Virus record (IMG/VR): IMGVR_UViG_3300034684_000039 | Coordinates: 1 to 43,140 of that record | Length of the DNA: 43,140 bases | Direction: 5' to 3' (one strand) | DNA from: a virus | Part shown: positions 1 through 43,140 of the stretch, one piece after another | Position numbering within the stretch: the first letter of the stretch is position 1 | Layout: every line of letters starts with the position of its first letter | The notes under the pieces: generated by a model | What the model was told of the DNA's origin: nothing | The model's input: only the letters and a program-made list of their open reading frames with translations | The model's database searches: none | Program-made: the position numbers and the translations under genes

Positions 1-27
1 TTGAATTTTCCCTATATCAATATTCAT
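1..27 (-). CDS. 5' end of a leftward reading frame cut by the window edge
   Basis: A leftward ATG with an excellent AAGGAGG ribosome binding site 6 bases upstream opens a frame reading MNIDIGKIQ, which leaves the window at position 1. If the molecule is circular and the two ends abut, the frame continues without a stop into the DUF3310 gene at the right end, adding 16 residues in front of its predicted Met. That gene has its own AGGAGG site, so the upstream start may be an alternative start or belong to an unrelated gene outside the window. The start is clear; identity is not. Confidence 0.45.
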
Positions 28-76
28 CTCTATCCTCCTTACCATTTTCCCTACATGGGAACTATGGTTCTATCTC

Positions 77-120
77 GTGAGTATCTTGAGAATTTATCTT
101 TATTTTCTCAAGATACTCAC
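77..120. repeat. 16-bp perfect inverted repeat
   Basis: Arms 77-92 and 105-120 (GTGAGTATCTTGAGAA and its exact complement) surround a 12-base AT-rich loop. It lies between two leftward genes. No T-run follows on either strand, so it does not look like a simple terminator. It could be an operator for one of the phage regulators or an RNA stem protecting or processing the early transcript; nothing in the sequence decides. Confidence 0.6.
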
Positions 121-149
121 TTGATGAATATTTTTCTTGTTATGTTCAG

Positions 150-347
150 CTAATCTAATTCATAAACTCTATGTCTCATCTCTGAAAATATAGTCCCTAG
201 TTCTATTAATTTATTTATATCACTTATTTCTCTACCATTAGTTATTTCCCATTGTTCTAAACATTTTTCCAGAAACTCTTTTTCATTTTCTTCTCCCGTA
301 AAGTCTACAAAGCTATAAAAATCAACTTCAATGTGCTTATCTTCCAT
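150..347 (-). CDS. Hypothetical acidic 65-aa early protein
   Basis: Not recognised. Small acidic soluble protein starting MEDKHIEVDFYSF and rich in Glu, with no membrane segment or cysteines. The ATG at 347 is chosen because GGGAGG lies 6 bases upstream; an in-frame TTG further upstream has no ribosome site. The start follows the stop of the upstream zinc-ribbon gene by one base, so the two are translationally coupled within the leftward early operon. A 16-bp inverted repeat follows its stop codon. Confidence 0.65.
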   Translation of the reverse strand: MEDKHIEVDFYSFVDFTGEENEKEFLEKCLEQWEITNGREISDINKLIELGTIFSEMRHRVYELD

Positions 348-348
348 G

Positions 349-486
349 TTAATCCTCCCATTCAACTAACTTTTGCCCACAGTTATAGTTATGGCAATAA
401 TTTTGCCCTTCATCAACCACTTCTTCACAATTTACACATTCCCAATTGTAATCGCCTTCGATGAATGTAATACTTGTTATGTTCAT
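349..486 (-). CDS. Small zinc-ribbon protein, 45 aa
   Basis: This short frame codes for a 45-residue protein with a zinc-binding pattern: C17-x2-C20, then H32 and C31/C36 in NYCHNYNCG. It begins with an ATGA overlap (its ATG shares bases with the stop of the upstream gene) and ends one base before the next ATG, which is strong evidence for translation as part of the operon. Function is not recognisable. Cysteine-ribbon mini-proteins like this are common in phage early regions, where they may bind nucleic acid or host proteins; that role is inference. Confidence 0.55.
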   Translation of the reverse strand: MNITSITFIEGDYNWECVNCEEVVDEGQNYCHNYNCGQKLVEWED

Positions 487-665
487 CTAGTAAAAGTAGT
501 TTGCTTTTGTTTGTATTCTTTACACTGAAACTCTATCCAATGTATATCAAGCCTATCTATTGTTGTTTTTTCAACTTTTCCTACTAATTCTATAAAGTTA
601 TCCTTGAATTTACACACTTTTAAATGTTCACAGGTTGTGCATTTAGTTTCCATTGCTTCACTCAT
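483..665 (-). CDS. Small cysteine-containing protein, 60 aa
   Basis: Not recognised. The N-terminal segment has a CTTCEHLKVC cluster (Cys 9, 12 and 18 of the chosen protein) plus one later Cys, suggesting a metal-binding knuckle; the rest is mixed charged sequence. The start is placed at 665 because AGGAGG lies 9 bases upstream. The frame opens further upstream, but the upstream GTG overlaps that ribosome site. It overlaps the next gene by ATGA. The gene directly follows a truncated methyltransferase fragment, so its upstream border has been rearranged. Confidence 0.6.
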   Translation of the reverse strand: MSEAMETKCTTCEHLKVCKFKDNFIELVGKVEKTTIDRLDIHWIEFQCKEYKQKQTTFTR

Positions 666-679
666 TTTTTTTAACCTCC

Positions 680-766
680 TCACTTTGCATAAAAATCATT
701 TTCTTCTCTATCTTCAAGTGCATAATTTCTTGCACCTATTGTTGTAAAAACATTTGTCTTTTTCAT
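680..766 (-). pseudogene. 5' fragment of a phage DNA N6-adenine methyltransferase (second copy)
   Basis: This 28-codon frame (MKKTNVFTTIGARNYALEDR onward, ending NDFYAK-stop) is a copy of the first 27 codons of the methyltransferase-like frame near 2.2 kb, identical at DNA level over the shared 96 bp. The family signature around NDFYA is present, but everything after it, including the SAM-binding and catalytic motifs, is missing, and the frame ends at a stop overlapping the next gene's ribosome site. It can have no methyltransferase activity. It is either a recombination scar or a tiny leader frame kept for coupling. Confidence 0.6.
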
Positions 767-780
767 TTCAATCTCCTAAA
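685..780. repeat. 96-bp exact direct repeat, copy 1
   Basis: Identical base for base with 2131-2226 (offset 1446). It carries the ribosome site and first 27 codons of a methyltransferase gene. The match ends sharply on both sides, as expected for a duplication or recombination junction. Confidence 0.9.
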
Positions 781-836
781 GTAGTCATATAACCGTTTTT
801 AAAAAATGTCATAATATATTCTATTTTATTTTCCAT
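768..836 (-). CDS. Truncated 22-aa frame broken at a repeat junction
   Basis: A strong ribosome site (GGAGGAGG, 7 bases from ATG) precedes a frame reading MENKIEYIMTFFKNGYMTTL and two more residues. The frame enters the 96-bp duplicated segment at 780 and stops 11 bases further in, immediately before the ATG of the methyltransferase fragment. The good start signal and abrupt end suggest the 5' part of a once longer gene whose 3' part was replaced when the repeat was created. It may still be translated as a short peptide. Confidence 0.4.
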   Translation of the reverse strand: MENKIEYIMTFFKNGYMTTLGD

Positions 837-856
837 TCAATATCCTCCTCCAATTC

Positions 857-1507
857 TTAAACATAATTAATAGCCTCTTGTTTTGTTATAAAAAAGTGTA
901 TCCCAGTTGAACATTCTTCCCACCTATCAGTATCGAAATCATCAACTACAACAATCTCACCTACTTTATAAATAAAATCATTATCGTAATCAGAAGGTAC
1001 TTCTTGTAAGGTTTCACCATCTAGCAATTTCGTAATTTCCAAGACTTTGGCTTTATTTGCTCTGCACTTCCTAGTTGTTGCACTACTTCTTAACGCATCT
1101 TCGGGAATTAAAAGTTTAACTATGCACTGACTAGCTTTTTTGTAGGCGATAAAACTCCCTTCCTCGGGACATTGTAAGTGGTAAAATGATGTAGAGTGAT
1201 TTACTTTTATATCACTCAAGTTAGCACCACTCAAGTTAGCATCACTCAAGTCAGCACCTCTCAAGTTAGCATCACTCAAGTTAGCATCACTCAAGTTAGC
1301 ACCTCTCAAGTTAGCATCACTCAAGTTAGCATCACTCAAGTTAGCACCTCTCAAGTTAGCATCACTCAAGTTAGCATCACTCAAGTTAGCACCTCTCAAG
1401 TTAGCATCACTCAAGTTAGCACCTCTCAAGTCAGCACGAACACCCCCCTCTGTGCCTAATAACCACTTTTCATGATTTTCTAATATTTGTTTTAATTCTA
1501 GTTTCAT
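857..1507 (-). CDS. Pentapeptide-repeat protein with a DUF5758-like C-terminal domain
   Basis: A 216-aa protein. Residues about 25-100 are fifteen uninterrupted pentapeptides of the A(N/D)L-x-x type ([10 protein letters not shown]), which in this family fold as a right-handed quadrilateral beta-helix. The C-terminal half ([19 protein letters not shown], then [19 protein letters not shown], ending [11 protein letters not shown]) matches my memory of the DUF5758 domain often joined to pentapeptide repeats in phages. Biochemical function is unknown. Some pentapeptide proteins mimic DNA and bind gyrase, but this short repeat next to a separate domain does not establish that. The ATG at 1507 is preferred (GGAGGG 7 bases upstream) over the adjacent GTG. 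The repeat DNA is homogenised. Confidence 0.85.
1212..1437. repeat. Tandem 15-bp repeat array coding for the pentapeptides
   Basis: About fifteen head-to-tail 15-base units, seen on the plus strand as CACTCAAGTTAGCAT or CTCTCAAGTTAGCAC variants. The central units alternate in a higher-order 45-base pattern (two SD units then one RG unit) with almost no synonymous divergence. This indicates recent expansion or gene-conversion-like homogenisation. Confidence 0.9.
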
Positions 1508-1525
1508 CACTTAACCCTCCAATTC

Positions 1526-1624
1526 TTAAAACTTTACTTCTACAGTTACAATTGTGTCATTATGCCACCCACCATGAGGAACTAACAAAATTCTTTTTAT
1601 CTCAAACCCTCTGTTTTTGCCCAT
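1526..1624 (-). CDS. Short 32-aa frame, probably the remnant of a larger gene
   Basis: The frame reads MGKNRGFEIKRILLVPHGGW followed by about twelve residues ending TVEVKF. It has no convincing ribosome binding site. Its sequence looks like a real protein C-terminus (GFEIKRILLVPHGGWHND), and the frame is open upstream as far as the preceding gene's stop. It fills the gap between two genes whose junctions are otherwise tight. I read it as a decayed 3' end or a very small gene; identity is not recognised. Confidence 0.3.
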   Translation of the reverse strand: MGKNRGFEIKRILLVPHGGWHNDTIVTVEVKF

Positions 1625-1645
1625 CACATTTAGGTGCTTTATCTC

Positions 1646-1981
1646 TTATTCTTCTAACTCTATTGGTTTCCACATTCTGCAGTGATATTGAAAATTTTGT
1701 CTGTCAATAATTTTTTCTGCTCTGAAGTCCTTTCCAGTGGCTTTACAAATAAGAAATTGTTCCTCATATTCTTCATATTCCTCATAGTCACCAACGCTGT
1801 AATTTTGGTCTCCGTATGGTCTTACGTAAACAGTTTTGTAGTATTTTACAAAATTCCCACATGTCAAACATGCTCTATTGTCAGGGTTGCTGTAGCATAT
1901 GTTTTCGTGCCTCTTTGCTGATGATTTGTGTTTATAGTATTTCGTGCAAAAATCGCATTGATATGCTTTAATCTCTTTCAT
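1646..1981 (-). CDS. C2H2-like zinc-finger protein, 111 aa
   Basis: The protein begins MKEIKAYQCDFCTKYYKHKS and contains a C2H2-type finger (C-x2-C at residues 9-12, then H-x-C in RHENIC), a second CxxC (ACLTC) and a late CRMW motif. The middle has a (YEE)n-type acidic run. The ATG at 1981 has GGAGG 8 bases upstream. The reading frame is open further upstream through a methyltransferase remnant, giving a potential 188-aa fusion, but the internal ribosome site argues that the zinc-finger part is the true gene. Probably nucleic-acid or protein binding; not further identifiable. Confidence 0.65.
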   Translation of the reverse strand: MKEIKAYQCDFCTKYYKHKSSAKRHENICYSNPDNRACLTCGNFVKYYKTVYVRPYGDQNYSVGDYEEYEEYEEQFLICKATGKDFRAEKIIDRQNFQYHCRMWKPIELEE

Positions 1982-2212
1982 GTAATTAGACCTCCTATCT
2001 TTAAAATTGTATACATTATAGTCATTCTTTTTTAATATTTCGCTTATATGCCCCATTCCACAAGCACATTCCCATATGTTTTGGTTAAATTTTTCAATCT
2101 CTAAAAGTAATTCTACAGCTTTTGGCTCAGTTGCATAAAAATCATTTTCTTCTCTATCTTCAAGTGCATAATTTCTTGCACCTATTGTTGTAAAAACATT
2201 TGTCTTTTTCAT
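1982..2212 (-). pseudogene. N-terminal remnant of a phage DNA N6-adenine methyltransferase
   Basis: The frame carries the family N-terminus: NDFYATEPKAVELLL, then NIWECACGMGHISEIL, which corresponds to the substrate-positioning segment and the SAM-binding motif I (acidic start, GxG). After VYNF the similarity stops; there is no downstream DPPY-type catalytic motif. Instead the frame runs directly into the zinc-finger gene. A complete enzyme of this family is roughly 150-200 aa, so more than half is missing. Translation may continue into the zinc-finger protein as a chimera. Its first 96 bp (with leader) are duplicated at 685-780. Confidence 0.65.
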
Positions 2213-2226
2213 TTCAATCTCCTAAA
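2131..2226. repeat. 96-bp exact direct repeat, copy 2
   Basis: Partner of 685-780, covering the leader and first codons of the methyltransferase remnant. Homologous recombination between the copies would delete or duplicate the 1446 bp between them, which hold the pentapeptide and zinc-finger genes. Confidence 0.9.
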
Positions 2227-2626
2227 ATGGTATTTCTTCTTCGTTTGTTTCTACTTCTGTATACCAGTTTTCTTCTTCTTTTTTAGTATCGTTCCATTCC
2301 AGTTTGTCTAGTTGATTTACTAATACTTCTGTAACATAAACTTTTTTCCCATCTTTATCGTCATAGCTTCTTGTTTGAATTTTGCCATCTACAGCTACTA
2401 GGTTACCCTTTTTGCAATAAGTTGCAACAAACTCTGCAATTTTATTAAAGCATACACAATTTATAAAATCTGCTGTAGGTTCGCCTTTTTGTTGTGCTTG
2501 TGCTTTTGATTCTTTCGACATTCCTCTATCAACCGCTATTGTAAAGCTTGATACTTTTACTCCTGATGGTGTTACTCTAAGTTCTGCGTCTTTTGTAAGC
2601 CTGCCTATTAATATTGCCTTATTCAT
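2222..2626 (-). CDS. ssb: Single-stranded DNA-binding protein
   Basis: A 134-aa OB-fold SSB. It opens MNKAILIGRLTKDAELRVT and continues with SSFTIAVDR, FINCVCFNKIAEFVATYCKK and VAVDGKIQTRSYDDKDGKK, all hallmarks of bacterial and phage SSB. The C-terminus is acidic and ends EEEIPF, the tail that docks partner proteins in this family. It coats single-stranded DNA during replication and ERF-mediated recombination. It lies in the early operon downstream of the DnaD/DnaC-type genes. The ATG has GGGGAG upstream and overlaps the preceding gene's end. Length is slightly short but typical for phage SSBs. Confidence 0.93.
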   Translation of the reverse strand: MNKAILIGRLTKDAELRVTPSGVKVSSFTIAVDRGMSKESKAQAQQKGEPTADFINCVCFNKIAEFVATYCKKGNLVAVDGKIQTRSYDDKDGKKVYVTEVLVNQLDKLEWNDTKKEEENWYTEVETNEEEIPF

Positions 2627-2900
2627 TTTTGTTTACTCCCCTTTCTAATTTTTCAATACAATCTATATAATGCGTACCAGCTTTTGCACACATATAATAA
2701 TCTTCAAGTGAATTGTTTGTGTTCTCATTGAATACTACGATTACATAAACATCATCTATACTTTGTTCTGCTTCGCTTATTTCTGCTATATAGAACGCTT
2801 GTTCGTCAAAGTCATACAATAAATAAACTGGCTTTTTGTAATCTCTTGAGAAATTGAAACCAAAGTTTACAGCTGGTATATAATTACTAAATTCAACCAT
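2619..2900 (-). CDS. Hypothetical 93-aa early protein
   Basis: Not recognised. An acidic protein starting MVEFSNYIPAVNFGFNFSRD, with a compact alpha/beta pattern (YLLYDFDEQAFYIAEI, DVYVIVVFNEN). The ATG at 2900 is chosen over an upstream in-frame start because the upstream stretch overlaps the AbrB-like gene. It overlaps the start of ssb by 8 bases, so it is co-translated with it. A replication or recombination accessory role is possible from position only. Confidence 0.6.
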   Translation of the reverse strand: MVEFSNYIPAVNFGFNFSRDYKKPVYLLYDFDEQAFYIAEISEAEQSIDDVYVIVVFNENTNNSLEDYYMCAKAGTHYIDCIEKLERGVNKNE

Positions 2901-2902
2901 TT

Positions 2903-3154
2903 TTACCACTTTCCTTTCAGCAATTTTTCTTTGTAGCATTCCAAATGATACCAATTACCATTCAAATCTGATTCTCCATTGCCATATATTATGTCACCGC
3001 ATATCTTGCAATGCCTTACTTTGTTTTTCTTTTCTATTACCAGCCTGTCATCTTCAGCATACAGTATTACTTCTTCCCCTATGTCTATGCCTAGTTTGTC
3101 TAGCATTCTTTTAGGTATCAATACTTGCCCACTGTCTGTCATTTTCTTTAACAT
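2903..3154 (-). CDS. AbrB-like transcription regulator fused to a zinc knuckle
   Basis: Residues 1-44 form an AbrB/SpoVT-type swapped-hairpin DNA-binding domain (TDSGQVLIPKRMLDKLGIDI, then GEEVILYAEDDRLVIEKK). It is followed by a LIM-like metal site C49-x2-C52 and H70-x2-C73. At 83 aa it is about the length of an AbrB protein, but with a zinc element in place of the usual oligomerisation tail. It is likely a transition-state-type repressor or modulator of phage or host promoters. A second protein of the same architecture but different cysteine pattern is encoded at 8.3-8.6 kb. The ribosome site is weak. Confidence 0.8.
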   Translation of the reverse strand: MLKKMTDSGQVLIPKRMLDKLGIDIGEEVILYAEDDRLVIEKKNKVRHCKICGDIIYGNGESDLNGNWYHLECYKEKLLKGKW

Positions 3155-3158
3155 AGTA

Positions 3159-3572
3159 TCACGCCTTTGAAATTATTTTTTCCCCTGTGATAAAGTCCGC
3201 TTTTAGAAAACACTCTTTATATCCAGACTCTGATTCAAACACATAGTAATTCTTTTGTTTTTGTATGCAAGTACCGCTGAATGAAAGCGAGTCTGCCTTT
3301 TTATGACCATCTGGCTCAAATATTTTATACTTGTTGCCTATTCTGATACTGACATTATTGCTGTGTTCTGCTTTGTCGTGTTTGCCAATCTTTTTCATCT
3401 GTGTTAATTCTGATATTCTTTGTTCTAGAAATTTGCTATCCACTTTTATAATCTTACACATTTGCGTGGTAGTCAAGTAATATATATTGTCGATTATGAA
3501 ATCATCATATTTCCCTTTTAATAACATCTGATTTGCTAATGCATTTTTATTAGGATTCTTTCTCCTAGTCAT
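3159..3572 (-). CDS. Hypothetical 137-aa basic protein, possible helix-turn-helix
   Basis: Not identified. The N-terminus is strongly basic (MTRRKNPNKNALANQ), followed by IIDNIYYLTTTQMCKIIKVD-x-KFLEQRISELTQM, which has the spacing of a small helix-turn-helix. The C-terminal half is beta-rich (IRIGNKYKIFEP, YYVFESESGYKECFLKADF). GGGGGAAATGGA precedes the ATG. A DNA-binding role in early gene control is plausible but unproven. Confidence 0.6.
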   Translation of the reverse strand: MTRRKNPNKNALANQMLLKGKYDDFIIDNIYYLTTTQMCKIIKVDSKFLEQRISELTQMKKIGKHDKAEHSNNVSIRIGNKYKIFEPDGHKKADSLSFSGTCIQKQKNYYVFESESGYKECFLKADFITGEKIISKA

Positions 3573-3653
3573 TCCATTTCCCCCATTTCTATTTTAAGGC
3601 ACTTATTAGGCTCGTAGTTGAATTTTTATATTTAATTGATTTAAATAGATTCC

Positions 3654-3878
3654 TTAACTCTTCTGGCATTTCTTCATGATTTTGACATCGCTTTCCGCTA
3701 TAAGCATTTTTGTCATTAACATGCATTCACCGCATTTTATTACTTTTAGCCCCTTGCAATTTAAAGGCTTATTAAAATATCCGCAAAGCTCTTCTTCGTT
3801 GCCATTTAGCCCTAAACATGGGCATTCACCGCAGTAATTATCAGCAGGTATTTCAACTGTGAATTTTACTTTATTCAT
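3654..3878 (-). CDS. Cysteine-rich phage protein, 74 aa
   Basis: A small protein with cysteines arranged as CGECPC, CGYF, LNCKG, KCGEC and a terminal KKCQ, preceded by a beta-strand KVKFTVEIPADNY. This layout (IP-x-x-x-YCGECP...CGYF...CxxC) is a recurring small-protein type in Firmicute phage early regions, of unknown function and presumably metal-binding. Its ATG overlaps the stop of an upstream cysteine-containing frame by ATGA. Confidence 0.65.
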   Translation of the reverse strand: MNKVKFTVEIPADNYCGECPCLGLNGNEEELCGYFNKPLNCKGLKVIKCGECMLMTKMLIAESDVKIMKKCQKS

Positions 3879-3961
3879 TCTTCCTCAACCTCGCTTTCTC
3901 CAAATTCCCAAAGTAAATTGCAATAATCATATTTGCCACACTGATGACATGATAATAAGGG
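3875..3961 (-). pseudogene. C-terminal remnant of a small cysteine protein
   Basis: A 28-codon open frame without any usable start codon, containing SCHQCGKYDYCNLLWEFGES before its stop, which overlaps the next ATG by ATGA. The CxxC...YC pattern and the tight overlap are those of a real gene end, while the 5' part is absent. It begins right beside a 23-bp direct repeat (3964-3986), so the missing part was probably lost by recombination there. Confidence 0.35.
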
Positions 3962-3963
3962 TT

Positions 3964-4170
3964 ATTTTTTGCGTCTAATCTGATTTTCAATGATATGTTT
4001 AAAATGGTATTATAAATAATAATTTAATGAAATATAATCTCATAATTTTGGTATGCCACCATACGCTTAAAAACGCCCCTAATTTTAATTTATTTTTATT
4101 AGGCTATTAATTATATTACTTTATATAAAACTAATCTCTAAGAGGTCATTTTTTGCGTCTAATCTGATTT
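3964..4170. repeat. 23-bp direct repeats flanking a 161-bp non-coding segment
   Basis: The same 23-base run (on the plus strand six T then GCGTCTAATCTGATTT) occurs at 3964-3986 and 4148-4170. The segment between is very AT-rich and non-coding. It has a possible leftward stem (CCTAAT/ATTAGG) and a small GTATG/CATAC hairpin. One copy ends at the stop codon of the upstream gene and the other abuts a gene remnant. This looks like the footprint of a deletion, insertion or duplication; no transposase is present. Confidence 0.75.
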
Positions 4171-4468
4171 ATTTTGTTATGTTGTTCTTCGCTTTTGTTT
4201 TTTCTATAAAATCATCTAGTTGTTGTTTTATTTCTGGATTGTTTTTATATATGTGATATATTTTGTTTAAGTTTCTGTTAGCTATTTCGTTTAAGTCAAA
4301 GAACTGTTTAGCAGGTGGAAACGCTTGTTTGTCAATACTGTTTTGACATATGCAACTGGCAATATATTCGTATTCAACGCCTGTTATTTTATTTATTTTC
4401 TTGTATACTATATCTCCTTTATCCATACAAACCCAGCAATTAGGAAGTTTAAATTTACTCTGTTTCAT
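4169..4468 (-). CDS. Zinc-binding hypothetical protein downstream of the helicase loader
   Basis: A 99-aa protein with a split metal site: CWVCMDKGD near residue 11 and ASCICQ near residue 39, around a short beta hairpin (VYKKINKITGVEYEYIA). The remaining part is helical and charged. It overlaps the end of the DnaC-like gene by 14 bases. Small zinc proteins encoded next to phage helicase loaders are common, but I know no assigned function. A role at the replication complex is inferred from position only. Confidence 0.65.
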   Translation of the reverse strand: MKQSKFKLPNCWVCMDKGDIVYKKINKITGVEYEYIASCICQNSIDKQAFPPAKQFFDLNEIANRNLNKIYHIYKNNPEIKQQLDDFIEKTKAKNNITK

Positions 4469-5153
4469 TTTTCATTCTCCAATCTTCACCTGAAATTTTA
4501 ATAAACTCGCACATTTCAGCCAATCTTGATATGATAGCATCACCTTTTTCCCCTAGTTTTTTTCTTAATGCGACTGATGTAAAGTTTGTGGTTACGATAA
4601 TAGGTTTTTCATGCTCATATAATCTATTTATGATCTGATAAATCAAAGCTATTGAGTTATCTGTACTGTTTTCTTTGCCTAAGTCGTCTATCACAAGCAT
4701 ATCCACATCATCAGTAAATAGCTTTATCATATCTTGCTCGGTGTAATCTGAATTTTTGTTGTAGCTACTTTTAATCATTGTTAGTATTTCTGTTGCATTA
4801 CCAAAAGCCGCCGAATACATATCTTCTACAAGTTTATTGACGATAGCAGCAGCTAAATGAGTTTTCCCTGTTCCAACTGTTCCTGAAAACAACAAACCTT
4901 TTTCTACGTTTGGGAAATTATTAGCAAATTCTAGAGATTTATTATAAGCATATAGCATACTTTTGGTTATTCCCTCTGTGTTGTAAGTTTCAAATGTTCG
5001 TTTTTTAAACCTACCACCTAAACCACTCCTGTTTAATAATTCCATGACCTTTTCTTGTTTTTGTTTTTTAAGTTTTTCTTGCACTAATCTTTCATTTTCT
5101 TCAATGTTACGCTTTATTATTTCGCTTAGTTCTTTATCGTCAATGCTTTCCAT
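4455..5153 (-). CDS. DnaC-like AAA+ helicase loader ATPase
   Basis: A 232-aa AAA+ protein of the DnaC/IstB/DnaI type. The Walker A motif is GTVGTGKTH (91-99), Walker B is MLVIDDLGK (152-160), and a sensor-like strand reads PIIVTTNF. The N-terminal 45 residues form a charged helix of the kind that binds the replicative helicase. It should load the host DnaB/DnaC-type helicase at the phage origin, since no phage helicase or polymerase is encoded in the window. The adjacent upstream gene encodes a DnaD-like initiator, the usual partner. The ribosome site is GGAG at 8 bases. Confidence 0.9.
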   Translation of the reverse strand: MESIDDKELSEIIKRNIEENERLVQEKLKKQKQEKVMELLNRSGLGGRFKKRTFETYNTEGITKSMLYAYNKSLEFANNFPNVEKGLLFSGTVGTGKTHLAAAIVNKLVEDMYSAAFGNATEILTMIKSSYNKNSDYTEQDMIKLFTDDVDMLVIDDLGKENSTDNSIALIYQIINRLYEHEKPIIVTTNFTSVALRKKLGEKGDAIISRLAEMCEFIKISGEDWRMKNETE

Positions 5154-5165
5154 GCTATCAACTCC

Positions 5166-5993
5166 TTAAAATAAGTCATCATAAGGCGATTTACCAATTT
5201 TACCATTATTTTGCATCTGAAATTGTGCTATTTTCTTTTCTACAACTATCAAGCTGTCTACTCTGCTTTGCCAATAATTATCTTCTAGTAGCCAATCAAT
5301 ACAGCTTTTTAATTCATCTAGAGATACAGTTTTTAATAATCTATGTGCAGTAGCATAGTTTTTCATTAGCCAATCTCTAGGGAATACAGTAGCACCTCTT
5401 TCTTCTAGTTTAGCTTTTAAATATACAGCTAGTTCTTTATCTTGTTCTGTATACTTTTCTTTTTTAGTTTTAGATTGCTTACCTGGTGTTTTTTCTTCTT
5501 CTCGGTGAACTTGTTCACAAAGAGTATTTATATTATTATTATTATTATATTTATAATATATATTTATATCCTTTAAGTCTGCTTGTATGGGTATTTCAAA
5601 ATTTGAAAGGGGTATTTCACTGTCATTAAATGGGTCTATATTATTTTCGTTTATTTCTTCAGGTTCAGGTTTACTAGGTATAGTAATTATAGAATTTATT
5701 CTAATGTGTCTAGCTTCTACTTCTTTAGTACCATTCTTGTAAATTATTTCAGATGTTATATATCCCTTTTTCTGCAAAAGAGAAATCCAGGTAGAAACAG
5801 ATGTTTTTGACACACCTAACATTTCTGATAAATACGCATTAGTTGCCCAGCAATACCCTTCTTTGTGTGAAAGTGAAGAAATTAAACCATAAAGTAGCCT
5901 TGCCCCGGGTGGTAATTCTTGGTCTATTCCTATCAAAGTAGGAATAACCATATACAAGTTTTGATAAGAGATATATTTATTATTTTTTTCCAT
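5166..5993 (-). CDS. DnaD-like replication initiation protein with N-terminal winged helix
   Basis: The N-terminal part (YQNLYMVIPTLIGIDQELPP, then YGLISSLSHKEGYCWATNAY, LSEMLGVSKTSVSTWISLLQ) is a classic phage replication-initiator winged helix. A low-complexity linker (about 115-175) follows, and the C-terminal part (YLKAKLEERGATVFPRDWLM through LIVVEKKIAQFQMQ) is DnaD-like. It likely binds the phage origin and recruits the DnaC-like loader encoded immediately downstream. The start at 5993 is preferred because AAAGG lies 8 bases before it; an ATG 6 bases further upstream is too close to that site. Confidence 0.8.
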   Translation of the reverse strand: MEKNNKYISYQNLYMVIPTLIGIDQELPPGARLLYGLISSLSHKEGYCWATNAYLSEMLGVSKTSVSTWISLLQKKGYITSEIIYKNGTKEVEARHIRINSIITIPSKPEPEEINENNIDPFNDSEIPLSNFEIPIQADLKDINIYYKYNNNNNINTLCEQVHREEEKTPGKQSKTKKEKYTEQDKELAVYLKAKLEERGATVFPRDWLMKNYATAHRLLKTVSLDELKSCIDWLLEDNYWQSRVDSLIVVEKKIAQFQMQNNGKIGKSPYDDLF

Positions 5994-6069
5994 TTTCATC
6001 ACCTTTCTTTAATTAAAATATTTAATATTTTAATTGAAAGGCACTAGTGTGTGCTAGTGCCTACACTAA

Positions 6070-6705
6070 TTACTTTTCCATAGATATCAAGAGTTTTAAT
6101 ATTTCGTCTGCTTCAAATGGAGTTAACTCTTTAGATGTCTTTTTATTAAACACTGATTGAATATATTTAGCTATTCCTTCTTCGTAATTATGCTTTTTAG
6201 CCAACTCATATATTTTACTTAGTTGTTCTTTGGTCGCTAATGTAGCAGCAGGTTGTTCTTTAGTCTTGGGTTGTTCTTTAGTCTTGGGTTGTTCTTTGAC
6301 TTTAGGTTTTTCAACCTCGTGAGTATTTGTCTTGTTGCTATCTTCTACATCATTAATAGCAAACATACCATTTAAGGCATACTTCCTTGCATAAGAGCTT
6401 GATGAGCCTGTTATTTGTGATGAGTCCATTCCCTTCTTTTCTTCTTCCTCTCTTGCGTATGCTTGTGTCTTTATTGTTTCATCTCCATTGGTTAGTATAA
6501 CTTCTGCTTTTACATAGTATCTGTCGCCTATTAAAACTATTTCATCTGATATTGTAAGAGCGAGACCATTCTTTTGCAAAAGCGGTTTGACTGCGTTTAG
6601 TATATCCTCTGTAGACCTGTAATAATATTTCCCAAATTTATTATACTGCGACTTTGGGGCTTTAAGCTCTTGTTGTACATTTATTAGCTTTTGATAGATT
6701 GACAC
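6070..6705 (-). CDS. erf: ERF-family single-strand annealing recombinase
   Basis: The ERF domain covers residues about 1-120: YQKLINVQQELKAPKSQYNK, YYYRSTEDILNAVKPLLQKN, and the diagnostic GSSSSYARKYAL at 100-111 before MFAINDVEDS. ERF proteins anneal complementary single strands for phage recombination and genome circularisation, working with SSB. A PKTKEQ repeat linker (about 132-155) leads to a C-terminal helical domain (LATKEQLSKIYELAKKHNYE) of the kind that contacts partners. Translation starts at GTG with AGGAG nearby. It heads the recombination/replication cluster. Confidence 0.92.
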   Translation of the reverse strand: MSIYQKLINVQQELKAPKSQYNKFGKYYYRSTEDILNAVKPLLQKNGLALTISDEIVLIGDRYYVKAEVILTNGDETIKTQAYAREEEEKKGMDSSQITGSSSSYARKYALNGMFAINDVEDSNKTNTHEVEKPKVKEQPKTKEQPKTKEQPAATLATKEQLSKIYELAKKHNYEEGIAKYIQSVFNKKTSKELTPFEADEILKLLISMEK

Positions 6706-6721
6706 TTAAATCATCTCCTTT

Positions 6722-6913
6722 TTACTCATTATCAAATATATCGTCGTCTTTATAGTTTAGTATCTCTTTAATTTTAAGTGCTAAAGGCAGCCTTGGAGTT
6801 CTGTGTCCATTCTCTATTCTAGAATAAGTGGATACATCTATATTTAGAAGCTTTGCCACTTTTGATTGACTATATCCCATTTTCTCTCTTGCCTGTTTCA
6901 TCTTTGTTCTCAT
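6722..6913 (-). CDS. XRE-family regulator, 63 aa
   Basis: A single Cro/CI-type helix-turn-helix: MKQAREKMGYSQSKVAKLLN, then IDVSTYSRIENGHRTPRLPL and ALKIKEILNY. There is no dimerisation or protease domain, so it is Cro-like rather than a CI repressor. It ends just before the ERF gene. It is one of three small XRE proteins in the same operon and may tune early transcription. Confidence 0.85.
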   Translation of the reverse strand: MRTKMKQAREKMGYSQSKVAKLLNIDVSTYSRIENGHRTPRLPLALKIKEILNYKDDDIFDNE

Positions 6914-6917
6914 CTTA

Positions 6918-7223
6918 TCACCATCTTTGGTTTAATTCTAATAATTTATTTGCATTAATTTTATAGTAGTGTATGCCATTTTCAATCTTTATTAAATCCT
7001 CGATTAGCCCTAGTAAACGCAATCGTCTTATCCCTGATATATAAGTGTATTCTTGTATGTGCATATCCTTTAAAAGTTTAGGAACGTCTACTTTTAGGAC
7101 TTCATTTTCTATATTCTCGTAAATAAAGATATTGACACACACTACAAATGCAGAGTCTATAATCAAATATTGCTTCAGGTAAGGATATTTGCTTTTTTTA
7201 AACATATTAGTCATTTCGCTCAT
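6918..7223 (-). CDS. Hypothetical 101-aa protein with winged-helix character
   Basis: Residues about 20-101 (YLIIDSAFVVCVNIFIYENI, VDVPKLLKDMHIQEYTYISG, IRRLRLLGLIEDLIKIENGI) look like a small winged-helix domain of the replication-initiator or MarR type; family not identified. Its 5' end overlaps the upstream XRE gene, and the exact start is unsure among three nearby ATGs. It lies between two XRE regulators, which suggests a regulatory function. Confidence 0.6.
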   Translation of the reverse strand: MSEMTNMFKKSKYPYLKQYLIIDSAFVVCVNIFIYENIENEVLKVDVPKLLKDMHIQEYTYISGIRRLRLLGLIEDLIKIENGIHYYKINANKLLELNQRW

Positions 7224-7425
7224 ATCCTAGCTCTTTTTCTATATCTTCAAATAAATCTCTGTAATCAATATCTAACGCTTTTGCTACCTTGATAGCAAAG
7301 TAAGCACTAGGTATCCTTGTCCCTGTTTCTACTTTGTGCAGTGTGTTCTTAGCCACACCTGCAATTTTAACAAACTCGTCAATGTTATAACCTTTTGACA
7401 ATCTTAATTCTCTTAAATTTAACAT
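7207..7425 (-). CDS. XRE-family regulator, 72 aa
   Basis: A compact helix-turn-helix protein: LRELRLSKGYNIDEFVKIAG, VAKNTLHKVETGTRIPSAYF, AIKVAKALDIDYRDLFEDIE. The whole protein is little more than the DNA-binding domain with an acidic C-terminal helix. The start has GAGATGATGCT upstream. It overlaps the next gene. It probably binds an operator in the early control region; which one cannot be read from sequence. Confidence 0.85.
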   Translation of the reverse strand: MLNLRELRLSKGYNIDEFVKIAGVAKNTLHKVETGTRIPSAYFAIKVAKALDIDYRDLFEDIEKELGYERND

Positions 7426-7464
7426 AGCATCATCTCATTTATTTTAGACTGATATAACAAGCTC

Positions 7465-7656
7465 TTAAATATCAATCTTAACACTTTCTTTCACCTCTTT
7501 AATAATCATCTCATAAAGATGGAGCTTTATAACATTGAATGGATATTCTATTTGTTCTCTCGTTTCAATTTCCCCGTCATAAGCCTTTAACGAAATATCT
7601 TTCAGCTTATCCATATATTCTATGATGTACTTGATGTCTTTTTCTGTCATTAACAT
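7465..7656 (-). CDS. Hypothetical 63-aa helical protein
   Basis: Not recognised. A short charged helical protein (MLMTEKDIKYIIEYMDKLKD onward). The ATG at 7656 has GGGAG 9 bases upstream; an in-frame GTG three codons earlier is too near that site. It overlaps the 3' part of a possible membrane peptide gene in another frame. Confidence 0.5.
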   Translation of the reverse strand: MLMTEKDIKYIIEYMDKLKDISLKAYDGEIETREQIEYPFNVIKLHLYEMIIKEVKESVKIDI

Positions 7657-7774
7657 TTTTTTCACTCTCCCTAATTAGATTTAACAAACTTATTATAGAC
7701 ATTACCATAAAAACAATGCTAATTTTAAAACTAAATAGACTTGTTATGATACTTAGTGTAAGAAATATTTCCAA
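7607..7774 (-). CDS. Possible small membrane protein, 55 aa, TTG start
   Basis: The TTG start has GAGGGGAG 8 bases upstream. The peptide begins MEIFLTLSIITSLFSFKISI and continues VFMVMSIISLLNLI, a long hydrophobic stretch followed by a basic tail (NVNDRKRHQVHHRIYG). The good ribosome site and clear membrane-segment character support it. Against it is a 50-base overlap with the next gene in a different frame. Function unknown. Confidence 0.4.
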   Translation of the reverse strand: MEIFLTLSIITSLFSFKISIVFMVMSIISLLNLIRESEKNVNDRKRHQVHHRIYG

Positions 7775-7876
7775 TATAGATTCTCCCCTCTAAAATTGAC
7801 CTGTAACGATACTTTTTTACCTTAGCCATATAATTAGTTGACTCTCATATAAAAAACGCTGTAGAGTACCATTTTT

Positions 7877-8239
7877 TTAGTCTAAAGGGTATAACCTAGT
7901 TATAGCTCTTAAATTAGATTGTTCATTCAGTAATTTTTCTAATTTTATCTTGGAAATCTTGTTTTCTTTTACTGTTTCTTTGTATTCTGCAAGTATAGAA
8001 TTAAAACTTGCATTTGTAGCCTTAGCTTGTTCAATTGCAACTTTTCTTTTTGCATCATTTGAGTACAAAGCTTTTCCATTTTCATCAACTGCATTATATA
8101 CTGTATCGGAAATATCTAGTTCTATCTTTTTCAGTTCTTCTTCAAGCTGCAATTCTTTGTCTATAGAGTTTAGCAATTCAATTTGTATAGTGTAAATCTC
8201 GTCTACTAATTCCATTAGTCTTTTTTCAATATTATTCAT
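7877..8239 (-). CDS. Coiled-coil hypothetical protein, 120 aa
   Basis: Almost entirely helical. It has two heptad-rich segments (RLMELVDEIYTIQIELLNSI to about residue 45, and KETVKENKISKIKLEKLLNE near the end) separated by a turn region (DENGKALYSNDAKRKVAIEQ). The layout resembles small two-helix coiled-coil proteins found near phage recombination genes, but I cannot assign a family. It has a strong AGGAG ribosome site. Confidence 0.6.
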   Translation of the reverse strand: MNNIEKRLMELVDEIYTIQIELLNSIDKELQLEEELKKIELDISDTVYNAVDENGKALYSNDAKRKVAIEQAKATNASFNSILAEYKETVKENKISKIKLEKLLNEQSNLRAITRLYPLD

Positions 8240-8253
8240 ATCAACATCTCCTT

Positions 8254-8583
8254 TTATAATAAATCTTCTAGATTCCCTATCTTATCGAAAGTTTGTTTTA
8301 GTTTTTCTTCCAGTTCTTCGTCTTTCTTTTCTTCATATTCCCGTGCTAACTCATAGAAGGCTTTAATGCAGTCAGTACAGAGAGTAAAATTTTTAAATAC
8401 TATTAAATTTGTTTCCTCGTTGCACACTTCGCAATGAGCATATGCCTTGCCTATGACTATAAAGTCGCCTTCAATAAATACTGATAAGGGTTGATTATCT
8501 TTTATCTTCAAGTATCTTAAGACGCTGGAAGGCACCCTGATGTAATTGTTTTTTATTCTAGTTTTGTCAGACACTAACTTCAT
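8254..8583 (-). CDS. AbrB-like regulator with four-cysteine zinc site and acidic tail
   Basis: Residues 1-46 form a SpoVT/AbrB-type domain (KTRIKNNYIRVPSSVLRYLK, then QPLSVFIEGDFIVIGKA). Next comes a zinc ribbon C51-x2-C54 ... C69-x2-C72 and a Glu/Lys-rich helix (YELAREYEEKKDEELEEKLK). The architecture parallels the AbrB-zinc protein at 2.9-3.15 kb, but the metal ligands differ. It is probably a DNA-binding regulator. Its ATG overlaps the stop of an upstream membrane peptide gene. Confidence 0.75.
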   Translation of the reverse strand: MKLVSDKTRIKNNYIRVPSSVLRYLKIKDNQPLSVFIEGDFIVIGKAYAHCEVCNEETNLIVFKNFTLCTDCIKAFYELAREYEEKKDEELEEKLKQTFDKIGNLEDLL

Positions 8584-8696
8584 TTTATCAACTTCTTTAC
8601 TAATCTAAATATATAGTCTGATAGATAATAAACAATAGTGGCCAGCATCAATAGTTTGAAAAAGTTGTTCATATAGTACAAGAACATTATCCCCAT
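8580..8696 (-). CDS. Small membrane peptide, 38 aa
   Basis: A GGGGGG ribosome site 5 bases before the ATG, an ATGA overlap with the next gene, and a hydrophobic core (FKLLMLATIVYYLSDYIF) with a basic C-terminus (RLVKKLIK) make a convincing single-pass membrane peptide. Role unknown. Small early membrane peptides of phages can affect host membranes or superinfection, but nothing here shows that. Confidence 0.5.
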   Translation of the reverse strand: MGIMFLYYMNNFFKLLMLATIVYYLSDYIFRLVKKLIK

Positions 8697-8707
8697 ATTA
8701 ACCCCCC

Positions 8708-8965
8708 TTAAAGTATGACATCATCACCTAGAATCTCATCAATACTAACATTAAATATGTTTGCAAGTTTTACTAGGTCCTTTTCTGTAAGCATTGTAAG
8801 CCCTTTTTCTCTTTTGTCGTACTGCATTACAGACATACCCATTAGCTTAGCTACTTGTGCCTTACTGTAGTTGTTTTCAATCCTTAACTTGATTAAATTC
8901 CTTTTCTTCCCATATACAGTAATAGCATCATTACCATATATTTTTTTCTTCCAACCGCCCCTCAC
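8708..8965 (-). CDS. XRE-family regulator, 85 aa
   Basis: The helix-turn-helix spans about residues 20-80: RNLIKLRIENNYSKAQVAKL, MGMSVMQYDKREKGLTMLTE, LVKLANIFNVSIDEILGDD. The C-terminal DEILGDD is a common end of this domain. GTG is taken as the start with GAGGTG 6 bases upstream; the first 18 residues precede the domain and could be shorter. It is the first of three XRE genes in the leftward operon and is preceded by a hairpin terminator that may limit its expression. Confidence 0.8.
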   Translation of the reverse strand: MRGGWKKKIYGNDAITVYGKKRNLIKLRIENNYSKAQVAKLMGMSVMQYDKREKGLTMLTEKDLVKLANIFNVSIDEILGDDVIL

Positions 8966-8983
8966 CTTATCACCTCTTTTCTA

Positions 8984-9007
8984 GGAAAGGGCAGGATAAA
9001 CCTGCCC
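8984..9007 (-). terminator. Hairpin after the 9.0-9.4 kb gene
   Basis: GGGCAGG (8989-8995) pairs with CCTGCCC (9001-9007) around a 5-base loop, directly after a stop codon. On the leftward strand the stem is followed by TTTCCT, a weak U-run, so it is a partial terminator at best. Similar stop-plus-hairpin arrangements follow the genes ending near 10497, 11259 and 11541. Confidence 0.5.
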
Positions 9008-9008
9008 A

Positions 9009-9395
9009 TTATAGTTTTAGTTCTTCTTCTAGACATTCTATAAATTCGTCTACACTATCTCCACCACCAGTATCTTTTGCAAATGCTGAAGCCCATATAA
9101 TGTCAGTACCCGCTATATCTTTTGAATCGTCTTTATAGCAATCATGTTTAGTTATAGTATTATTTCTCCATACAACTACAAGAGTAGGTGTCGCCCATAT
9201 AGAGCCATTAATCCCGCATATTTCTAAATATTCTTCATCTGTTAATAAGTCTGGATAAATATAATCTTCATCTGCATTATACATAGTAGCATATGTCCAT
9301 TTCCAATCTTCAGCCATTCCTGCGTATACTTTTTTAATATCATCTTTGTTCGCCTCTGTAAACTTTAGTATTGCTTTTTTATCATACCTTTTCAT
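9009..9395 (-). CDS. Hypothetical 128-aa acidic early protein
   Basis: Not recognised. The protein begins MKRYDKKAILKFTEANKDDI and has a mixed alpha/beta pattern with SIWATPTLVVVWRNNTIT, a Gly-rich turn (KDTGGGDSV) and an acidic end. There is no membrane segment. GGAG lies 8 bases before the ATG. It belongs to the promoter-proximal accessory cluster of the early operon, where phages commonly keep host-takeover or anti-defence genes; that is inference from position. Confidence 0.65.
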   Translation of the reverse strand: MKRYDKKAILKFTEANKDDIKKVYAGMAEDWKWTYATMYNADEDYIYPDLLTDEEYLEICGINGSIWATPTLVVVWRNNTITKHDCYKDDSKDIAGTDIIWASAFAKDTGGGDSVDEFIECLEEELKL

Positions 9396-9452
9396 CAAAT
9401 CATCTCCTTTAAGTATAGTATAACAAGTATTTGCCTACCTGTCAACTATAAA

Positions 9453-9719
9453 TTAAAATATTTCCCCCTTCCTAACAAGATAACCATATTCAAAGTCAGC
9501 GACAATATCTAAATCATCTTCTTTGCTGTAATCTTCAGCTTTTACATAGTAATACTTGCTTGCTATGTCTTTAATGTTGAAAAAAACATATTGGTTCAAA
9601 GACGTATCTCCAAGATAAGTATATAAGAGATACAACCCTTGTTCCCCGAAATCATCAAATAAACCCTCGTTAATAAACTCTTGTCTAAACTCTTTATATC
9701 CTACTGATTTAACAATCAC
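9453..9719 (-). CDS. Early acidic protein, distant paralogue of the two at 11.3-11.8 kb
   Basis: An 88-aa protein that aligns by eye with two others in this operon. FRQEFINEGLFDDFGEQGLY corresponds to their F(K)xEFxxYFTxEGAEMLY, then LYTYL, and DYSKEDDLDIVADFEYGYLV corresponds to their EEELNII-x-x-G-x-TGVLVEW. Translation starts at GTG, overlapping the stop of the upstream gene (GTGA), with GGAG 8 bases away. Function unknown. Several copies of a small acidic protein near an early promoter suggest an inhibitor or mimic family, but this is not shown. Confidence 0.6.
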   Translation of the reverse strand: MIVKSVGYKEFRQEFINEGLFDDFGEQGLYLLYTYLGDTSLNQYVFFNIKDIASKYYYVKAEDYSKEDDLDIVADFEYGYLVRKGEIF

Positions 9720-9964
9720 TTTACCAACTCCTTTACTATTTTTTTTAGTTCTTTCTCATTGATGCAATGTTCTATAGCTGATATATAACATTCAAATTCA
9801 ATTTCATTATTAATACAAAGCTGCAATCTAACTTCATAATTCATAAGATAAAATTTTAAGTTGATATTCTTTGCCTCTTCCTTAACCAAAAAACCAAGTC
9901 CTAAGTTTTCTAAGTCAGTAAAAGAAATATTTAAATCAGTATCAGCAATCTTGAAATAGTTCAT
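9716..9964 (-). CDS. Hypothetical 82-aa early protein
   Basis: Not recognised. It is beta-rich in the first half (YFKIADTDLNISFTDLENLG, KFYLMNYEVRLQLCINNEIE) and ends in a charged helix (NEKELKKIVKELVK). The AGGAGATGATTTAATG start signal matches those of its neighbours. Its stop overlaps the GTG of the next gene, so the two are coupled. Confidence 0.6.
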   Translation of the reverse strand: MNYFKIADTDLNISFTDLENLGLGFLVKEEAKNINLKFYLMNYEVRLQLCINNEIEFECYISAIEHCINEKELKKIVKELVK

Positions 9965-10002
9965 TAAATCATCTCCTAGAAAGGCAAAGAGGAAAACCCC
10001 CT

Positions 10003-10335
10003 TTACCTCGTTTTATATTGTTTCAATACATATAATGCCCTTTTTCTTTTTCTGTCATCATACCAACTATTTATTGCGTCAATAGCATCTTTTTTCTTAT
10101 TGAATGTTATAAAATATATCTCCTCGTCATACATATATAACTCAACTTTATGCTTGAAAGTTTCAGGTAGGACCATATCAATAACATCAAGTACCGTCAA
10201 TTCTTTTTCTTCCAGGTAATTTTTTTCTTCTTCTGTTAATAACTTTTCATAAAGTTCTTCACTACAGCGACAATCAATATAAACCTTATCCCTGAGTAAT
10301 TGTTTTTTTACTTTTTCTTTGATTTCCTTTAACAT
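10003..10335 (-). CDS. Hypothetical 110-aa early protein
   Basis: Not recognised. Charged, mostly helical at both ends (MLKEIKEKVKKQLLRDK; AINSWYDDRKRKRALYVLKQ), with a central acidic portion (LLTEEEKNYLEEKELTVLDV) and strands VELYMYDEEIYFITF. There is a strong AAAGGAG site 8 bases from the ATG. A hairpin (GTGCC/GGCAC at 10438-10455) lies in the leader between it and the upstream gene. Confidence 0.6.
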   Translation of the reverse strand: MLKEIKEKVKKQLLRDKVYIDCRCSEELYEKLLTEEEKNYLEEKELTVLDVIDMVLPETFKHKVELYMYDEEIYFITFNKKKDAIDAINSWYDDRKRKRALYVLKQYKTR

Positions 10336-10476
10336 TTAGAGCATCTCCTTTTTTTAATTTCATAGTGTAAACTATTTTAAGCTAAATAATTTAAGCAAAA
10401 AGCTATTACAAAAGTGATACGATTGTATTGTTTATAGGTGCCAGAAATTCGGCACTAGTCTAAGAATGGGTATTTA

Positions 10477-10498
10477 AGAGGGCTTTTAGCCGCCCTCT
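10477..10498 (-). terminator. Hairpin after the 10.5-10.9 kb gene
   Basis: AGAGGGC (10477-10483) and GCCCTCT (10492-10498) form a 7-bp GC-rich stem overlapping the stop codon of the leftward gene. It is followed on that strand by TTAAAT, so termination is probably partial. A second stem (10438-10455) lies just downstream. Confidence 0.5.
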
Positions 10499-10871
10499 AC
10501 AGTGATATGCCTAGATTAGTTCCTAAACTTGATACATCAGCTGTTATTATGAATTGATTATCAACTAGTTTATACTTGATATTGTTCTTGTTTTTCGTCA
10601 TATTGCCTTGCTCGACTGTTGGTCTATCGAATACTTCTTTACCTTTATAGAACGTGAATCTGAAAGGTGATACAATGATTTTTAGGCTGCTTTCTGACTC
10701 GCTTAGCGTGATGTTTAAATTGCCTATTTCTACCCTGTCGTATTCTCCTCCGATGCTAAAGTTATAATTCTGGAATTTTCCGTTGTAGATGTTAAAATAA
10801 AGCCCATTTTCTTCATCTTTCTTAAAGATATTAATGCTTTGTCTGTCCAATATTATTTTGATTTTTTGCAT
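10497..10871 (-). CDS. Hypothetical beta-rich 124-aa early protein
   Basis: Not recognised. Almost entirely predicted beta strands (KIKIILDRQSINIFKK, LYFNIYNGKFQNYNFSIGG, VEIGNLNITLSESESSLKII, FRFTFYKGKEVFDRPT), with no cysteines. It is the first gene behind a near-consensus leftward promoter, so it should be among the most strongly expressed early genes. The AAAGGAGAGGTGGAAAATG start is clear. A host-interaction role is plausible from position only. Confidence 0.65.
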   Translation of the reverse strand: MQKIKIILDRQSINIFKKDEENGLYFNIYNGKFQNYNFSIGGEYDRVEIGNLNITLSESESSLKIIVSPFRFTFYKGKEVFDRPTVEQGNMTKNKNNIKYKLVDNQFIITADVSSLGTNLGISL

Positions 10872-10929
10872 TTTCCACCTCTCCTTTTTATTCTATTTTT
10901 TTAGTTCGCTTTGCCTTCCTGTCAATTAT

Positions 10930-10958
10930 ATTATATCAAGACACTTTTTTATTGTCAA
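10930..10958 (-). promoter_or_regulatory. Consensus early promoter P2 (leftward)
   Basis: On the minus strand TTGACA (10953-10958) is followed by a 17-base spacer and TATAAT (10930-10935), a perfect sigma-A type promoter. It stands 59 bases upstream of the 10.5-10.9 kb gene. Its leader (GCGAACTAA and AATAAAAAGGAGA elements) resembles that of the promoter at 11.86 kb. Confidence 0.85.
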
Positions 10959-10971
10959 GCTCAATTTTAAG

Positions 10972-11205
10972 AATGTGCATTTTCAGCCGAAAAATGCCCT
11001 TCCTCCACCGCCTGGATACAACTTTTTTGACTTGATGAAATTCCTTATAGGTAGACTAAATCCCCCTTCCTAGTTGAAAATACTAGCTCCCAGGGATTTT
11101 ATTCAATTTTATGTAATTTTGTAATAGTCTGGGAATAATTGGTAAATGTGCATTTTCCAACACAAAATGCCCTTCCTCCACCGTCTAGATACAAGTTTTT
11201 TTGAC
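10972..11205. repeat. Two 60-bp imperfect direct repeats with a conserved stem in a 387-bp gene-free gap
   Basis: Copy A (10972-11031) and copy B (11145-11205) share AATGTGCATTTT, AAAATGCCCTTCCTCCACCG, then C/T-T-G/A-GATACAA and a T-run ending GAC. Within each, GCATTTT and AAAATGC form a 7-bp stem around a 7-base loop. The stems are identical while the loops differ at most positions (CAGCCGA versus CCAACAC). The whole gap 10872-11258 has no convincing gene. Copy A ends 14 bases upstream of promoter P2. It may be an operator, an RNA element or an origin. Confidence 0.75.
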
Positions 11206-11217
11206 ATTTATTGTCAA
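11201..11217. promoter_or_regulatory. Palindromic operator-like site
   Basis: TTGACA (11201-11206) and TGTCAA (11212-11217) are perfect inverted half-sites around 5 bases, overlapping the end of repeat copy B. Size and symmetry fit a dimeric helix-turn-helix operator, and three XRE proteins are encoded downstream. The half-site also resembles a -35 box, so a promoter reading leftward is possible. Confidence 0.4.
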
Positions 11218-11258
11218 TATGTAAAATATGTAAGTAGAGGCAAGCAGGTTATACCCGC

Positions 11259-11486
11259 CTACCATTCCACTAATACGCCCGTGCTACCTTTGGCGATAAT
11301 ATTTAACTCTTCTTCATCATATTTGTGCATATCTTCAAACAAAATAAAGTCAAATTGCTTTTTTATTGCCTCTTTTTCGTTTTGAAATAATTTGCTTAAA
11401 TAGGTGTATAGCATCTCAGCTCCCTCGACTGTAAAGTATTCCGCAAATTCTTCTTTGAAATTTTTAAGCGTTAACTCTTTTACCAT
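11259..11486 (-). CDS. Small acidic early protein, paralogue of the next upstream gene
   Basis: A 75-aa protein reading MVKELTLKNFKEEFAEYFTV, then EGAEMLYTYLSKLFQ, KKQFDFILFEDMHKYDEEEL and a GSTGVLVEW end. It is clearly paralogous to the gene at 11.54-11.79 kb over its whole length, with an 8-residue deletion in the middle, and more distantly to the 88-aa gene at 9.45 kb. The ATG at 11486 has GGAG 9 bases upstream. Function unknown. It lies in the first early transcript. Confidence 0.65.
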   Translation of the reverse strand: MVKELTLKNFKEEFAEYFTVEGAEMLYTYLSKLFQNEKEAIKKQFDFILFEDMHKYDEEELNIIAKGSTGVLVEW

Positions 11487-11540
11487 TTTCAACAACTCCT
11501 TTTATTTATTAATTAGATGAAGGTAAGCAGGATAACCTGC

Positions 11541-11792
11541 TCACCACTCAACTAATACGCCTGTAAATCCTACGTCAATTATGTTCAATTCTTCTTCTTT
11601 ATAGTCTTCCATGTCATCTTTTAAGATGAAGTCGAATTGGCCTTTAATTGTTGCTTCGTCGATTAATCTGTATTCGTCTTCATACGCGAATGCTTCAGCA
11701 AGATAGCTATATAGCATTTCTGCGCCCTCGGCTGTGAAATAGTCCTCAAACTCTCTTTTGAAATTAGTTAGATTTAATTCTTTTACTAACAT
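11541..11792 (-). CDS. Small acidic early protein, first gene of the leftward operon
   Basis: An 83-aa protein reading MLVKELNLTNFKREFEDYFT, EGAEMLYSYLAEAFAYEDEY, IKGQFDFILKDDMEDYKEEE and GFTGVLVEW. It is very acidic overall. It has a paralogue immediately downstream and a distant one at 9.45 kb. It is the promoter-proximal gene of the early unit, behind a strong sigma-A promoter, a typical place for host-takeover, DNA-mimic or anti-defence proteins; that role is inference and I recognise no family. The ATG at 11792 is set by GGAG 9 bases upstream rather than an ATG adjacent to it. Confidence 0.65.
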   Translation of the reverse strand: MLVKELNLTNFKREFEDYFTAEGAEMLYSYLAEAFAYEDEYRLIDEATIKGQFDFILKDDMEDYKEEELNIIDVGFTGVLVEW

Positions 11793-11857
11793 TGTTAACA
11801 TCTCCTTTTTATTCTATTATCTTAGTTCGCTTTTGTCTTTGTCTCTCTGTCAATTAT

Positions 11858-11885
11858 AGTATACCATCTTCATCGAAAAAGTCAA
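11858..11885 (-). promoter_or_regulatory. Early promoter P1 (leftward)
   Basis: On the minus strand TTGACT (11880-11885), a 16-base spacer and TATACT (11858-11863), with a second TATAAT just downstream. It is the only strong promoter found in front of the first leftward gene. Its untranslated leader is similar to that of P2, indicating that the two promoter regions arose by duplication. Confidence 0.8.
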
Positions 11886-11926
11886 CACTTTTTTTAATTA
11901 AGCTATTTGCTGCTGCTTTGTGTGTG

Positions 11927-12029
11927 TATAATAGAAGAAACTCAACCAAGTGAGTTTTTTTGTGCGTGCGTCGTGCGTGTGTGTGCGTGTGTGTGCGTGT
12001 ATATAATGGAAGAAACTCAACCAAGTGAG
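11927..12029. repeat. Duplicated 28-bp TATAAT element flanking a GT/GC alternating tract
   Basis: TATAATAGAAGAAACTCAAC plus CAAGTGAG at 11927-11954 recurs with one change at 12002-12029. Between them lies a stretch of alternating purine-pyrimidine (GTGCGTG and GTGTGTG units). In the first copy ACTCA/TGAGT forms a hairpin followed by seven T, a terminator form; in the second copy the T-run is replaced by AGGAGGAG. It may be a promoter-terminator switch region or a slippage-prone tract. The rest of the gene-free span 11793-12528 holds phased repeats and a late promoter, described separately. Confidence 0.65.
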
Positions 12030-12075
12030 AGGAGGAGACCGGGGAAAAGGAACTCCATATTTGGTGGAACTATAT

Positions 12076-12219
12076 AACAATCAATATATGTCTTTATCAT
12101 AATTTTCTAAATGTCCTAAATATGAATATTATTTTTAAACAACCAATATACGTCTAAATAGTATTTTTCTAAATGTTCTATTTTATTACAATGATTTTTC
12201 AGACAATCCATTTATATCT
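12076..12219. repeat. Three phased repeats, 62-63-bp period
   Basis: Copies at 12076-12118 and 12138-12180 share AACAAYCAATATAYGTCT and, 27 bases after the start, TTTTCTAAATGTYCTA, at exactly the same spacing. A third, weaker copy of the first half begins at 12202. The period is close to six helical turns, which would put a bound protein on one face of the DNA. They lie between the divergent early and late units, so an origin iteron set or late-activator binding sites are the obvious candidates. Confidence 0.65.
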
Positions 12220-12410
12220 ATATTGCACTTATTATATGTATCTCATTAGTGTACTATGTTTTATTAGTATATAGTGATAGGTTATATATATAATATTTCG
12301 CATAGTGTTTTTTATATCTTCTTTTTTATTCTTTATTGCCACGCTTTGTAAGGTATCTTTTATTCCGATGTTTTTGCTATATTGTATTTTGTCGATGTCT
12401 TTAAAATGAC

Positions 12411-12438
12411 TTGTTATATTTTTGGTATTGGGTATAAT
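12411..12438 (+). promoter_or_regulatory. Candidate late promoter (rightward)
   Basis: TTGTTA (12411-12416), a 16-base spacer and a perfect TATAAT (12433-12438), reading toward the packaging and structural genes. The -35 box is weak, as expected if a phage activator assists. Transcripts would begin about 40 bases before a strong hairpin terminator. Confidence 0.5.
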
Positions 12439-12481
12439 ATAGATAGATGTTGTATCAAATATCTCCTTTTTATTTTGTTTT

Positions 12482-12515
12482 CCCACTGGCACTTATGTGT
12501 TGGTGGGTTTTTTTA
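12482..12515 (+). terminator. Leader terminator in front of the late operon
   Basis: CCCACTGGCAC (12482-12492) pairs with GTGTTGGTGGG (12497-12507), including three G-U pairs, around a TTAT loop, followed by eight T. It is a textbook intrinsic terminator, yet the first late gene starts only 14 bases beyond it. Either it ends transcripts from upstream, or late expression depends on read-through or antitermination. Confidence 0.8.
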
Positions 12516-12528
12516 TAGAGGTGTTAGT

Positions 12529-12813
12529 ATGGCTAATATAGTTTATAGGAATAAAGACTACGCTATTAGGATAACTAGGTACAATTACAAGATTATAAAC
12601 ATACATAATGAAGATAGGCATGGACATATGAATAATTTTTTTGACTGTGTTAAACTAATAGATATGATGGTGCATAACAAAGTGCCTAGAAACGATTACT
12701 GGTTTGAGTGTGCTGTAAGGTGTAGTGTTGATGGTGAATATAGAAGTCTTTTGTTAAGTATCAAGGAAAGGAGAGAATCGAATGAGAAGAATAAATTATG
12801 CAATAGAAATTGA
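12529..12813 (+). CDS. Hypothetical 94-aa first late gene
   Basis: Not recognised. A basic protein beginning MANIVYRNKDYAIRITRYNY with KIINIHNEDRHGHMNNFFDC in the middle. The start at 12529 is chosen because AGAGGTG precedes it and the frame upstream of it runs through the leader terminator. It overlaps the small terminase gene by 32 bases. Small genes at this place in related phages are often HNH-type or DNA-packaging accessories, but no such motif is visible here. Confidence 0.6.
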   Translation: MANIVYRNKDYAIRITRYNYKIINIHNEDRHGHMNNFFDCVKLIDMMVHNKVPRNDYWFECAVRCSVDGEYRSLLLSIKERRESNEKNKLCNRN

Positions 12814-13288
12814 CGATAATTTTTTAAAAGAGATTGATTATGATGCTAGTAAAAGAAAATACAAGACTCCTGATGAACTAAGAGAAAAGATTAATGAATA
12901 CTTTCGTTCTATTAGTATTGCATATCCTGCTTACGAAGCGACAGTAGATGAAGATGGGAATATGGTTAAAGAGCCTGTATTAAATTCAAATGGTGAGCCT
13001 TATATTAGAATACAGTGGTTAGATAACCCTAAATTAGAAGCTATGCGTAGATTTTTGGGACTATCCGAAAGTCAATATAAATTGTATTTGCACGATGAAG
13101 AATTTGCAGATATATTACATGACGCTAAAAGCATTATAGAAAGCTATGTAGAAGATAAACTATATGAAAGGAATCCTACTGGTGCAATGTTTATATTAAA
13201 GGCTAGGTTTGGTTGGAGAGATAAAGAAAATCAAACAATAGACATTAATATAAAGAAATCACTAGAGGACTTTTTTGAAGAAGAATAA
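12782..13288 (+). CDS. terS: Terminase small subunit
   Basis: A 168-aa protein. It has an N-terminal helical DNA-binding part (KTPDELREKINEYFRSISIA), a middle part with ALRRFLG-like MRRFLGLSESQYKLYLHDEE, and the typical small-terminase end SYVEDKLYERNPTGAMFILK followed by ARFGWRDK. It recognises the packaging start site on phage DNA and delivers it to the large subunit, which is encoded directly downstream with a one-base overlap. It starts behind AAAGGAG. Confidence 0.85.
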   Translation: MRRINYAIEIDDNFLKEIDYDASKRKYKTPDELREKINEYFRSISIAYPAYEATVDEDGNMVKEPVLNSNGEPYIRIQWLDNPKLEAMRRFLGLSESQYKLYLHDEEFADILHDAKSIIESYVEDKLYERNPTGAMFILKARFGWRDKENQTIDINIKKSLEDFFEEE

Positions 13289-15156
13289 TGCTAACCTGCA
13301 ATGATGTAATTAGAAAAAGAAAAGACCTGTGGAATAAGAGCAATAACATAAATACTGACAGAGAATATATAAACAGCATAGCCGACTATATGCTAAGCGA
13401 AGATGGAGAGGTAATAAGGAAAGAGGTTCTTGCAAAACCTGAATATATGATTGAGATGTTCTTCTCAATAGTAGACAAGAAACAAAAAACTGTGCCTTTC
13501 TTCTTAAATGATGTACAGCAAGAATTATTAAATATAATAAACAATGACATAAAGCTATATGAAAAAGGTAAGATACATCATCTTAAATACCTATTACTGA
13601 AAGGCAGACAAGCAGGTATGACAAGTTTTATATCTGCGTATCAACTGGCTAATTCAATAACAAGAAAAAACTTTCAAGGTTATACTCTAGCAGATACAGC
13701 TGACAATACAGAAGCTATATTCGCTGACAAGGCTAAATACTATCTAGACCAACTGCCAGAACAAGTTAAGCCATCAATAAGATATTCTAATAGAAGGGAA
13801 CTTGACTTTAGTAAAGAAGATGGTAAAGGCTTAAACAGTAAATGGAGAGTAGCTACATCAGGGAATACTGACGCTGGGCGTTCTAAAACACTTAATTTCT
13901 TTCATGGAAGTGAGGCTGCTTTCTTTAAAGAACTTAACAAAGTATTAGTAGGTTTGTCTGAAGCATTGACAGCAAATGCTATTGTAATACTTGAAAGTAC
14001 AGCAAATGGATATAACGAGTTTAGAAATCTTTGGGTTGATGAAACAAACAACTATAAAAAGCTGTTTTTCCCTTGGTATAAGACAAAAGAATATGTTTTG
14101 CCTTTCTATGATAAGAAAGAGGAAAATGACCTTGTAAGGCTTATTAAAAAGACTTCTAGTGATGACGCTGATACTATTGAATGGCTATCAAACCAACTGT
14201 ACTTCTTGAAGGAATTAGGGCTGTCTAATGAGCAATTAAACTGGTACTACCACAAGTGGAAAGACAAAAGAGAAACAATAAAGCAAGAGTATCCTTGTGT
14301 TCCTGAAGAAGCATTTCTATCAACAGGAAGAAATTATTTCAATACTACCCAACTTGCAAAGAGAATTGTATCTGTAACAGAAAACTACGATACAGGACTA
14401 TTTTTATACGATTATGGGACAAGTGTTTGGACTGGAGAAAAAACTATAAAAGAAGATAGCATTAGATTTTGTCAAGACTCTAGTGGAAGCATAAAGATAT
14501 TTGAACACCCTACTTTAAATGGATTGTACACAATAGGTGCTGATACTGCAGGGAAAGGTTCAGACTACAATGTGGCACAAGTAATAGACGAATACGGCAG
14601 ACAAGTTGCTATATTGAGATTAAAGATTGATGAAGATTTATTTGCAGACCAACTGTATTGCTTAGGCAAGTACTATAACTATGCTTTAATCGCACCTGAA
14701 AACAACTTCTCAACATATGTTACAAATACATTGAACAATAGAGAATATCCATCTTTATATGTAAGAGAAAATAGACCTGATGCTATAAGCAAAAGAACAC
14801 AATCATTGTACGGCTTTAATACAAATAGAGCAAATAGACCAGTTATGTTAGCTAGACTAAAAGAGCTTGTAAGAGATAATGTAGAGTATATAAACGATAA
14901 AACAACTCTAGAAGAAATGTTTACATTTGTAGTAAATGAAAATGGTAAGCCAGAAGCCGCTGTAGGAGAACACGACGATACTGTAATGGCTTACGCTATT
15001 GCTTTATATATACAAGACCAAGCGACTAGGTTTGATACAAAGAAAGAGCCTACTAAGCTTAAAGGCTTTTATACAGATGAGGAGTTGGAAGATTTAGGAT
15101 ACAACAAGTATGAGATAGAGCTTTATAAAAAAGGAGATGATTTATTTTGGTACTAG
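13288..15156 (+). CDS. terL: Terminase large subunit (packaging ATPase/nuclease)
   Basis: A 622-aa motor protein. The N-terminal ATPase has a Walker A-like motif LLLKGRQAGMTSF (about 103-115) and Walker B AIVILES (about 231-237). The C-terminal RNase H-like nuclease has YTIGADTAGKGSDYNVA with its first acidic residue near 419, and the late acidic motif HDDTVMAYAIA near 562. The protein cuts concatemeric DNA and pumps it into the prohead through the portal encoded just downstream. Full length for the family. The gene order small terminase, large terminase, portal is standard. Confidence 0.95.
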   Translation: MLTCNDVIRKRKDLWNKSNNINTDREYINSIADYMLSEDGEVIRKEVLAKPEYMIEMFFSIVDKKQKTVPFFLNDVQQELLNIINNDIKLYEKGKIHHLKYLLLKGRQAGMTSFISAYQLANSITRKNFQGYTLADTADNTEAIFADKAKYYLDQLPEQVKPSIRYSNRRELDFSKEDGKGLNSKWRVATSGNTDAGRSKTLNFFHGSEAAFFKELNKVLVGLSEALTANAIVILESTANGYNEFRNLWVDETNNYKKLFFPWYKTKEYVLPFYDKKEENDLVRLIKKTSSDDADTIEWLSNQLYFLKELGLSNEQLNWYYHKWKDKRETIKQEYPCVPEEAFLSTGRNYFNTTQLAKRIVSVTENYDTGLFLYDYGTSVWTGEKTIKEDSIRFCQDSSGSIKIFEHPTLNGLYTIGADTAGKGSDYNVAQVIDEYGRQVAILRLKIDEDLFADQLYCLGKYYNYALIAPENNFSTYVTNTLNNREYPSLYVRENRPDAISKRTQSLYGFNTNRANRPVMLARLKELVRDNVEYINDKTTLEEMFTFVVNENGKPEAAVGEHDDTVMAYAIALYIQDQATRFDTKKEPTKLKGFYTDEELEDLGYNKYEIELYKKGDDLFWY

Positions 15157-15329
15157 GAATGATAATAGGAGTGTGCATATTATCTCTAGGATTTATAGCA
15201 GGTTGTGAATACACAAGAGCAAAACTAAGAGAAGAACAAGACGACTTCCCTAAGACAGACAATGGATTGTATTCGACAACTCTACTAATGAGAGATGCTA
15301 TCTTAAGAGGAGATGATGAAGATAAATGA
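15147..15329 (+). CDS. Small single-pass membrane protein, 60 aa
   Basis: The N-terminus VLGMIIGVCILSLGFIAGCE is one transmembrane segment, followed by a charged tail (YTRAKLREEQDDFPKTDNGL). Translation appears to begin at TTG, overlapping the terminase stop, with AAAGGAGATG about 10 bases upstream; an ATG four codons later is the alternative. It also overlaps the portal ATG by 4 bases, so it is embedded in the packaging operon. Function unknown. Confidence 0.6.
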   Translation: MVLGMIIGVCILSLGFIAGCEYTRAKLREEQDDFPKTDNGLYSTTLLMRDAILRGDDEDK

Positions 15330-17212
15330 TTTACGAAGAAGATAAACTTAAGCAGTCTGAATTTAAGAAAGCATTAGACGAGCTTATGACAGAAGATGAG
15401 CAAAAAAGAGTAGCCTATTACATTGAAAAATATAATAATGGCAGAAACAAACTTCAGGATAAGTTAGAAGAATGGGAAGAGATACAAAAAGCTTATTCTG
15501 GTGTAAGAACAGATATAACAAGTTCAGAACAAGACAATATAGTCGCAGTAAATATAGTGCTGTCGCAAATAGAAGGGCAAGTATCTTCTATGATGAACAA
15601 CAATGTTACAACTACTGTAAGAGGTAGAGGATATTCAGACCAAAAGTTTGCAAAGACTGCATCAGTAGTAGCAGATTTTGTATTGACACAGAACAATCCT
15701 AAATATCTAATCAAAGATGCTGCTAGAAAATATTTAAAATATGGCAATGCTATACTTACTGTTATGTGGGATAGCGACGCATTAGATGGATTTGGACTTC
15801 CAGTAATAGAGGTAACTAAAAACGGTACAGTAATAATAGATGATAAAATAGACGACATAGTAAATGATTTAAACAGAGCAGACTATATAATACATCAAGT
15901 AGGCTCTAGGTCTATAGCTTGGGCGAAAGAAAGGTTTGGGGAAGATAAAGCTAATGCTATTGTACTTGGGAATAATAACCCTGACTTTGAATATCAAGAC
16001 ACAGACAACGAGGAGAGTTTTACCTATTTAAGAGTATGGACTAAAAACAACGAGAACAGAAAACTACAGTTGCTTGAGATATCTCTGTGTGGAATACTTT
16101 TAAGTGAGTCTAAACCTAGTTCTCCGTACTACACAAACGTATTCAACAAATATCCATTCTTTGTAGCAGGATTGTATAAAGATGAAGCTGACAGCTACTA
16201 CTTTGGAGATGGTAAGGCATTATTGCCTATGCAAAAATATATCAATAAGTTATATGATGAAATACTTTTAGCTGTTAAATTCAGTTCACAAGGAAGAACA
16301 TTCGCAGACCCTTCAAGTAAATTAAACCCTATAGAGTTTGCAGCATCTGACCCATCTAAAGTATTATTCGCAAAGAATCCTACGCAGACTATACATACAT
16401 CTAGGGGAGTAGGGATAAATGATGTAGTATTTAATCTATTAGGAAATATATTTGACAAAGTGCAAGAAGTAACTAGATTTTCTTCTTTAATGACAGGCAA
16501 TGACCCTGGCAAAACAATGACAGCTACACAAGCTGGAATACAAATGCAACAAGGTATTACTGGAATAGATGATAAGAAAAGCGACCTGTCTAAAATGTTT
16601 GGAGATGCTGTTAATTATTCAATAGGTTTATGTATGCAATTCTGGAACGCTGCAAAAGCATTTAGAGTAGCAGACAATGATGACGAGTTTGAATGGGTAG
16701 ATACTAGGCAATTTAAAGCGATACCAGAACTTATACCATCTAGCAAAGACTTTTTGAATAAATGGAAAGCCGAAAATCCGGCATCTGAAGAAACACCTCA
16801 ATATATGCAATTAGAAGTTGAAGATGAAAACGGGAATAAGAAAGGTGCTACTAAACAACTTGAACTTGATATAATTGTAAATATAGGCGAAGGATTACCA
16901 ACAAATAGAGTTGCATTATATAACATAGTATTGTCACTTTCACAGATAATGCTTTATGATGAAGAAACAGGACAGCCTAGACCATTGATTACATTTAAAC
17001 AGTTTAGAAATATGGTTGAAGAATATCTAGGATTGGTGCTAAGGGATAATGACGCTGAATGGCAAAAGATGGTAGAAGCACAAAAGGAAATGCAAATGGA
17101 ACTACAACAACAAACACAGCAAAAGCCTATTAACATAAGCCCTACAATAGAAGGTGCTAATCTTAATGGTACAAGCATAACAGGTGGTGTAATGAATGGA
17201 ATACAAAGATAA
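15326..17212 (+). CDS. Portal protein
   Basis: A 628-aa protein in the portal position between terminase and scaffold/capsid. The N-terminal helical part (RVAYYIEKYNNGRNKLQDKL), the core (VVADFVLTQNNPKYLIKDAA followed by RKYLKYGNAILTVMWDSDAL) and FASDPSK..., GITGIDDKKSDLSKM are the pattern of the large P22-like portals of podoviruses. It forms the dodecameric ring at one vertex through which DNA enters and leaves, and the docking site of the tail hub. The Gln-rich C-terminus (QMELQQQTQQKPINIS) may be flexible. No MuF domain is attached. Confidence 0.88.
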   Translation: MIYEEDKLKQSEFKKALDELMTEDEQKRVAYYIEKYNNGRNKLQDKLEEWEEIQKAYSGVRTDITSSEQDNIVAVNIVLSQIEGQVSSMMNNNVTTTVRGRGYSDQKFAKTASVVADFVLTQNNPKYLIKDAARKYLKYGNAILTVMWDSDALDGFGLPVIEVTKNGTVIIDDKIDDIVNDLNRADYIIHQVGSRSIAWAKERFGEDKANAIVLGNNNPDFEYQDTDNEESFTYLRVWTKNNENRKLQLLEISLCGILLSESKPSSPYYTNVFNKYPFFVAGLYKDEADSYYFGDGKALLPMQKYINKLYDEILLAVKFSSQGRTFADPSSKLNPIEFAASDPSKVLFAKNPTQTIHTSRGVGINDVVFNLLGNIFDKVQEVTRFSSLMTGNDPGKTMTATQAGIQMQQGITGIDDKKSDLSKMFGDAVNYSIGLCMQFWNAAKAFRVADNDDEFEWVDTRQFKAIPELIPSSKDFLNKWKAENPASEETPQYMQLEVEDENGNKKGATKQLELDIIVNIGEGLPTNRVALYNIVLSLSQIMLYDEETGQPRPLITFKQFRNMVEEYLGLVLRDNDAEWQKMVEAQKEMQMELQQQTQQKPINISPTIEGANLNGTSITGGVMNGIQR

Positions 17213-17513
17213 TAAACAATTTTATGACGTAATGGATACTCTGTCTAAAAACAATCCTAAACTAGCAAAACACTTTCAACTAAGAAATGATGTCATTATG
17301 AAATTTGCAAGTCATATAGAGGGTGGTGTCAATATTCTGACACAGCCTATGTGTGAACACTGTGAAAAACCTGCTGCTTGGAATGAAAATGGAACAGCCC
17401 ATTGCTTTGCCTGTGGAAAAGATACAAAAAATCCAATCACAGTATACGATTATTTCTTAAACTATACTAAAAACTTATCAGAAGAAGATTTAATGATACT
17501 AAAACTATTGTAA
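17196..17513 (+). CDS. Zinc-ribbon hypothetical protein, 105 aa
   Basis: A four-cysteine ribbon, C53-x2-C56 and C70-x2-C73 (MCEHCEKPAAWNENGTAHCF), in a small helical protein. It overlaps the portal 3' end by 17 bases. Such ribbons next to portal genes occur in other Firmicute podophages without known function; assembly or nucleic acid contact is possible. Confidence 0.65.
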   Translation: MEYKDNKQFYDVMDTLSKNNPKLAKHFQLRNDVIMKFASHIEGGVNILTQPMCEHCEKPAAWNENGTAHCFACGKDTKNPITVYDYFLNYTKNLSEEDLMILKLL

Positions 17514-17525
17514 AGGAGAATTAAT

Positions 17526-17843
17526 ATGCTGCTTTTAAACTCACTTAAATTTAAAGGAAAACAAATAACAATATCAGATGTAAGAGGATATTTATTAAAT
17601 GGAAAGGATATACAGCTGCCTGATGGCTTTTATGGTGGTAGGGTAGACAAACTTGCAAAGACAGACTATGGATTTTTCCATATTGTTATGAGCAAAGACG
17701 AACCTATAGATTTAATCATACTAGATGAAAATGCTTTGACTAATAATCAATTAAAGGATATATTAGAAGAAAATGGAGTAGATACTAAGAAACTTTCAAA
17801 TAAAGAAAAACTTTTAGAAGCATTGACTGAATTATTCAAATAG
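17526..17843 (+). CDS. Hypothetical protein with C-terminal HeH/SAP-like domain
   Basis: A 105-aa protein. The first 65 residues are beta-rich (LKFKGKQITISDVRGYLLNG, GGRVDKLAKTDYGFFHIVMS). The C-terminal part NQLKDILEENGVDTKKLSNK, then EKLLEALTEL, fits the helix-extended-helix (HeH/SAP/LEM-like) fold used for DNA contacts in head and connector proteins of phages. AAAGGAG lies 9 bases upstream of the ATG. It could be a head accessory protein binding packaged DNA; that is inference. Confidence 0.6.
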   Translation: MLLLNSLKFKGKQITISDVRGYLLNGKDIQLPDGFYGGRVDKLAKTDYGFFHIVMSKDEPIDLIILDENALTNNQLKDILEENGVDTKKLSNKEKLLEALTELFK

Positions 17844-17930
17844 ACCTGAGTATGTCTAAAAACTATTTATTATGGGGTGGCTGCCTAACAGACTATTACG
17901 CACTGCTCGGTGCTAAAAGGAGAGAAAAGA

Positions 17931-18641
17931 ATGTTAGAAAAACTAAAATTGCAACTATTTGCAGAAGATGACGAACAGGAAGAATTAACTGACGAAGTTG
18001 CAGAAGATGAAGAAGAAATTCAAGAAGAAGAACAGGTAGAAGAAGCTATCGAAGAAGAAGAAACAGAAGAAATGGACTCTAAAACAAGAGCCATTATCAA
18101 GCACAAGAAAGAAAACGCATCACTTAAAAAACAACTAGCTGAACTGCAAAACAAATTGCTTGAACAAGAAACAGAAAAGCAAAAGAATGAAAGAATACTA
18201 GAACTTACAAATGAAGGTAAGAGTGTAGACGAAGCTAAAAAGTTAGCTGATAAAGAATATGAAACCTTGCAAATAAAACATAGATTAGCTGTTCTAGAAA
18301 TAGAAAGGCTAGAAGATAAATACCCTGACATAACACTACACACAAACGAATTGATACAAGACGCAGGTAAATTGCCAGACTTTACAATTGAACAAATCTA
18401 TCTAGCTAAGTATAAGCCTAAATCTCAATATGACGAGAAAACAAGACTAGAACAAGAAATATTGTATAAGACAAAAGAAGCAAGGGAAAAATCTTTAGAA
18501 GCATCTACAAGCACTCCTACTGAAACTGTCAAACTAACAGCTAGTGAAGAAAAGGCGTATAACGAAATTAAAAAGTATATGCCTACAATGACTAGAAAGA
18601 GATTTAAAGAACTAAGCATGAATGATAGTTTAGAAATTTAG
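17931..18641 (+). CDS. Capsid scaffold protein
   Basis: A 236-aa, very acidic, coiled-coil protein starting MLEKLKLQLFAEDDEQEELT. The LKLQLFAE opening is characteristic of scaffold proteins preceding the major capsid gene in Firmicute phages. The central KKENASLKKQLAELQNKLLE, EQETEKQKNERILEL is coiled coil. It guides prohead assembly and is expelled or degraded on packaging. The ATG at 17931 is preferred over an in-frame start 7 codons upstream because AAAAGGAG lies directly before it. The 66-base upstream gap contains a small GCAC/GTGC hairpin. Confidence 0.85.
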   Translation: MLEKLKLQLFAEDDEQEELTDEVAEDEEEIQEEEQVEEAIEEEETEEMDSKTRAIIKHKKENASLKKQLAELQNKLLEQETEKQKNERILELTNEGKSVDEAKKLADKEYETLQIKHRLAVLEIERLEDKYPDITLHTNELIQDAGKLPDFTIEQIYLAKYKPKSQYDEKTRLEQEILYKTKEAREKSLEASTSTPTETVKLTASEEKAYNEIKKYMPTMTRKRFKELSMNDSLEI

Positions 18642-18653
18642 GAGGTAAATTAA

Positions 18654-19565
18654 ATGGCAAATCAAATTATGAGTAGAGCCGATATAGCAAGAGCAATGTA
18701 TATTGGCACTAAAGAAGTATTTATGAAAAACTTGGAAAAACAACCCACAGAAGAATGGAAAGCATACGCAACAATCAAGACATCAAACAAGATGGAAGAA
18801 ACATATGACTCTGTAGGCAACTTAAAACCTGCTGATGTAAAACCAGAGGGCGACCCAGTAAGTTATGGAAAAATCGAACAAGGATATGTAACAACTGTTA
18901 AAAATGAAACAGTTGCAAATGGTTTTTCTGTAACAATGGAAGCTAAAGAAGATGAACAATGGGGAATAGTTCCAGAGGTTAAAGTAAATGAACTTATCAG
19001 AACAATGATTAGCAGAAAAGAACAAGCTGTCGCTAGTGTATGGGATAACACTACTACAGCAGTAGGGGCAGATGGAGTACCTTATGCATCACACACTCAC
19101 CCATTGTTAAATGACGCTGTTAAGAAAAACGACAATCTAATTGAAAAAGTATTTGATATAAACTCATATCAAGAAGCTATACAAAAATTCAACCACTGGT
19201 ACAATCACTATGGAGATTTGTTTTTCACAAGACCTGATGCTATATTAGCACACAGAGATAGACAAACATATATCTTTGCTATGTTACAATCGGCATTGCA
19301 CCCATTTGAGCAATCAAACACTAAAAACACAATACCACAATTAAAAACAATATTCTCAAGCTACACAGACGCTAACAAAGTCCATATACTCGACACAAGC
19401 ATTGACTCTGCAATACTTCAAAAGAGAAAAGGTTTAACTAGTGGATACGATTATGATGAAAGAGATACATTCAATTTCTACTTCAATGTTCACGAGAGAT
19501 ATAAAGCAGCTATGATTAATCCAGGCTTCGGATTTGTTACAATAACAGGAGTTGCAACACCATAA
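18654..19565 (+). CDS. Major capsid protein
   Basis: A 303-aa protein directly behind the scaffold gene with a strong GGAGGTAAATTAA ATG start. Features such as VPEVKVNELIRTMISRKEQA, GVPYASHTHPLL and DLFFTRPDAILAHRDRQTYI resemble the Mu gpT-type (HK97-fold) major head subunits. It forms the icosahedral shell. A terminator follows directly, consistent with capsid being expressed at a higher level than downstream genes. Confidence 0.85.
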   Translation: MANQIMSRADIARAMYIGTKEVFMKNLEKQPTEEWKAYATIKTSNKMEETYDSVGNLKPADVKPEGDPVSYGKIEQGYVTTVKNETVANGFSVTMEAKEDEQWGIVPEVKVNELIRTMISRKEQAVASVWDNTTTAVGADGVPYASHTHPLLNDAVKKNDNLIEKVFDINSYQEAIQKFNHWYNHYGDLFFTRPDAILAHRDRQTYIFAMLQSALHPFEQSNTKNTIPQLKTIFSSYTDANKVHILDTSIDSAILQKRKGLTSGYDYDERDTFNFYFNVHERYKAAMINPGFGFVTITGVATP

Positions 19566-19567
19566 GG

Positions 19568-19593
19568 AGAGCCTTAAAGGCTCTTCTTTTTTT
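19568..19593 (+). terminator. Intrinsic terminator after the major capsid gene
   Basis: AGAGCC (19568-19573) pairs with GGCTCT (19579-19584) around a 5-base loop, followed by TCTTTTTTT. Short but with a good T-run. It separates the head module from the fibre gene. Confidence 0.75.
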
Positions 19594-19609
19594 ATAGGGG
19601 AGTGATTTA

Positions 19610-22360
19610 ATGTACGAAAAAAAATGGTTTTTAAGGCTTGATACAAAGAAACAATACGACAATGAAGTAATAACTATGGTTAGGCAAGACACTTATAGTA
19701 ATGTATTATATATAGTCTTGTATAATGACTCTATTAAAATGGAAGTCAGCAAAACAACAATAGCAACAGTAATAATTGATAAACCAGATAATACACAAGT
19801 AATAGGTAGTGCAGAGGTTCTGGATAATGGTACATTAAAATATGTGGTTGACTATCAAGCGTTGGCAGCATTAGGTATGGCTAAATTTACTGTTAAATTA
19901 ATAATAGAAGATAATATACTAACAACTACCAGTTTTGTGGTAAATGTAATAAATGACCCTTTTGCAGATTCAGATGGAAGTATAGAATCCACATCTGAAT
20001 ATCCAATACTATCAAATTTAGTTTTAGGAACATCAAATATAATTGCAACAGAAGAAACAAGAGTTGAAAATGAAACACATAGGAAAAAAAACGAAGATAT
20101 AAGAATAGATAATGAAAATGAAAGAATAGCAAACGAGAATATAAGAAAGTCTAATGAGATTACAAGGCAATCTAATGAAACCACAAGACAGAACAATGAA
20201 ACAAATAGGAATACAAAAGAAACAGAAAGACAAACAAACGAAACTACAAGGCAAAATAATGAAGCCACTAGATTATTAAATGAAGATACAAGATTATCTA
20301 ACGAAACAGCTAGACAAAATAATGAAACATCTAGAGTAAATGCTGAGAATGCAAGAAAAGTATTCGAGGAATTTTCAAGTTCAAAAACTTATGTAGTTGG
20401 GAATAAAGTATCTTATTTAGGTTCATCTTATTATTGCATACAAAACTGCACAAATATACTGCCTACAAATACAGATTATTGGCTACTAATAGCTAAGAAA
20501 GGTGAAGGCATAATAGATGTAGTAGATAATGGCAATGGTACAATAACAATATATTATCAAAGTGGTAGCACAGTTGTAAGCAATATATCTATTATCCTAG
20601 AAGATAATCTAACATCTACATCAACTACAAGAGGTCTTGCTGCTAATCAAGGTAGAGTTTTAAATGAAATAAAAGTAGATAAAGTCGCAGGCAAAGGTCT
20701 TTCCGAAAATGATTATACAACTACTGAAAAAAATAAATTAGCGAATATAGAACCTAATGCACAAGTAAACAAAATAGAAGTTGTCAAAAGAAATGGTAGT
20801 GCATTACCAATAAATAATAAAGAAGTTGATATTACAGTTCCAACAGTTATTGATAATTTGACAAGCATAGATACCGATAATGCTTTATCAGCTAATCAAG
20901 GTAAGATATTGAATGACAATATGAATACACATAAATCAAATATTAACCATTCATTTTATGGTATAGCAAGTGGAACAAACTCATATACAGTAACTATATC
21001 AGATATAACATCATTGGTAGATGGTATAAATGTAAGGATAAAATTTACAAATGCAAACACTGGTGCTTGTACTTTAACTATCAATAGCTTAGGTGCAAAG
21101 GGTATTAAAAAATCTGATGGAACAGACTTAGCAAGTGGAGATATATTAGCAGGGCAAATCGTAAACCTGAGTTATAATGGTTCGGTTTTTCAATTAATTA
21201 GTGGAGGGAGTGATTATGTTCAGATTGAATTTAATAATTTCGCAGTACGTTCGGGGGAGATTGTTAGAAGTACTCCTACTTCATTAAGTCAAGCAAGATA
21301 TTATTTAGCAGGAGCAAGTATAGGAGATTATGCACTATTTGCAGGTGGAAAGGATGGTACAACAAATCATAACGTAGTAGATGCTTATACTTCTTCATTA
21401 GTACGTTCTACCCCTACAGCTTTAAGTGTTACGAGAAGAGTTTTAGCAGGAGCAAGTGTAGGAGATTATGCTTTATTTGCAGGAGGATGGAATGGTACAA
21501 CATATTATAACGTAGTAGATGCTTATAATTCATCTTTAACTAGGACTACTCCTACAGGATTAAGTCAAGCAAGGTGGTATTTAGCAGGAGCAAGTATAGG
21601 AGATTATGCAATATTTGCAGGAGGAAATACAGGTTCAGCAAGTAATGTAGTAGATGCATATACAAGTTCGTTAGTACGTTCAACACCTACTGCTTTAAGT
21701 CAAGCAAGGTGGTATTTAGCAGGAGCAAGTATAGGAGATTATGCAATATTTGCAGGAGGATATACAGGTTCAGCAAGTAATGTAGTAGATGCTTATAATT
21801 CATCATTAACTAGAACCACTCCTACTCCTTTGAGTGTATCAAGGTTGGATTTAGCAGGAGCAAGTGTAGGAGATTATGCTTTATTTGCAGGAGGATGGAA
21901 TTATACAACATATTATAACGTAGTAGATGCTTATAATTCATCTTTAACTAGGACTACTCCTACAGGATTAAGTCAAGCAAGAAGTAATTTAGCAGGAGCA
22001 AGTATAGGAGATTATGCTTTATTTGCAGGAGGATATACAGGTTCAGCTAGTAATGTAGTAGATGCTTATAATTCATCATTAACTAGAACCACTCCTACTC
22101 CTTTGAGTGTATCAAGGTTGGATTTAGCAGGAGCAAGTGTAGGAGATTATGCTTTATTTGCAGGAGGATGGAATGGTACAACATATTATAACGTAGTAGA
22201 TGCATACTCTCAAGCTTTCGGAGACATTGACATCCCTATAACTTCTGGTTCAAAATACAAGCTTAACAGCGACACAGAAGTAACAGCAACAACAAGCGGG
22301 GTAATTACAGTCAATACACCGTTGACTGGATATATAAAATATAAGGAAGGAGTTTTGTAA
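19610..22360 (+). CDS. Receptor-binding tail fibre: BppU-like N-terminus, coiled coil and Kelch repeats
   Basis: A 916-aa modular adhesin. Residues about 20-130 resemble the N-terminal attachment domain of baseplate upper proteins (MVRQDTYSNVLYIVLYNDSI; IATVIIDKPDNTQVIGSAEV). About 145-245 is a long heptad coiled coil built on NE-T-R repeats, likely a trimer stalk. Next is a small chitin-binding-like module (VVGNKVSYLGSSYYCIQNC), then linker domains. About 545-865 are seven Kelch-type repeats (GDYALFAGGWNGTTYYNVVD, with LTRTTPTGLSQAR between), predicting a beta-propeller head that binds the host surface. A trimeric fibre is inferred. Unusually, it lies between capsid and connector genes. It starts behind GGGGAGTGATTTA. 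Confidence 0.85.
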   Translation: MYEKKWFLRLDTKKQYDNEVITMVRQDTYSNVLYIVLYNDSIKMEVSKTTIATVIIDKPDNTQVIGSAEVLDNGTLKYVVDYQALAALGMAKFTVKLIIEDNILTTTSFVVNVINDPFADSDGSIESTSEYPILSNLVLGTSNIIATEETRVENETHRKKNEDIRIDNENERIANENIRKSNEITRQSNETTRQNNETNRNTKETERQTNETTRQNNEATRLLNEDTRLSNETARQNNETSRVNAENARKVFEEFSSSKTYVVGNKVSYLGSSYYCIQNCTNILPTNTDYWLLIAKKGEGIIDVVDNGNGTITIYYQSGSTVVSNISIILEDNLTSTSTTRGLAANQGRVLNEIKVDKVAGKGLSENDYTTTEKNKLANIEPNAQVNKIEVVKRNGSALPINNKEVDITVPTVIDNLTSIDTDNALSANQGKILNDNMNTHKSNINHSFYGIASGTNSYTVTISDITSLVDGINVRIKFTNANTGACTLTINSLGAKGIKKSDGTDLASGDILAGQIVNLSYNGSVFQLISGGSDYVQIEFNNFAVRSGEIVRSTPTSLSQARYYLAGASIGDYALFAGGKDGTTNHNVVDAYTSSLVRSTPTALSVTRRVLAGASVGDYALFAGGWNGTTYYNVVDAYNSSLTRTTPTGLSQARWYLAGASIGDYAIFAGGNTGSASNVVDAYTSSLVRSTPTALSQARWYLAGASIGDYAIFAGGYTGSASNVVDAYNSSLTRTTPTPLSVSRLDLAGASVGDYALFAGGWNYTTYYNVVDAYNSSLTRTTPTGLSQARSNLAGASIGDYALFAGGYTGSASNVVDAYNSSLTRTTPTPLSVSRLDLAGASVGDYALFAGGWNGTTYYNVVDAYSQAFGDIDIPITSGSKYKLNSDTEVTATTSGVITVNTPLTGYIKYKEGVL
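21250..22205 (+). repeat. Seven near-identical 135-141-bp repeats coding for Kelch blades
   Basis: Units begin near 21259, 21400, 21537, 21672, 21807, 21945 and 22080. Blocks of about 95 bp or more are identical between the units starting near 21807 and 22080, and the segment AGCAGGAGCAAGTRTAGGAG occurs in every unit. Synonymous sites are conserved as well as coding ones, so the units are recent copies or are homogenised by recombination. Confidence 0.85.
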
Positions 22361-22361
22361 A

Positions 22362-22718
22362 ATGAAATACAAAATATGGAATAAAACTGACAATTTGATT
22401 ACACCAGTAGGGGAGGTATTAACTCCACCTCAAGTAATTGAAAGATATCCCGCCGCAGGAATAGAAGGGATAAAATTCATAATCGCAGACCAGCCAATCA
22501 ATATGGCAGTCTTTATGGAGTTCGAGGCTACAAAAAATATTTATAAACAACAAGGGGTTCAAATAACAGATGATATGACAGATGAAGAAGTATTGCAAGC
22601 AATACAAGAATTTGAGGAAACTCCACCTGTTCAAATGCCAACAGCAGAAGAAAGAATTGCATCAGCGTTAGAGTTCCAAAATTTACTTGTTATGCCTGAT
22701 ATGGAGGTGGATATATAA
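22362..22718 (+). CDS. Hypothetical protein behind the fibre gene, 118 aa
   Basis: Not assigned. It begins MKYKIWNKTDNLITPVGEVL and is acidic toward the end. Proteins of this type commonly follow fibre genes in Firmicute phages and precede XkdX, as here, which suggests a fibre-associated or fibre-assembly role (inference). The start lies one base after the fibre stop. Its stop overlaps the XkdX ATG. Confidence 0.6.
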   Translation: MKYKIWNKTDNLITPVGEVLTPPQVIERYPAAGIEGIKFIIADQPINMAVFMEFEATKNIYKQQGVQITDDMTDEEVLQAIQEFEETPPVQMPTAEERIASALEFQNLLVMPDMEVDI

Positions 22719-22846
22719 TGACTTTTGAAACTATTAAATCTAATTATGAAAAAGGACTTTGGACAAAGCAGATGGTAAGACTTGCAGTTAGAAAAGGTGC
22801 TATAACCAAAGAGCAGTATAAAGAGATAACAGGGGAAGATTATTAA
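22718..22846 (+). CDS. xkdX: XkdX-family small protein
   Basis: A 42-aa protein containing YEKGLWTKQMVRLAVRKGAI followed by TKEQYKEITGEDY, an unmistakable XkdX signature and the usual family length. XkdX genes sit at the end of fibre/baseplate modules in Firmicute phages; the molecular role is unknown. It starts in a TAATG overlap with the previous gene behind GGAGGTG. A terminator overlaps its last codons. Confidence 0.9.
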   Translation: MTFETIKSNYEKGLWTKQMVRLAVRKGAITKEQYKEITGEDY

Positions 22847-22862
22847 TATCTTCCCTTTTTTA
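22833..22862 (+). terminator. Intrinsic terminator at the end of xkdX
   Basis: GGGAAGAT (22833-22840) pairs perfectly with ATCTTCCC (22848-22855), followed by a run of T. The stem starts inside the coding region. It closes the fibre-xkdX unit. Confidence 0.85.
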
Positions 22863-22876
22863 AAAGGGGTGGAGAA

Positions 22877-23278
22877 ATGACAATATCTGAATTTCTGGTA
22901 ACCATTGAAAGCAATATGCCACACGATATACCAGATAGCACAATAATAAACTGGATAAACATATTAGAGGATAGTGTATATTCAAGTATAGTAGGTACTT
23001 TAAATACAGAGCCTTTCATATCTGATGATGGGCTTTCCGAAAGAGAAAGATTTAAACCTGAATTTAAAACAATAGATAAAGCAAATGAGCAAACACTATC
23101 TTTATTAGATTTTGGCTTTAGATGGCTATCTCTATATGAATACTTTGTGTATGCACAAATATGTATATTAAAAGAAGAATTTGGGAAAGCAAACAATTAT
23201 ATAGCTTTATACAATTCATTGCTAGACGATTTTCTTGCATTCTATTTCTCGAGAGCATCTTACGACAAGGCTTGGTGA
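22877..23278 (+). CDS. Putative head-tail connector/adaptor protein
   Basis: A 133-aa mostly helical protein: MTISEFLVTIESNMPHDIPD, STIINWINILEDSVYSSIVG, LLDFGFRWLSLYEYFVYAQI. The N-terminal pattern (short helix, PD-x-x-I-x-x-W-I-x-x-L-E-x-x-x-Y) recalls the small helical adaptor (gp6-like) proteins below the portal. The gene directly upstream of the hub candidate supports that. Family assignment is by eye only. Confidence 0.55.
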   Translation: MTISEFLVTIESNMPHDIPDSTIINWINILEDSVYSSIVGTLNTEPFISDDGLSERERFKPEFKTIDKANEQTLSLLDFGFRWLSLYEYFVYAQICILKEEFGKANNYIALYNSLLDDFLAFYFSRASYDKAW

Positions 23279-23282
23279 TAAT

Positions 23283-24560
23283 ATGAGATTGCCTTATTTA
23301 AACAATATAAACAATTTAAAGATAAGTCCATTGCTTTTCAGCGGGATAAACAAAAAAGAAATAATAAACGACAATGAAATATCAGATGGTCATAACCTAT
23401 CAACAGAAGAAATACCTGCTATATGTCCTAGAGAACCTATGGAATCGATAAAAAGCTTAACAAAACCTAATTACTTGGGAGTTATTAATAACAAGCTAGT
23501 GTATGTAGATGGCACTAGCTTTTATTATGACAATCAATTAAAAGGTACTGTATCAGATACTAAAAAGTCCATAGTTGATTTCAATGGATATATAGTAATA
23601 TTTCCTGACAAGAAGTATTATGATTATATAAACAATGAATTTAATAGCTTTACTTGTCCTGATATAGATTATGCTGTGGTACATTACAATAGAATATTTG
23701 GAATAAAGGGAAGCGAAATAAGAGCAAGTAAACTTGGAGATTTTAAGGCTTGGGAACAATTCGAAGGCACACAAATGGATAGCTGGGGAACAGATGTTTA
23801 CTCTGTGGGAGATTTTACAGGTACTGTATCTTATCAAGACCATATAGTATTTTATAAAGAAAACAGTATGTACGAGTTATATGGATACACACCTAGTCAA
23901 TTTAAGGTATTAGAAGTAGCGAAGATAGGCTGTATAGACAATAAAAGTATAACAGAAACACAAGGCATATTATTCTTTGCGTCAGAAACAGGAATATTCG
24001 TTTATACAGGCGGATTTCCTACAGATATATCAACAAACCTAAACATAAAGAATTTAAACAAAGCATCATTGATAGGAAATGGAAACAAGGTATATATATC
24101 TATTGATGGCACTACTTATATATATGACACAAACCTAAAGACATTCTTGCCTTACGCAGATTTAGATGTTTTATATTTTGCAAAAGATGATATGTATGTA
24201 TACGCACTAACAACAGATGGTGAAATATATCGTCTAAATAGTGGAGATGAAATTGTAGAATGGAGTTTAACAACTAAACAATTTGATGATGGAGTATTTA
24301 ATAAAAAGAGCATAAAAGCTATAAGGTTAAAAGCTATAATGGAAACAGGATCTGAAATATCTGTATATGTAAGCAGAGATAATAGACCATTTATTCAAGT
24401 AGGGCAAACAATAAAATTTCAGAATGAATATATAAAAACAAAAGAAGTTAAAATAACAATACCATTAAAAAGGGCGAGTTATTATCAAATTAAAATAACA
24501 GGCAAAGGCAAGTCTATAATATATGGTGAAAAAGAGTTTGTAGTAGGAAGTGATAAATAA
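23283..24560 (+). CDS. Beta-propeller tail hub candidate (P22 gp10-like)
   Basis: A 425-aa beta-rich protein with successive strand-turn units (NNKLVYVDGTSFYYDNQLKG, YDYINNEFNSFTCPDIDYAV, GNKVYISIDGTTYIYDTNLK, KDDMYVYALTTDGEIYRLNS), as in propeller proteins. Size and position after the adaptor match the packaged-DNA stabilisation/tail hub protein of P22-type podoviruses, which plugs the portal and carries the fibres. The C-terminal 100 residues may be a separate fibre-binding domain. The start at 23283 follows GGTGATAAT; an in-frame start upstream would overlap the adaptor gene by 44 bases. The homology is an inference. Confidence 0.6.
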   Translation: MRLPYLNNINNLKISPLLFSGINKKEIINDNEISDGHNLSTEEIPAICPREPMESIKSLTKPNYLGVINNKLVYVDGTSFYYDNQLKGTVSDTKKSIVDFNGYIVIFPDKKYYDYINNEFNSFTCPDIDYAVVHYNRIFGIKGSEIRASKLGDFKAWEQFEGTQMDSWGTDVYSVGDFTGTVSYQDHIVFYKENSMYELYGYTPSQFKVLEVAKIGCIDNKSITETQGILFFASETGIFVYTGGFPTDISTNLNIKNLNKASLIGNGNKVYISIDGTTYIYDTNLKTFLPYADLDVLYFAKDDMYVYALTTDGEIYRLNSGDEIVEWSLTTKQFDDGVFNKKSIKAIRLKAIMETGSEISVYVSRDNRPFIQVGQTIKFQNEYIKTKEVKITIPLKRASYYQIKITGKGKSIIYGEKEFVVGSDK

Positions 24561-25267
24561 TGCAACTCAATGTGCCTAATATAACGATAACAGGAAACAA
24601 CAACGAAGAAATAGTAAATGTACTGCAAAGATATAGAAAAGAATTAAACTATTTATTAATGAACTTAGACTTAGATAACATGCCAAATGTAGCTAATAAA
24701 CTGACAGACATAGAAGGCAATTACTCTATAATACAACAAGAGGTAAATAGCATATTGTTAAGTGTAGGGGATATCGAAGGTAATGTATCATCTCTAGTGC
24801 AAACAGCAGAAGGACTTCAAACAAGAGTATCTACTGCAGAGGGCAATATATCTACATTAACTCAAACAGCTACTACACTACAAAGTAGAATAGAAACAGC
24901 CGAAGGAAATATATCAACAATAACTCAAAACGTAGATGATGTTACTGTAGCTGTAAGCAAGAAAACTACCATAGGAGAGGTTGTCAATTATTTATCGGTA
25001 TCTCAATCAGGTGTTAAAATAAACGCAAATAATATAGATTTAACTGGCATAACCAGATTGTATTCTCCGACTATGAGCGATTCTTACGCTGAATTTTATG
25101 GGAGTTATTTCGCATTAGTTTTTAGAGGCGAAGAAATATTTAGGATACACCCAGATAGTATAGCTGGAACTGACATATATGAACCAACTGGTGCTGGATT
25201 GAGATTTTTTGGTGGAGTATATTTCAATGACGCTGATGTTTATGGCTTAACTGTATCTTTCGCATAA
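24560..25267 (+). CDS. Coiled-coil tail fibre or spike protein, 235 aa
   Basis: Residues about 45-140 are repeated coiled-coil units (SLVQTAEGLQTRVSTAEGNI, STLTQTATTLQSRIETAEGN, ISTITQNVDDVTVAVSKKTT), typical of trimeric fibre stalks. The following segment (GEVVNYLSVSQSGVKINANN, IDLTG) is the collar found in gp58-like minor structural proteins. The C-terminus is a short beta domain. It is encoded between the hub candidate and another fibre-type gene, so it is part of the adsorption apparatus. Confidence 0.7.
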   Translation: MQLNVPNITITGNNNEEIVNVLQRYRKELNYLLMNLDLDNMPNVANKLTDIEGNYSIIQQEVNSILLSVGDIEGNVSSLVQTAEGLQTRVSTAEGNISTLTQTATTLQSRIETAEGNISTITQNVDDVTVAVSKKTTIGEVVNYLSVSQSGVKINANNIDLTGITRLYSPTMSDSYAEFYGSYFALVFRGEEIFRIHPDSIAGTDIYEPTGAGLRFFGGVYFNDADVYGLTVSFA

Positions 25268-25279
25268 GGTGGTGATTTA

Positions 25280-26506
25280 ATGGCTACTAATATGGCTTAT
25301 GATGCCAGGACATATACAAGCATATCAGTACACGCTTGGTATCAAGGTACAACAGCGGTAACAAAATGTATCATACAAGGACCCACAGCAGCAGTAACAT
25401 TAACTACAACACCTAAAACTAACTGGACTACTGACCCTCCTGTAAATTTTACCGGCTTAGCACCGGGACAATCATACTCATTTAAAGCATATTTTTATAC
25501 ATCAACAGACACATTAGTTGAAGAAACATCTACTTTTTATTTTACAACTCTTGAATATAGCTCAACTACAGTTAATATAAACACAACTGCAATAGGAGAA
25601 ACATATTTAAACATAAGAGCTTTTTATAGAGGCAACACTGGCGTAACATATTGTGTTATATCTTGTGCAGGAAATGGAATGACCATAAGTGCAGGCGGAA
25701 CAACATATGAATGGACTACAGATTCGGTAACTTTTAGCGGATTAAATCCCGGAACATCATATACCGCATCTGTAACTTTTTATAATGGCTCTGGATATGT
25801 AGCTAGTACTAGTGGAACATTTACTACACTAGCACCATCAGATACAACTCCGCCTACAGTAAGCAATGTAAATTTAACAGCAATACCAGTTACCAACGGA
25901 TACAATGTAAAGATGACTTGGGCAGCTTATGATGATGTAGGGATAGTGAAGCATTGGCTATATAGAAGCTCTCCTAACACACAAAACTATGTATCGGTTG
26001 GGTATGATGTATCGGGAAGTGCAAGAGAATTTACGTTTACAACAGATGCTGATGGAAATTTATTTCAATCTGGAAAAACATATTATTTTAGAGTTAGAGC
26101 TGTAGACGCAGCAGGAAATATATCTACACAGGATAGTGGAACTAAGTCTATTTATATAAGTGCGACTAGACCGCAAAACTGGGCATGGGAATATACAATA
26201 GTAAGTGGAGGTAGTGTATATTCAGTAGTTGGGAAAAAAGTAAATATAATGAGAGCAGCACATTGGAATGACTTTACAACACGAATAAATCAATTTAGAG
26301 CATATAAAGGTTTATCACCTTATTCATTTACTCAAGTTACTAGCTCTACAAGTGGAAGTGCAGTTGTGTCTGCTATAAATCAAGCAATAAATGCAATAAA
26401 TGATATGTTACCAGTAGGAAGCAAGATGTCTACAATAACGGCATCAAATAAAGTCGCTGCAAGTATATTTATAAATTTAAGAGATAAATTAAATAGTATC
26501 CAATAG
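25280..26506 (+). CDS. Fibronectin-III-like fibre protein, host gene of the IscB insertion
   Basis: A 408-aa protein with three Fn3-like modules: VNFTGLAPGQSYSFKAYFYT, VTFSGLNPGTSYTASVTFYN and, after a PSDTTPPTVSNVNLTAIPV linker, GKTYYFRVRAVDAAGNISTQ. The C-terminal domain (IMRAAHWNDFTTRINQFRAY, AVVSAINQAINAINDMLPVG) is helical. It is likely a virion surface protein binding carbohydrates. Its stop codon abuts the left end of the IscB element, so its last 16 bases probably serve as the guide of the adjacent omega RNA. Ribosome site GGTGGTG. Confidence 0.75.
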   Translation: MATNMAYDARTYTSISVHAWYQGTTAVTKCIIQGPTAAVTLTTTPKTNWTTDPPVNFTGLAPGQSYSFKAYFYTSTDTLVEETSTFYFTTLEYSSTTVNINTTAIGETYLNIRAFYRGNTGVTYCVISCAGNGMTISAGGTTYEWTTDSVTFSGLNPGTSYTASVTFYNGSGYVASTSGTFTTLAPSDTTPPTVSNVNLTAIPVTNGYNVKMTWAAYDDVGIVKHWLYRSSPNTQNYVSVGYDVSGSAREFTFTTDADGNLFQSGKTYYFRVRAVDAAGNISTQDSGTKSIYISATRPQNWAWEYTIVSGGSVYSVVGKKVNIMRAAHWNDFTTRINQFRAYKGLSPYSFTQVTSSTSGSAVVSAINQAINAINDMLPVGSKMSTITASNKVAASIFINLRDKLNSIQ

Positions 26507-26746
26507 GGGTCAACTACCCAACGACTAAAGTCGTGGGCTTGATAGCCCTATGTTGACCAGGCTAAGGTTTGAAACAAAACCTACGTTATCTATGTCATGA
26601 CACCCTAGGATGCCCTCCTAGTTCTAGGCTCTGTCGTATAGCATTAAACAGGTGTAGTGGGTTAAGCCAGTGTGTTATACGTGTAAACATAGATAACATT
26701 GCCGAGGGAGATGTTACCTGCGTAAGCAGAGAAAGGAGAAATTCCT
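26507..26746 (+). ncRNA. HEARO/omega RNA of IscB
   Basis: A 240-base leader in front of iscB with dense complementarity. GGTCAAC (26508-26514) pairs with GTTGACC (26552-26558), enclosing an ACGAC/GTCGT hairpin. AGGTTT (26565-26570) pairs with AAACCT (26577-26582). GTTATCTATG (26585-26594) pairs with CATAGATAAC (26688-26697), enclosing CGTATA/TATACG (26635-26640, 26676-26681). AACAT/ATGTT follows, then CTGC-GTAA-GCAG (26718-26729) with a GNRA loop. This is the arrangement of HEARO RNAs, known as the guide RNA scaffold of IscB. The guide should be the bases just 5' of the scaffold, 26491-26506 (AAATAGTATCCAATAG), which are fibre-gene sequence. Confidence 0.85.
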
Positions 26747-28027
26747 ATGGTATTTGTTTTAGATGCAAATAGAAAACCATTATCACCTTGTCATGAAGCA
26801 GTTGCAAGAAAATTGCTTAAACAAGGTAAGGCTGCAATATTTAGAAGATACCCATTTACAATAATTCTTAAAAAATCAGTAGAAGACACTAAAAACAAGC
26901 AAGAATATAGATTAAAAATTGATTATGGTAGTAAGCATACAGGATTAGCTATACTACAAAAAAACAATGTAATATGGTTAGCTCAAATAGACCACAGAAC
27001 AGATATTAAAAAGAAACTTGATGATAGACGTATGTTTAGACGCAACAGAAGAAATAGAAGAACAAGATATAGAAAGCCAAGATTTTTAAATAGAAAAAGA
27101 AAAGAAGGATGGATACCACCTTCACTTGAAAGTAGAGTTAATAATATAAAAACATGGGTTAATAAGTTACAAAAATTAATTCCATTAACTCATATATCTT
27201 ATGAAAATGTTAAGTTTGATACTCAATTAATGCAAAATCATGAAATAAGTGGTATTGAGTATCAACAAGGTACACTTCAAGGATATGAAGTTAGAGAATA
27301 TTTACTTGAAAAGTTTGGTAGAAAATGTTGCTATTGTGGAAAAGAAAATGTTCCATTAGAAATAGAACATATAATACCAAAATCAAGGGGTGGAACAAAT
27401 AGAGTTGATAATCTTTGTTTATCTTGTAGAGAATGTAATCAAAGGAAAGGAAACATGACTGCTGAAGAATTTGGTTATCCTGATATACAAAAACAAGTTA
27501 AACAAACATTAAAGGATACTTCTGTAGTTAATTCTACAAGATGGAAAGTTTATGATGTACTTTGTAATAGTGGTTTAGAAGTTGAATGTGGTACAGGTGC
27601 TTTGACTAAAATGAATAGAATCAAATTAGGATTGCCAAAAGAACATTACTTTGATGCTTGTTGTGTAGGACAAAGTACACCTGATAAATTATATTTTAAG
27701 ACAAAAGATGTTTTGTATATAAAAGCAAAAGGTAGAGGGAGTCATTGTAGAACAAATTTAGATAAATACGGCTTTCCGAGAGGATATTTAGCAAGACAAA
27801 AATATTTCTTTGGTTTTCAAACAGGAGATATGGTTAAAGCTGAAATACCAAAAGGAAAATATAAAGGCATTTGGTACGGAGAAGTTGCATGTAGAAAATC
27901 AGGTAGTTTTGATATTAAAGACAAGGAAGGTCAAAGAGTTGTACAAGGTGTAAATCATAAATATTTTTCAGTTGTACAACACTTTGATGGGTATAGTTAT
28001 AGAAAGGAGGCAGCAATTCTTACGTAG
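26747..28027 (+). CDS. iscB: IscB RNA-guided nuclease
   Basis: A complete 426-aa IscB. The N-terminal PLMP/RRXRR segment is MVFVLDANRKPLSPCHEAVA. RuvC-I is LKIDYGSKHTG with D59, followed by an Arg-rich bridge helix (94-118). RuvC-II is ISYENV with E153. The HNH domain runs from CCYCG (194-198) to CRECNQRKG, with H208 and N222. RuvC-III is EHYFDACCVG with D303. The C-terminal part (FPRGYLARQKYFFGFQTGDM onward) is the target-interaction region. All catalytic residues expected for cutting both strands are present. IscB uses omega RNA to find and cut matching DNA. Its ribosome site lies in a small AGGA/TCCT hairpin at the RNA 3' end. Confidence 0.95.
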   Translation: MVFVLDANRKPLSPCHEAVARKLLKQGKAAIFRRYPFTIILKKSVEDTKNKQEYRLKIDYGSKHTGLAILQKNNVIWLAQIDHRTDIKKKLDDRRMFRRNRRNRRTRYRKPRFLNRKRKEGWIPPSLESRVNNIKTWVNKLQKLIPLTHISYENVKFDTQLMQNHEISGIEYQQGTLQGYEVREYLLEKFGRKCCYCGKENVPLEIEHIIPKSRGGTNRVDNLCLSCRECNQRKGNMTAEEFGYPDIQKQVKQTLKDTSVVNSTRWKVYDVLCNSGLEVECGTGALTKMNRIKLGLPKEHYFDACCVGQSTPDKLYFKTKDVLYIKAKGRGSHCRTNLDKYGFPRGYLARQKYFFGFQTGDMVKAEIPKGKYKGIWYGEVACRKSGSFDIKDKEGQRVVQGVNHKYFSVVQHFDGYSYRKEAAILT

Positions 28028-28089
28028 CGTGTTTAAAATACGCAATTCCTCCACGTGGCTAAAGCCAGTGGCTTCCTTGCGTAAGAATT
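28015..28089 (+). repeat. Right-end hairpins of the IscB element
   Basis: AATTCTTACG (28015-28024) and CGTAAGAATT (28080-28089) are perfect inverted repeats. Between them are GCGT/ACGC and CCAC-G-TGGCT / AGCCA-GTGG hairpins. This is the subterminal foldback expected at the right end of IS200/IS605-type elements. It overlaps the last codons of iscB and may also act as a processing site or terminator. Confidence 0.8.
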
Positions 28090-28099
28090 TGTGATAAAG

Positions 28100-28252
28100 T
28101 TGAAATATGTAATTGAAATGGAAGAATATGTTTTAAACAATTTAAAATTGTTTTTAGAAAGGACAACTATGACAGGTAAAGAAGTTGGTGCATATGCAGA
28201 AATACTAAAGTGTATATCAGAAGCTAAGCCAAAAGAGGTTGGTGATGAATAA
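28100..28252 (+). CDS. Small phage protein whose ribosome site was displaced by the IscB element, 50 aa
   Basis: The frame reads MKYVIEMEEYVLNNLKLFLE, then RTTMTGKEVGAYAEILKCIS and EAKPKEVGDE, a convincing short phage protein. Its stop overlaps the ATG of the next gene (TAATG). No ATG stands at the natural beginning; TTG at 28100 (or GTG at 28091) is the likely start. With the IscB element removed, GGTG would stand 6 bases before the TTG; as it is, no ribosome site remains. Translation may now depend on weak initiation or on an internal ATG at 28169 behind AAAGGA. Function unknown. Confidence 0.6.
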   Translation: MKYVIEMEEYVLNNLKLFLERTTMTGKEVGAYAEILKCISEAKPKEVGDE

Positions 28253-29691
28253 TGGCTTTATCATATTTTGACCAACAATATTTAAACCCAGAAGAACAAA
28301 AACAAATGCTTGAAATTCAGAATAACTGGGCGAACGCATCTCCACAAGAAAGAGAGAGTTATCACACATTAGCTGAAAGTATGAGAGCAAAGTATGGATA
28401 TAGTGGTGGTGTATCAGGCAATGAATATATACAAATAGGTACTGTTCAACAACCTACTATAAATCCATACGAAAGTCAATGGAACGATACACTTCAAAAC
28501 TTATACAAAGATATAAGCACAGCACAATATCAACCTAGTCCATATGAAGCATTAATAGCACAATCTATATCACAAGCTGCTAATAGAAAATTTGAATACG
28601 ACCCAAATACAGACCCTGCTTATCAAGCATACAGACAAAGGCTTATAAGTGCAGGTGAAAGTGCATATCAAGACAATTTAGCAGGCTTATCGGCTGCTAC
28701 AGGTGGCAGACCTAATACTTGGGCTGCTAGTGTGGCGTCACAAGCTAGAAATCAGTATATGCTACAAGCCGAAACAGCAATGCTTGATTTTGAAGATAGA
28801 GCATACAGCAGATACCAAGCCGAAACAGATAATTTGTATAAATTTATATCTGTACTAGACAGTATGGATACGAAATACTACAACAGATGGAGAGATAGCA
28901 TAAACGATAAAAAAGAGCTGTTTAATATGGTAATGCAATTAGAAGATGCAGACTTTCAAAAGTATCAATATCAAGTTGAGCAGTCTTGGAAACAGTTTGA
29001 CGCAGAAACAGCAAACTTCCAACTTGCACTAGACAAAAAGAAGATGGATATACAAAACGCATTAGATAGAGTAGAGATGCTTGGATATGTAGATAATAAA
29101 GCGGCTGCTGTTTTAGGAGTACCTACAGGAACTCTATCAAAGACAGCAAGAGAAAGAGCTGAAGCTATGGAAGATTACATCAAAAAGCAATCAATAGATT
29201 TAGAAACATATAAAAAGCAAAAAGCGATAGACTACGAGTATGATATGAAACTCATCAATGCAAAAGTATCGTCAGGTAGCAGTAGCGGGAGTGGTAGTAG
29301 TAGTTCAAAACCACTCACAACAACTGAAATAAAAGCAATAGGCAATGAAACATTAAACTTTGACAAACTAGTTAAATCAAAAGACTATCAATCTCTTAAA
29401 CACGACGCTTACAAGATGGAATCCATAAACGATTTTATAGACAGCGTAATAAAGAAAGGGCAATATGGCTCTTATGGTGCTAGAAGCTTAGAAATAGCAG
29501 AAGCTATATTAAATAATGTAATGCAACACGAAGAATATCAAAGAGTATTAAATGCTTATCAAGGTGCAGTAGAAGCAGCTCAAAAAGGCTCTAAAGAATA
29601 TATGCTTAAAGACTATGAAAGTAAAAGTGTAAAGACAAGCAACACAAATGCTCAATCTAAGAAAGGCAAGATAGGATATAGTCCTAACTAA
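28252..29691 (+). CDS. Putative internal virion (ejection) protein, 479 aa
   Basis: A helical, Gln/Ala-rich protein: ALIAQSISQAANRKFEYDPN, AYRQRLISAGESAYQDNLAG, ASVASQARNQYMLQAETAML, with a long coiled-coil middle (DADFQKYQYQVEQSWKQFDA). A Ser/Gly linker (SSGSSSGSGSSSS, about 342-355) separates a C-terminal helical domain. Proteins with these features directly before a giant C-terminal virion protein in podophages are usually injected with the DNA. There is no enzyme motif. The assignment rests on composition and position. Confidence 0.6.
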   Translation: MALSYFDQQYLNPEEQKQMLEIQNNWANASPQERESYHTLAESMRAKYGYSGGVSGNEYIQIGTVQQPTINPYESQWNDTLQNLYKDISTAQYQPSPYEALIAQSISQAANRKFEYDPNTDPAYQAYRQRLISAGESAYQDNLAGLSAATGGRPNTWAASVASQARNQYMLQAETAMLDFEDRAYSRYQAETDNLYKFISVLDSMDTKYYNRWRDSINDKKELFNMVMQLEDADFQKYQYQVEQSWKQFDAETANFQLALDKKKMDIQNALDRVEMLGYVDNKAAAVLGVPTGTLSKTARERAEAMEDYIKKQSIDLETYKKQKAIDYEYDMKLINAKVSSGSSSGSGSSSSKPLTTTEIKAIGNETLNFDKLVKSKDYQSLKHDAYKMESINDFIDSVIKKGQYGSYGARSLEIAEAILNNVMQHEEYQRVLNAYQGAVEAAQKGSKEYMLKDYESKSVKTSNTNAQSKKGKIGYSPN

Positions 29692-29703
29692 AGGTGGGAT
29701 AAT

Positions 29704-32700
29704 ATGATTGATTTAAACAAATATAAAATAACTACTGGCTCATTGTCGCCTGAAGTGAAATCTTTAATAGATAGAAATAAGCAATTTTCTGAAAGACTTA
29801 AAGACAAAGATGAGGAATACAGGAAAAGACAAGAAGAAAAAAGAATACAAGAATTAAAACTTAAGCAAGAAGCATTGCAAAGATATAATGGCGACAAGTC
29901 ATCAAATGGAGTATTCGATAAAATAGACAGGATAGAAAACACTACAAACCCTGTATTAACAAGTAAAACAAATGATAGAGCAACACAAAAATACGACAGC
30001 AAAAGATATGCAAAGAGCTATGCTTATCAAAAGCAAAACTTTGATTATGCAAATGCACTATCCAATGATGTAGGCACTATATATGCCTTTAAGAGAAGCA
30101 TGGGGAAATCTGATGAAGAAATAAAACAAGAGCTTGTACCAAAAGCAAATGATTATGAAGTGGAACAAAAGTTGGCGGAAATTGAAAACAAGCTAAAACA
30201 AGGCAATGAAGGTGTATTGTACAACATACAAGAAGGCTACCTTGAAAAAGAAGTGATGGACTTATTATCAAAAGAAGCTATAAAAAGAATGAATGGATTG
30301 CCTAACAAACTAGACGAAGTAAATAAATTCATAGAAGAACACCCAGAAATGTCGCTGAGTGAAGAAAACGACAACGCATTATATAAAGGTATGAGGTTCA
30401 CAGGCGAATTTGTAAGTCAAACCAAAAACTCAATGGCTTATGCCTCTAAAGATTTAGACTCTTGGGCAACCGCAGCTGCTATAATAGTTGGTGGAATAGC
30501 TGTAGGTGCTGTAACAGGCGGTACTGCTTTGCCCGCTTATGTAGGTGTAACAGCTTCTGCACTAGCTACATTATCGCCTTTCGCAGCTATGGGATTTGGA
30601 ATGAGTTATGGTGCAGCTAAAAAGATGGCAGAGGTTGAAGGTGGGCTTGCATACAACGAATATATACAACAAGGAATACACCCTGACATAGCAAAAGATA
30701 TGGCACAGACAGTAGGTGCTATAAATGGCGTATTAGAAATGGTAGAGATGGGAACTCTCATAACTTGGCTACCCGGTGCTAGTGTAGCTAAAGATTTAGC
30801 TATGAAGAAAGTCAATTCAGAGATGACTAAGAAAATATTAAAGACAGCCGCAGCATATGGAATAAACTTGTCAAGCAATATGCTTCAAGAAGCTGCACAA
30901 GAAAGCACAACTATGTTAGGATTGACGCTTTCAGATTATATGCAAAACGCACCCAACCCTAACACGCTAGATGGTTTAAAAGAATTAAAGAAAACAATGA
31001 CATCAGACGAGTATTTAAGAAGAGTAGGGGATAGTGCTATAGGTGCTGCCGAGAGTATGTGGCTGCTACCTATAGGAAGTGGACTTATAAAAACAGGAAC
31101 CAATCAAATACTAGAAGGTAAGGCTAAGATAAAGCAATCAAAAGGCTTTTACACAGCAGAAGATGTAGAAACAGACGCCTATGTTCAAGAGCAGAAAAAG
31201 CTATTGCTTGATGATGGTGGAGTAATAGATACATTAAGTGAAGCTGTAATAAAAGAATCAAACGCAACAGGTCTTAAATACTTGACAGCTTTAGAACCTA
31301 TGGTAGAAGCATTACTTGCCAGAGAAGATTTAACCAATGGCGAAAAGCAGCTATTGTCTAAAAAATACGAACAGCTTAAATCAGCTATAGAAACAGCTAA
31401 AGAAAAAGTAGTTTTAGACAATCCAGATATAATATTCGAGCCTACGTCTAAAAGCGAAATAGCAGGGAAAGTCTTAAATAGAGAAGTGCCTTTCATAACA
31501 CTAGACAAAGACATATATATAGACTATTACAAAGACGCAGAAGAAAAAGGCATATTGGATAAAGTAATAGATATGACAAACAAAGGCAAGACATATTCGG
31601 AAATAGCAGATGAAGTTGCTAAAATGCTTCCTAGAGGAAAGAAAAATGTAGTAGACGCATCTGTATATATAAGTGCTATAGAAGCTGTGAACAGGGAAAT
31701 AAACGCACAAAAGCAATATAACTTAATTGAAAACCTAGATAAAATGACACAACTGATAAATGCTAAAACAATAGAAGAAGAAACAATAGAGCCACCTACA
31801 CTAGAACAGAACACACAAGAAGAACAAACAACAACAAAAGAACAACCTATGCAAGAAGAACAAACAACAACAGAAGAACTTGCTACAGAAACCACACTCG
31901 AAGAAGAAACTCAACCTACAGTAGAAGCTCAACCTGAAGAAGAAATAACAGCAGAAGAACAAAAGACACTTGAAAAAGTTACAGAGCCAGTTGAAACAAA
32001 AGATGGCAAATACTCTCCATCAGACATAGTAAAAGTGCCTGTGGAAGATATAAGAATAGACCAACAAAGATTTCAGTTTAGAGAAAGCGGGACCACTAAT
32101 AAGTTCAGCGACACAGACTGGAAAGATGAGCTATCTGGTGTATTACTATTATGGGAAGATGACAAAGATGGCACTTTGTATGTAGTAAATGGACATCATA
32201 GATTATTATTGGCAAAGGAAAACAATGTAGACTATATAAACGCAAGAATACTAAAAGATGTTACAGACAAAGAAGCAAGAGCTATGGGAGCTTTGATAAA
32301 CATAGCAGAGGATAACGCAACAGCAGTTGATGTAGCTAAATACATCAATGAAACAGGAAGCACTAGAGAAGAACTGATAAAACTAGGGATATCTCCTAGA
32401 AGTAAAATTCTAAGAGATGGTGAAGCATTATCTAAGCTGTCAAAACCACTATTTAGAAAAGTGGCGACTGGTGCTATGAGCATAGAAAATGCTGTTATTA
32501 TAGGAAACGAGTTGCCTAACAACGAAGAAGCACAAGCATATATTGCTAAAAAGATAAACGAGCTAGAAGCAAAAGATAAAATAATAACTCCATCAATACT
32601 TGAATCTTTAATCAGGATAGAACAGTCAAGCGGGTTTATTGAAGGTGAACAAATAAACCTATTAGGAGAAATAGATAAGAAATCATATGCTTACGAGAAA

Positions 32701-35700
32701 TCCACAATAGTTGATTATGTAAAGAAACAGCTAAAGAATAAAAAGAAACTATTAAAGAATGTAAGTAAAGAAACAAACGCACAAATATTAGAAAGTCTTG
32801 GCAACAAAGTCAACATAGACGAAAACATAAAGCAAATGGAAAGCACAGACCTTGCATTGTATCTATTAGATAAAACAGCGTACTATAAATCAAGTATAAG
32901 CGACATGTTCAATGAATACGCAAAGGAACTTGCAATTACAGACAAACCATTGGCTGTAAAAAATAAAGCCTTGAACGACTTTATAGCGAAGATAGAGAAT
33001 GGAGAACTGTTAAACGAAGTATTCGGAAACAATGAAGTTGTGGAAGAACTAGAAAATCAAGCAAGTTTATTGGAAGCACAAACAGAATTGCTAGGGGAAA
33101 AGATGGTAGAAGTAGTAGAACAACCATCAGTGGAAGTTGTAATAAACCCTAAAGCGTCACAGCTTCTTGTGGAAGAAATGCAACCAGTATTAGATGCTAT
33201 GTCTAAAAACCCTATATTTAATAACTTGATTGTAGAGTTTAATGGCAAGGAAGAAAAAATAGTAAAACTAACTAAGAAGGAGTTGGAAAAGTATGGATAC
33301 GACAATGCAGAAGCAGGAGAATATAGAATCAGTGGATACCTTGAAAGACCTAGAAGAAGAAGGAATGGAGATAACAGCAATAACAATAAATCAAAACTAG
33401 TCCTTACTAATTCAGCAAACAAAGGAACTTTACTGCACGAAGTGATTCACTATGTAGAGCAAATAATACCAGAGATAAACCCAGACCTTGCAAACTTGAT
33501 CGATGATTGGGCGAATGATGTTTACGAACAAGCAAAAGAACAAGGCATAGAAGTATGGGATAGAAAAGAATTACTAGCAAATGCACTTACTTTAGGTGAA
33601 TTTGGATATGCAAGTGATGATATAGCAAAAGCAAATTTAGTAGAAGTAGACCCTGATATAATAGCAGACTTTAAGACCATAGTAAGTCCTGAATTTATAG
33701 AAGCTGTAAAAGGTAAGAAAAAGTCAAAGAAGAACAAACAAATAAAACTTAAATATAAAGGCTATGCTGAAAGACAGTTAAAAGAAAGCACTAAAAAAGA
33801 GGATATAGTAGAAGCTAAAACAGATAGACTGTCTGAAATATCGAATAAACTTGAGAATTCAATCAATGGTGCCGCCTATTATTCAGCAGACCAAATAAAA
33901 AGCATAATGGCCATAAAAACGGAAGAAGGAATGTATGACTATATCATATTTGAAAATGGAGAAGATATAGCAGATGATACAGTAACTTTAGACAAACTAT
34001 TGGATATCATACAAAAGAACGAGCTTATATACGACAAAAAAGAAATACACGAAGAACTACAGCAATATGATAGAACAGTCGTAGAAAACATATTCAACGG
34101 GATTGATGTATTTGACTTTGGAAAAGTTTTAGACGCAGCTAAATCAGGCAATATAAACGCAAGTGATTATGATTTAATATTAAGCAAGTATGTAGACAGA
34201 AACCAAGCAAACCTATTGATAGACGAAATAAGAAAAGCGTCTAAAACAGGTTTTAATTTGCCTAATGATAAAGTATCTATGACACAATTCTTAAACAGGT
34301 TTTTTGATGATGGAACAGACGATACAATTAAAATAGTCTTAACAGAAAACAACAAATATGCTATTGCAAAGCTTAACTTTGAAAATCAAGATACAATTCT
34401 TGATATGAAAATATTCGGAGAGTATGACACATTAAAGAAAGCAATAGACGCATATTTAAACACAGAGCTTAAAGTAGACGCAACTAAGGAAGAATTCTAC
34501 AAAGCATTTAAAGAAGATATGATTTATCTACGTTCTAAAGATGGGGAACATTCAAAATATGTCATATCAAACAGATACAAAGAAGATGTGGTATTAAACG
34601 AGCTAGACAACTACACTTTAGCTTATGCATACAAATACAACAATATACACAAAAACTCTAAACTATCTACATTGACTGAATATACAAAAGAAAAGACTGG
34701 TGGAGAGCCTGTATATATTGACATAAGCAAAACAATAAAATACGAAGATGCAATACAAAAGTACCCTGACGACCCATTATTCACACAACATTTATTACAA
34801 GATGGGTACACAGCAATAACAACAAAAGACACTATAATACCATTGGCACCTATGTTTGTTAAGCCTTTGCACACTACAACGCTATATACCTTCAGCGAAG
34901 TAGGACAAGACAAGATGATAATAACAAAGAATGGCTCATTGCTATTGAATGGATTTAATAGGACTTTCTTGTACAAAGACAAGATATACAAATACAATGT
35001 AAAAGTAAAAGACAGCTATTCTTTGAAAGACTTAAACAGAGTGGATACTCCAATATATATAGAAAATGTAGACAAATTCGACAAAGATGTGGCAAAAGCT
35101 ATACTGGAAGCAGAAAAAACAATGCACAGCACAGTATATCTAGATGGGAAGAAATATACAAACAGCAAAGCACAAATGCCAAAATACGCAGGAGAAATAA
35201 TAGACCCTGACGCTGTCACGATATCATTTACAACAACCACAGATTTAATGAACAAACTTATTGAATTTGATGGCATACCTGTACCGTCTATAGCAATAGC
35301 AAAGGCACCGCCTAAGTCAGCTGACATGGGCAATAACATAGTGTTCTTGTTTAAAGCTGAAACAATAGACCCTGCTGTAAATAAAGGAAACACAATATAT
35401 TCGACTGAAATGTTCACAAGGGAATTTCCAGTAAGAACACCTAATGGAGTAAATGATGTAATCAAAGAAGTAAAAGATTATATAATAAGTAGAACAGACC
35501 ATACAGTAATCGCAAGAAAGATGTTAAACTATTACAACTTTGATGAAACATACGACAGTGTACAATTCTTTACAACAGTATATTCAAATGACCCAATAGT
35601 TAAATATGTATACGCTGTGGATAATGGAATATACAAATACGACAAAGCTATACTTCCTGCAGATATAAATTCTCAATCAAGAGAAGCAATGGCAAAAGCA

Positions 35701-38700
35701 CTGCATAAATATGTATCTGAAATAGATCCTAGAGATGTGGGACAATGGCTCTTGGACTTAGTGTATAAGAAAGACACGAGAATGTATACAAACAAGGCTA
35801 CAAACTTTGTAGACCCAACAGTGCAATCATACTTTGCAGACTTAAAAGCAGACAACCTAGCAAGAATGTTTGCAAACGCACCTAAGCCTGACATAATGAA
35901 TGGAACAATAGACCTTGCTATGCTAAAGGCTTTTTATGCGAAGAAATTTGAAAGTTTTGCAGAAGCACTAGACCACAGGGATATGCTTGTGGCCAGAGGT
36001 GGAGAAACAAATATGCTAGGGTATACGCAAAAAGCATATGAGTTGATAGACAAAATAATAAAAGATAACAAAGAAAATATAGAAAACTATATATCTTCTG
36101 AAAAACAAGAGTCGACAAAAGATATACACGACCAATTAAAAGACCCTGAAAAGTTTATAAAGGAAAATTTCCTAAGCCTTATAGGGCTATATTTCCAAAA
36201 TAAAAAGACCAATAAATTCGATAAATTCGGATACTGGTATGACGACCACGCAGTACCTAAGCAAGACCCTCGCAGAGCTTTTCATATAATGGGGCTAAAA
36301 ATAACAGAAGAACACCTAAACGAATTAGAAACGATACTGAATGATGTTATCAACGAAACAAAAACAAACCAATTTGATGCTGTAGTAGATAGAGTAATAC
36401 CATACAGTGAAATTGCAGCCGCTATAGTGCCTAAGAATATAAATCCAGAAGTTGTAAAATTCCTAAAATCTAGTGGAGTAAAAGCAATAGTGCCTTATGG
36501 CGAGAACTCTTGGAACGGACTAGCAGAAGCTGTTATGAAAGACAACGAACTCTTGTACCAGCTTAAAAAGAATACATCAGATAAGAGAAGGAAAGACTAC
36601 GACAATAAACTTGTAAAAGATACAACAGGAGAACCTTTGACATACAAAGGCAAGACTTTTGACGGGGAAGAAACAGAAGGGAACTATTATGTAATAAGCG
36701 AAAACCCATATATCGTAAAAGACGAAAAAGCGTTCAATGACTTAACCTATAAAGATTTAAGCGATGGAGGATATGACGCTGCAATACTTGTAGACGTAGA
36801 TGGAAACCCTATAAAAGTAAGACCTATAACACAACAACAACTTATACTTGCAGAACCTATGGAAGCTATGGATTTTAATGAATTACCTGAATATTATCAC
36901 ATAAAAGAAACAAGAGATTATAAAGAGAGAAGTTGGGGGAAAACAGTAAGGGATATGAATATCAACGACCCTTGGATAGTAGATATACTTACTGATACTC
37001 AATTTTGGTATGATGTAAAACACAACACAGACACATTTCTCTTAGCAGGTAAGATACTTCAAGAAAAGGGTATAGACTATGTAGAAGCTGTACTTGATTC
37101 AGGAATAGAAGTAACACCTGAAATAGAAGCAGCAGGTTTGATACTGATTGAATATTATAGACAAAATGGGAATAAGTCAGAATTTCTAAACGCTATGGAG
37201 AGAGTCGCTATTAACGCTACTACTGCAGGACAGATAATTCAAGTGCTGTCTCAATTTGGCAAAATGTCTGCAGAAGGCAAGATAAACTATGTTAAGAGAG
37301 AAGTCGAAAAACTTACAACCCCTAAGGATAAAAGAATTGTAGAAGAAAAGACAAAAGAAATAAAAGAAAAGACAGTAAATATTTTAAAAGAAACTCTAGA
37401 TGATAAAAGACTGGGCGACTTCTTAGAAGAAAACAAAGAAGAAATGGCAAAAGTAGCAGACTATGTAGAACAAATTTCTATGACGCCAGAAGAACAAATA
37501 GAAGCGGAGAAACCAACAGTAACTAAAAAAGAAACAGATACTATAGTTGACGAAGCTGTCAAAAAGGTTAAGCAAGAGAGAGCAACAAAAGGGCAGTCAG
37601 AAGGCGTTCAACAGACAATGAATATACCTAGAGATAAAGACTTTTTAAGCAAGAACAAAGACAAGATTGTAGAGATAGTCAGAAATCATTACACCAATCC
37701 AGACAACAAGAGCTTAAAGACAAAGTTAAAGAAAATAGGACTTACAGATTCAGAAGCTGCTATTGTAGTAAGATACACAAAAGAATATATTAGAAGTAGC
37801 TCTGAACAAAAACTGCTAAGTGAAATAAACAATACTGGCGTTCAAGATACTTGGCTTAGCAAATTAATATTCCAAAATGTGCTAGATGGCGACTTTGGAC
37901 AAAGTTTAAAAGCGTTAATAGCAAAGAAAGAAAGAGTGCCTTATTTATCTCAGGACCTTATAGAACATATCTATAAGATGTCAGATATAATAGACAACAT
38001 GCCTGATGGCAAAGACAAAGACAGAGAAATTGCTAAACTTATCAGAGATATAAACGAATATTTACCAGTATCAAACGCAAGGAAAATATCTACATTGCAC
38101 ATAATGGGTATGTTATTAAACATTAAATCTGCACTTAGAAACATATTGAGCAATAGAGGATTTAGAAATGTAGACACCTTTGCTGTACAACTGTTCGGGA
38201 CACCTATAGATAAAATAATAAGTATGAAGTCAAAGAGAAGAACAGTGCTATTTAGACCTATAGCATCATATAACAATCAAAGAAAATACTATAAGACAGA
38301 AATGCCTAACGCAGTATACGAACAAAGACAAGGTATAGATTTTAGCACTATTGATGATAAATTCTCAAGTGGACTAGATATAGGTGATTTATCAAGAACA
38401 TCTATAAGAAGAACATTCCCTAGAAATTCATTACTAGGAAAGGCTGAAACAGCTATGAATGTTTTAATGAGAGCGCCAGATAGAGCGTCTTGGGCTGCAT
38501 CATATTTCGACTCTTTAGATATGCAGATGGAATTGAAAGAAAAAGGGTACAATAAAGATATAACAGAAGAAGAAATGTCAGAAATAGCTAATGCAATAGG
38601 GTTATACAGAACATTCAATGATGATACAAAACTATCCATTATGTTTAGAGAAATGAAAAGAACATTAAATGTAATCGGATTCGGGAAAAGAGAATTTGGT

Positions 38701-39882
38701 ATTGGAAATATCATTACAACTTTCCCAAAAACACCTGCTAATCTTATTATGAGAGGGCTAGATTATAGTCCTATAGGATTGGTTATGACTACGTTTAAAC
38801 TATTGCACGATACATCAGACAATGTATATCTAAGACAAAAACTTGCTGTTGAAGGTTATGCAAGAGCAATAGCTGGTACTGGTCTAACAGGAATAGGAGT
38901 TTTGCTATACAATATGGGCATCATCACATCAGGCTCTCCTGAAGATGAAAGCAAATTGAGAAAGTTTAAACAGTCTATGGGATTAAGAAACTACTCAATA
39001 AACATAAGTGCTATACTAAGGCATTTACAAGGGCAAGAAAATGCAGGAGATTTAAGAAAAGGTGACAAACTATTCTCTTATGACTGGTTTTTACCTTTGT
39101 CATTCCCATTATCTATTGGTGCTGACATAGCAAGTGGAGAGTCTAGTGCAATATCCGTAGCAGATAATTTATTGAAATCTTTACAAGCAGGACTTAATTT
39201 ATACACAGACCAACCATTATTTACAGGGCTTGAAAGATTATTTGGTAGTGAAGATTTAGGAAGCGGTGTTACACAAACACTCAAAAGTGTACCATCTAGT
39301 TTTGTTCCAAGTATAGTATCTCAACTAGCACAATTTACAGATGGAATAAACACAGACCCATACACAGGCTACTCCATACCAGAACAAACAGTCAATCTTA
39401 TCAAAAATAGGCTGCCAGTGCTAAGAGGGACACTACCACAAAGAGTATCTCCATTAGGAGATGGATTGGAATACTATACAGATGACGACACATTCTACAC
39501 TAAATTCTTGAAAGCTTTCTTATCTCCGGGGATAGTAACAGAATACAATCCTAGTGATGAAGCACAGTTTATAATGGATTTAGTCGAGTCTACTGGAAAT
39601 GAAGAATTAATACCACCTAAACCACAAAAACAATACACTTTAGAACTTGATAATGGAGAAAAAGTGATAGTAAAACCTACTCCTGAAGAATGGGAAGAAT
39701 GGCAAAGAAGATTTGGCGAAAACATCAAGAAAGACATAAAATATATTATGAGAAACTATTCAGGTAGGCTTACGAAAGAAGAACTTTCAGACGAAATAAA
39801 CAGAGCTATAAGTGAAAACAAAAAAGAATTTAAGGAATATTTGTTGCAACAGCAAAATAAAAAAGGGTCTAGCAATCGCTAG
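29704..39882 (+). CDS. Giant polyvalent virion/ejection protein, 3392 aa
   Basis: A single uninterrupted frame of 10.2 kb. It starts with charged coiled coil (20-65), followed by a hydrophobic Gly/Ala-rich segment (253-305, ATAAAIIVGGIAVGAVTGG) that could enter a membrane, then an acidic Thr/Gln linker (690-752). A ParB/DdrB-like domain follows (about 770-870, with NGHHRLLLA at 829-837), and a zinc metallopeptidase motif HEVIH (H1245, E1246, H1249) with a later Glu near 1289. A large-polyvalent-protein segment comes next (about 1850-1915, IPVPSIAIAKAPPKSADMGN). A degenerate ADP-ribosyltransferase-like region is near 2310-2375, and the C-terminal polyvalent domain is near 2790-3100 (TTFPKTPANLIMRGLDYSPI). 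Such proteins are thought to be packaged and injected to act early in the host. Domain limits are by eye. Confidence 0.8.
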   Translation: MIDLNKYKITTGSLSPEVKSLIDRNKQFSERLKDKDEEYRKRQEEKRIQELKLKQEALQRYNGDKSSNGVFDKIDRIENTTNPVLTSKTNDRATQKYDSKRYAKSYAYQKQNFDYANALSNDVGTIYAFKRSMGKSDEEIKQELVPKANDYEVEQKLAEIENKLKQGNEGVLYNIQEGYLEKEVMDLLSKEAIKRMNGLPNKLDEVNKFIEEHPEMSLSEENDNALYKGMRFTGEFVSQTKNSMAYASKDLDSWATAAAIIVGGIAVGAVTGGTALPAYVGVTASALATLSPFAAMGFGMSYGAAKKMAEVEGGLAYNEYIQQGIHPDIAKDMAQTVGAINGVLEMVEMGTLITWLPGASVAKDLAMKKVNSEMTKKILKTAAAYGINLSSNMLQEAAQESTTMLGLTLSDYMQNAPNPNTLDGLKELKKTMTSDEYLRRVGDSAIGAAESMWLLPIGSGLIKTGTNQILEGKAKIKQSKGFYTAEDVETDAYVQEQKKLLLDDGGVIDTLSEAVIKESNATGLKYLTALEPMVEALLAREDLTNGEKQLLSKKYEQLKSAIETAKEKVVLDNPDIIFEPTSKSEIAGKVLNREVPFITLDKDIYIDYYKDAEEKGILDKVIDMTNKGKTYSEIADEVAKMLPRGKKNVVDASVYISAIEAVNREINAQKQYNLIENLDKMTQLINAKTIEEETIEPPTLEQNTQEEQTTTKEQPMQEEQTTTEELATETTLEEETQPTVEAQPEEEITAEEQKTLEKVTEPVETKDGKYSPSDIVKVPVEDIRIDQQRFQFRESGTTNKFSDTDWKDELSGVLLLWEDDKDGTLYVVNGHHRLLLAKENNVDYINARILKDVTDKEARAMGALINIAEDNATAVDVAKYINETGSTREELIKLGISPRSKILRDGEALSKLSKPLFRKVATGAMSIENAVIIGNELPNNEEAQAYIAKKINELEAKDKIITPSILESLIRIEQSSGFIEGEQINLLGEIDKKSYAYEKSTIVDYVKKQLKNKKKLLKNVSKETNAQILESLGNKVNIDENIKQMESTDLALYLLDKTAYYKSSISDMFNEYAKELAITDKPLAVKNKALNDFIAKIENGELLNEVFGNNEVVEELENQASLLEAQTELLGEKMVEVVEQPSVEVVINPKASQLLVEEMQPVLDAMSKNPIFNNLIVEFNGKEEKIVKLTKKELEKYGYDNAEAGEYRISGYLERPRRRRNGDNSNNNKSKLVLTNSANKGTLLHEVIHYVEQIIPEINPDLANLIDDWANDVYEQAKEQGIEVWDRKELLANALTLGEFGYASDDIAKANLVEVDPDIIADFKTIVSPEFIEAVKGKKKSKKNKQIKLKYKGYAERQLKESTKKEDIVEAKTDRLSEISNKLENSINGAAYYSADQIKSIMAIKTEEGMYDYIIFENGEDIADDTVTLDKLLDIIQKNELIYDKKEIHEELQQYDRTVVENIFNGIDVFDFGKVLDAAKSGNINASDYDLILSKYVDRNQANLLIDEIRKASKTGFNLPNDKVSMTQFLNRFFDDGTDDTIKIVLTENNKYAIAKLNFENQDTILDMKIFGEYDTLKKAIDAYLNTELKVDATKEEFYKAFKEDMIYLRSKDGEHSKYVISNRYKEDVVLNELDNYTLAYAYKYNNIHKNSKLSTLTEYTKEKTGGEPVYIDISKTIKYEDAIQKYPDDPLFTQHLLQDGYTAITTKDTIIPLAPMFVKPLHTTTLYTFSEVGQDKMIITKNGSLLLNGFNRTFLYKDKIYKYNVKVKDSYSLKDLNRVDTPIYIENVDKFDKDVAKAILEAEKTMHSTVYLDGKKYTNSKAQMPKYAGEIIDPDAVTISFTTTTDLMNKLIEFDGIPVPSIAIAKAPPKSADMGNNIVFLFKAETIDPAVNKGNTIYSTEMFTREFPVRTPNGVNDVIKEVKDYIISRTDHTVIARKMLNYYNFDETYDSVQFFTTVYSNDPIVKYVYAVDNGIYKYDKAILPADINSQSREAMAKALHKYVSEIDPRDVGQWLLDLVYKKDTRMYTNKATNFVDPTVQSYFADLKADNLARMFANAPKPDIMNGTIDLAMLKAFYAKKFESFAEALDHRDMLVARGGETNMLGYTQKAYELIDKIIKDNKENIENYISSEKQESTKDIHDQLKDPEKFIKENFLSLIGLYFQNKKTNKFDKFGYWYDDHAVPKQDPRRAFHIMGLKITEEHLNELETILNDVINETKTNQFDAVVDRVIPYSEIAAAIVPKNINPEVVKFLKSSGVKAIVPYGENSWNGLAEAVMKDNELLYQLKKNTSDKRRKDYDNKLVKDTTGEPLTYKGKTFDGEETEGNYYVISENPYIVKDEKAFNDLTYKDLSDGGYDAAILVDVDGNPIKVRPITQQQLILAEPMEAMDFNELPEYYHIKETRDYKERSWGKTVRDMNINDPWIVDILTDTQFWYDVKHNTDTFLLAGKILQEKGIDYVEAVLDSGIEVTPEIEAAGLILIEYYRQNGNKSEFLNAMERVAINATTAGQIIQVLSQFGKMSAEGKINYVKREVEKLTTPKDKRIVEEKTKEIKEKTVNILKETLDDKRLGDFLEENKEEMAKVADYVEQISMTPEEQIEAEKPTVTKKETDTIVDEAVKKVKQERATKGQSEGVQQTMNIPRDKDFLSKNKDKIVEIVRNHYTNPDNKSLKTKLKKIGLTDSEAAIVVRYTKEYIRSSSEQKLLSEINNTGVQDTWLSKLIFQNVLDGDFGQSLKALIAKKERVPYLSQDLIEHIYKMSDIIDNMPDGKDKDREIAKLIRDINEYLPVSNARKISTLHIMGMLLNIKSALRNILSNRGFRNVDTFAVQLFGTPIDKIISMKSKRRTVLFRPIASYNNQRKYYKTEMPNAVYEQRQGIDFSTIDDKFSSGLDIGDLSRTSIRRTFPRNSLLGKAETAMNVLMRAPDRASWAASYFDSLDMQMELKEKGYNKDITEEEMSEIANAIGLYRTFNDDTKLSIMFREMKRTLNVIGFGKREFGIGNIITTFPKTPANLIMRGLDYSPIGLVMTTFKLLHDTSDNVYLRQKLAVEGYARAIAGTGLTGIGVLLYNMGIITSGSPEDESKLRKFKQSMGLRNYSINISAILRHLQGQENAGDLRKGDKLFSYDWFLPLSFPLSIGADIASGESSAISVADNLLKSLQAGLNLYTDQPLFTGLERLFGSEDLGSGVTQTLKSVPSSFVPSIVSQLAQFTDGINTDPYTGYSIPEQTVNLIKNRLPVLRGTLPQRVSPLGDGLEYYTDDDTFYTKFLKAFLSPGIVTEYNPSDEAQFIMDLVESTGNEELIPPKPQKQYTLELDNGEKVIVKPTPEEWEEWQRRFGENIKKDIKYIMRNYSGRLTKEELSDEINRAISENKKEFKEYLLQQQNKKGSSNR

Positions 39883-39893
39883 GCTCTTTCTTT
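39864..39893 (+). terminator. Terminator at the end of the giant gene
   Basis: AGGGTCTAGC (39864-39873) pairs with GCTAGGCTCT (39878-39887) with two G-U pairs around a 4-base loop, followed by TTCTTT. The stem spans the stop codon. It separates structural and lysis genes. Confidence 0.65.
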
Positions 39894-39905
39894 AAGGAGG
39901 CTTTT

Positions 39906-40214
39906 ATGGAAGAACTTATAAGTGTAGCGAGTTTAGTTGGCATTCTATCAGGCATTGTATTTTCATATATAGGCTACCAACGTGGCATTAAAAAAGATGT
40001 AGATGCTAATGGAGTTAGAAAAGGCTCAATTTACACAGACATAGAATATATCAAAAGAAAGATTGATGATGTAGCAGAAGGGCAAAAAGACACCAATAAA
40101 GTCATAAGCAGTCTAATGGAAAGGATAATAAGAGTTGAAGAAATGTCAAAATCTGCACACAAAAGAATAGACGACATAGAGTCTGATTGTAGAGATTGTA
40201 AAAGGGAAAGGTGA
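39906..40214 (+). CDS. Membrane-anchored coiled-coil lysis-cassette protein, 102 aa
   Basis: An N-terminal transmembrane segment (ISVASLVGILSGIVFSYIGY) is followed by a basic stop and a long coiled coil (TDIEYIKRKIDDVAEGQKDT, NKVISSLMERIIRVEEMSKS), ending in CRDCKRER. The arrangement recalls XhlA/hemolysin-like proteins encoded next to holin and lysin genes, which help lysin release. A strong AAGGAGG site is 5 bases before the ATG. Confidence 0.65.
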   Translation: MEELISVASLVGILSGIVFSYIGYQRGIKKDVDANGVRKGSIYTDIEYIKRKIDDVAEGQKDTNKVISSLMERIIRVEEMSKSAHKRIDDIESDCRDCKRER

Positions 40215-40218
40215 TAAA

Positions 40219-40872
40219 ATGGAAATAATCAAAAAGTTAGTAAGTGAAACTATGTACGATATTAAATGTCCTTACCCAATGAAACCTGAGTTTATTGTAG
40301 TTCATAATACAGCTAATGATTCAACTGCAATGAATGAAATAAACTATATGATTACAAACGCACATAAAACATCATTTCATTATGCTATTGACGATAAAAA
40401 CATAATACAAGGTATACCTGACAATAGAAATGCTTTTCATGCAGGAGATGGAGTTAATGGAATTGGTAATAGAAAAGGCTTATCCATTGAAATATGCTAT
40501 TCTAAATCAGGTGGAGAAAAATTTGATAAAGCAGAGCAATTAGCAGCAAAGTTTATAGCATATAAGTTAAAAGAATATGGCTGGGATATTAGTAAAGTAA
40601 AGAAACATCAAGATTTTAGTGGCAAATACTGCCCCCATAGAACGCTAGATTTAGGTTGGAATAGGTTTTTAAATATGGTAAGTAAAGAATATGAGTTGTT
40701 ATTAAAAGGAGGAATTGAAGTGGAAGATAAGAATACACCATCAACTTGGGCTAAAGAAGCGTGGGAATGGGCGAAGAAAGAAAAGATAACAGATGGTACT
40801 AGACCTAAAGAAAACATCACCAGAGAAGAAGTTATTGTAATGATTTATAGAGCATTAAAGGTGAAAAAATGA
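40219..40872 (+). CDS. Endolysin: N-acetylmuramoyl-L-alanine amidase with C-terminal wall-binding motif
   Basis: A 217-aa Amidase_2 protein. The sequence IVVHNTANDSTAMNEINYMI has zinc ligand H29; FHYAIDDKNIIQGIPDNRNA, HAGDG and GNRKGLSIEICYS follow; the second ligand group is KKHQDFSGKYCPH (H130 and C138). It cleaves the amide bond between MurNAc and the stem peptide. The C-terminal about 45 residues (TPSTWAKEAWEWAKKEKITD, GTRPKENITREEVIVMIYRA) form an SLH-like repeat expected to hold it on the cell wall. AGGTGATAAAATG start. Confidence 0.93.
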   Translation: MEIIKKLVSETMYDIKCPYPMKPEFIVVHNTANDSTAMNEINYMITNAHKTSFHYAIDDKNIIQGIPDNRNAFHAGDGVNGIGNRKGLSIEICYSKSGGEKFDKAEQLAAKFIAYKLKEYGWDISKVKKHQDFSGKYCPHRTLDLGWNRFLNMVSKEYELLLKGGIEVEDKNTPSTWAKEAWEWAKKEKITDGTRPKENITREEVIVMIYRALKVKK

Positions 40873-41075
40873 GATACTCTAAAAAGATAGTATCGCTAAT
40901 AATAATGTTAAATTGTTTGTTCACGATGGCTATACTGTTATTGGTATGGTTTAAAGGCATAGAGCCGCAAGCTCTTATAACAGCGTGGTTCGGCTTTACT
41001 ACCATTGAATTATGGTCATTGGCAGGTATAACAAAAACCAAAGTAAAAGAAAGGAAAGATGAAAATGAAGATTGA
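40869..41075 (+). CDS. Putative holin with two membrane segments, 68 aa
   Basis: Two hydrophobic segments (IVSLIIMLNCLFTMAILLLV and LITAWFGFTTIELWSLAGI) and a charged tail (KTKVKERKDENED), the layout of a small class II holin. It overlaps the endolysin stop by 4 bases and the next membrane gene by 11, so the three form a lysis cassette. Which of the two small membrane proteins is the holin and which is the antiholin or partner cannot be decided. Confidence 0.65.
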   Translation: MRYSKKIVSLIIMLNCLFTMAILLLVWFKGIEPQALITAWFGFTTIELWSLAGITKTKVKERKDENED

Positions 41076-41274
41076 TTGGAAACTAAAATTGTCAAGCAGA
41101 AAGTTTTGGGTAGCTTTAACAGGCTTTGTAAGTGCTTTATTATATGCACTTAACTTTGCAGAAGCTACTGTGGAAAGTGTAGTAAGTGTTATAATGGCTT
41201 TTTCAACTCTTATAATATATATACTTGCAGAAGCCCATATAGATGCTAATAGAACAAAGAGTGGGGACAATTAG
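41065..41274 (+). CDS. Phage holin, phi LC3-like, 69 aa
   Basis: The opening MKIDWKLKLSSRKFWVALTG followed by FVSALLYALNFA, then VVSVIMAFSTLIIYILAEAH, matches the phi LC3-type holins (INWK-x-R-x-x-N-K-x-FW-x-A). It would form membrane lesions that release the amidase. The start at 41065 is preferred (GGAAAG about 9 bases upstream) to an ATG two codons earlier. It converges on the late-regulator gene, with stop codons overlapping. Confidence 0.8.
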   Translation: MKIDWKLKLSSRKFWVALTGFVSALLYALNFAEATVESVVSVIMAFSTLIIYILAEAHIDANRTKSGDN

Positions 41275-41280
41275 TCCCCA
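41262..41280. terminator. Bidirectional hairpin between convergent units
   Basis: TGGGGAC (41262-41268) and GTCCCCA (41274-41280) form a perfect 7-bp stem exactly at the convergent stop codons of the holin and the late regulator. T-runs are poor on both sides, so strength is uncertain, but position suits a shared terminator. Confidence 0.6.
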
Positions 41281-41696
41281 TTCAGCATCTCAAGCAAATC
41301 TATCAAAGCGTATTTTTTTAATCTTGTTATATGTCTTTCTGAATAATTAAGCTCATCACTTATTTCGCCTATTGTCTTTTTATTTAAGTAATGTTCTATT
41401 ATAATCGCTTTTTCTATATCAGGAAGGTAGTTTATAGATTGTATCAATAGCCTTACATCATCTTCCAACTGTTTTTTCTTTCGCATTAGCATTTCTCTTT
41501 CTTCTGCAATCATAACTGCTTTTTCTTCTGTTGGATTTGATATATTGCTGTTTGTCACTCTATCACTATCGTATGATATGGAATCTATGTCGTATTTTTC
41601 TTCAAGCCTTGCAAGTCTTTCTTGTATTGCGAATATTTTTCCTCTGTCGATATTTATTGATTTTAATTTCATTATCAACATTTCTTCATTAATCAT
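41271..41696 (-). CDS. Late-gene regulator, sigma-70 region 4-like (RinA/ArpU type)
   Basis: A 141-aa protein. The N-terminal half is coiled (LKSINIDRGKIFAIQERLAR; MIAEEREMLMRKKKQLEDDV). The C-terminal part (IQSINYLPDIEKAIIIEHYL, NKKTIGEISDELNYSERHIT, RLKKYALIDL) is a sigma region 4-like helix-turn-helix, the form of ArpU/RinA regulators that switch on late operons. It is the last gene of the leftward unit if the ends join, suiting delayed expression. Its target may be the late control region near 12.1-12.5 kb. The start at 41696 is set by GGAG 8 bases upstream. Confidence 0.75.
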   Translation of the reverse strand: MINEEMLIMKLKSINIDRGKIFAIQERLARLEEKYDIDSISYDSDRVTNSNISNPTEEKAVMIAEEREMLMRKKKQLEDDVRLLIQSINYLPDIEKAIIIEHYLNKKTIGEISDELNYSERHITRLKKYALIDLLEMLNGD

Positions 41697-41708
41697 AATC
41701 ATACTCCT

Positions 41709-42035
41709 TTAAATCTCAGCTTGATACTTCAATATCGACTGCAATCCATTCATTCTAGTTTGTATGGCTTCTATAGCTGTCCTTGCAGCCTTTAGCTTTT
41801 CTTCAGCTAAATCTCTTTGAAACTTTACATCAGCTACATTACCTCTTGCTATGTCTGGTATTAATGTTATACTCATTTTTTCATCTTTGAGTCTTATTAT
41901 TTCGTATGCTAATGCTTTTCTGTACTCCATTTCTTTTACAGCTAAATCTTCTGCTAATTTAAATATTTCCTTACTGCCATTTTCAAGCCTTGTAGATGAG
42001 TCGTATATTTCTTTTGCTATATCTCTTAATTCCAT
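41709..42035 (-). CDS. Coiled-coil hypothetical protein, 108 aa
   Basis: A helical protein beginning MELRDIAKEIYDSSTRLENG, with a segment DEKMSITLIPDIARGNVADV between two coiled-coil stretches (KLKAARTAIEAIQTRMNGLQ at the end). Not assigned. The ATG at 42035 directly follows the stop of the dUTPase remnant; a longer frame upstream reads through that remnant out of frame and is unlikely to be real. It sits next to the late regulator in the early operon. Confidence 0.6.
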   Translation of the reverse strand: MELRDIAKEIYDSSTRLENGSKEIFKLAEDLAVKEMEYRKALAYEIIRLKDEKMSITLIPDIARGNVADVKFQRDLAEEKLKAARTAIEAIQTRMNGLQSILKYQAEI

Positions 42036-42036
42036 A

Positions 42037-42150
42037 CTATCTACCTGTGCTTCCGTACCCGCCACGATTGTTTGTGCCTAAATCTCCCACTTCTGTTATG
42101 TTAAGTCTTGGCATATTTGAGTTGTGATACTTGATGTAAATATTATTCAT
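42037..42150 (-). pseudogene. Internally deleted dUTPase remnant, 37 codons
   Basis: A good start (GGTGGGAAAAG ATG) opens a frame whose first part, MNNIYIKYHNSNMPRLNITE-VGD, resembles the N-terminus of phage trimeric dUTPases. Its last part, NNRGGYGSTGR, matches their C-terminal motif V (RGxxGFGSTG). The whole catalytic core between them, about 100 residues with motifs II-IV, is missing. It cannot hydrolyse dUTP. It may persist as a coupling leader for the next gene, or as the result of a single in-frame deletion. Confidence 0.55.
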
Positions 42151-42472
42151 TCTTTTCCCACCTTTCGTATAGCTTAAACCAATCTTCAGCTCTCATTGTT
42201 ATTAACCATTCTTCATTGTTTTTTCTATGTGCCACAATAGGTATGTCGTTGTCGATGTTATCTCTTATAGACTGTTCCATAGCTTTTGATATATTCAAAC
42301 TTTCCACTCTTTTTACTTCTATGTGTATTCCATTTAGTCCTACTACATCTGCATCTCCATTCATGCCAGCGAATTGTTGCGAACGTCTGCAATCATATCC
42401 ATAAGACTTGCACAGTTTGGCGAATTCTAGTTCTCCCCTTTTTCCTTTGCTTTTAGAATTTATCTTCGCCAT
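42143..42472 (-). CDS. PDDEXK-type nuclease, possible Holliday junction resolvase
   Basis: A 109-aa protein with the archaeal-Hjc/phage resolvase-like pattern: KRGELEFAKLCKSYGYDCRR (Glu near 14-16), GMNGDADVVGLNGIHIEVKR with D40/D42 and E52-x-K54, the active-site residues of the fold. It probably resolves branched DNA before packaging or processes recombination intermediates together with ERF. It overlaps both neighbouring small frames. Confidence 0.8.
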   Translation of the reverse strand: MAKINSKSKGKRGELEFAKLCKSYGYDCRRSQQFAGMNGDADVVGLNGIHIEVKRVESLNISKAMEQSIRDNIDNDIPIVAHRKNNEEWLITMRAEDWFKLYERWEKNE

Positions 42473-42576
42473 AGCTTTTTATTAGTCCTTAACATAGAGT
42501 TGTATATATACATTTTAAGGAATAACCCACTGGATAGGTTTGTATATGCTTTCCATCTTCTGTACTTTTTAATCAT
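42460..42576 (-). CDS. Small basic peptide, 38 aa
   Basis: GGGAGG 8 bases before the ATG, then MIKKYRRWKAYTNLSSGLFL and KMYIYNSMLRTNKKLWRR. It fills the 96-base gap between the HNH and nuclease genes and overlaps both, as expected in this compact operon. Very basic, possibly nucleic-acid binding. Not recognised. Confidence 0.45.
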   Translation of the reverse strand: MIKKYRRWKAYTNLSSGLFLKMYIYNSMLRTNKKLWRR

Positions 42577-42874
42577 AAAGCTTTCCTCCCATCATCTCTC
42601 TTATTTCATCTTCGCCATACCCTAAAGATTTATATTTATCTTGAAGCATAATCTTTAATTGCCTGTTCAATTCACTGCCATTCTTGCCGTGTACTCCATT
42701 GTCGCCCCTGTGGTGATAGTAGCACAAAGGCACAACAGAGTACTCATTCTCATAATTCTTTCTTTTACCTACGCCTGAAACAATATGATGCAATTCCACT
42801 TGCTCGTTTGATTCGCATATGATGCAAAGCCCATTGGTTTTTGCCATTACTTTTTCATAAAGCTCTTTATCCAT
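42569..42874 (-). CDS. HNH endonuclease-domain protein, 101 aa
   Basis: A compact HNH finger: C17-x2-C20 (LCIICES), VELHHIV at 27-33 with the catalytic His pair, then VVPLCYYHHRG with C51 and H54/H55. A helical end follows (LNRQLKIMLQDKYKSLGYGE). HNH genes in phages act as packaging-associated nickases or as homing enzymes; here it is in the early operon beside a resolvase-like nuclease, away from terminase, so a recombination or DNA-processing role is favoured (inference). Confidence 0.8.
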   Translation of the reverse strand: MDKELYEKVMAKTNGLCIICESNEQVELHHIVSGVGKRKNYENEYSVVPLCYYHHRGDNGVHGKNGSELNRQLKIMLQDKYKSLGYGEDEIREMMGGKLYD

Positions 42875-42876
42875 TT

Positions 42877-43119
42877 TTATTTATCCTTATTTATCCTTAT
42901 TGCTTCTTTCAGATAGTATTCAGCCTTACCTAAATCAATATCTTTGCCTTTTTTGGTGTATCTTGATACATATCTTATTACATTGCCTATGCAAAAAGCT
43001 TCGTATCCTGCTATGCCTAGAAAGTCTAGAGTATCTTCTATATAGTCTATTACTTCTATTTTCTTGTCTGCGTAGTGAGCAGGGTGGTTTATTATATTGT
43101 ATTTTTCTTCTTCTTCCAT
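42877..43119 (-). CDS. DUF3310 protein (phage nucleotide-kinase-like)
   Basis: An 80-aa protein with the DUF3310 signature: INHPAHYADKKIEVIDYIED, FLGIAGYEAFCIGNVIRYVS, RYTKKGKDIDLGKAEYYLKE. Members are widespread in phages and often labelled nucleotide kinase, although the biochemical basis is thin. AGGAGG lies 9 bases before the chosen ATG. In a circular molecule the frame extends upstream across the window edge to another well-signalled ATG at position 27. Confidence 0.85.
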   Translation of the reverse strand: MEEEEKYNIINHPAHYADKKIEVIDYIEDTLDFLGIAGYEAFCIGNVIRYVSRYTKKGKDIDLGKAEYYLKEAIRINKDK

Positions 43120-43140
43120 GACATTATTCCTCCTTATTTT

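What the first reader, a model, noticed from the sequence alone, without database searches (positions are those of the whole stretch)
26491..28090. Phage-borne IscB with a guide that should match its own empty insertion site: RNA-guided homing candidate
Seen: an intact IscB with all RuvC and HNH residues, an adjoining HEARO/omega RNA, no transposase, and insertion between two late genes. The bases where the guide should lie (26491-26506) are the end of the upstream fibre gene. In the predicted empty site they would be followed by GTGATA, which fits the NWRRNA target-adjacent motif reported for OgeuIscB. Inference: the nuclease would spare its own genome, because the element interrupts the target-motif junction, but cut a co-infecting relative without the element at that site. 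Repair would then copy the element in, like a homing endonuclease but RNA-guided, and competing phages would be damaged.
Basis: partly seen in the sequence, partly recalled or inferred. Interest (0 to 1): 0.88.

Follow-up and report, generated by a model that had tools for sequence, protein, structure and literature searches.

The report
Phage-borne RNA-guided IscB mobile element
A virus of bacteria carries a small mobile element that encodes a Cas9-like cutting enzyme and its guide RNA; the guide copies the DNA beside the element, so the enzyme should cut relatives that lack the element at that spot, which could help the element spread between viruses.

Summary
An intact IscB gene (26747-28027) and a full HEARO/omega RNA (26509-26717) form a 1582-base element (26509-28090) among late genes of a 43-kb phage record without a Y1 transposase match. 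Relatives in unrelated contexts fix both ends. An element of equal length, 93.4% identical, sits in an unrelated 185-kb phage contig, so it moves between phages.

Empty sites could be read for two sister insertions (76-77% IscB identity) in Anoxybacillus. The window's own empty site was not found (0 matches in viral contigs). Cutting and homing are inferred by homology, not shown.

New here: right junctions favour translation starts. Of 41 IscB loci, 25 lie at a start codon or 5-15 bases before one, against 446 of 2621 control sites (p about 5e-10). In the window's clade the junction usually splits a Shine-Dalgarno sequence. Junctions were partly hand-anchored, so an unbiased repeat is needed. 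I rate it a new member of a known kind.

The parts
25280..26506 (+). late gene with an fn3 match, fibre-like by inference; its 3' end and stop codon supply most of the guide
   Evidence: ORF; Pfam fn3 9e-9; phrog_37329 of unknown function
26493..26508 (+). predicted 16-base guide (left flank, directly 5' of the omega RNA scaffold)
   Evidence: left end by homology; single occurrence in the window at up to 3 mismatches, followed by GTCAAC; 16-nt guides suffice for OgeuIscB (PMC9640706 passages)
26509..28090 (+). whole mobile element, 1582 bases, no target-site duplication expected
   Evidence: 93.4% ungapped match of the same 1582 bases in L004 with unrelated flanks; sister-element empty sites
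26509..26717 (+). HEARO / omega RNA scaffold
   Evidence: RF02033, 159.6 bits, E 5e-34
26747..28027 (+). IscB RNA-guided endonuclease, 426 aa
28042..28080 (+). right-end hairpin of the element
   Evidence: sequence; similar right ends in L004-L007, L009, L038-L042
28091..28094 (+). GTGA, predicted target-adjacent motif in the right flank
   Evidence: GTGA follows the right ends read in this clade and is present in uninterrupted alleles, GTGG in one
28100..28252 (+). downstream small gene, likely TTG start 9 bases after the G of GTGA; the reconstituted junction GGGGTGAT would be its Shine-Dalgarno (inference)
   Evidence: ORF 28091-28252; phrog_18977 E 1.2e-4, profile position 5 aligned with residue 9 of that ORF

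Best explanation
An ISC-type (IscB/HEARO) mobile element has landed between two late genes of a phage. On landing it took the 16 bases to its left as the guide of its omega RNA. IscB loaded with that RNA should recognise guide plus GTGA, a site present only in alleles without the element. It spares its own genome because the scaffold start GTCA stands where GTGA would be. Cutting empty alleles in co-infecting or daughter genomes, followed by repair from an occupied copy, would keep and spread the element at this site. Movement to new sites would need a Y1 transposase supplied in trans. Shown by sequence: element ends, intact nuclease and RNA, movement between unrelated phages, the junction rule in sister elements, and purifying selection. 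Inferred: RNA guiding in this protein, cutting, homing, and trans transposition.
For: HEARO and IscB intact. An element of the same length and 93.4% identity lies in an unrelated 185-kb phage contig with no flank similarity; dN 0.043, dS 0.274 between the two IscB genes. A 98.7% match over the last 378 bases lies in a third phage contig. Empty alleles: Anoxybacillus site 1 uninterrupted in 7 of 9 genus genomes (1 is the occupied genome, 1 had no match), all 7 with GTGATGA at the junction; site 2 uninterrupted in 5 of 7 (1 occupied, 1 no match), four with GTGA and one with GTGG. A sibling phage contig from the same sample as L006 has TTTTGAG|GTGGTTATATG where L006 has ATTTGAG|element|GTGAAATAATG. 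GTGA right flanks: 9 of 9 loci read in the A. pushchinoensis genome (19 matches there in all) and 5 of 9 loci inspected in the Methanohalobium genome, the other 4 having no readable right end. HEARO upstream of 78 of 80 viral IscB loci. Y1 transposase: none in the window, 4-10 matches in each of the three Anoxybacillus genomes searched, one each in the L004 and L008 records.
Against: The window's own empty site was not found. Guides differ from the empty alleles of sister species at 1-4 of 16 positions, and in one case by an indel, so one guide may fail on diverged relatives. The L006 comparison rests on a short intergenic stretch: the upstream genes differ and blast does not align the left flank. 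L006 also has a 12-base duplication of its left end that would disrupt its guide. Promoter-like sites around the element are fewer than in shuffles (10 against a mean of 18.2). No expression or cutting data exist here.
Confidence: 0.72

Rival explanations
1. The element is an ordinary passenger insertion sequence that landed from the bacterial host through a host Y1 transposase. Its nuclease only guards against loss at excision (retention), with no homing between phages.
For: 76-77% identical elements exist in Anoxybacillus genomes, multicopy in one (19 matches, most of them fragments and one a 39% relative), and those genomes hold Y1 transposases. The TnpB retention role is described in the preprint PMC11870625 (passages).
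Against: A search found 121 relatives in viral contigs; 6 of the 8 virus records searched have no Y1 match, though records may be fragments. The nearest full-length copy found is in another phage contig (92%), against 76-77% for full-length bacterial copies and 88% for one partial copy in a bacterial MAG. This does not exclude it: retention and homing use the same cutting step.
Confidence: 0.35
2. The nuclease has been taken over by the phage as a weapon against competing phages, and spread of the element itself is secondary.
For: Placed in the late gene region; purifying selection on IscB. HNH homing enzymes of phages are known to exclude relatives (recalled).
Against: In the window the guide matches only the element's own insertion site, so only close relatives could be hit; the mobile-element ends are preserved and the element moves between unrelated phages.
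Confidence: 0.12
3. The element is a dying remnant with no RNA-guided activity.
For: No Y1 transposase match in the record; no activity data; a homologue with an in-frame stop exists (L063).
Against: Full-length RNA and protein, invariant catalytic residues, dN/dS about 0.16 against L004.
Confidence: 0.08

Closest known systems
OgeuIscB and the IscB/HEARO (OMEGA) family
   Same: RRXRR domain, RuvC and HNH residues, HEARO RNA upstream with the guide expected at its 5' end; fold matches 8csz, 9k30, 7xht
   Different: 426 aa, 16-20% identical in the OgeuIscB fold alignments; target motif by junction is GTGA instead of NNRR (PMC9640706 passages)
DtIsrB and other IsrB nickases
   Same: fold match 8dmb with TM 0.78 normalised on the target; NTGA/TTGA motif close to GTGA (PMC9581776 passages)
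   Different: IsrB lacks the HNH domain (recalled; its residual region is called HNH linker); this protein has it
IS200/IS605 TnpB gene drive on plasmids (preprint PMC11870625)
   Same: guide records the insertion site; empty copies are cut (passages)
   Different: TnpB, guide at the 3' end of its RNA (recalled); plasmids, not phages
HNH and intron homing endonucleases of phages (recalled)
   Same: predicted to cut element-free alleles and be copied in
   Different: recognition by a guide RNA that changes at each landing, instead of by protein

Membership tests
IscB (OMEGA) | IscB protein family score | tested here: met
   NCBIfam guided_IscB 451.1 bits, cut-off 175
IscB (OMEGA) | catalytic RuvC and HNH residues | tested here: met
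   D59, E153, D303, H208, N222, N231 invariant in 34 of 34 rows; residue roles by alignment and recall
IscB (OMEGA) | omega RNA directly upstream | tested here: met
   RF02033 26509-26717, 159.6 bits
IscB (OMEGA) | IscB fold | tested here: met
   AlphaFold mean pLDDT 85.0; the ten best PDB matches are IscB and IsrB complexes, though with rmsd of 5-17 over long alignments
IscB (OMEGA) | RNA-guided DNA cleavage | not testable with these tools
   needs biochemistry
IscB (OMEGA) | guide equals left flank, motif in right flank (window's own site) | tested here: inconclusive
   met for two sister insertions in Anoxybacillus; no uninterrupted allele of the window's own site found (0 hits)
IS200/IS605 transposon | own Y1 transposase | tested here: not met
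   PF01797 0 matches in the record
IS200/IS605 transposon | subterminal hairpin, no target duplication, fixed target motif | tested here: met
   right-end hairpin and GTGA; empty alleles of sister elements without duplication
Homing element | presence and absence at the same site in relatives | tested here: inconclusive
   seen for sister elements in bacteria and for more distant phage IscBs, not for the window's own site
Homing element | transfer to an empty allele after cutting | not testable with these tools
   needs co-infection

The most novel reading that the evidence does not exclude
IscB elements form a class of self-reprogramming, RNA-guided homing elements of phages whose landing motif (RTGR) coincides with translation-start signals, the Shine-Dalgarno tail GGTGA or the start codon ATGR. 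They therefore settle at gene starts of unrelated phages and drive themselves through phage populations without carrying a transposase.
Probability: 0.35. Interest if true: 0.8.

Novelty: new member of a known kind. Interest (0 to 1): 0.55.

Why it matters
If IscB drives itself between phage genomes, then guide-RNA drive, reported for TnpB on plasmids, also shapes phage genomes, and phages may be a route by which relatives of Cas9's ancestors spread. The bias to translation starts would explain how such elements persist in gene-dense genomes. Natural phage pairs with and without an IscB make the idea testable.

Tried and rejected
Searches that led nowhere: phage relatives by P0003 (the only confirmed relative is a near-identical copy of this phage), by the terminase (a 100% copy plus 5 at 35-49%) and by the fibre-like protein (a 100% copy plus 2 at 30-35%); the empty junction in viral contigs (0) and in the 207 loci held (0); right flanks of the window, L004-L009 and L119 (8 loci, 1120 bases) in the phage collection (no match; of the 37 flanks printed I gave 8); the L119 neighbour gene (itself only); the window's capsid-like gene in the phage collection (six records at 23-34%). 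An automatic hairpin picker for right ends chose wrong hairpins for several loci, the window included, and was dropped for hand-read anchors.

Rejected idea: that elements regularly bring a new ribosome-binding site. In the start-codon class (15 loci, the three clade-1 loci left out), 6 of 15 occupied alleles keep a Shine-Dalgarno match of at least 4 bases before the start, against 10 of 15 reconstituted empty ones.

Not used as direct parallels: the Staphylococcus phage IscB-like genes (about 28-31%) and the Nodularia one (47%) are distant, and their HEARO RNA is below the Rfam cut-off (no hit in L028-L031).

Full report
What is there. The window is the whole of a 43140-base virus record; whether the genome is complete was not told. 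Position 26509-26717 is a full-length HEARO RNA at 159.6 bits. The ORF 26747-28027 is IscB by NCBIfam (451.1 bits, cut-off 175), with six RuvC and HNH residues invariant in 34 aligned homologues, a model at mean pLDDT 85.0 and IscB/IsrB complexes as the ten best fold matches. No Y1 transposase match exists in the record. Between the window and L004 the IscB gene shows dN 0.043 and dS 0.274, so the protein is under purifying selection.

Ends of the element. Blast against relatives in other contexts stops near 26509 and 28090. The copy in L004, a 185-kb phage contig, matches 1582 bases without gaps at 93.4%, and the flanks share nothing. L009 matches 98.7% over the last 378 bases, where its contig begins; L005 matches 85.6%, L006 72.7% and L007 71.8%. 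The element therefore moves between unrelated phages. The end is uncertain by up to two bases, because element and target both begin with GT.

Guide and motif. For two sister insertions in Anoxybacillus (IscB 77% and 76%), other genomes of the same genus hold the uninterrupted site. Site 1: of 9 genomes searched, 7 are uninterrupted, 1 is the occupied genome and 1 has no match. All 7 have GTGATGA directly at the junction, one with a 5-base insertion to its left; the 16 guide positions differ at 1, 1, 2, 4, 4 and 4 bases, and in the indel case cannot be compared position by position (the script printed 9). Site 2: of 7 genomes, 5 are uninterrupted, 1 is the occupied genome and 1 has no match. 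Four have GTGA and one GTGG, with 1 or 2 guide differences; a second, partial match in one genome has a 3-base insertion. There is no target duplication. In the A. pushchinoensis genome, where IscB has 19 matches including fragments, 9 of 9 loci that I read are followed by GTGA; in the Methanohalobium genome 5 of 9 loci inspected had a readable right end, all followed by GTGA. Hence the guide of the window should be 26493-26508. In the window that sequence is followed by GTCAAC and occurs nowhere else at up to 3 mismatches. The published motifs for DtIsrB (NTGA, TTGA at 60 deg C; PMC9581776, passages) and OgeuIscB (NNRR; PMC9640706, passages) are compatible with GTGA; NWRRNA is recalled.

The window's own empty site. 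It was not found. A degenerate 20-base junction gave 0 matches in viral contigs, and three protein searches found only near-identical copies of the phage or distant relatives. The nearest phage-level case is L006: a contig from the same sample (L182, capsid protein 80% identical) has TTTTGAG|GTGGTTATATGTTTGATATAAAAG where L006 has ATTTGAG, the element, and then GTGAAATAATGTTTGATATAAAAG. This rests on a short intergenic stretch read by eye: the genes upstream differ and blast does not align the left flank. L006 also has a 12-base duplication at its left end, which would spoil its guide.

Distribution. A search with an IscB alignment found 121 relatives in viral contigs, of which 80 were returned. 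A HEARO match lies within 450 bases upstream of 78 of these 80 (the two without are L101 and L126, and L126 has matches further away). Of more distant phage IscBs, one (Nodularia phage kac68v162) is missing from the same site in 4 sister genomes, two of them listed twice; I aligned one of the four (kac68v161) and take the others from their coverage. A Staphylococcus phage IscB-like gene is present in 7 of 55 matching records, while 43 hold both flanks without the middle; I aligned two of the 43.

Junctions at translation starts. I read the right-end hairpin of 45 loci (viral, bacterial and archaeal, the window included) from printed sequence and took the first RTGR at least 4 bases later as the junction. 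Four loci lacked a left flank. Of the other 41, 18 have a start codon at the junction and 7 have one 5-15 bases downstream: 25 of 41, against 446 of 2621 RTGR sites in the same flanks (Fisher p 5.5e-10, odds ratio 7.6). 'Start codon' here means an RTG with at least 40 open codons and a stop close upstream, not an annotated gene. Bias is possible: I had seen many ATG junctions before choosing the hairpins, loci without a hairpin that I could read were left out, and the left end of L006 was set by hand. In the window's clade 7 of 9 junctions rebuild a Shine-Dalgarno match of 6 or more bases across the junction, against 35 of 200 GTGA control sites (p 2e-4). A start codon lies 7-12 bases downstream in 11 of 23, against 37 of 190 (p 0.006); the 5 archaeal copies have none. 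The simplest reading is that the RTGR motif is common at gene starts and that selection removes insertions inside genes. The element does not regularly restore a binding site (6 of 15 occupied against 10 of 15 empty).

How it probably works. The omega RNA would be made by read-through from the late genes; promoter-like sites there are fewer than in shuffles (10 against 18.2). It would carry the upstream gene's last bases as guide. IscB would cut guide plus GTGA in genomes without the element, and repair would copy the element in. Only the sequence logic is shown. TnpB acting as a gene drive on plasmids is reported in a preprint (PMC11870625, passages). IscB retention and homing work, and an ATGA/GTGA insertion rule of HEARO, are recalled; I asked for four papers on these and they were not held.

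Novelty. Phage HEARO annotations exist (PMC13346280, passages), and few HEARO nucleases sit with a transposase (PMC9755519, passages). Among the papers listed by eight searches of the library I saw none about phage IscB homing or a bias to translation starts; the lists are capped and the library lacks most subscription papers. The element itself is a new member of a known kind.

Noticed in passing
21265-22203: Tandem 135-base repeats in the 916-aa gene; all 33 differences between the window and its 99.7% copy L003 lie at 21964-22169, inside this array. Hypervariable region or assembly artefact.
   Followed up: partly
L030 2660-4290 versus L033 880-980: A Staphylococcus phage IscB-like insertion sits at the start of a resolvase gene and carries a changed copy of that gene's first codons, as homing elements do.
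   Followed up: partly
L031 2660-4320, L035 3560-3700: In Golestan101-M another IscB-like element lies between a stop codon and the GGGGATA before the next start; PSU4 has the uninterrupted junction, though its following gene differs.
   Followed up: partly
L028 2720-4340 versus L032 2120-2220: A Nodularia phage IscB has split a gene annotated as transposase beside an IS607-family transposase (tnpB by inference); the sister phage kac68v161 has it whole.
   Followed up: partly
L006 5748-5771: The left end GTCAACAACCCA is duplicated in tandem, which would place scaffold sequence in the guide.
   Followed up: no
L007 5709-5760: The element directly follows the right end of another element of the same family.
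   Followed up: no
L052 and L076, contig 3300034684_000299: One 185-kb phage contig carries two different IscBs, 92% and 53% identical to the window's, plus one Y1 transposase far away.
   Followed up: no
L083, record G006: A 16-kb virus record holds three IscB copies.
   Followed up: no
29704-39882: A 3392-aa ORF without NCBIfam match.
   Followed up: no
1211-1437: 15-base tandem repeat, 15 copies.
   Followed up: no

Follow-up and report, generated by a model that had tools for sequence, protein, structure and literature searches.

A polyvalent giant of a phage genome carries an uncatalogued helical C-terminal module and a PBECR5-like domain without its near-invariant residues

A single gene takes up 10,179 bases (23.6%) of the 43,140-base window analysed here, the IMG/VR record IMGVR_UViG_3300034684_000039, and its 3,392-residue product (the giant) is, to judge from its sequence, a phage-type polyvalent protein that joins several domains of disparate biochemistry and is encoded among the virion genes of a portal-terminase phage. 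Computation established its open frame, domain homologies and gene order, the conservation of a C-terminal module (C-module) and the loss of six near-invariant residues from a PBECR5-like domain. We lean towards the reading that a short-tailed phage packages the giant in its virion as an ejection protein, built on a plan like that of the N4 vRNAP with a different cargo. Giant polyvalent proteins are already known as a kind; new are the uncatalogued C-module with variable cargo, an extended PBECR5 unit whose confident model matches nothing in the PDB, and a naturally occurring protein that lacks the near-invariant residues of PBECR5. Such giants account for a large share of many gut-phage genomes, and nearly all are named hypothetical.

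Genome and gene context

The frame and its share of the genome, almost a quarter, had been given by a sequence-only reading and were reproduced exactly. A second contig from the same metagenome (3300034685_000023) is 100% identical, including over the giant ORF, which is therefore not an assembly accident. Because this contig joins the end of the window (43140) to its start (1), supplying 899 bases absent from the record (L003 20042-20940), the genome is read as about 44.04 kb and circular or circularly permuted, with the giant gene making up about 23% of it; the 899-base gap carries small early ORFs.

The virion locus runs in the order terminase small and large subunits, portal, capsid, fibre, internal-virion-protein-like gene, 479-aa gene, giant, 102-aa gene and amidase, and the replication genes (DnaC-like loader, initiator and Erf) occupy the opposite strand. 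Homologues of the internal-virion-protein-like gene lie upstream of the C-module gene in seven relatives, and homologues of the 479-aa protein do so in L146, L168, L182, L187 and L207; this recurrence, with the terminase, portal and capsid locus, supports a virion-gene neighbourhood. Family searches, PHROGs among them, identified no tail tube, sheath or baseplate gene in the window, and the phage is therefore read as short-tailed. The lysis pair consists of a 102-aa protein with an N-terminal hydrophobic segment (a possible holin) and an amidase endolysin. The position of the giant gene just before this pair would suit a late cytoplasmic effector that is made in the infected cell, stays unpackaged and acts in lysis timing, phage exclusion or host takeover; we consider this distinctly unlikely, given the conserved adjacency to upstream virion genes, the conservation of the hydrophobic N-terminal module and a plan that is that of known ejected giants. 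A Clostridia-like host is likely because terminase relatives were found in 11 of 291 Clostridia genomes (identity reaching 45% over part of the protein and 41% over most of its length) and the C-module in 13 of 391; three Clostridia genomes with terminase relatives lack the C-module.

Elsewhere in the window, a HEARO RNA (Rfam RF02033, 159.6 bits) is directly followed by a 426-aa IsrB-like RRXRR/HNH protein (26509-28027, + strand), the pair forming an RNA-guided nickase-type mobile element between two virion genes. An ORF at 857-1510 (- strand) holds near-identical 45-base tandem repeats at 1211-1437 and lies in the early-gene half, yet has one PHROG match annotated as tail fibre. A self-match revealed an exact 96-base repeat (685-780 and 2131-2226).

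Table 1. Positions in the window of the giant gene, its parts and neighbouring genes
Feature	Residues of the giant	Window position	Strand	Basis or remark
Internal-virion-protein-like gene		23235..24560	+	PHROG 511, E 1.3e-32; same virion locus as giant
479-aa protein, candidate partner ejection protein		28252..29691	+	directly upstream of giant gene
Giant polyvalent protein, 3392 aa		29704..39882	+	open frame, ATG start, no internal stop
N-terminal hydrophobic Gly/Ala-rich module	252-454	30457..31065	+	hydropathy and relatives' profiles
Acidic Glu/Thr-rich linker	691-765	31774..31998	+	25 E and 18 T of 75
ParB-like (DdrB-ParB type) domain	767-1076	32002..32931	+	PHROG 21
Zincin-like metallopeptidase core (predicted)	1218-1289	33355..33570	+	profile of 48 relatives' zincin regions
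No homologue found	1311-1835	33634..35208	+	Pfam, PHROGs, PDB, relatives, 391 Clostridia genomes
PBECR5-like domain with lost putative active-site residues	1836-2305	35209..36618	+	PF18814 and relatives' profiles
No homologue found; ART imaginable here by eye	2306-2468	36619..37107	+	ART-PolyVal profile, no match
Helical C-terminal module	2469-3376	37108..39831	+	profile A5, AlphaFold2
Lysis genes just downstream of giant		39906..40872	+	PHROG 1863, PHROG 3088

Relatives and size of the giant

The set of relatives was started from an alignment of two PBECR5 regions, that of the window and that of a distant phage (terminase 35% identical) whose 3,152-aa protein has a hydrophobic N-terminus, a VHEYTH motif, ART-PolyVal and PBECR5, and viral and genome contigs were then scanned. 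The scans gave about 95 PBECR5 ORFs. Such giants are common, and 3,392 aa is a middle size that is usual for the kind, since at least 66 relatives with PBECR5, the window's giant not counted, measure 2,456-5,393 aa. The named host genomes of the PBECR5 relatives are mostly Clostridia, with some Bacteroidales. Single-protein scans for close relatives returned the same phage only, and no full-length similarity to annotated phages or plasmids was found beyond the ParB region. The largest relative (L053, 1058-17236) has at least 5,393 residues in one open frame that runs off its contig, and a 3,902-aa relative (L028, 3842-15571) combines RadC, ART-PolyVal, HExxH and PBECR5 in one chain.

Domains of the N-terminal half

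The membrane-like segment of the sequence-only reading was recovered by hydropathy, with a peak at residues 253-278, and the surrounding hydrophobic module is conserved in relatives, whose N-terminal profiles match residues 283-454 (iE 2e-13) and 254-406 (iE 1e-12), with a further match from L205 (iE 1.3e-10). Beyond the acidic linker, PHROG 21 matched residues 767-1071 (E 1.7e-30) and thereby upheld the ParB/DdrB-like domain proposed before; its motif NGHHRLL at 829-835 leaves the conserved GHxRL pocket motif intact, including the arginine of GHxR, and a tblastn search with this region placed giant proteins of marine podoviruses closest (39% identity, E 3e-27).

A metallopeptidase had been predicted from the motif HEVIH, which stands at residues 1245-1249. 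The profile built from 48 relatives scored the HEVIH region of the giant at 19.1 bits, and none of 1,000 HEVIH-keeping shuffles exceeded 17.0, so that a predicted zincin is supported beyond the motif alone; the region has diverged too far for direct homology to show (whole-protein profile E about 1). E1289 (KELLAN) fits by eye the E-x-x-A pattern of the relatives and is a candidate for the Glu that supplies a third zinc ligand from the following helix. Among the relatives, 58 of 82 proteins have an HExxH within 1,200 residues upstream of PBECR5, a count that includes a few ParB-type HEGRH, against 1.6% expected in shuffles. The earlier prediction had been staked on conservation of H1245/E1246/H1249 in homologues and on predicted structure beyond helical bundles; an HExxH proved widespread in homologues, and structure prediction gave a mostly helical bundle only for the C-module, so that the refutation foreseen did not occur.

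The ParB-like, zincin and PBECR5-like domains in one chain bear out the assignment to the polyvalent class. PBECR5 was the single significant Pfam family in the giant; Pfam gave no LPD domain, LPD38 (PF18857) included, and searches of Pfam, PHROGs, NCBIfam and PDB sequences turned up no RNA polymerase family. A degenerate ADP-ribosyltransferase-like region had also been proposed and was not recovered: ART-PolyVal (PF18760) gave no Pfam match, the ART-PolyVal profile from five relatives reached 2.2 bits for its best domain (whole-sequence E about 1), and PBECR5, which that reading had not named, was identified instead. An ART that could be seen by eye at about 2306-2420 was dropped on the outcome of that profile, which had no match there. 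Residues 1311-1835 and 2306-2468 are the only parts with no credible homologue in anything searched, and they may be diverged or new. ThiI-like matches to residues 1734-1806, which came from three of the 391 Clostridia genomes searched (E 0.003-0.005 per genome), were judged to be chance. Of the two stretches originally left blank, 1390-1840 falls largely within 1311-1835 and is still unmatched, and 1990-2300 proved to be mostly the second half of the PBECR5-like domain.

A PBECR5-like domain without its near-invariant residues

The Pfam PBECR5 model (PF18814) matched residues 1844-2034 with 42.7 bits against a cut-off of 25, and the relatives' own PBECR5 profiles matched the giant with iE values of 2e-17 and 5e-14. 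The conserved unit of the relatives, at about 480-540 residues, is more than double the length of the Pfam model and has HN, PMPSIAI, NKVY and DAWTP in an N-terminal block, YFEAKP in a C-terminal block and a helical stretch between the two; across the 82 aligned domains the 239 positions of the Pfam model cover less than half of this unit.

Of the 82 aligned domains, 80 retain the full set of six near-invariant residues (His, Asn, Asp, Glu, Lys and Pro), and L114 lacks the His only. The giant has none of the six, showing F1842, T1843, E1902, D2225, V2227 and V2228 instead; F1842 stands for the conserved His of the proposed RNase site, a His in 80 of 82 domains. T1905 is kept and is a candidate for the conserved Thr/Ser of the proposed PBECR5 site. 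Twenty-one columns are common to at least 95% of the 82 domains, and the giant keeps 13 of them (P, P, S, I, A, G, Y and R included), the eight differences being the six named residues, one V-to-I exchange and one gap. Because the six residues, which are putatively catalytic, have been replaced, the domain is probably a dead enzyme or one of changed function. The countering of host defences proposed earlier for such proteins is putative for the giant, and the only effector-like domain identifiable in the middle of the protein is without its near-invariant polar residues; since it looks dead the effector story is weaker for this member. This natural loss provides a ready control for PBECR5 function.

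AlphaFold2 modelled an intact PBECR5 relative, with 80 sequences, as a 538-residue alpha/beta domain (pLDDT 92.7). The model had no match among solved structures in the PDB (best E 0.3), and among viral predicted structures it matched only other phage polyvalent, 'nuclease' and unnamed proteins. BECR domains, whose fold has been claimed for PBECR5, are described with a His in the N-terminal helix followed by 4-5 strands (PMC5512222). In the model strand 1 (21-27), which directly precedes helix 1, holds the conserved His (His25), and the published fold assignment, which this high-confidence model puts in question, therefore deserves a check. A reading of PBECR5 as a DarT/KptA-like ART was tried and set aside: its C-terminal motif looked DarT-like by eye, and profile comparison did no better than null ORFs (DarT ranked 149 of 506 for the joined core, in a comparison with one DarT and five ARTs). 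Because a single DarT sequence was used, the DarT-like reading is unsupported rather than refuted.

The C-terminal module and its variable partners

Profile A5, of which the giant is itself a row, matched the giant with 683 bits over residues 2668-3376, and additionally over 2469-2588 at 1e-8. In relatives the C-module measures about 700-900 residues; it occurs in at least 163 viral contigs (L120, L126 and L141-L218 among them) and is common to the giant, L020, L110, L195 and L214. No model of it exists in Pfam, PHROGs or NCBIfam, and its profile does not match the LPD38-bearing L027 or MW202692. AlphaFold2 with 67 sequences predicted a mostly helical structure (pLDDT 81.9); the best Foldseek match to a solved structure had an E of 1.1, and PDB sequence matches were to designed helical repeats and similar chains only.

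Proteins of the family range from 929 to 4,519 aa, and in 61 complete ORFs the C-module is preceded by 157 to 3,170 residues (median 934, with many at 430-600). Because the same module is common to proteins with such different lengths ahead of it, the family fits a fixed carrier with variable cargo; its shortest members look like the bare frame, to which the giant would add about 1,970 residues. The C-module marks one broad class of giants, allows carrier to be told from cargo and opens the delivery idea to testing in a laboratory phage.

The same size range bears on two other explanations. A tape-measure protein of a longer tail would account for the length of the giant, its helical C-terminal part and its hydrophobic segment; a spread of this width within one family would be unexpected for it, the ParB and zincin domains would be unneeded and the gene set is of the short-tailed type, and we regard this as very improbable. 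A mainly structural protein, forming an ejection channel or head scaffold, with the middle domains as decaying passengers that serve no present function, would agree with the mostly helical model, with the loss of six of six near-invariant PBECR5 residues and with relatives of about 930-1,200 aa, from which it follows that a C-module gene can do without cargo. Most relatives nevertheless keep cargo, and in the giant the ParB GHxRL and zincin HExxH motifs are intact, 2,000 residues have been kept open and the PF18814 match still exceeds its cut-off; we judge this explanation unlikely.

Proposed mode of action

The favoured reading of the giant as an ejection protein draws on the order of the virion locus, the upstream genes that recur in relatives, the C-module with its variable cargo, the conserved N-terminal module, the podovirus giants that are nearest by ParB, the zincin supported beyond its motif and the plan of the N4 vRNAP. 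The ejection role of the C-module rests on context, since no solved structure matches it. The packaging, ejection, self-cleavage, activities and order of events that we infer would be as follows. A carrier frame would consist of about 480 N-terminal residues, a membrane-seeking segment among them, and the helical C-module of about 900 residues, with a cargo of about 2,000 residues between them. The giant would be taken into the head during assembly, next to the 479-aa protein of the neighbouring gene; when the phage infects, it would pass through the tail, and its N-terminal hydrophobic segment may help it to cross or dock in the membrane. The cargo, a ParB-like nuclease/NTPase, the zincin and the PBECR5-like domain, would reach the cytoplasm early, where the zincin may split the chain into functional pieces, and the PBECR5-like domain would here probably be no enzyme but a relic that serves in binding or as a scaffold. 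Injection of polyvalent proteins and their processing by zincins into working units were proposed by Iyer et al. 2017 (PMC5512222).

A bolder and tentative extension, which we hold to be possible though rather doubtful, would make the C-module the carrier in a general platform for protein delivery by phages, with a fixed N- and C-terminal frame and a cargo of 0 to more than 2,500 residues drawn from a shared pool (ParB, zincin, ART, RadC and PBECR5), and PBECR5 a separate large alpha/beta fold, not a BECR RNase, that is catalytically dead in the giant and perhaps acts as a decoy or binding domain.

Comparison with known systems

The giant resembles the phage-type polyvalent proteins of Iyer et al. 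2017 (PMC5512222) in having ParB-like, zincin and PBECR domains in one chain with virion genes around it, and differs from them in a PBECR5-like domain without near-invariant residues, the lack of any Pfam LPD and an uncatalogued C-module. With the PBECR5-bearing gut-phage giants (L016-L114; L110 corresponds to PHROG 22978) it shares an upstream HExxH, an extended PBECR5 and a virion locus; in contrast, the six residues lost here persist in 80 of the 82 aligned domains, and many of those proteins have an ART-PolyVal before PBECR5, which the window's giant does not. The giants of the marine podoviruses P-SCSP1a (2,571 aa), Nohivirus S31C1 (1,484 aa) and Ruegeria phage 45A6 (3,912 aa) have ParB-like domains that are 27-39% identical, and no similarity was found outside this region. 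The Clostridium clostridioforme prophages phi1 and phi4 carry 8-kb ORFs that make up almost 20% of the genome (PMC11318856); compared by description, these are likewise large polyvalent-like ORFs at the 3' end of a Clostridia prophage, and they are described only by similarity to an LPD domain (PMC11318856).

The N4 vRNAP (gp50) is packaged and ejected, and its plan comprises N-terminal membrane helices (224-278), a long linker, the enzyme, an HExxH domain and a large helical C-terminal part (PMC12633501). The likeness of the giant to gp50 is in plan and not in sequence, no sequence similarity to PDB chains having been found, and the giant has ParB-like and PBECR5-like domains, whereas no RNA polymerase domain was found in it. 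Both proteins measure about 3,400-3,500 residues and have an N-terminal membrane segment near residue 250, a long linker and an HExxH (PMC12633501), and both end in a large helical C-terminal part that stands without structural relatives.
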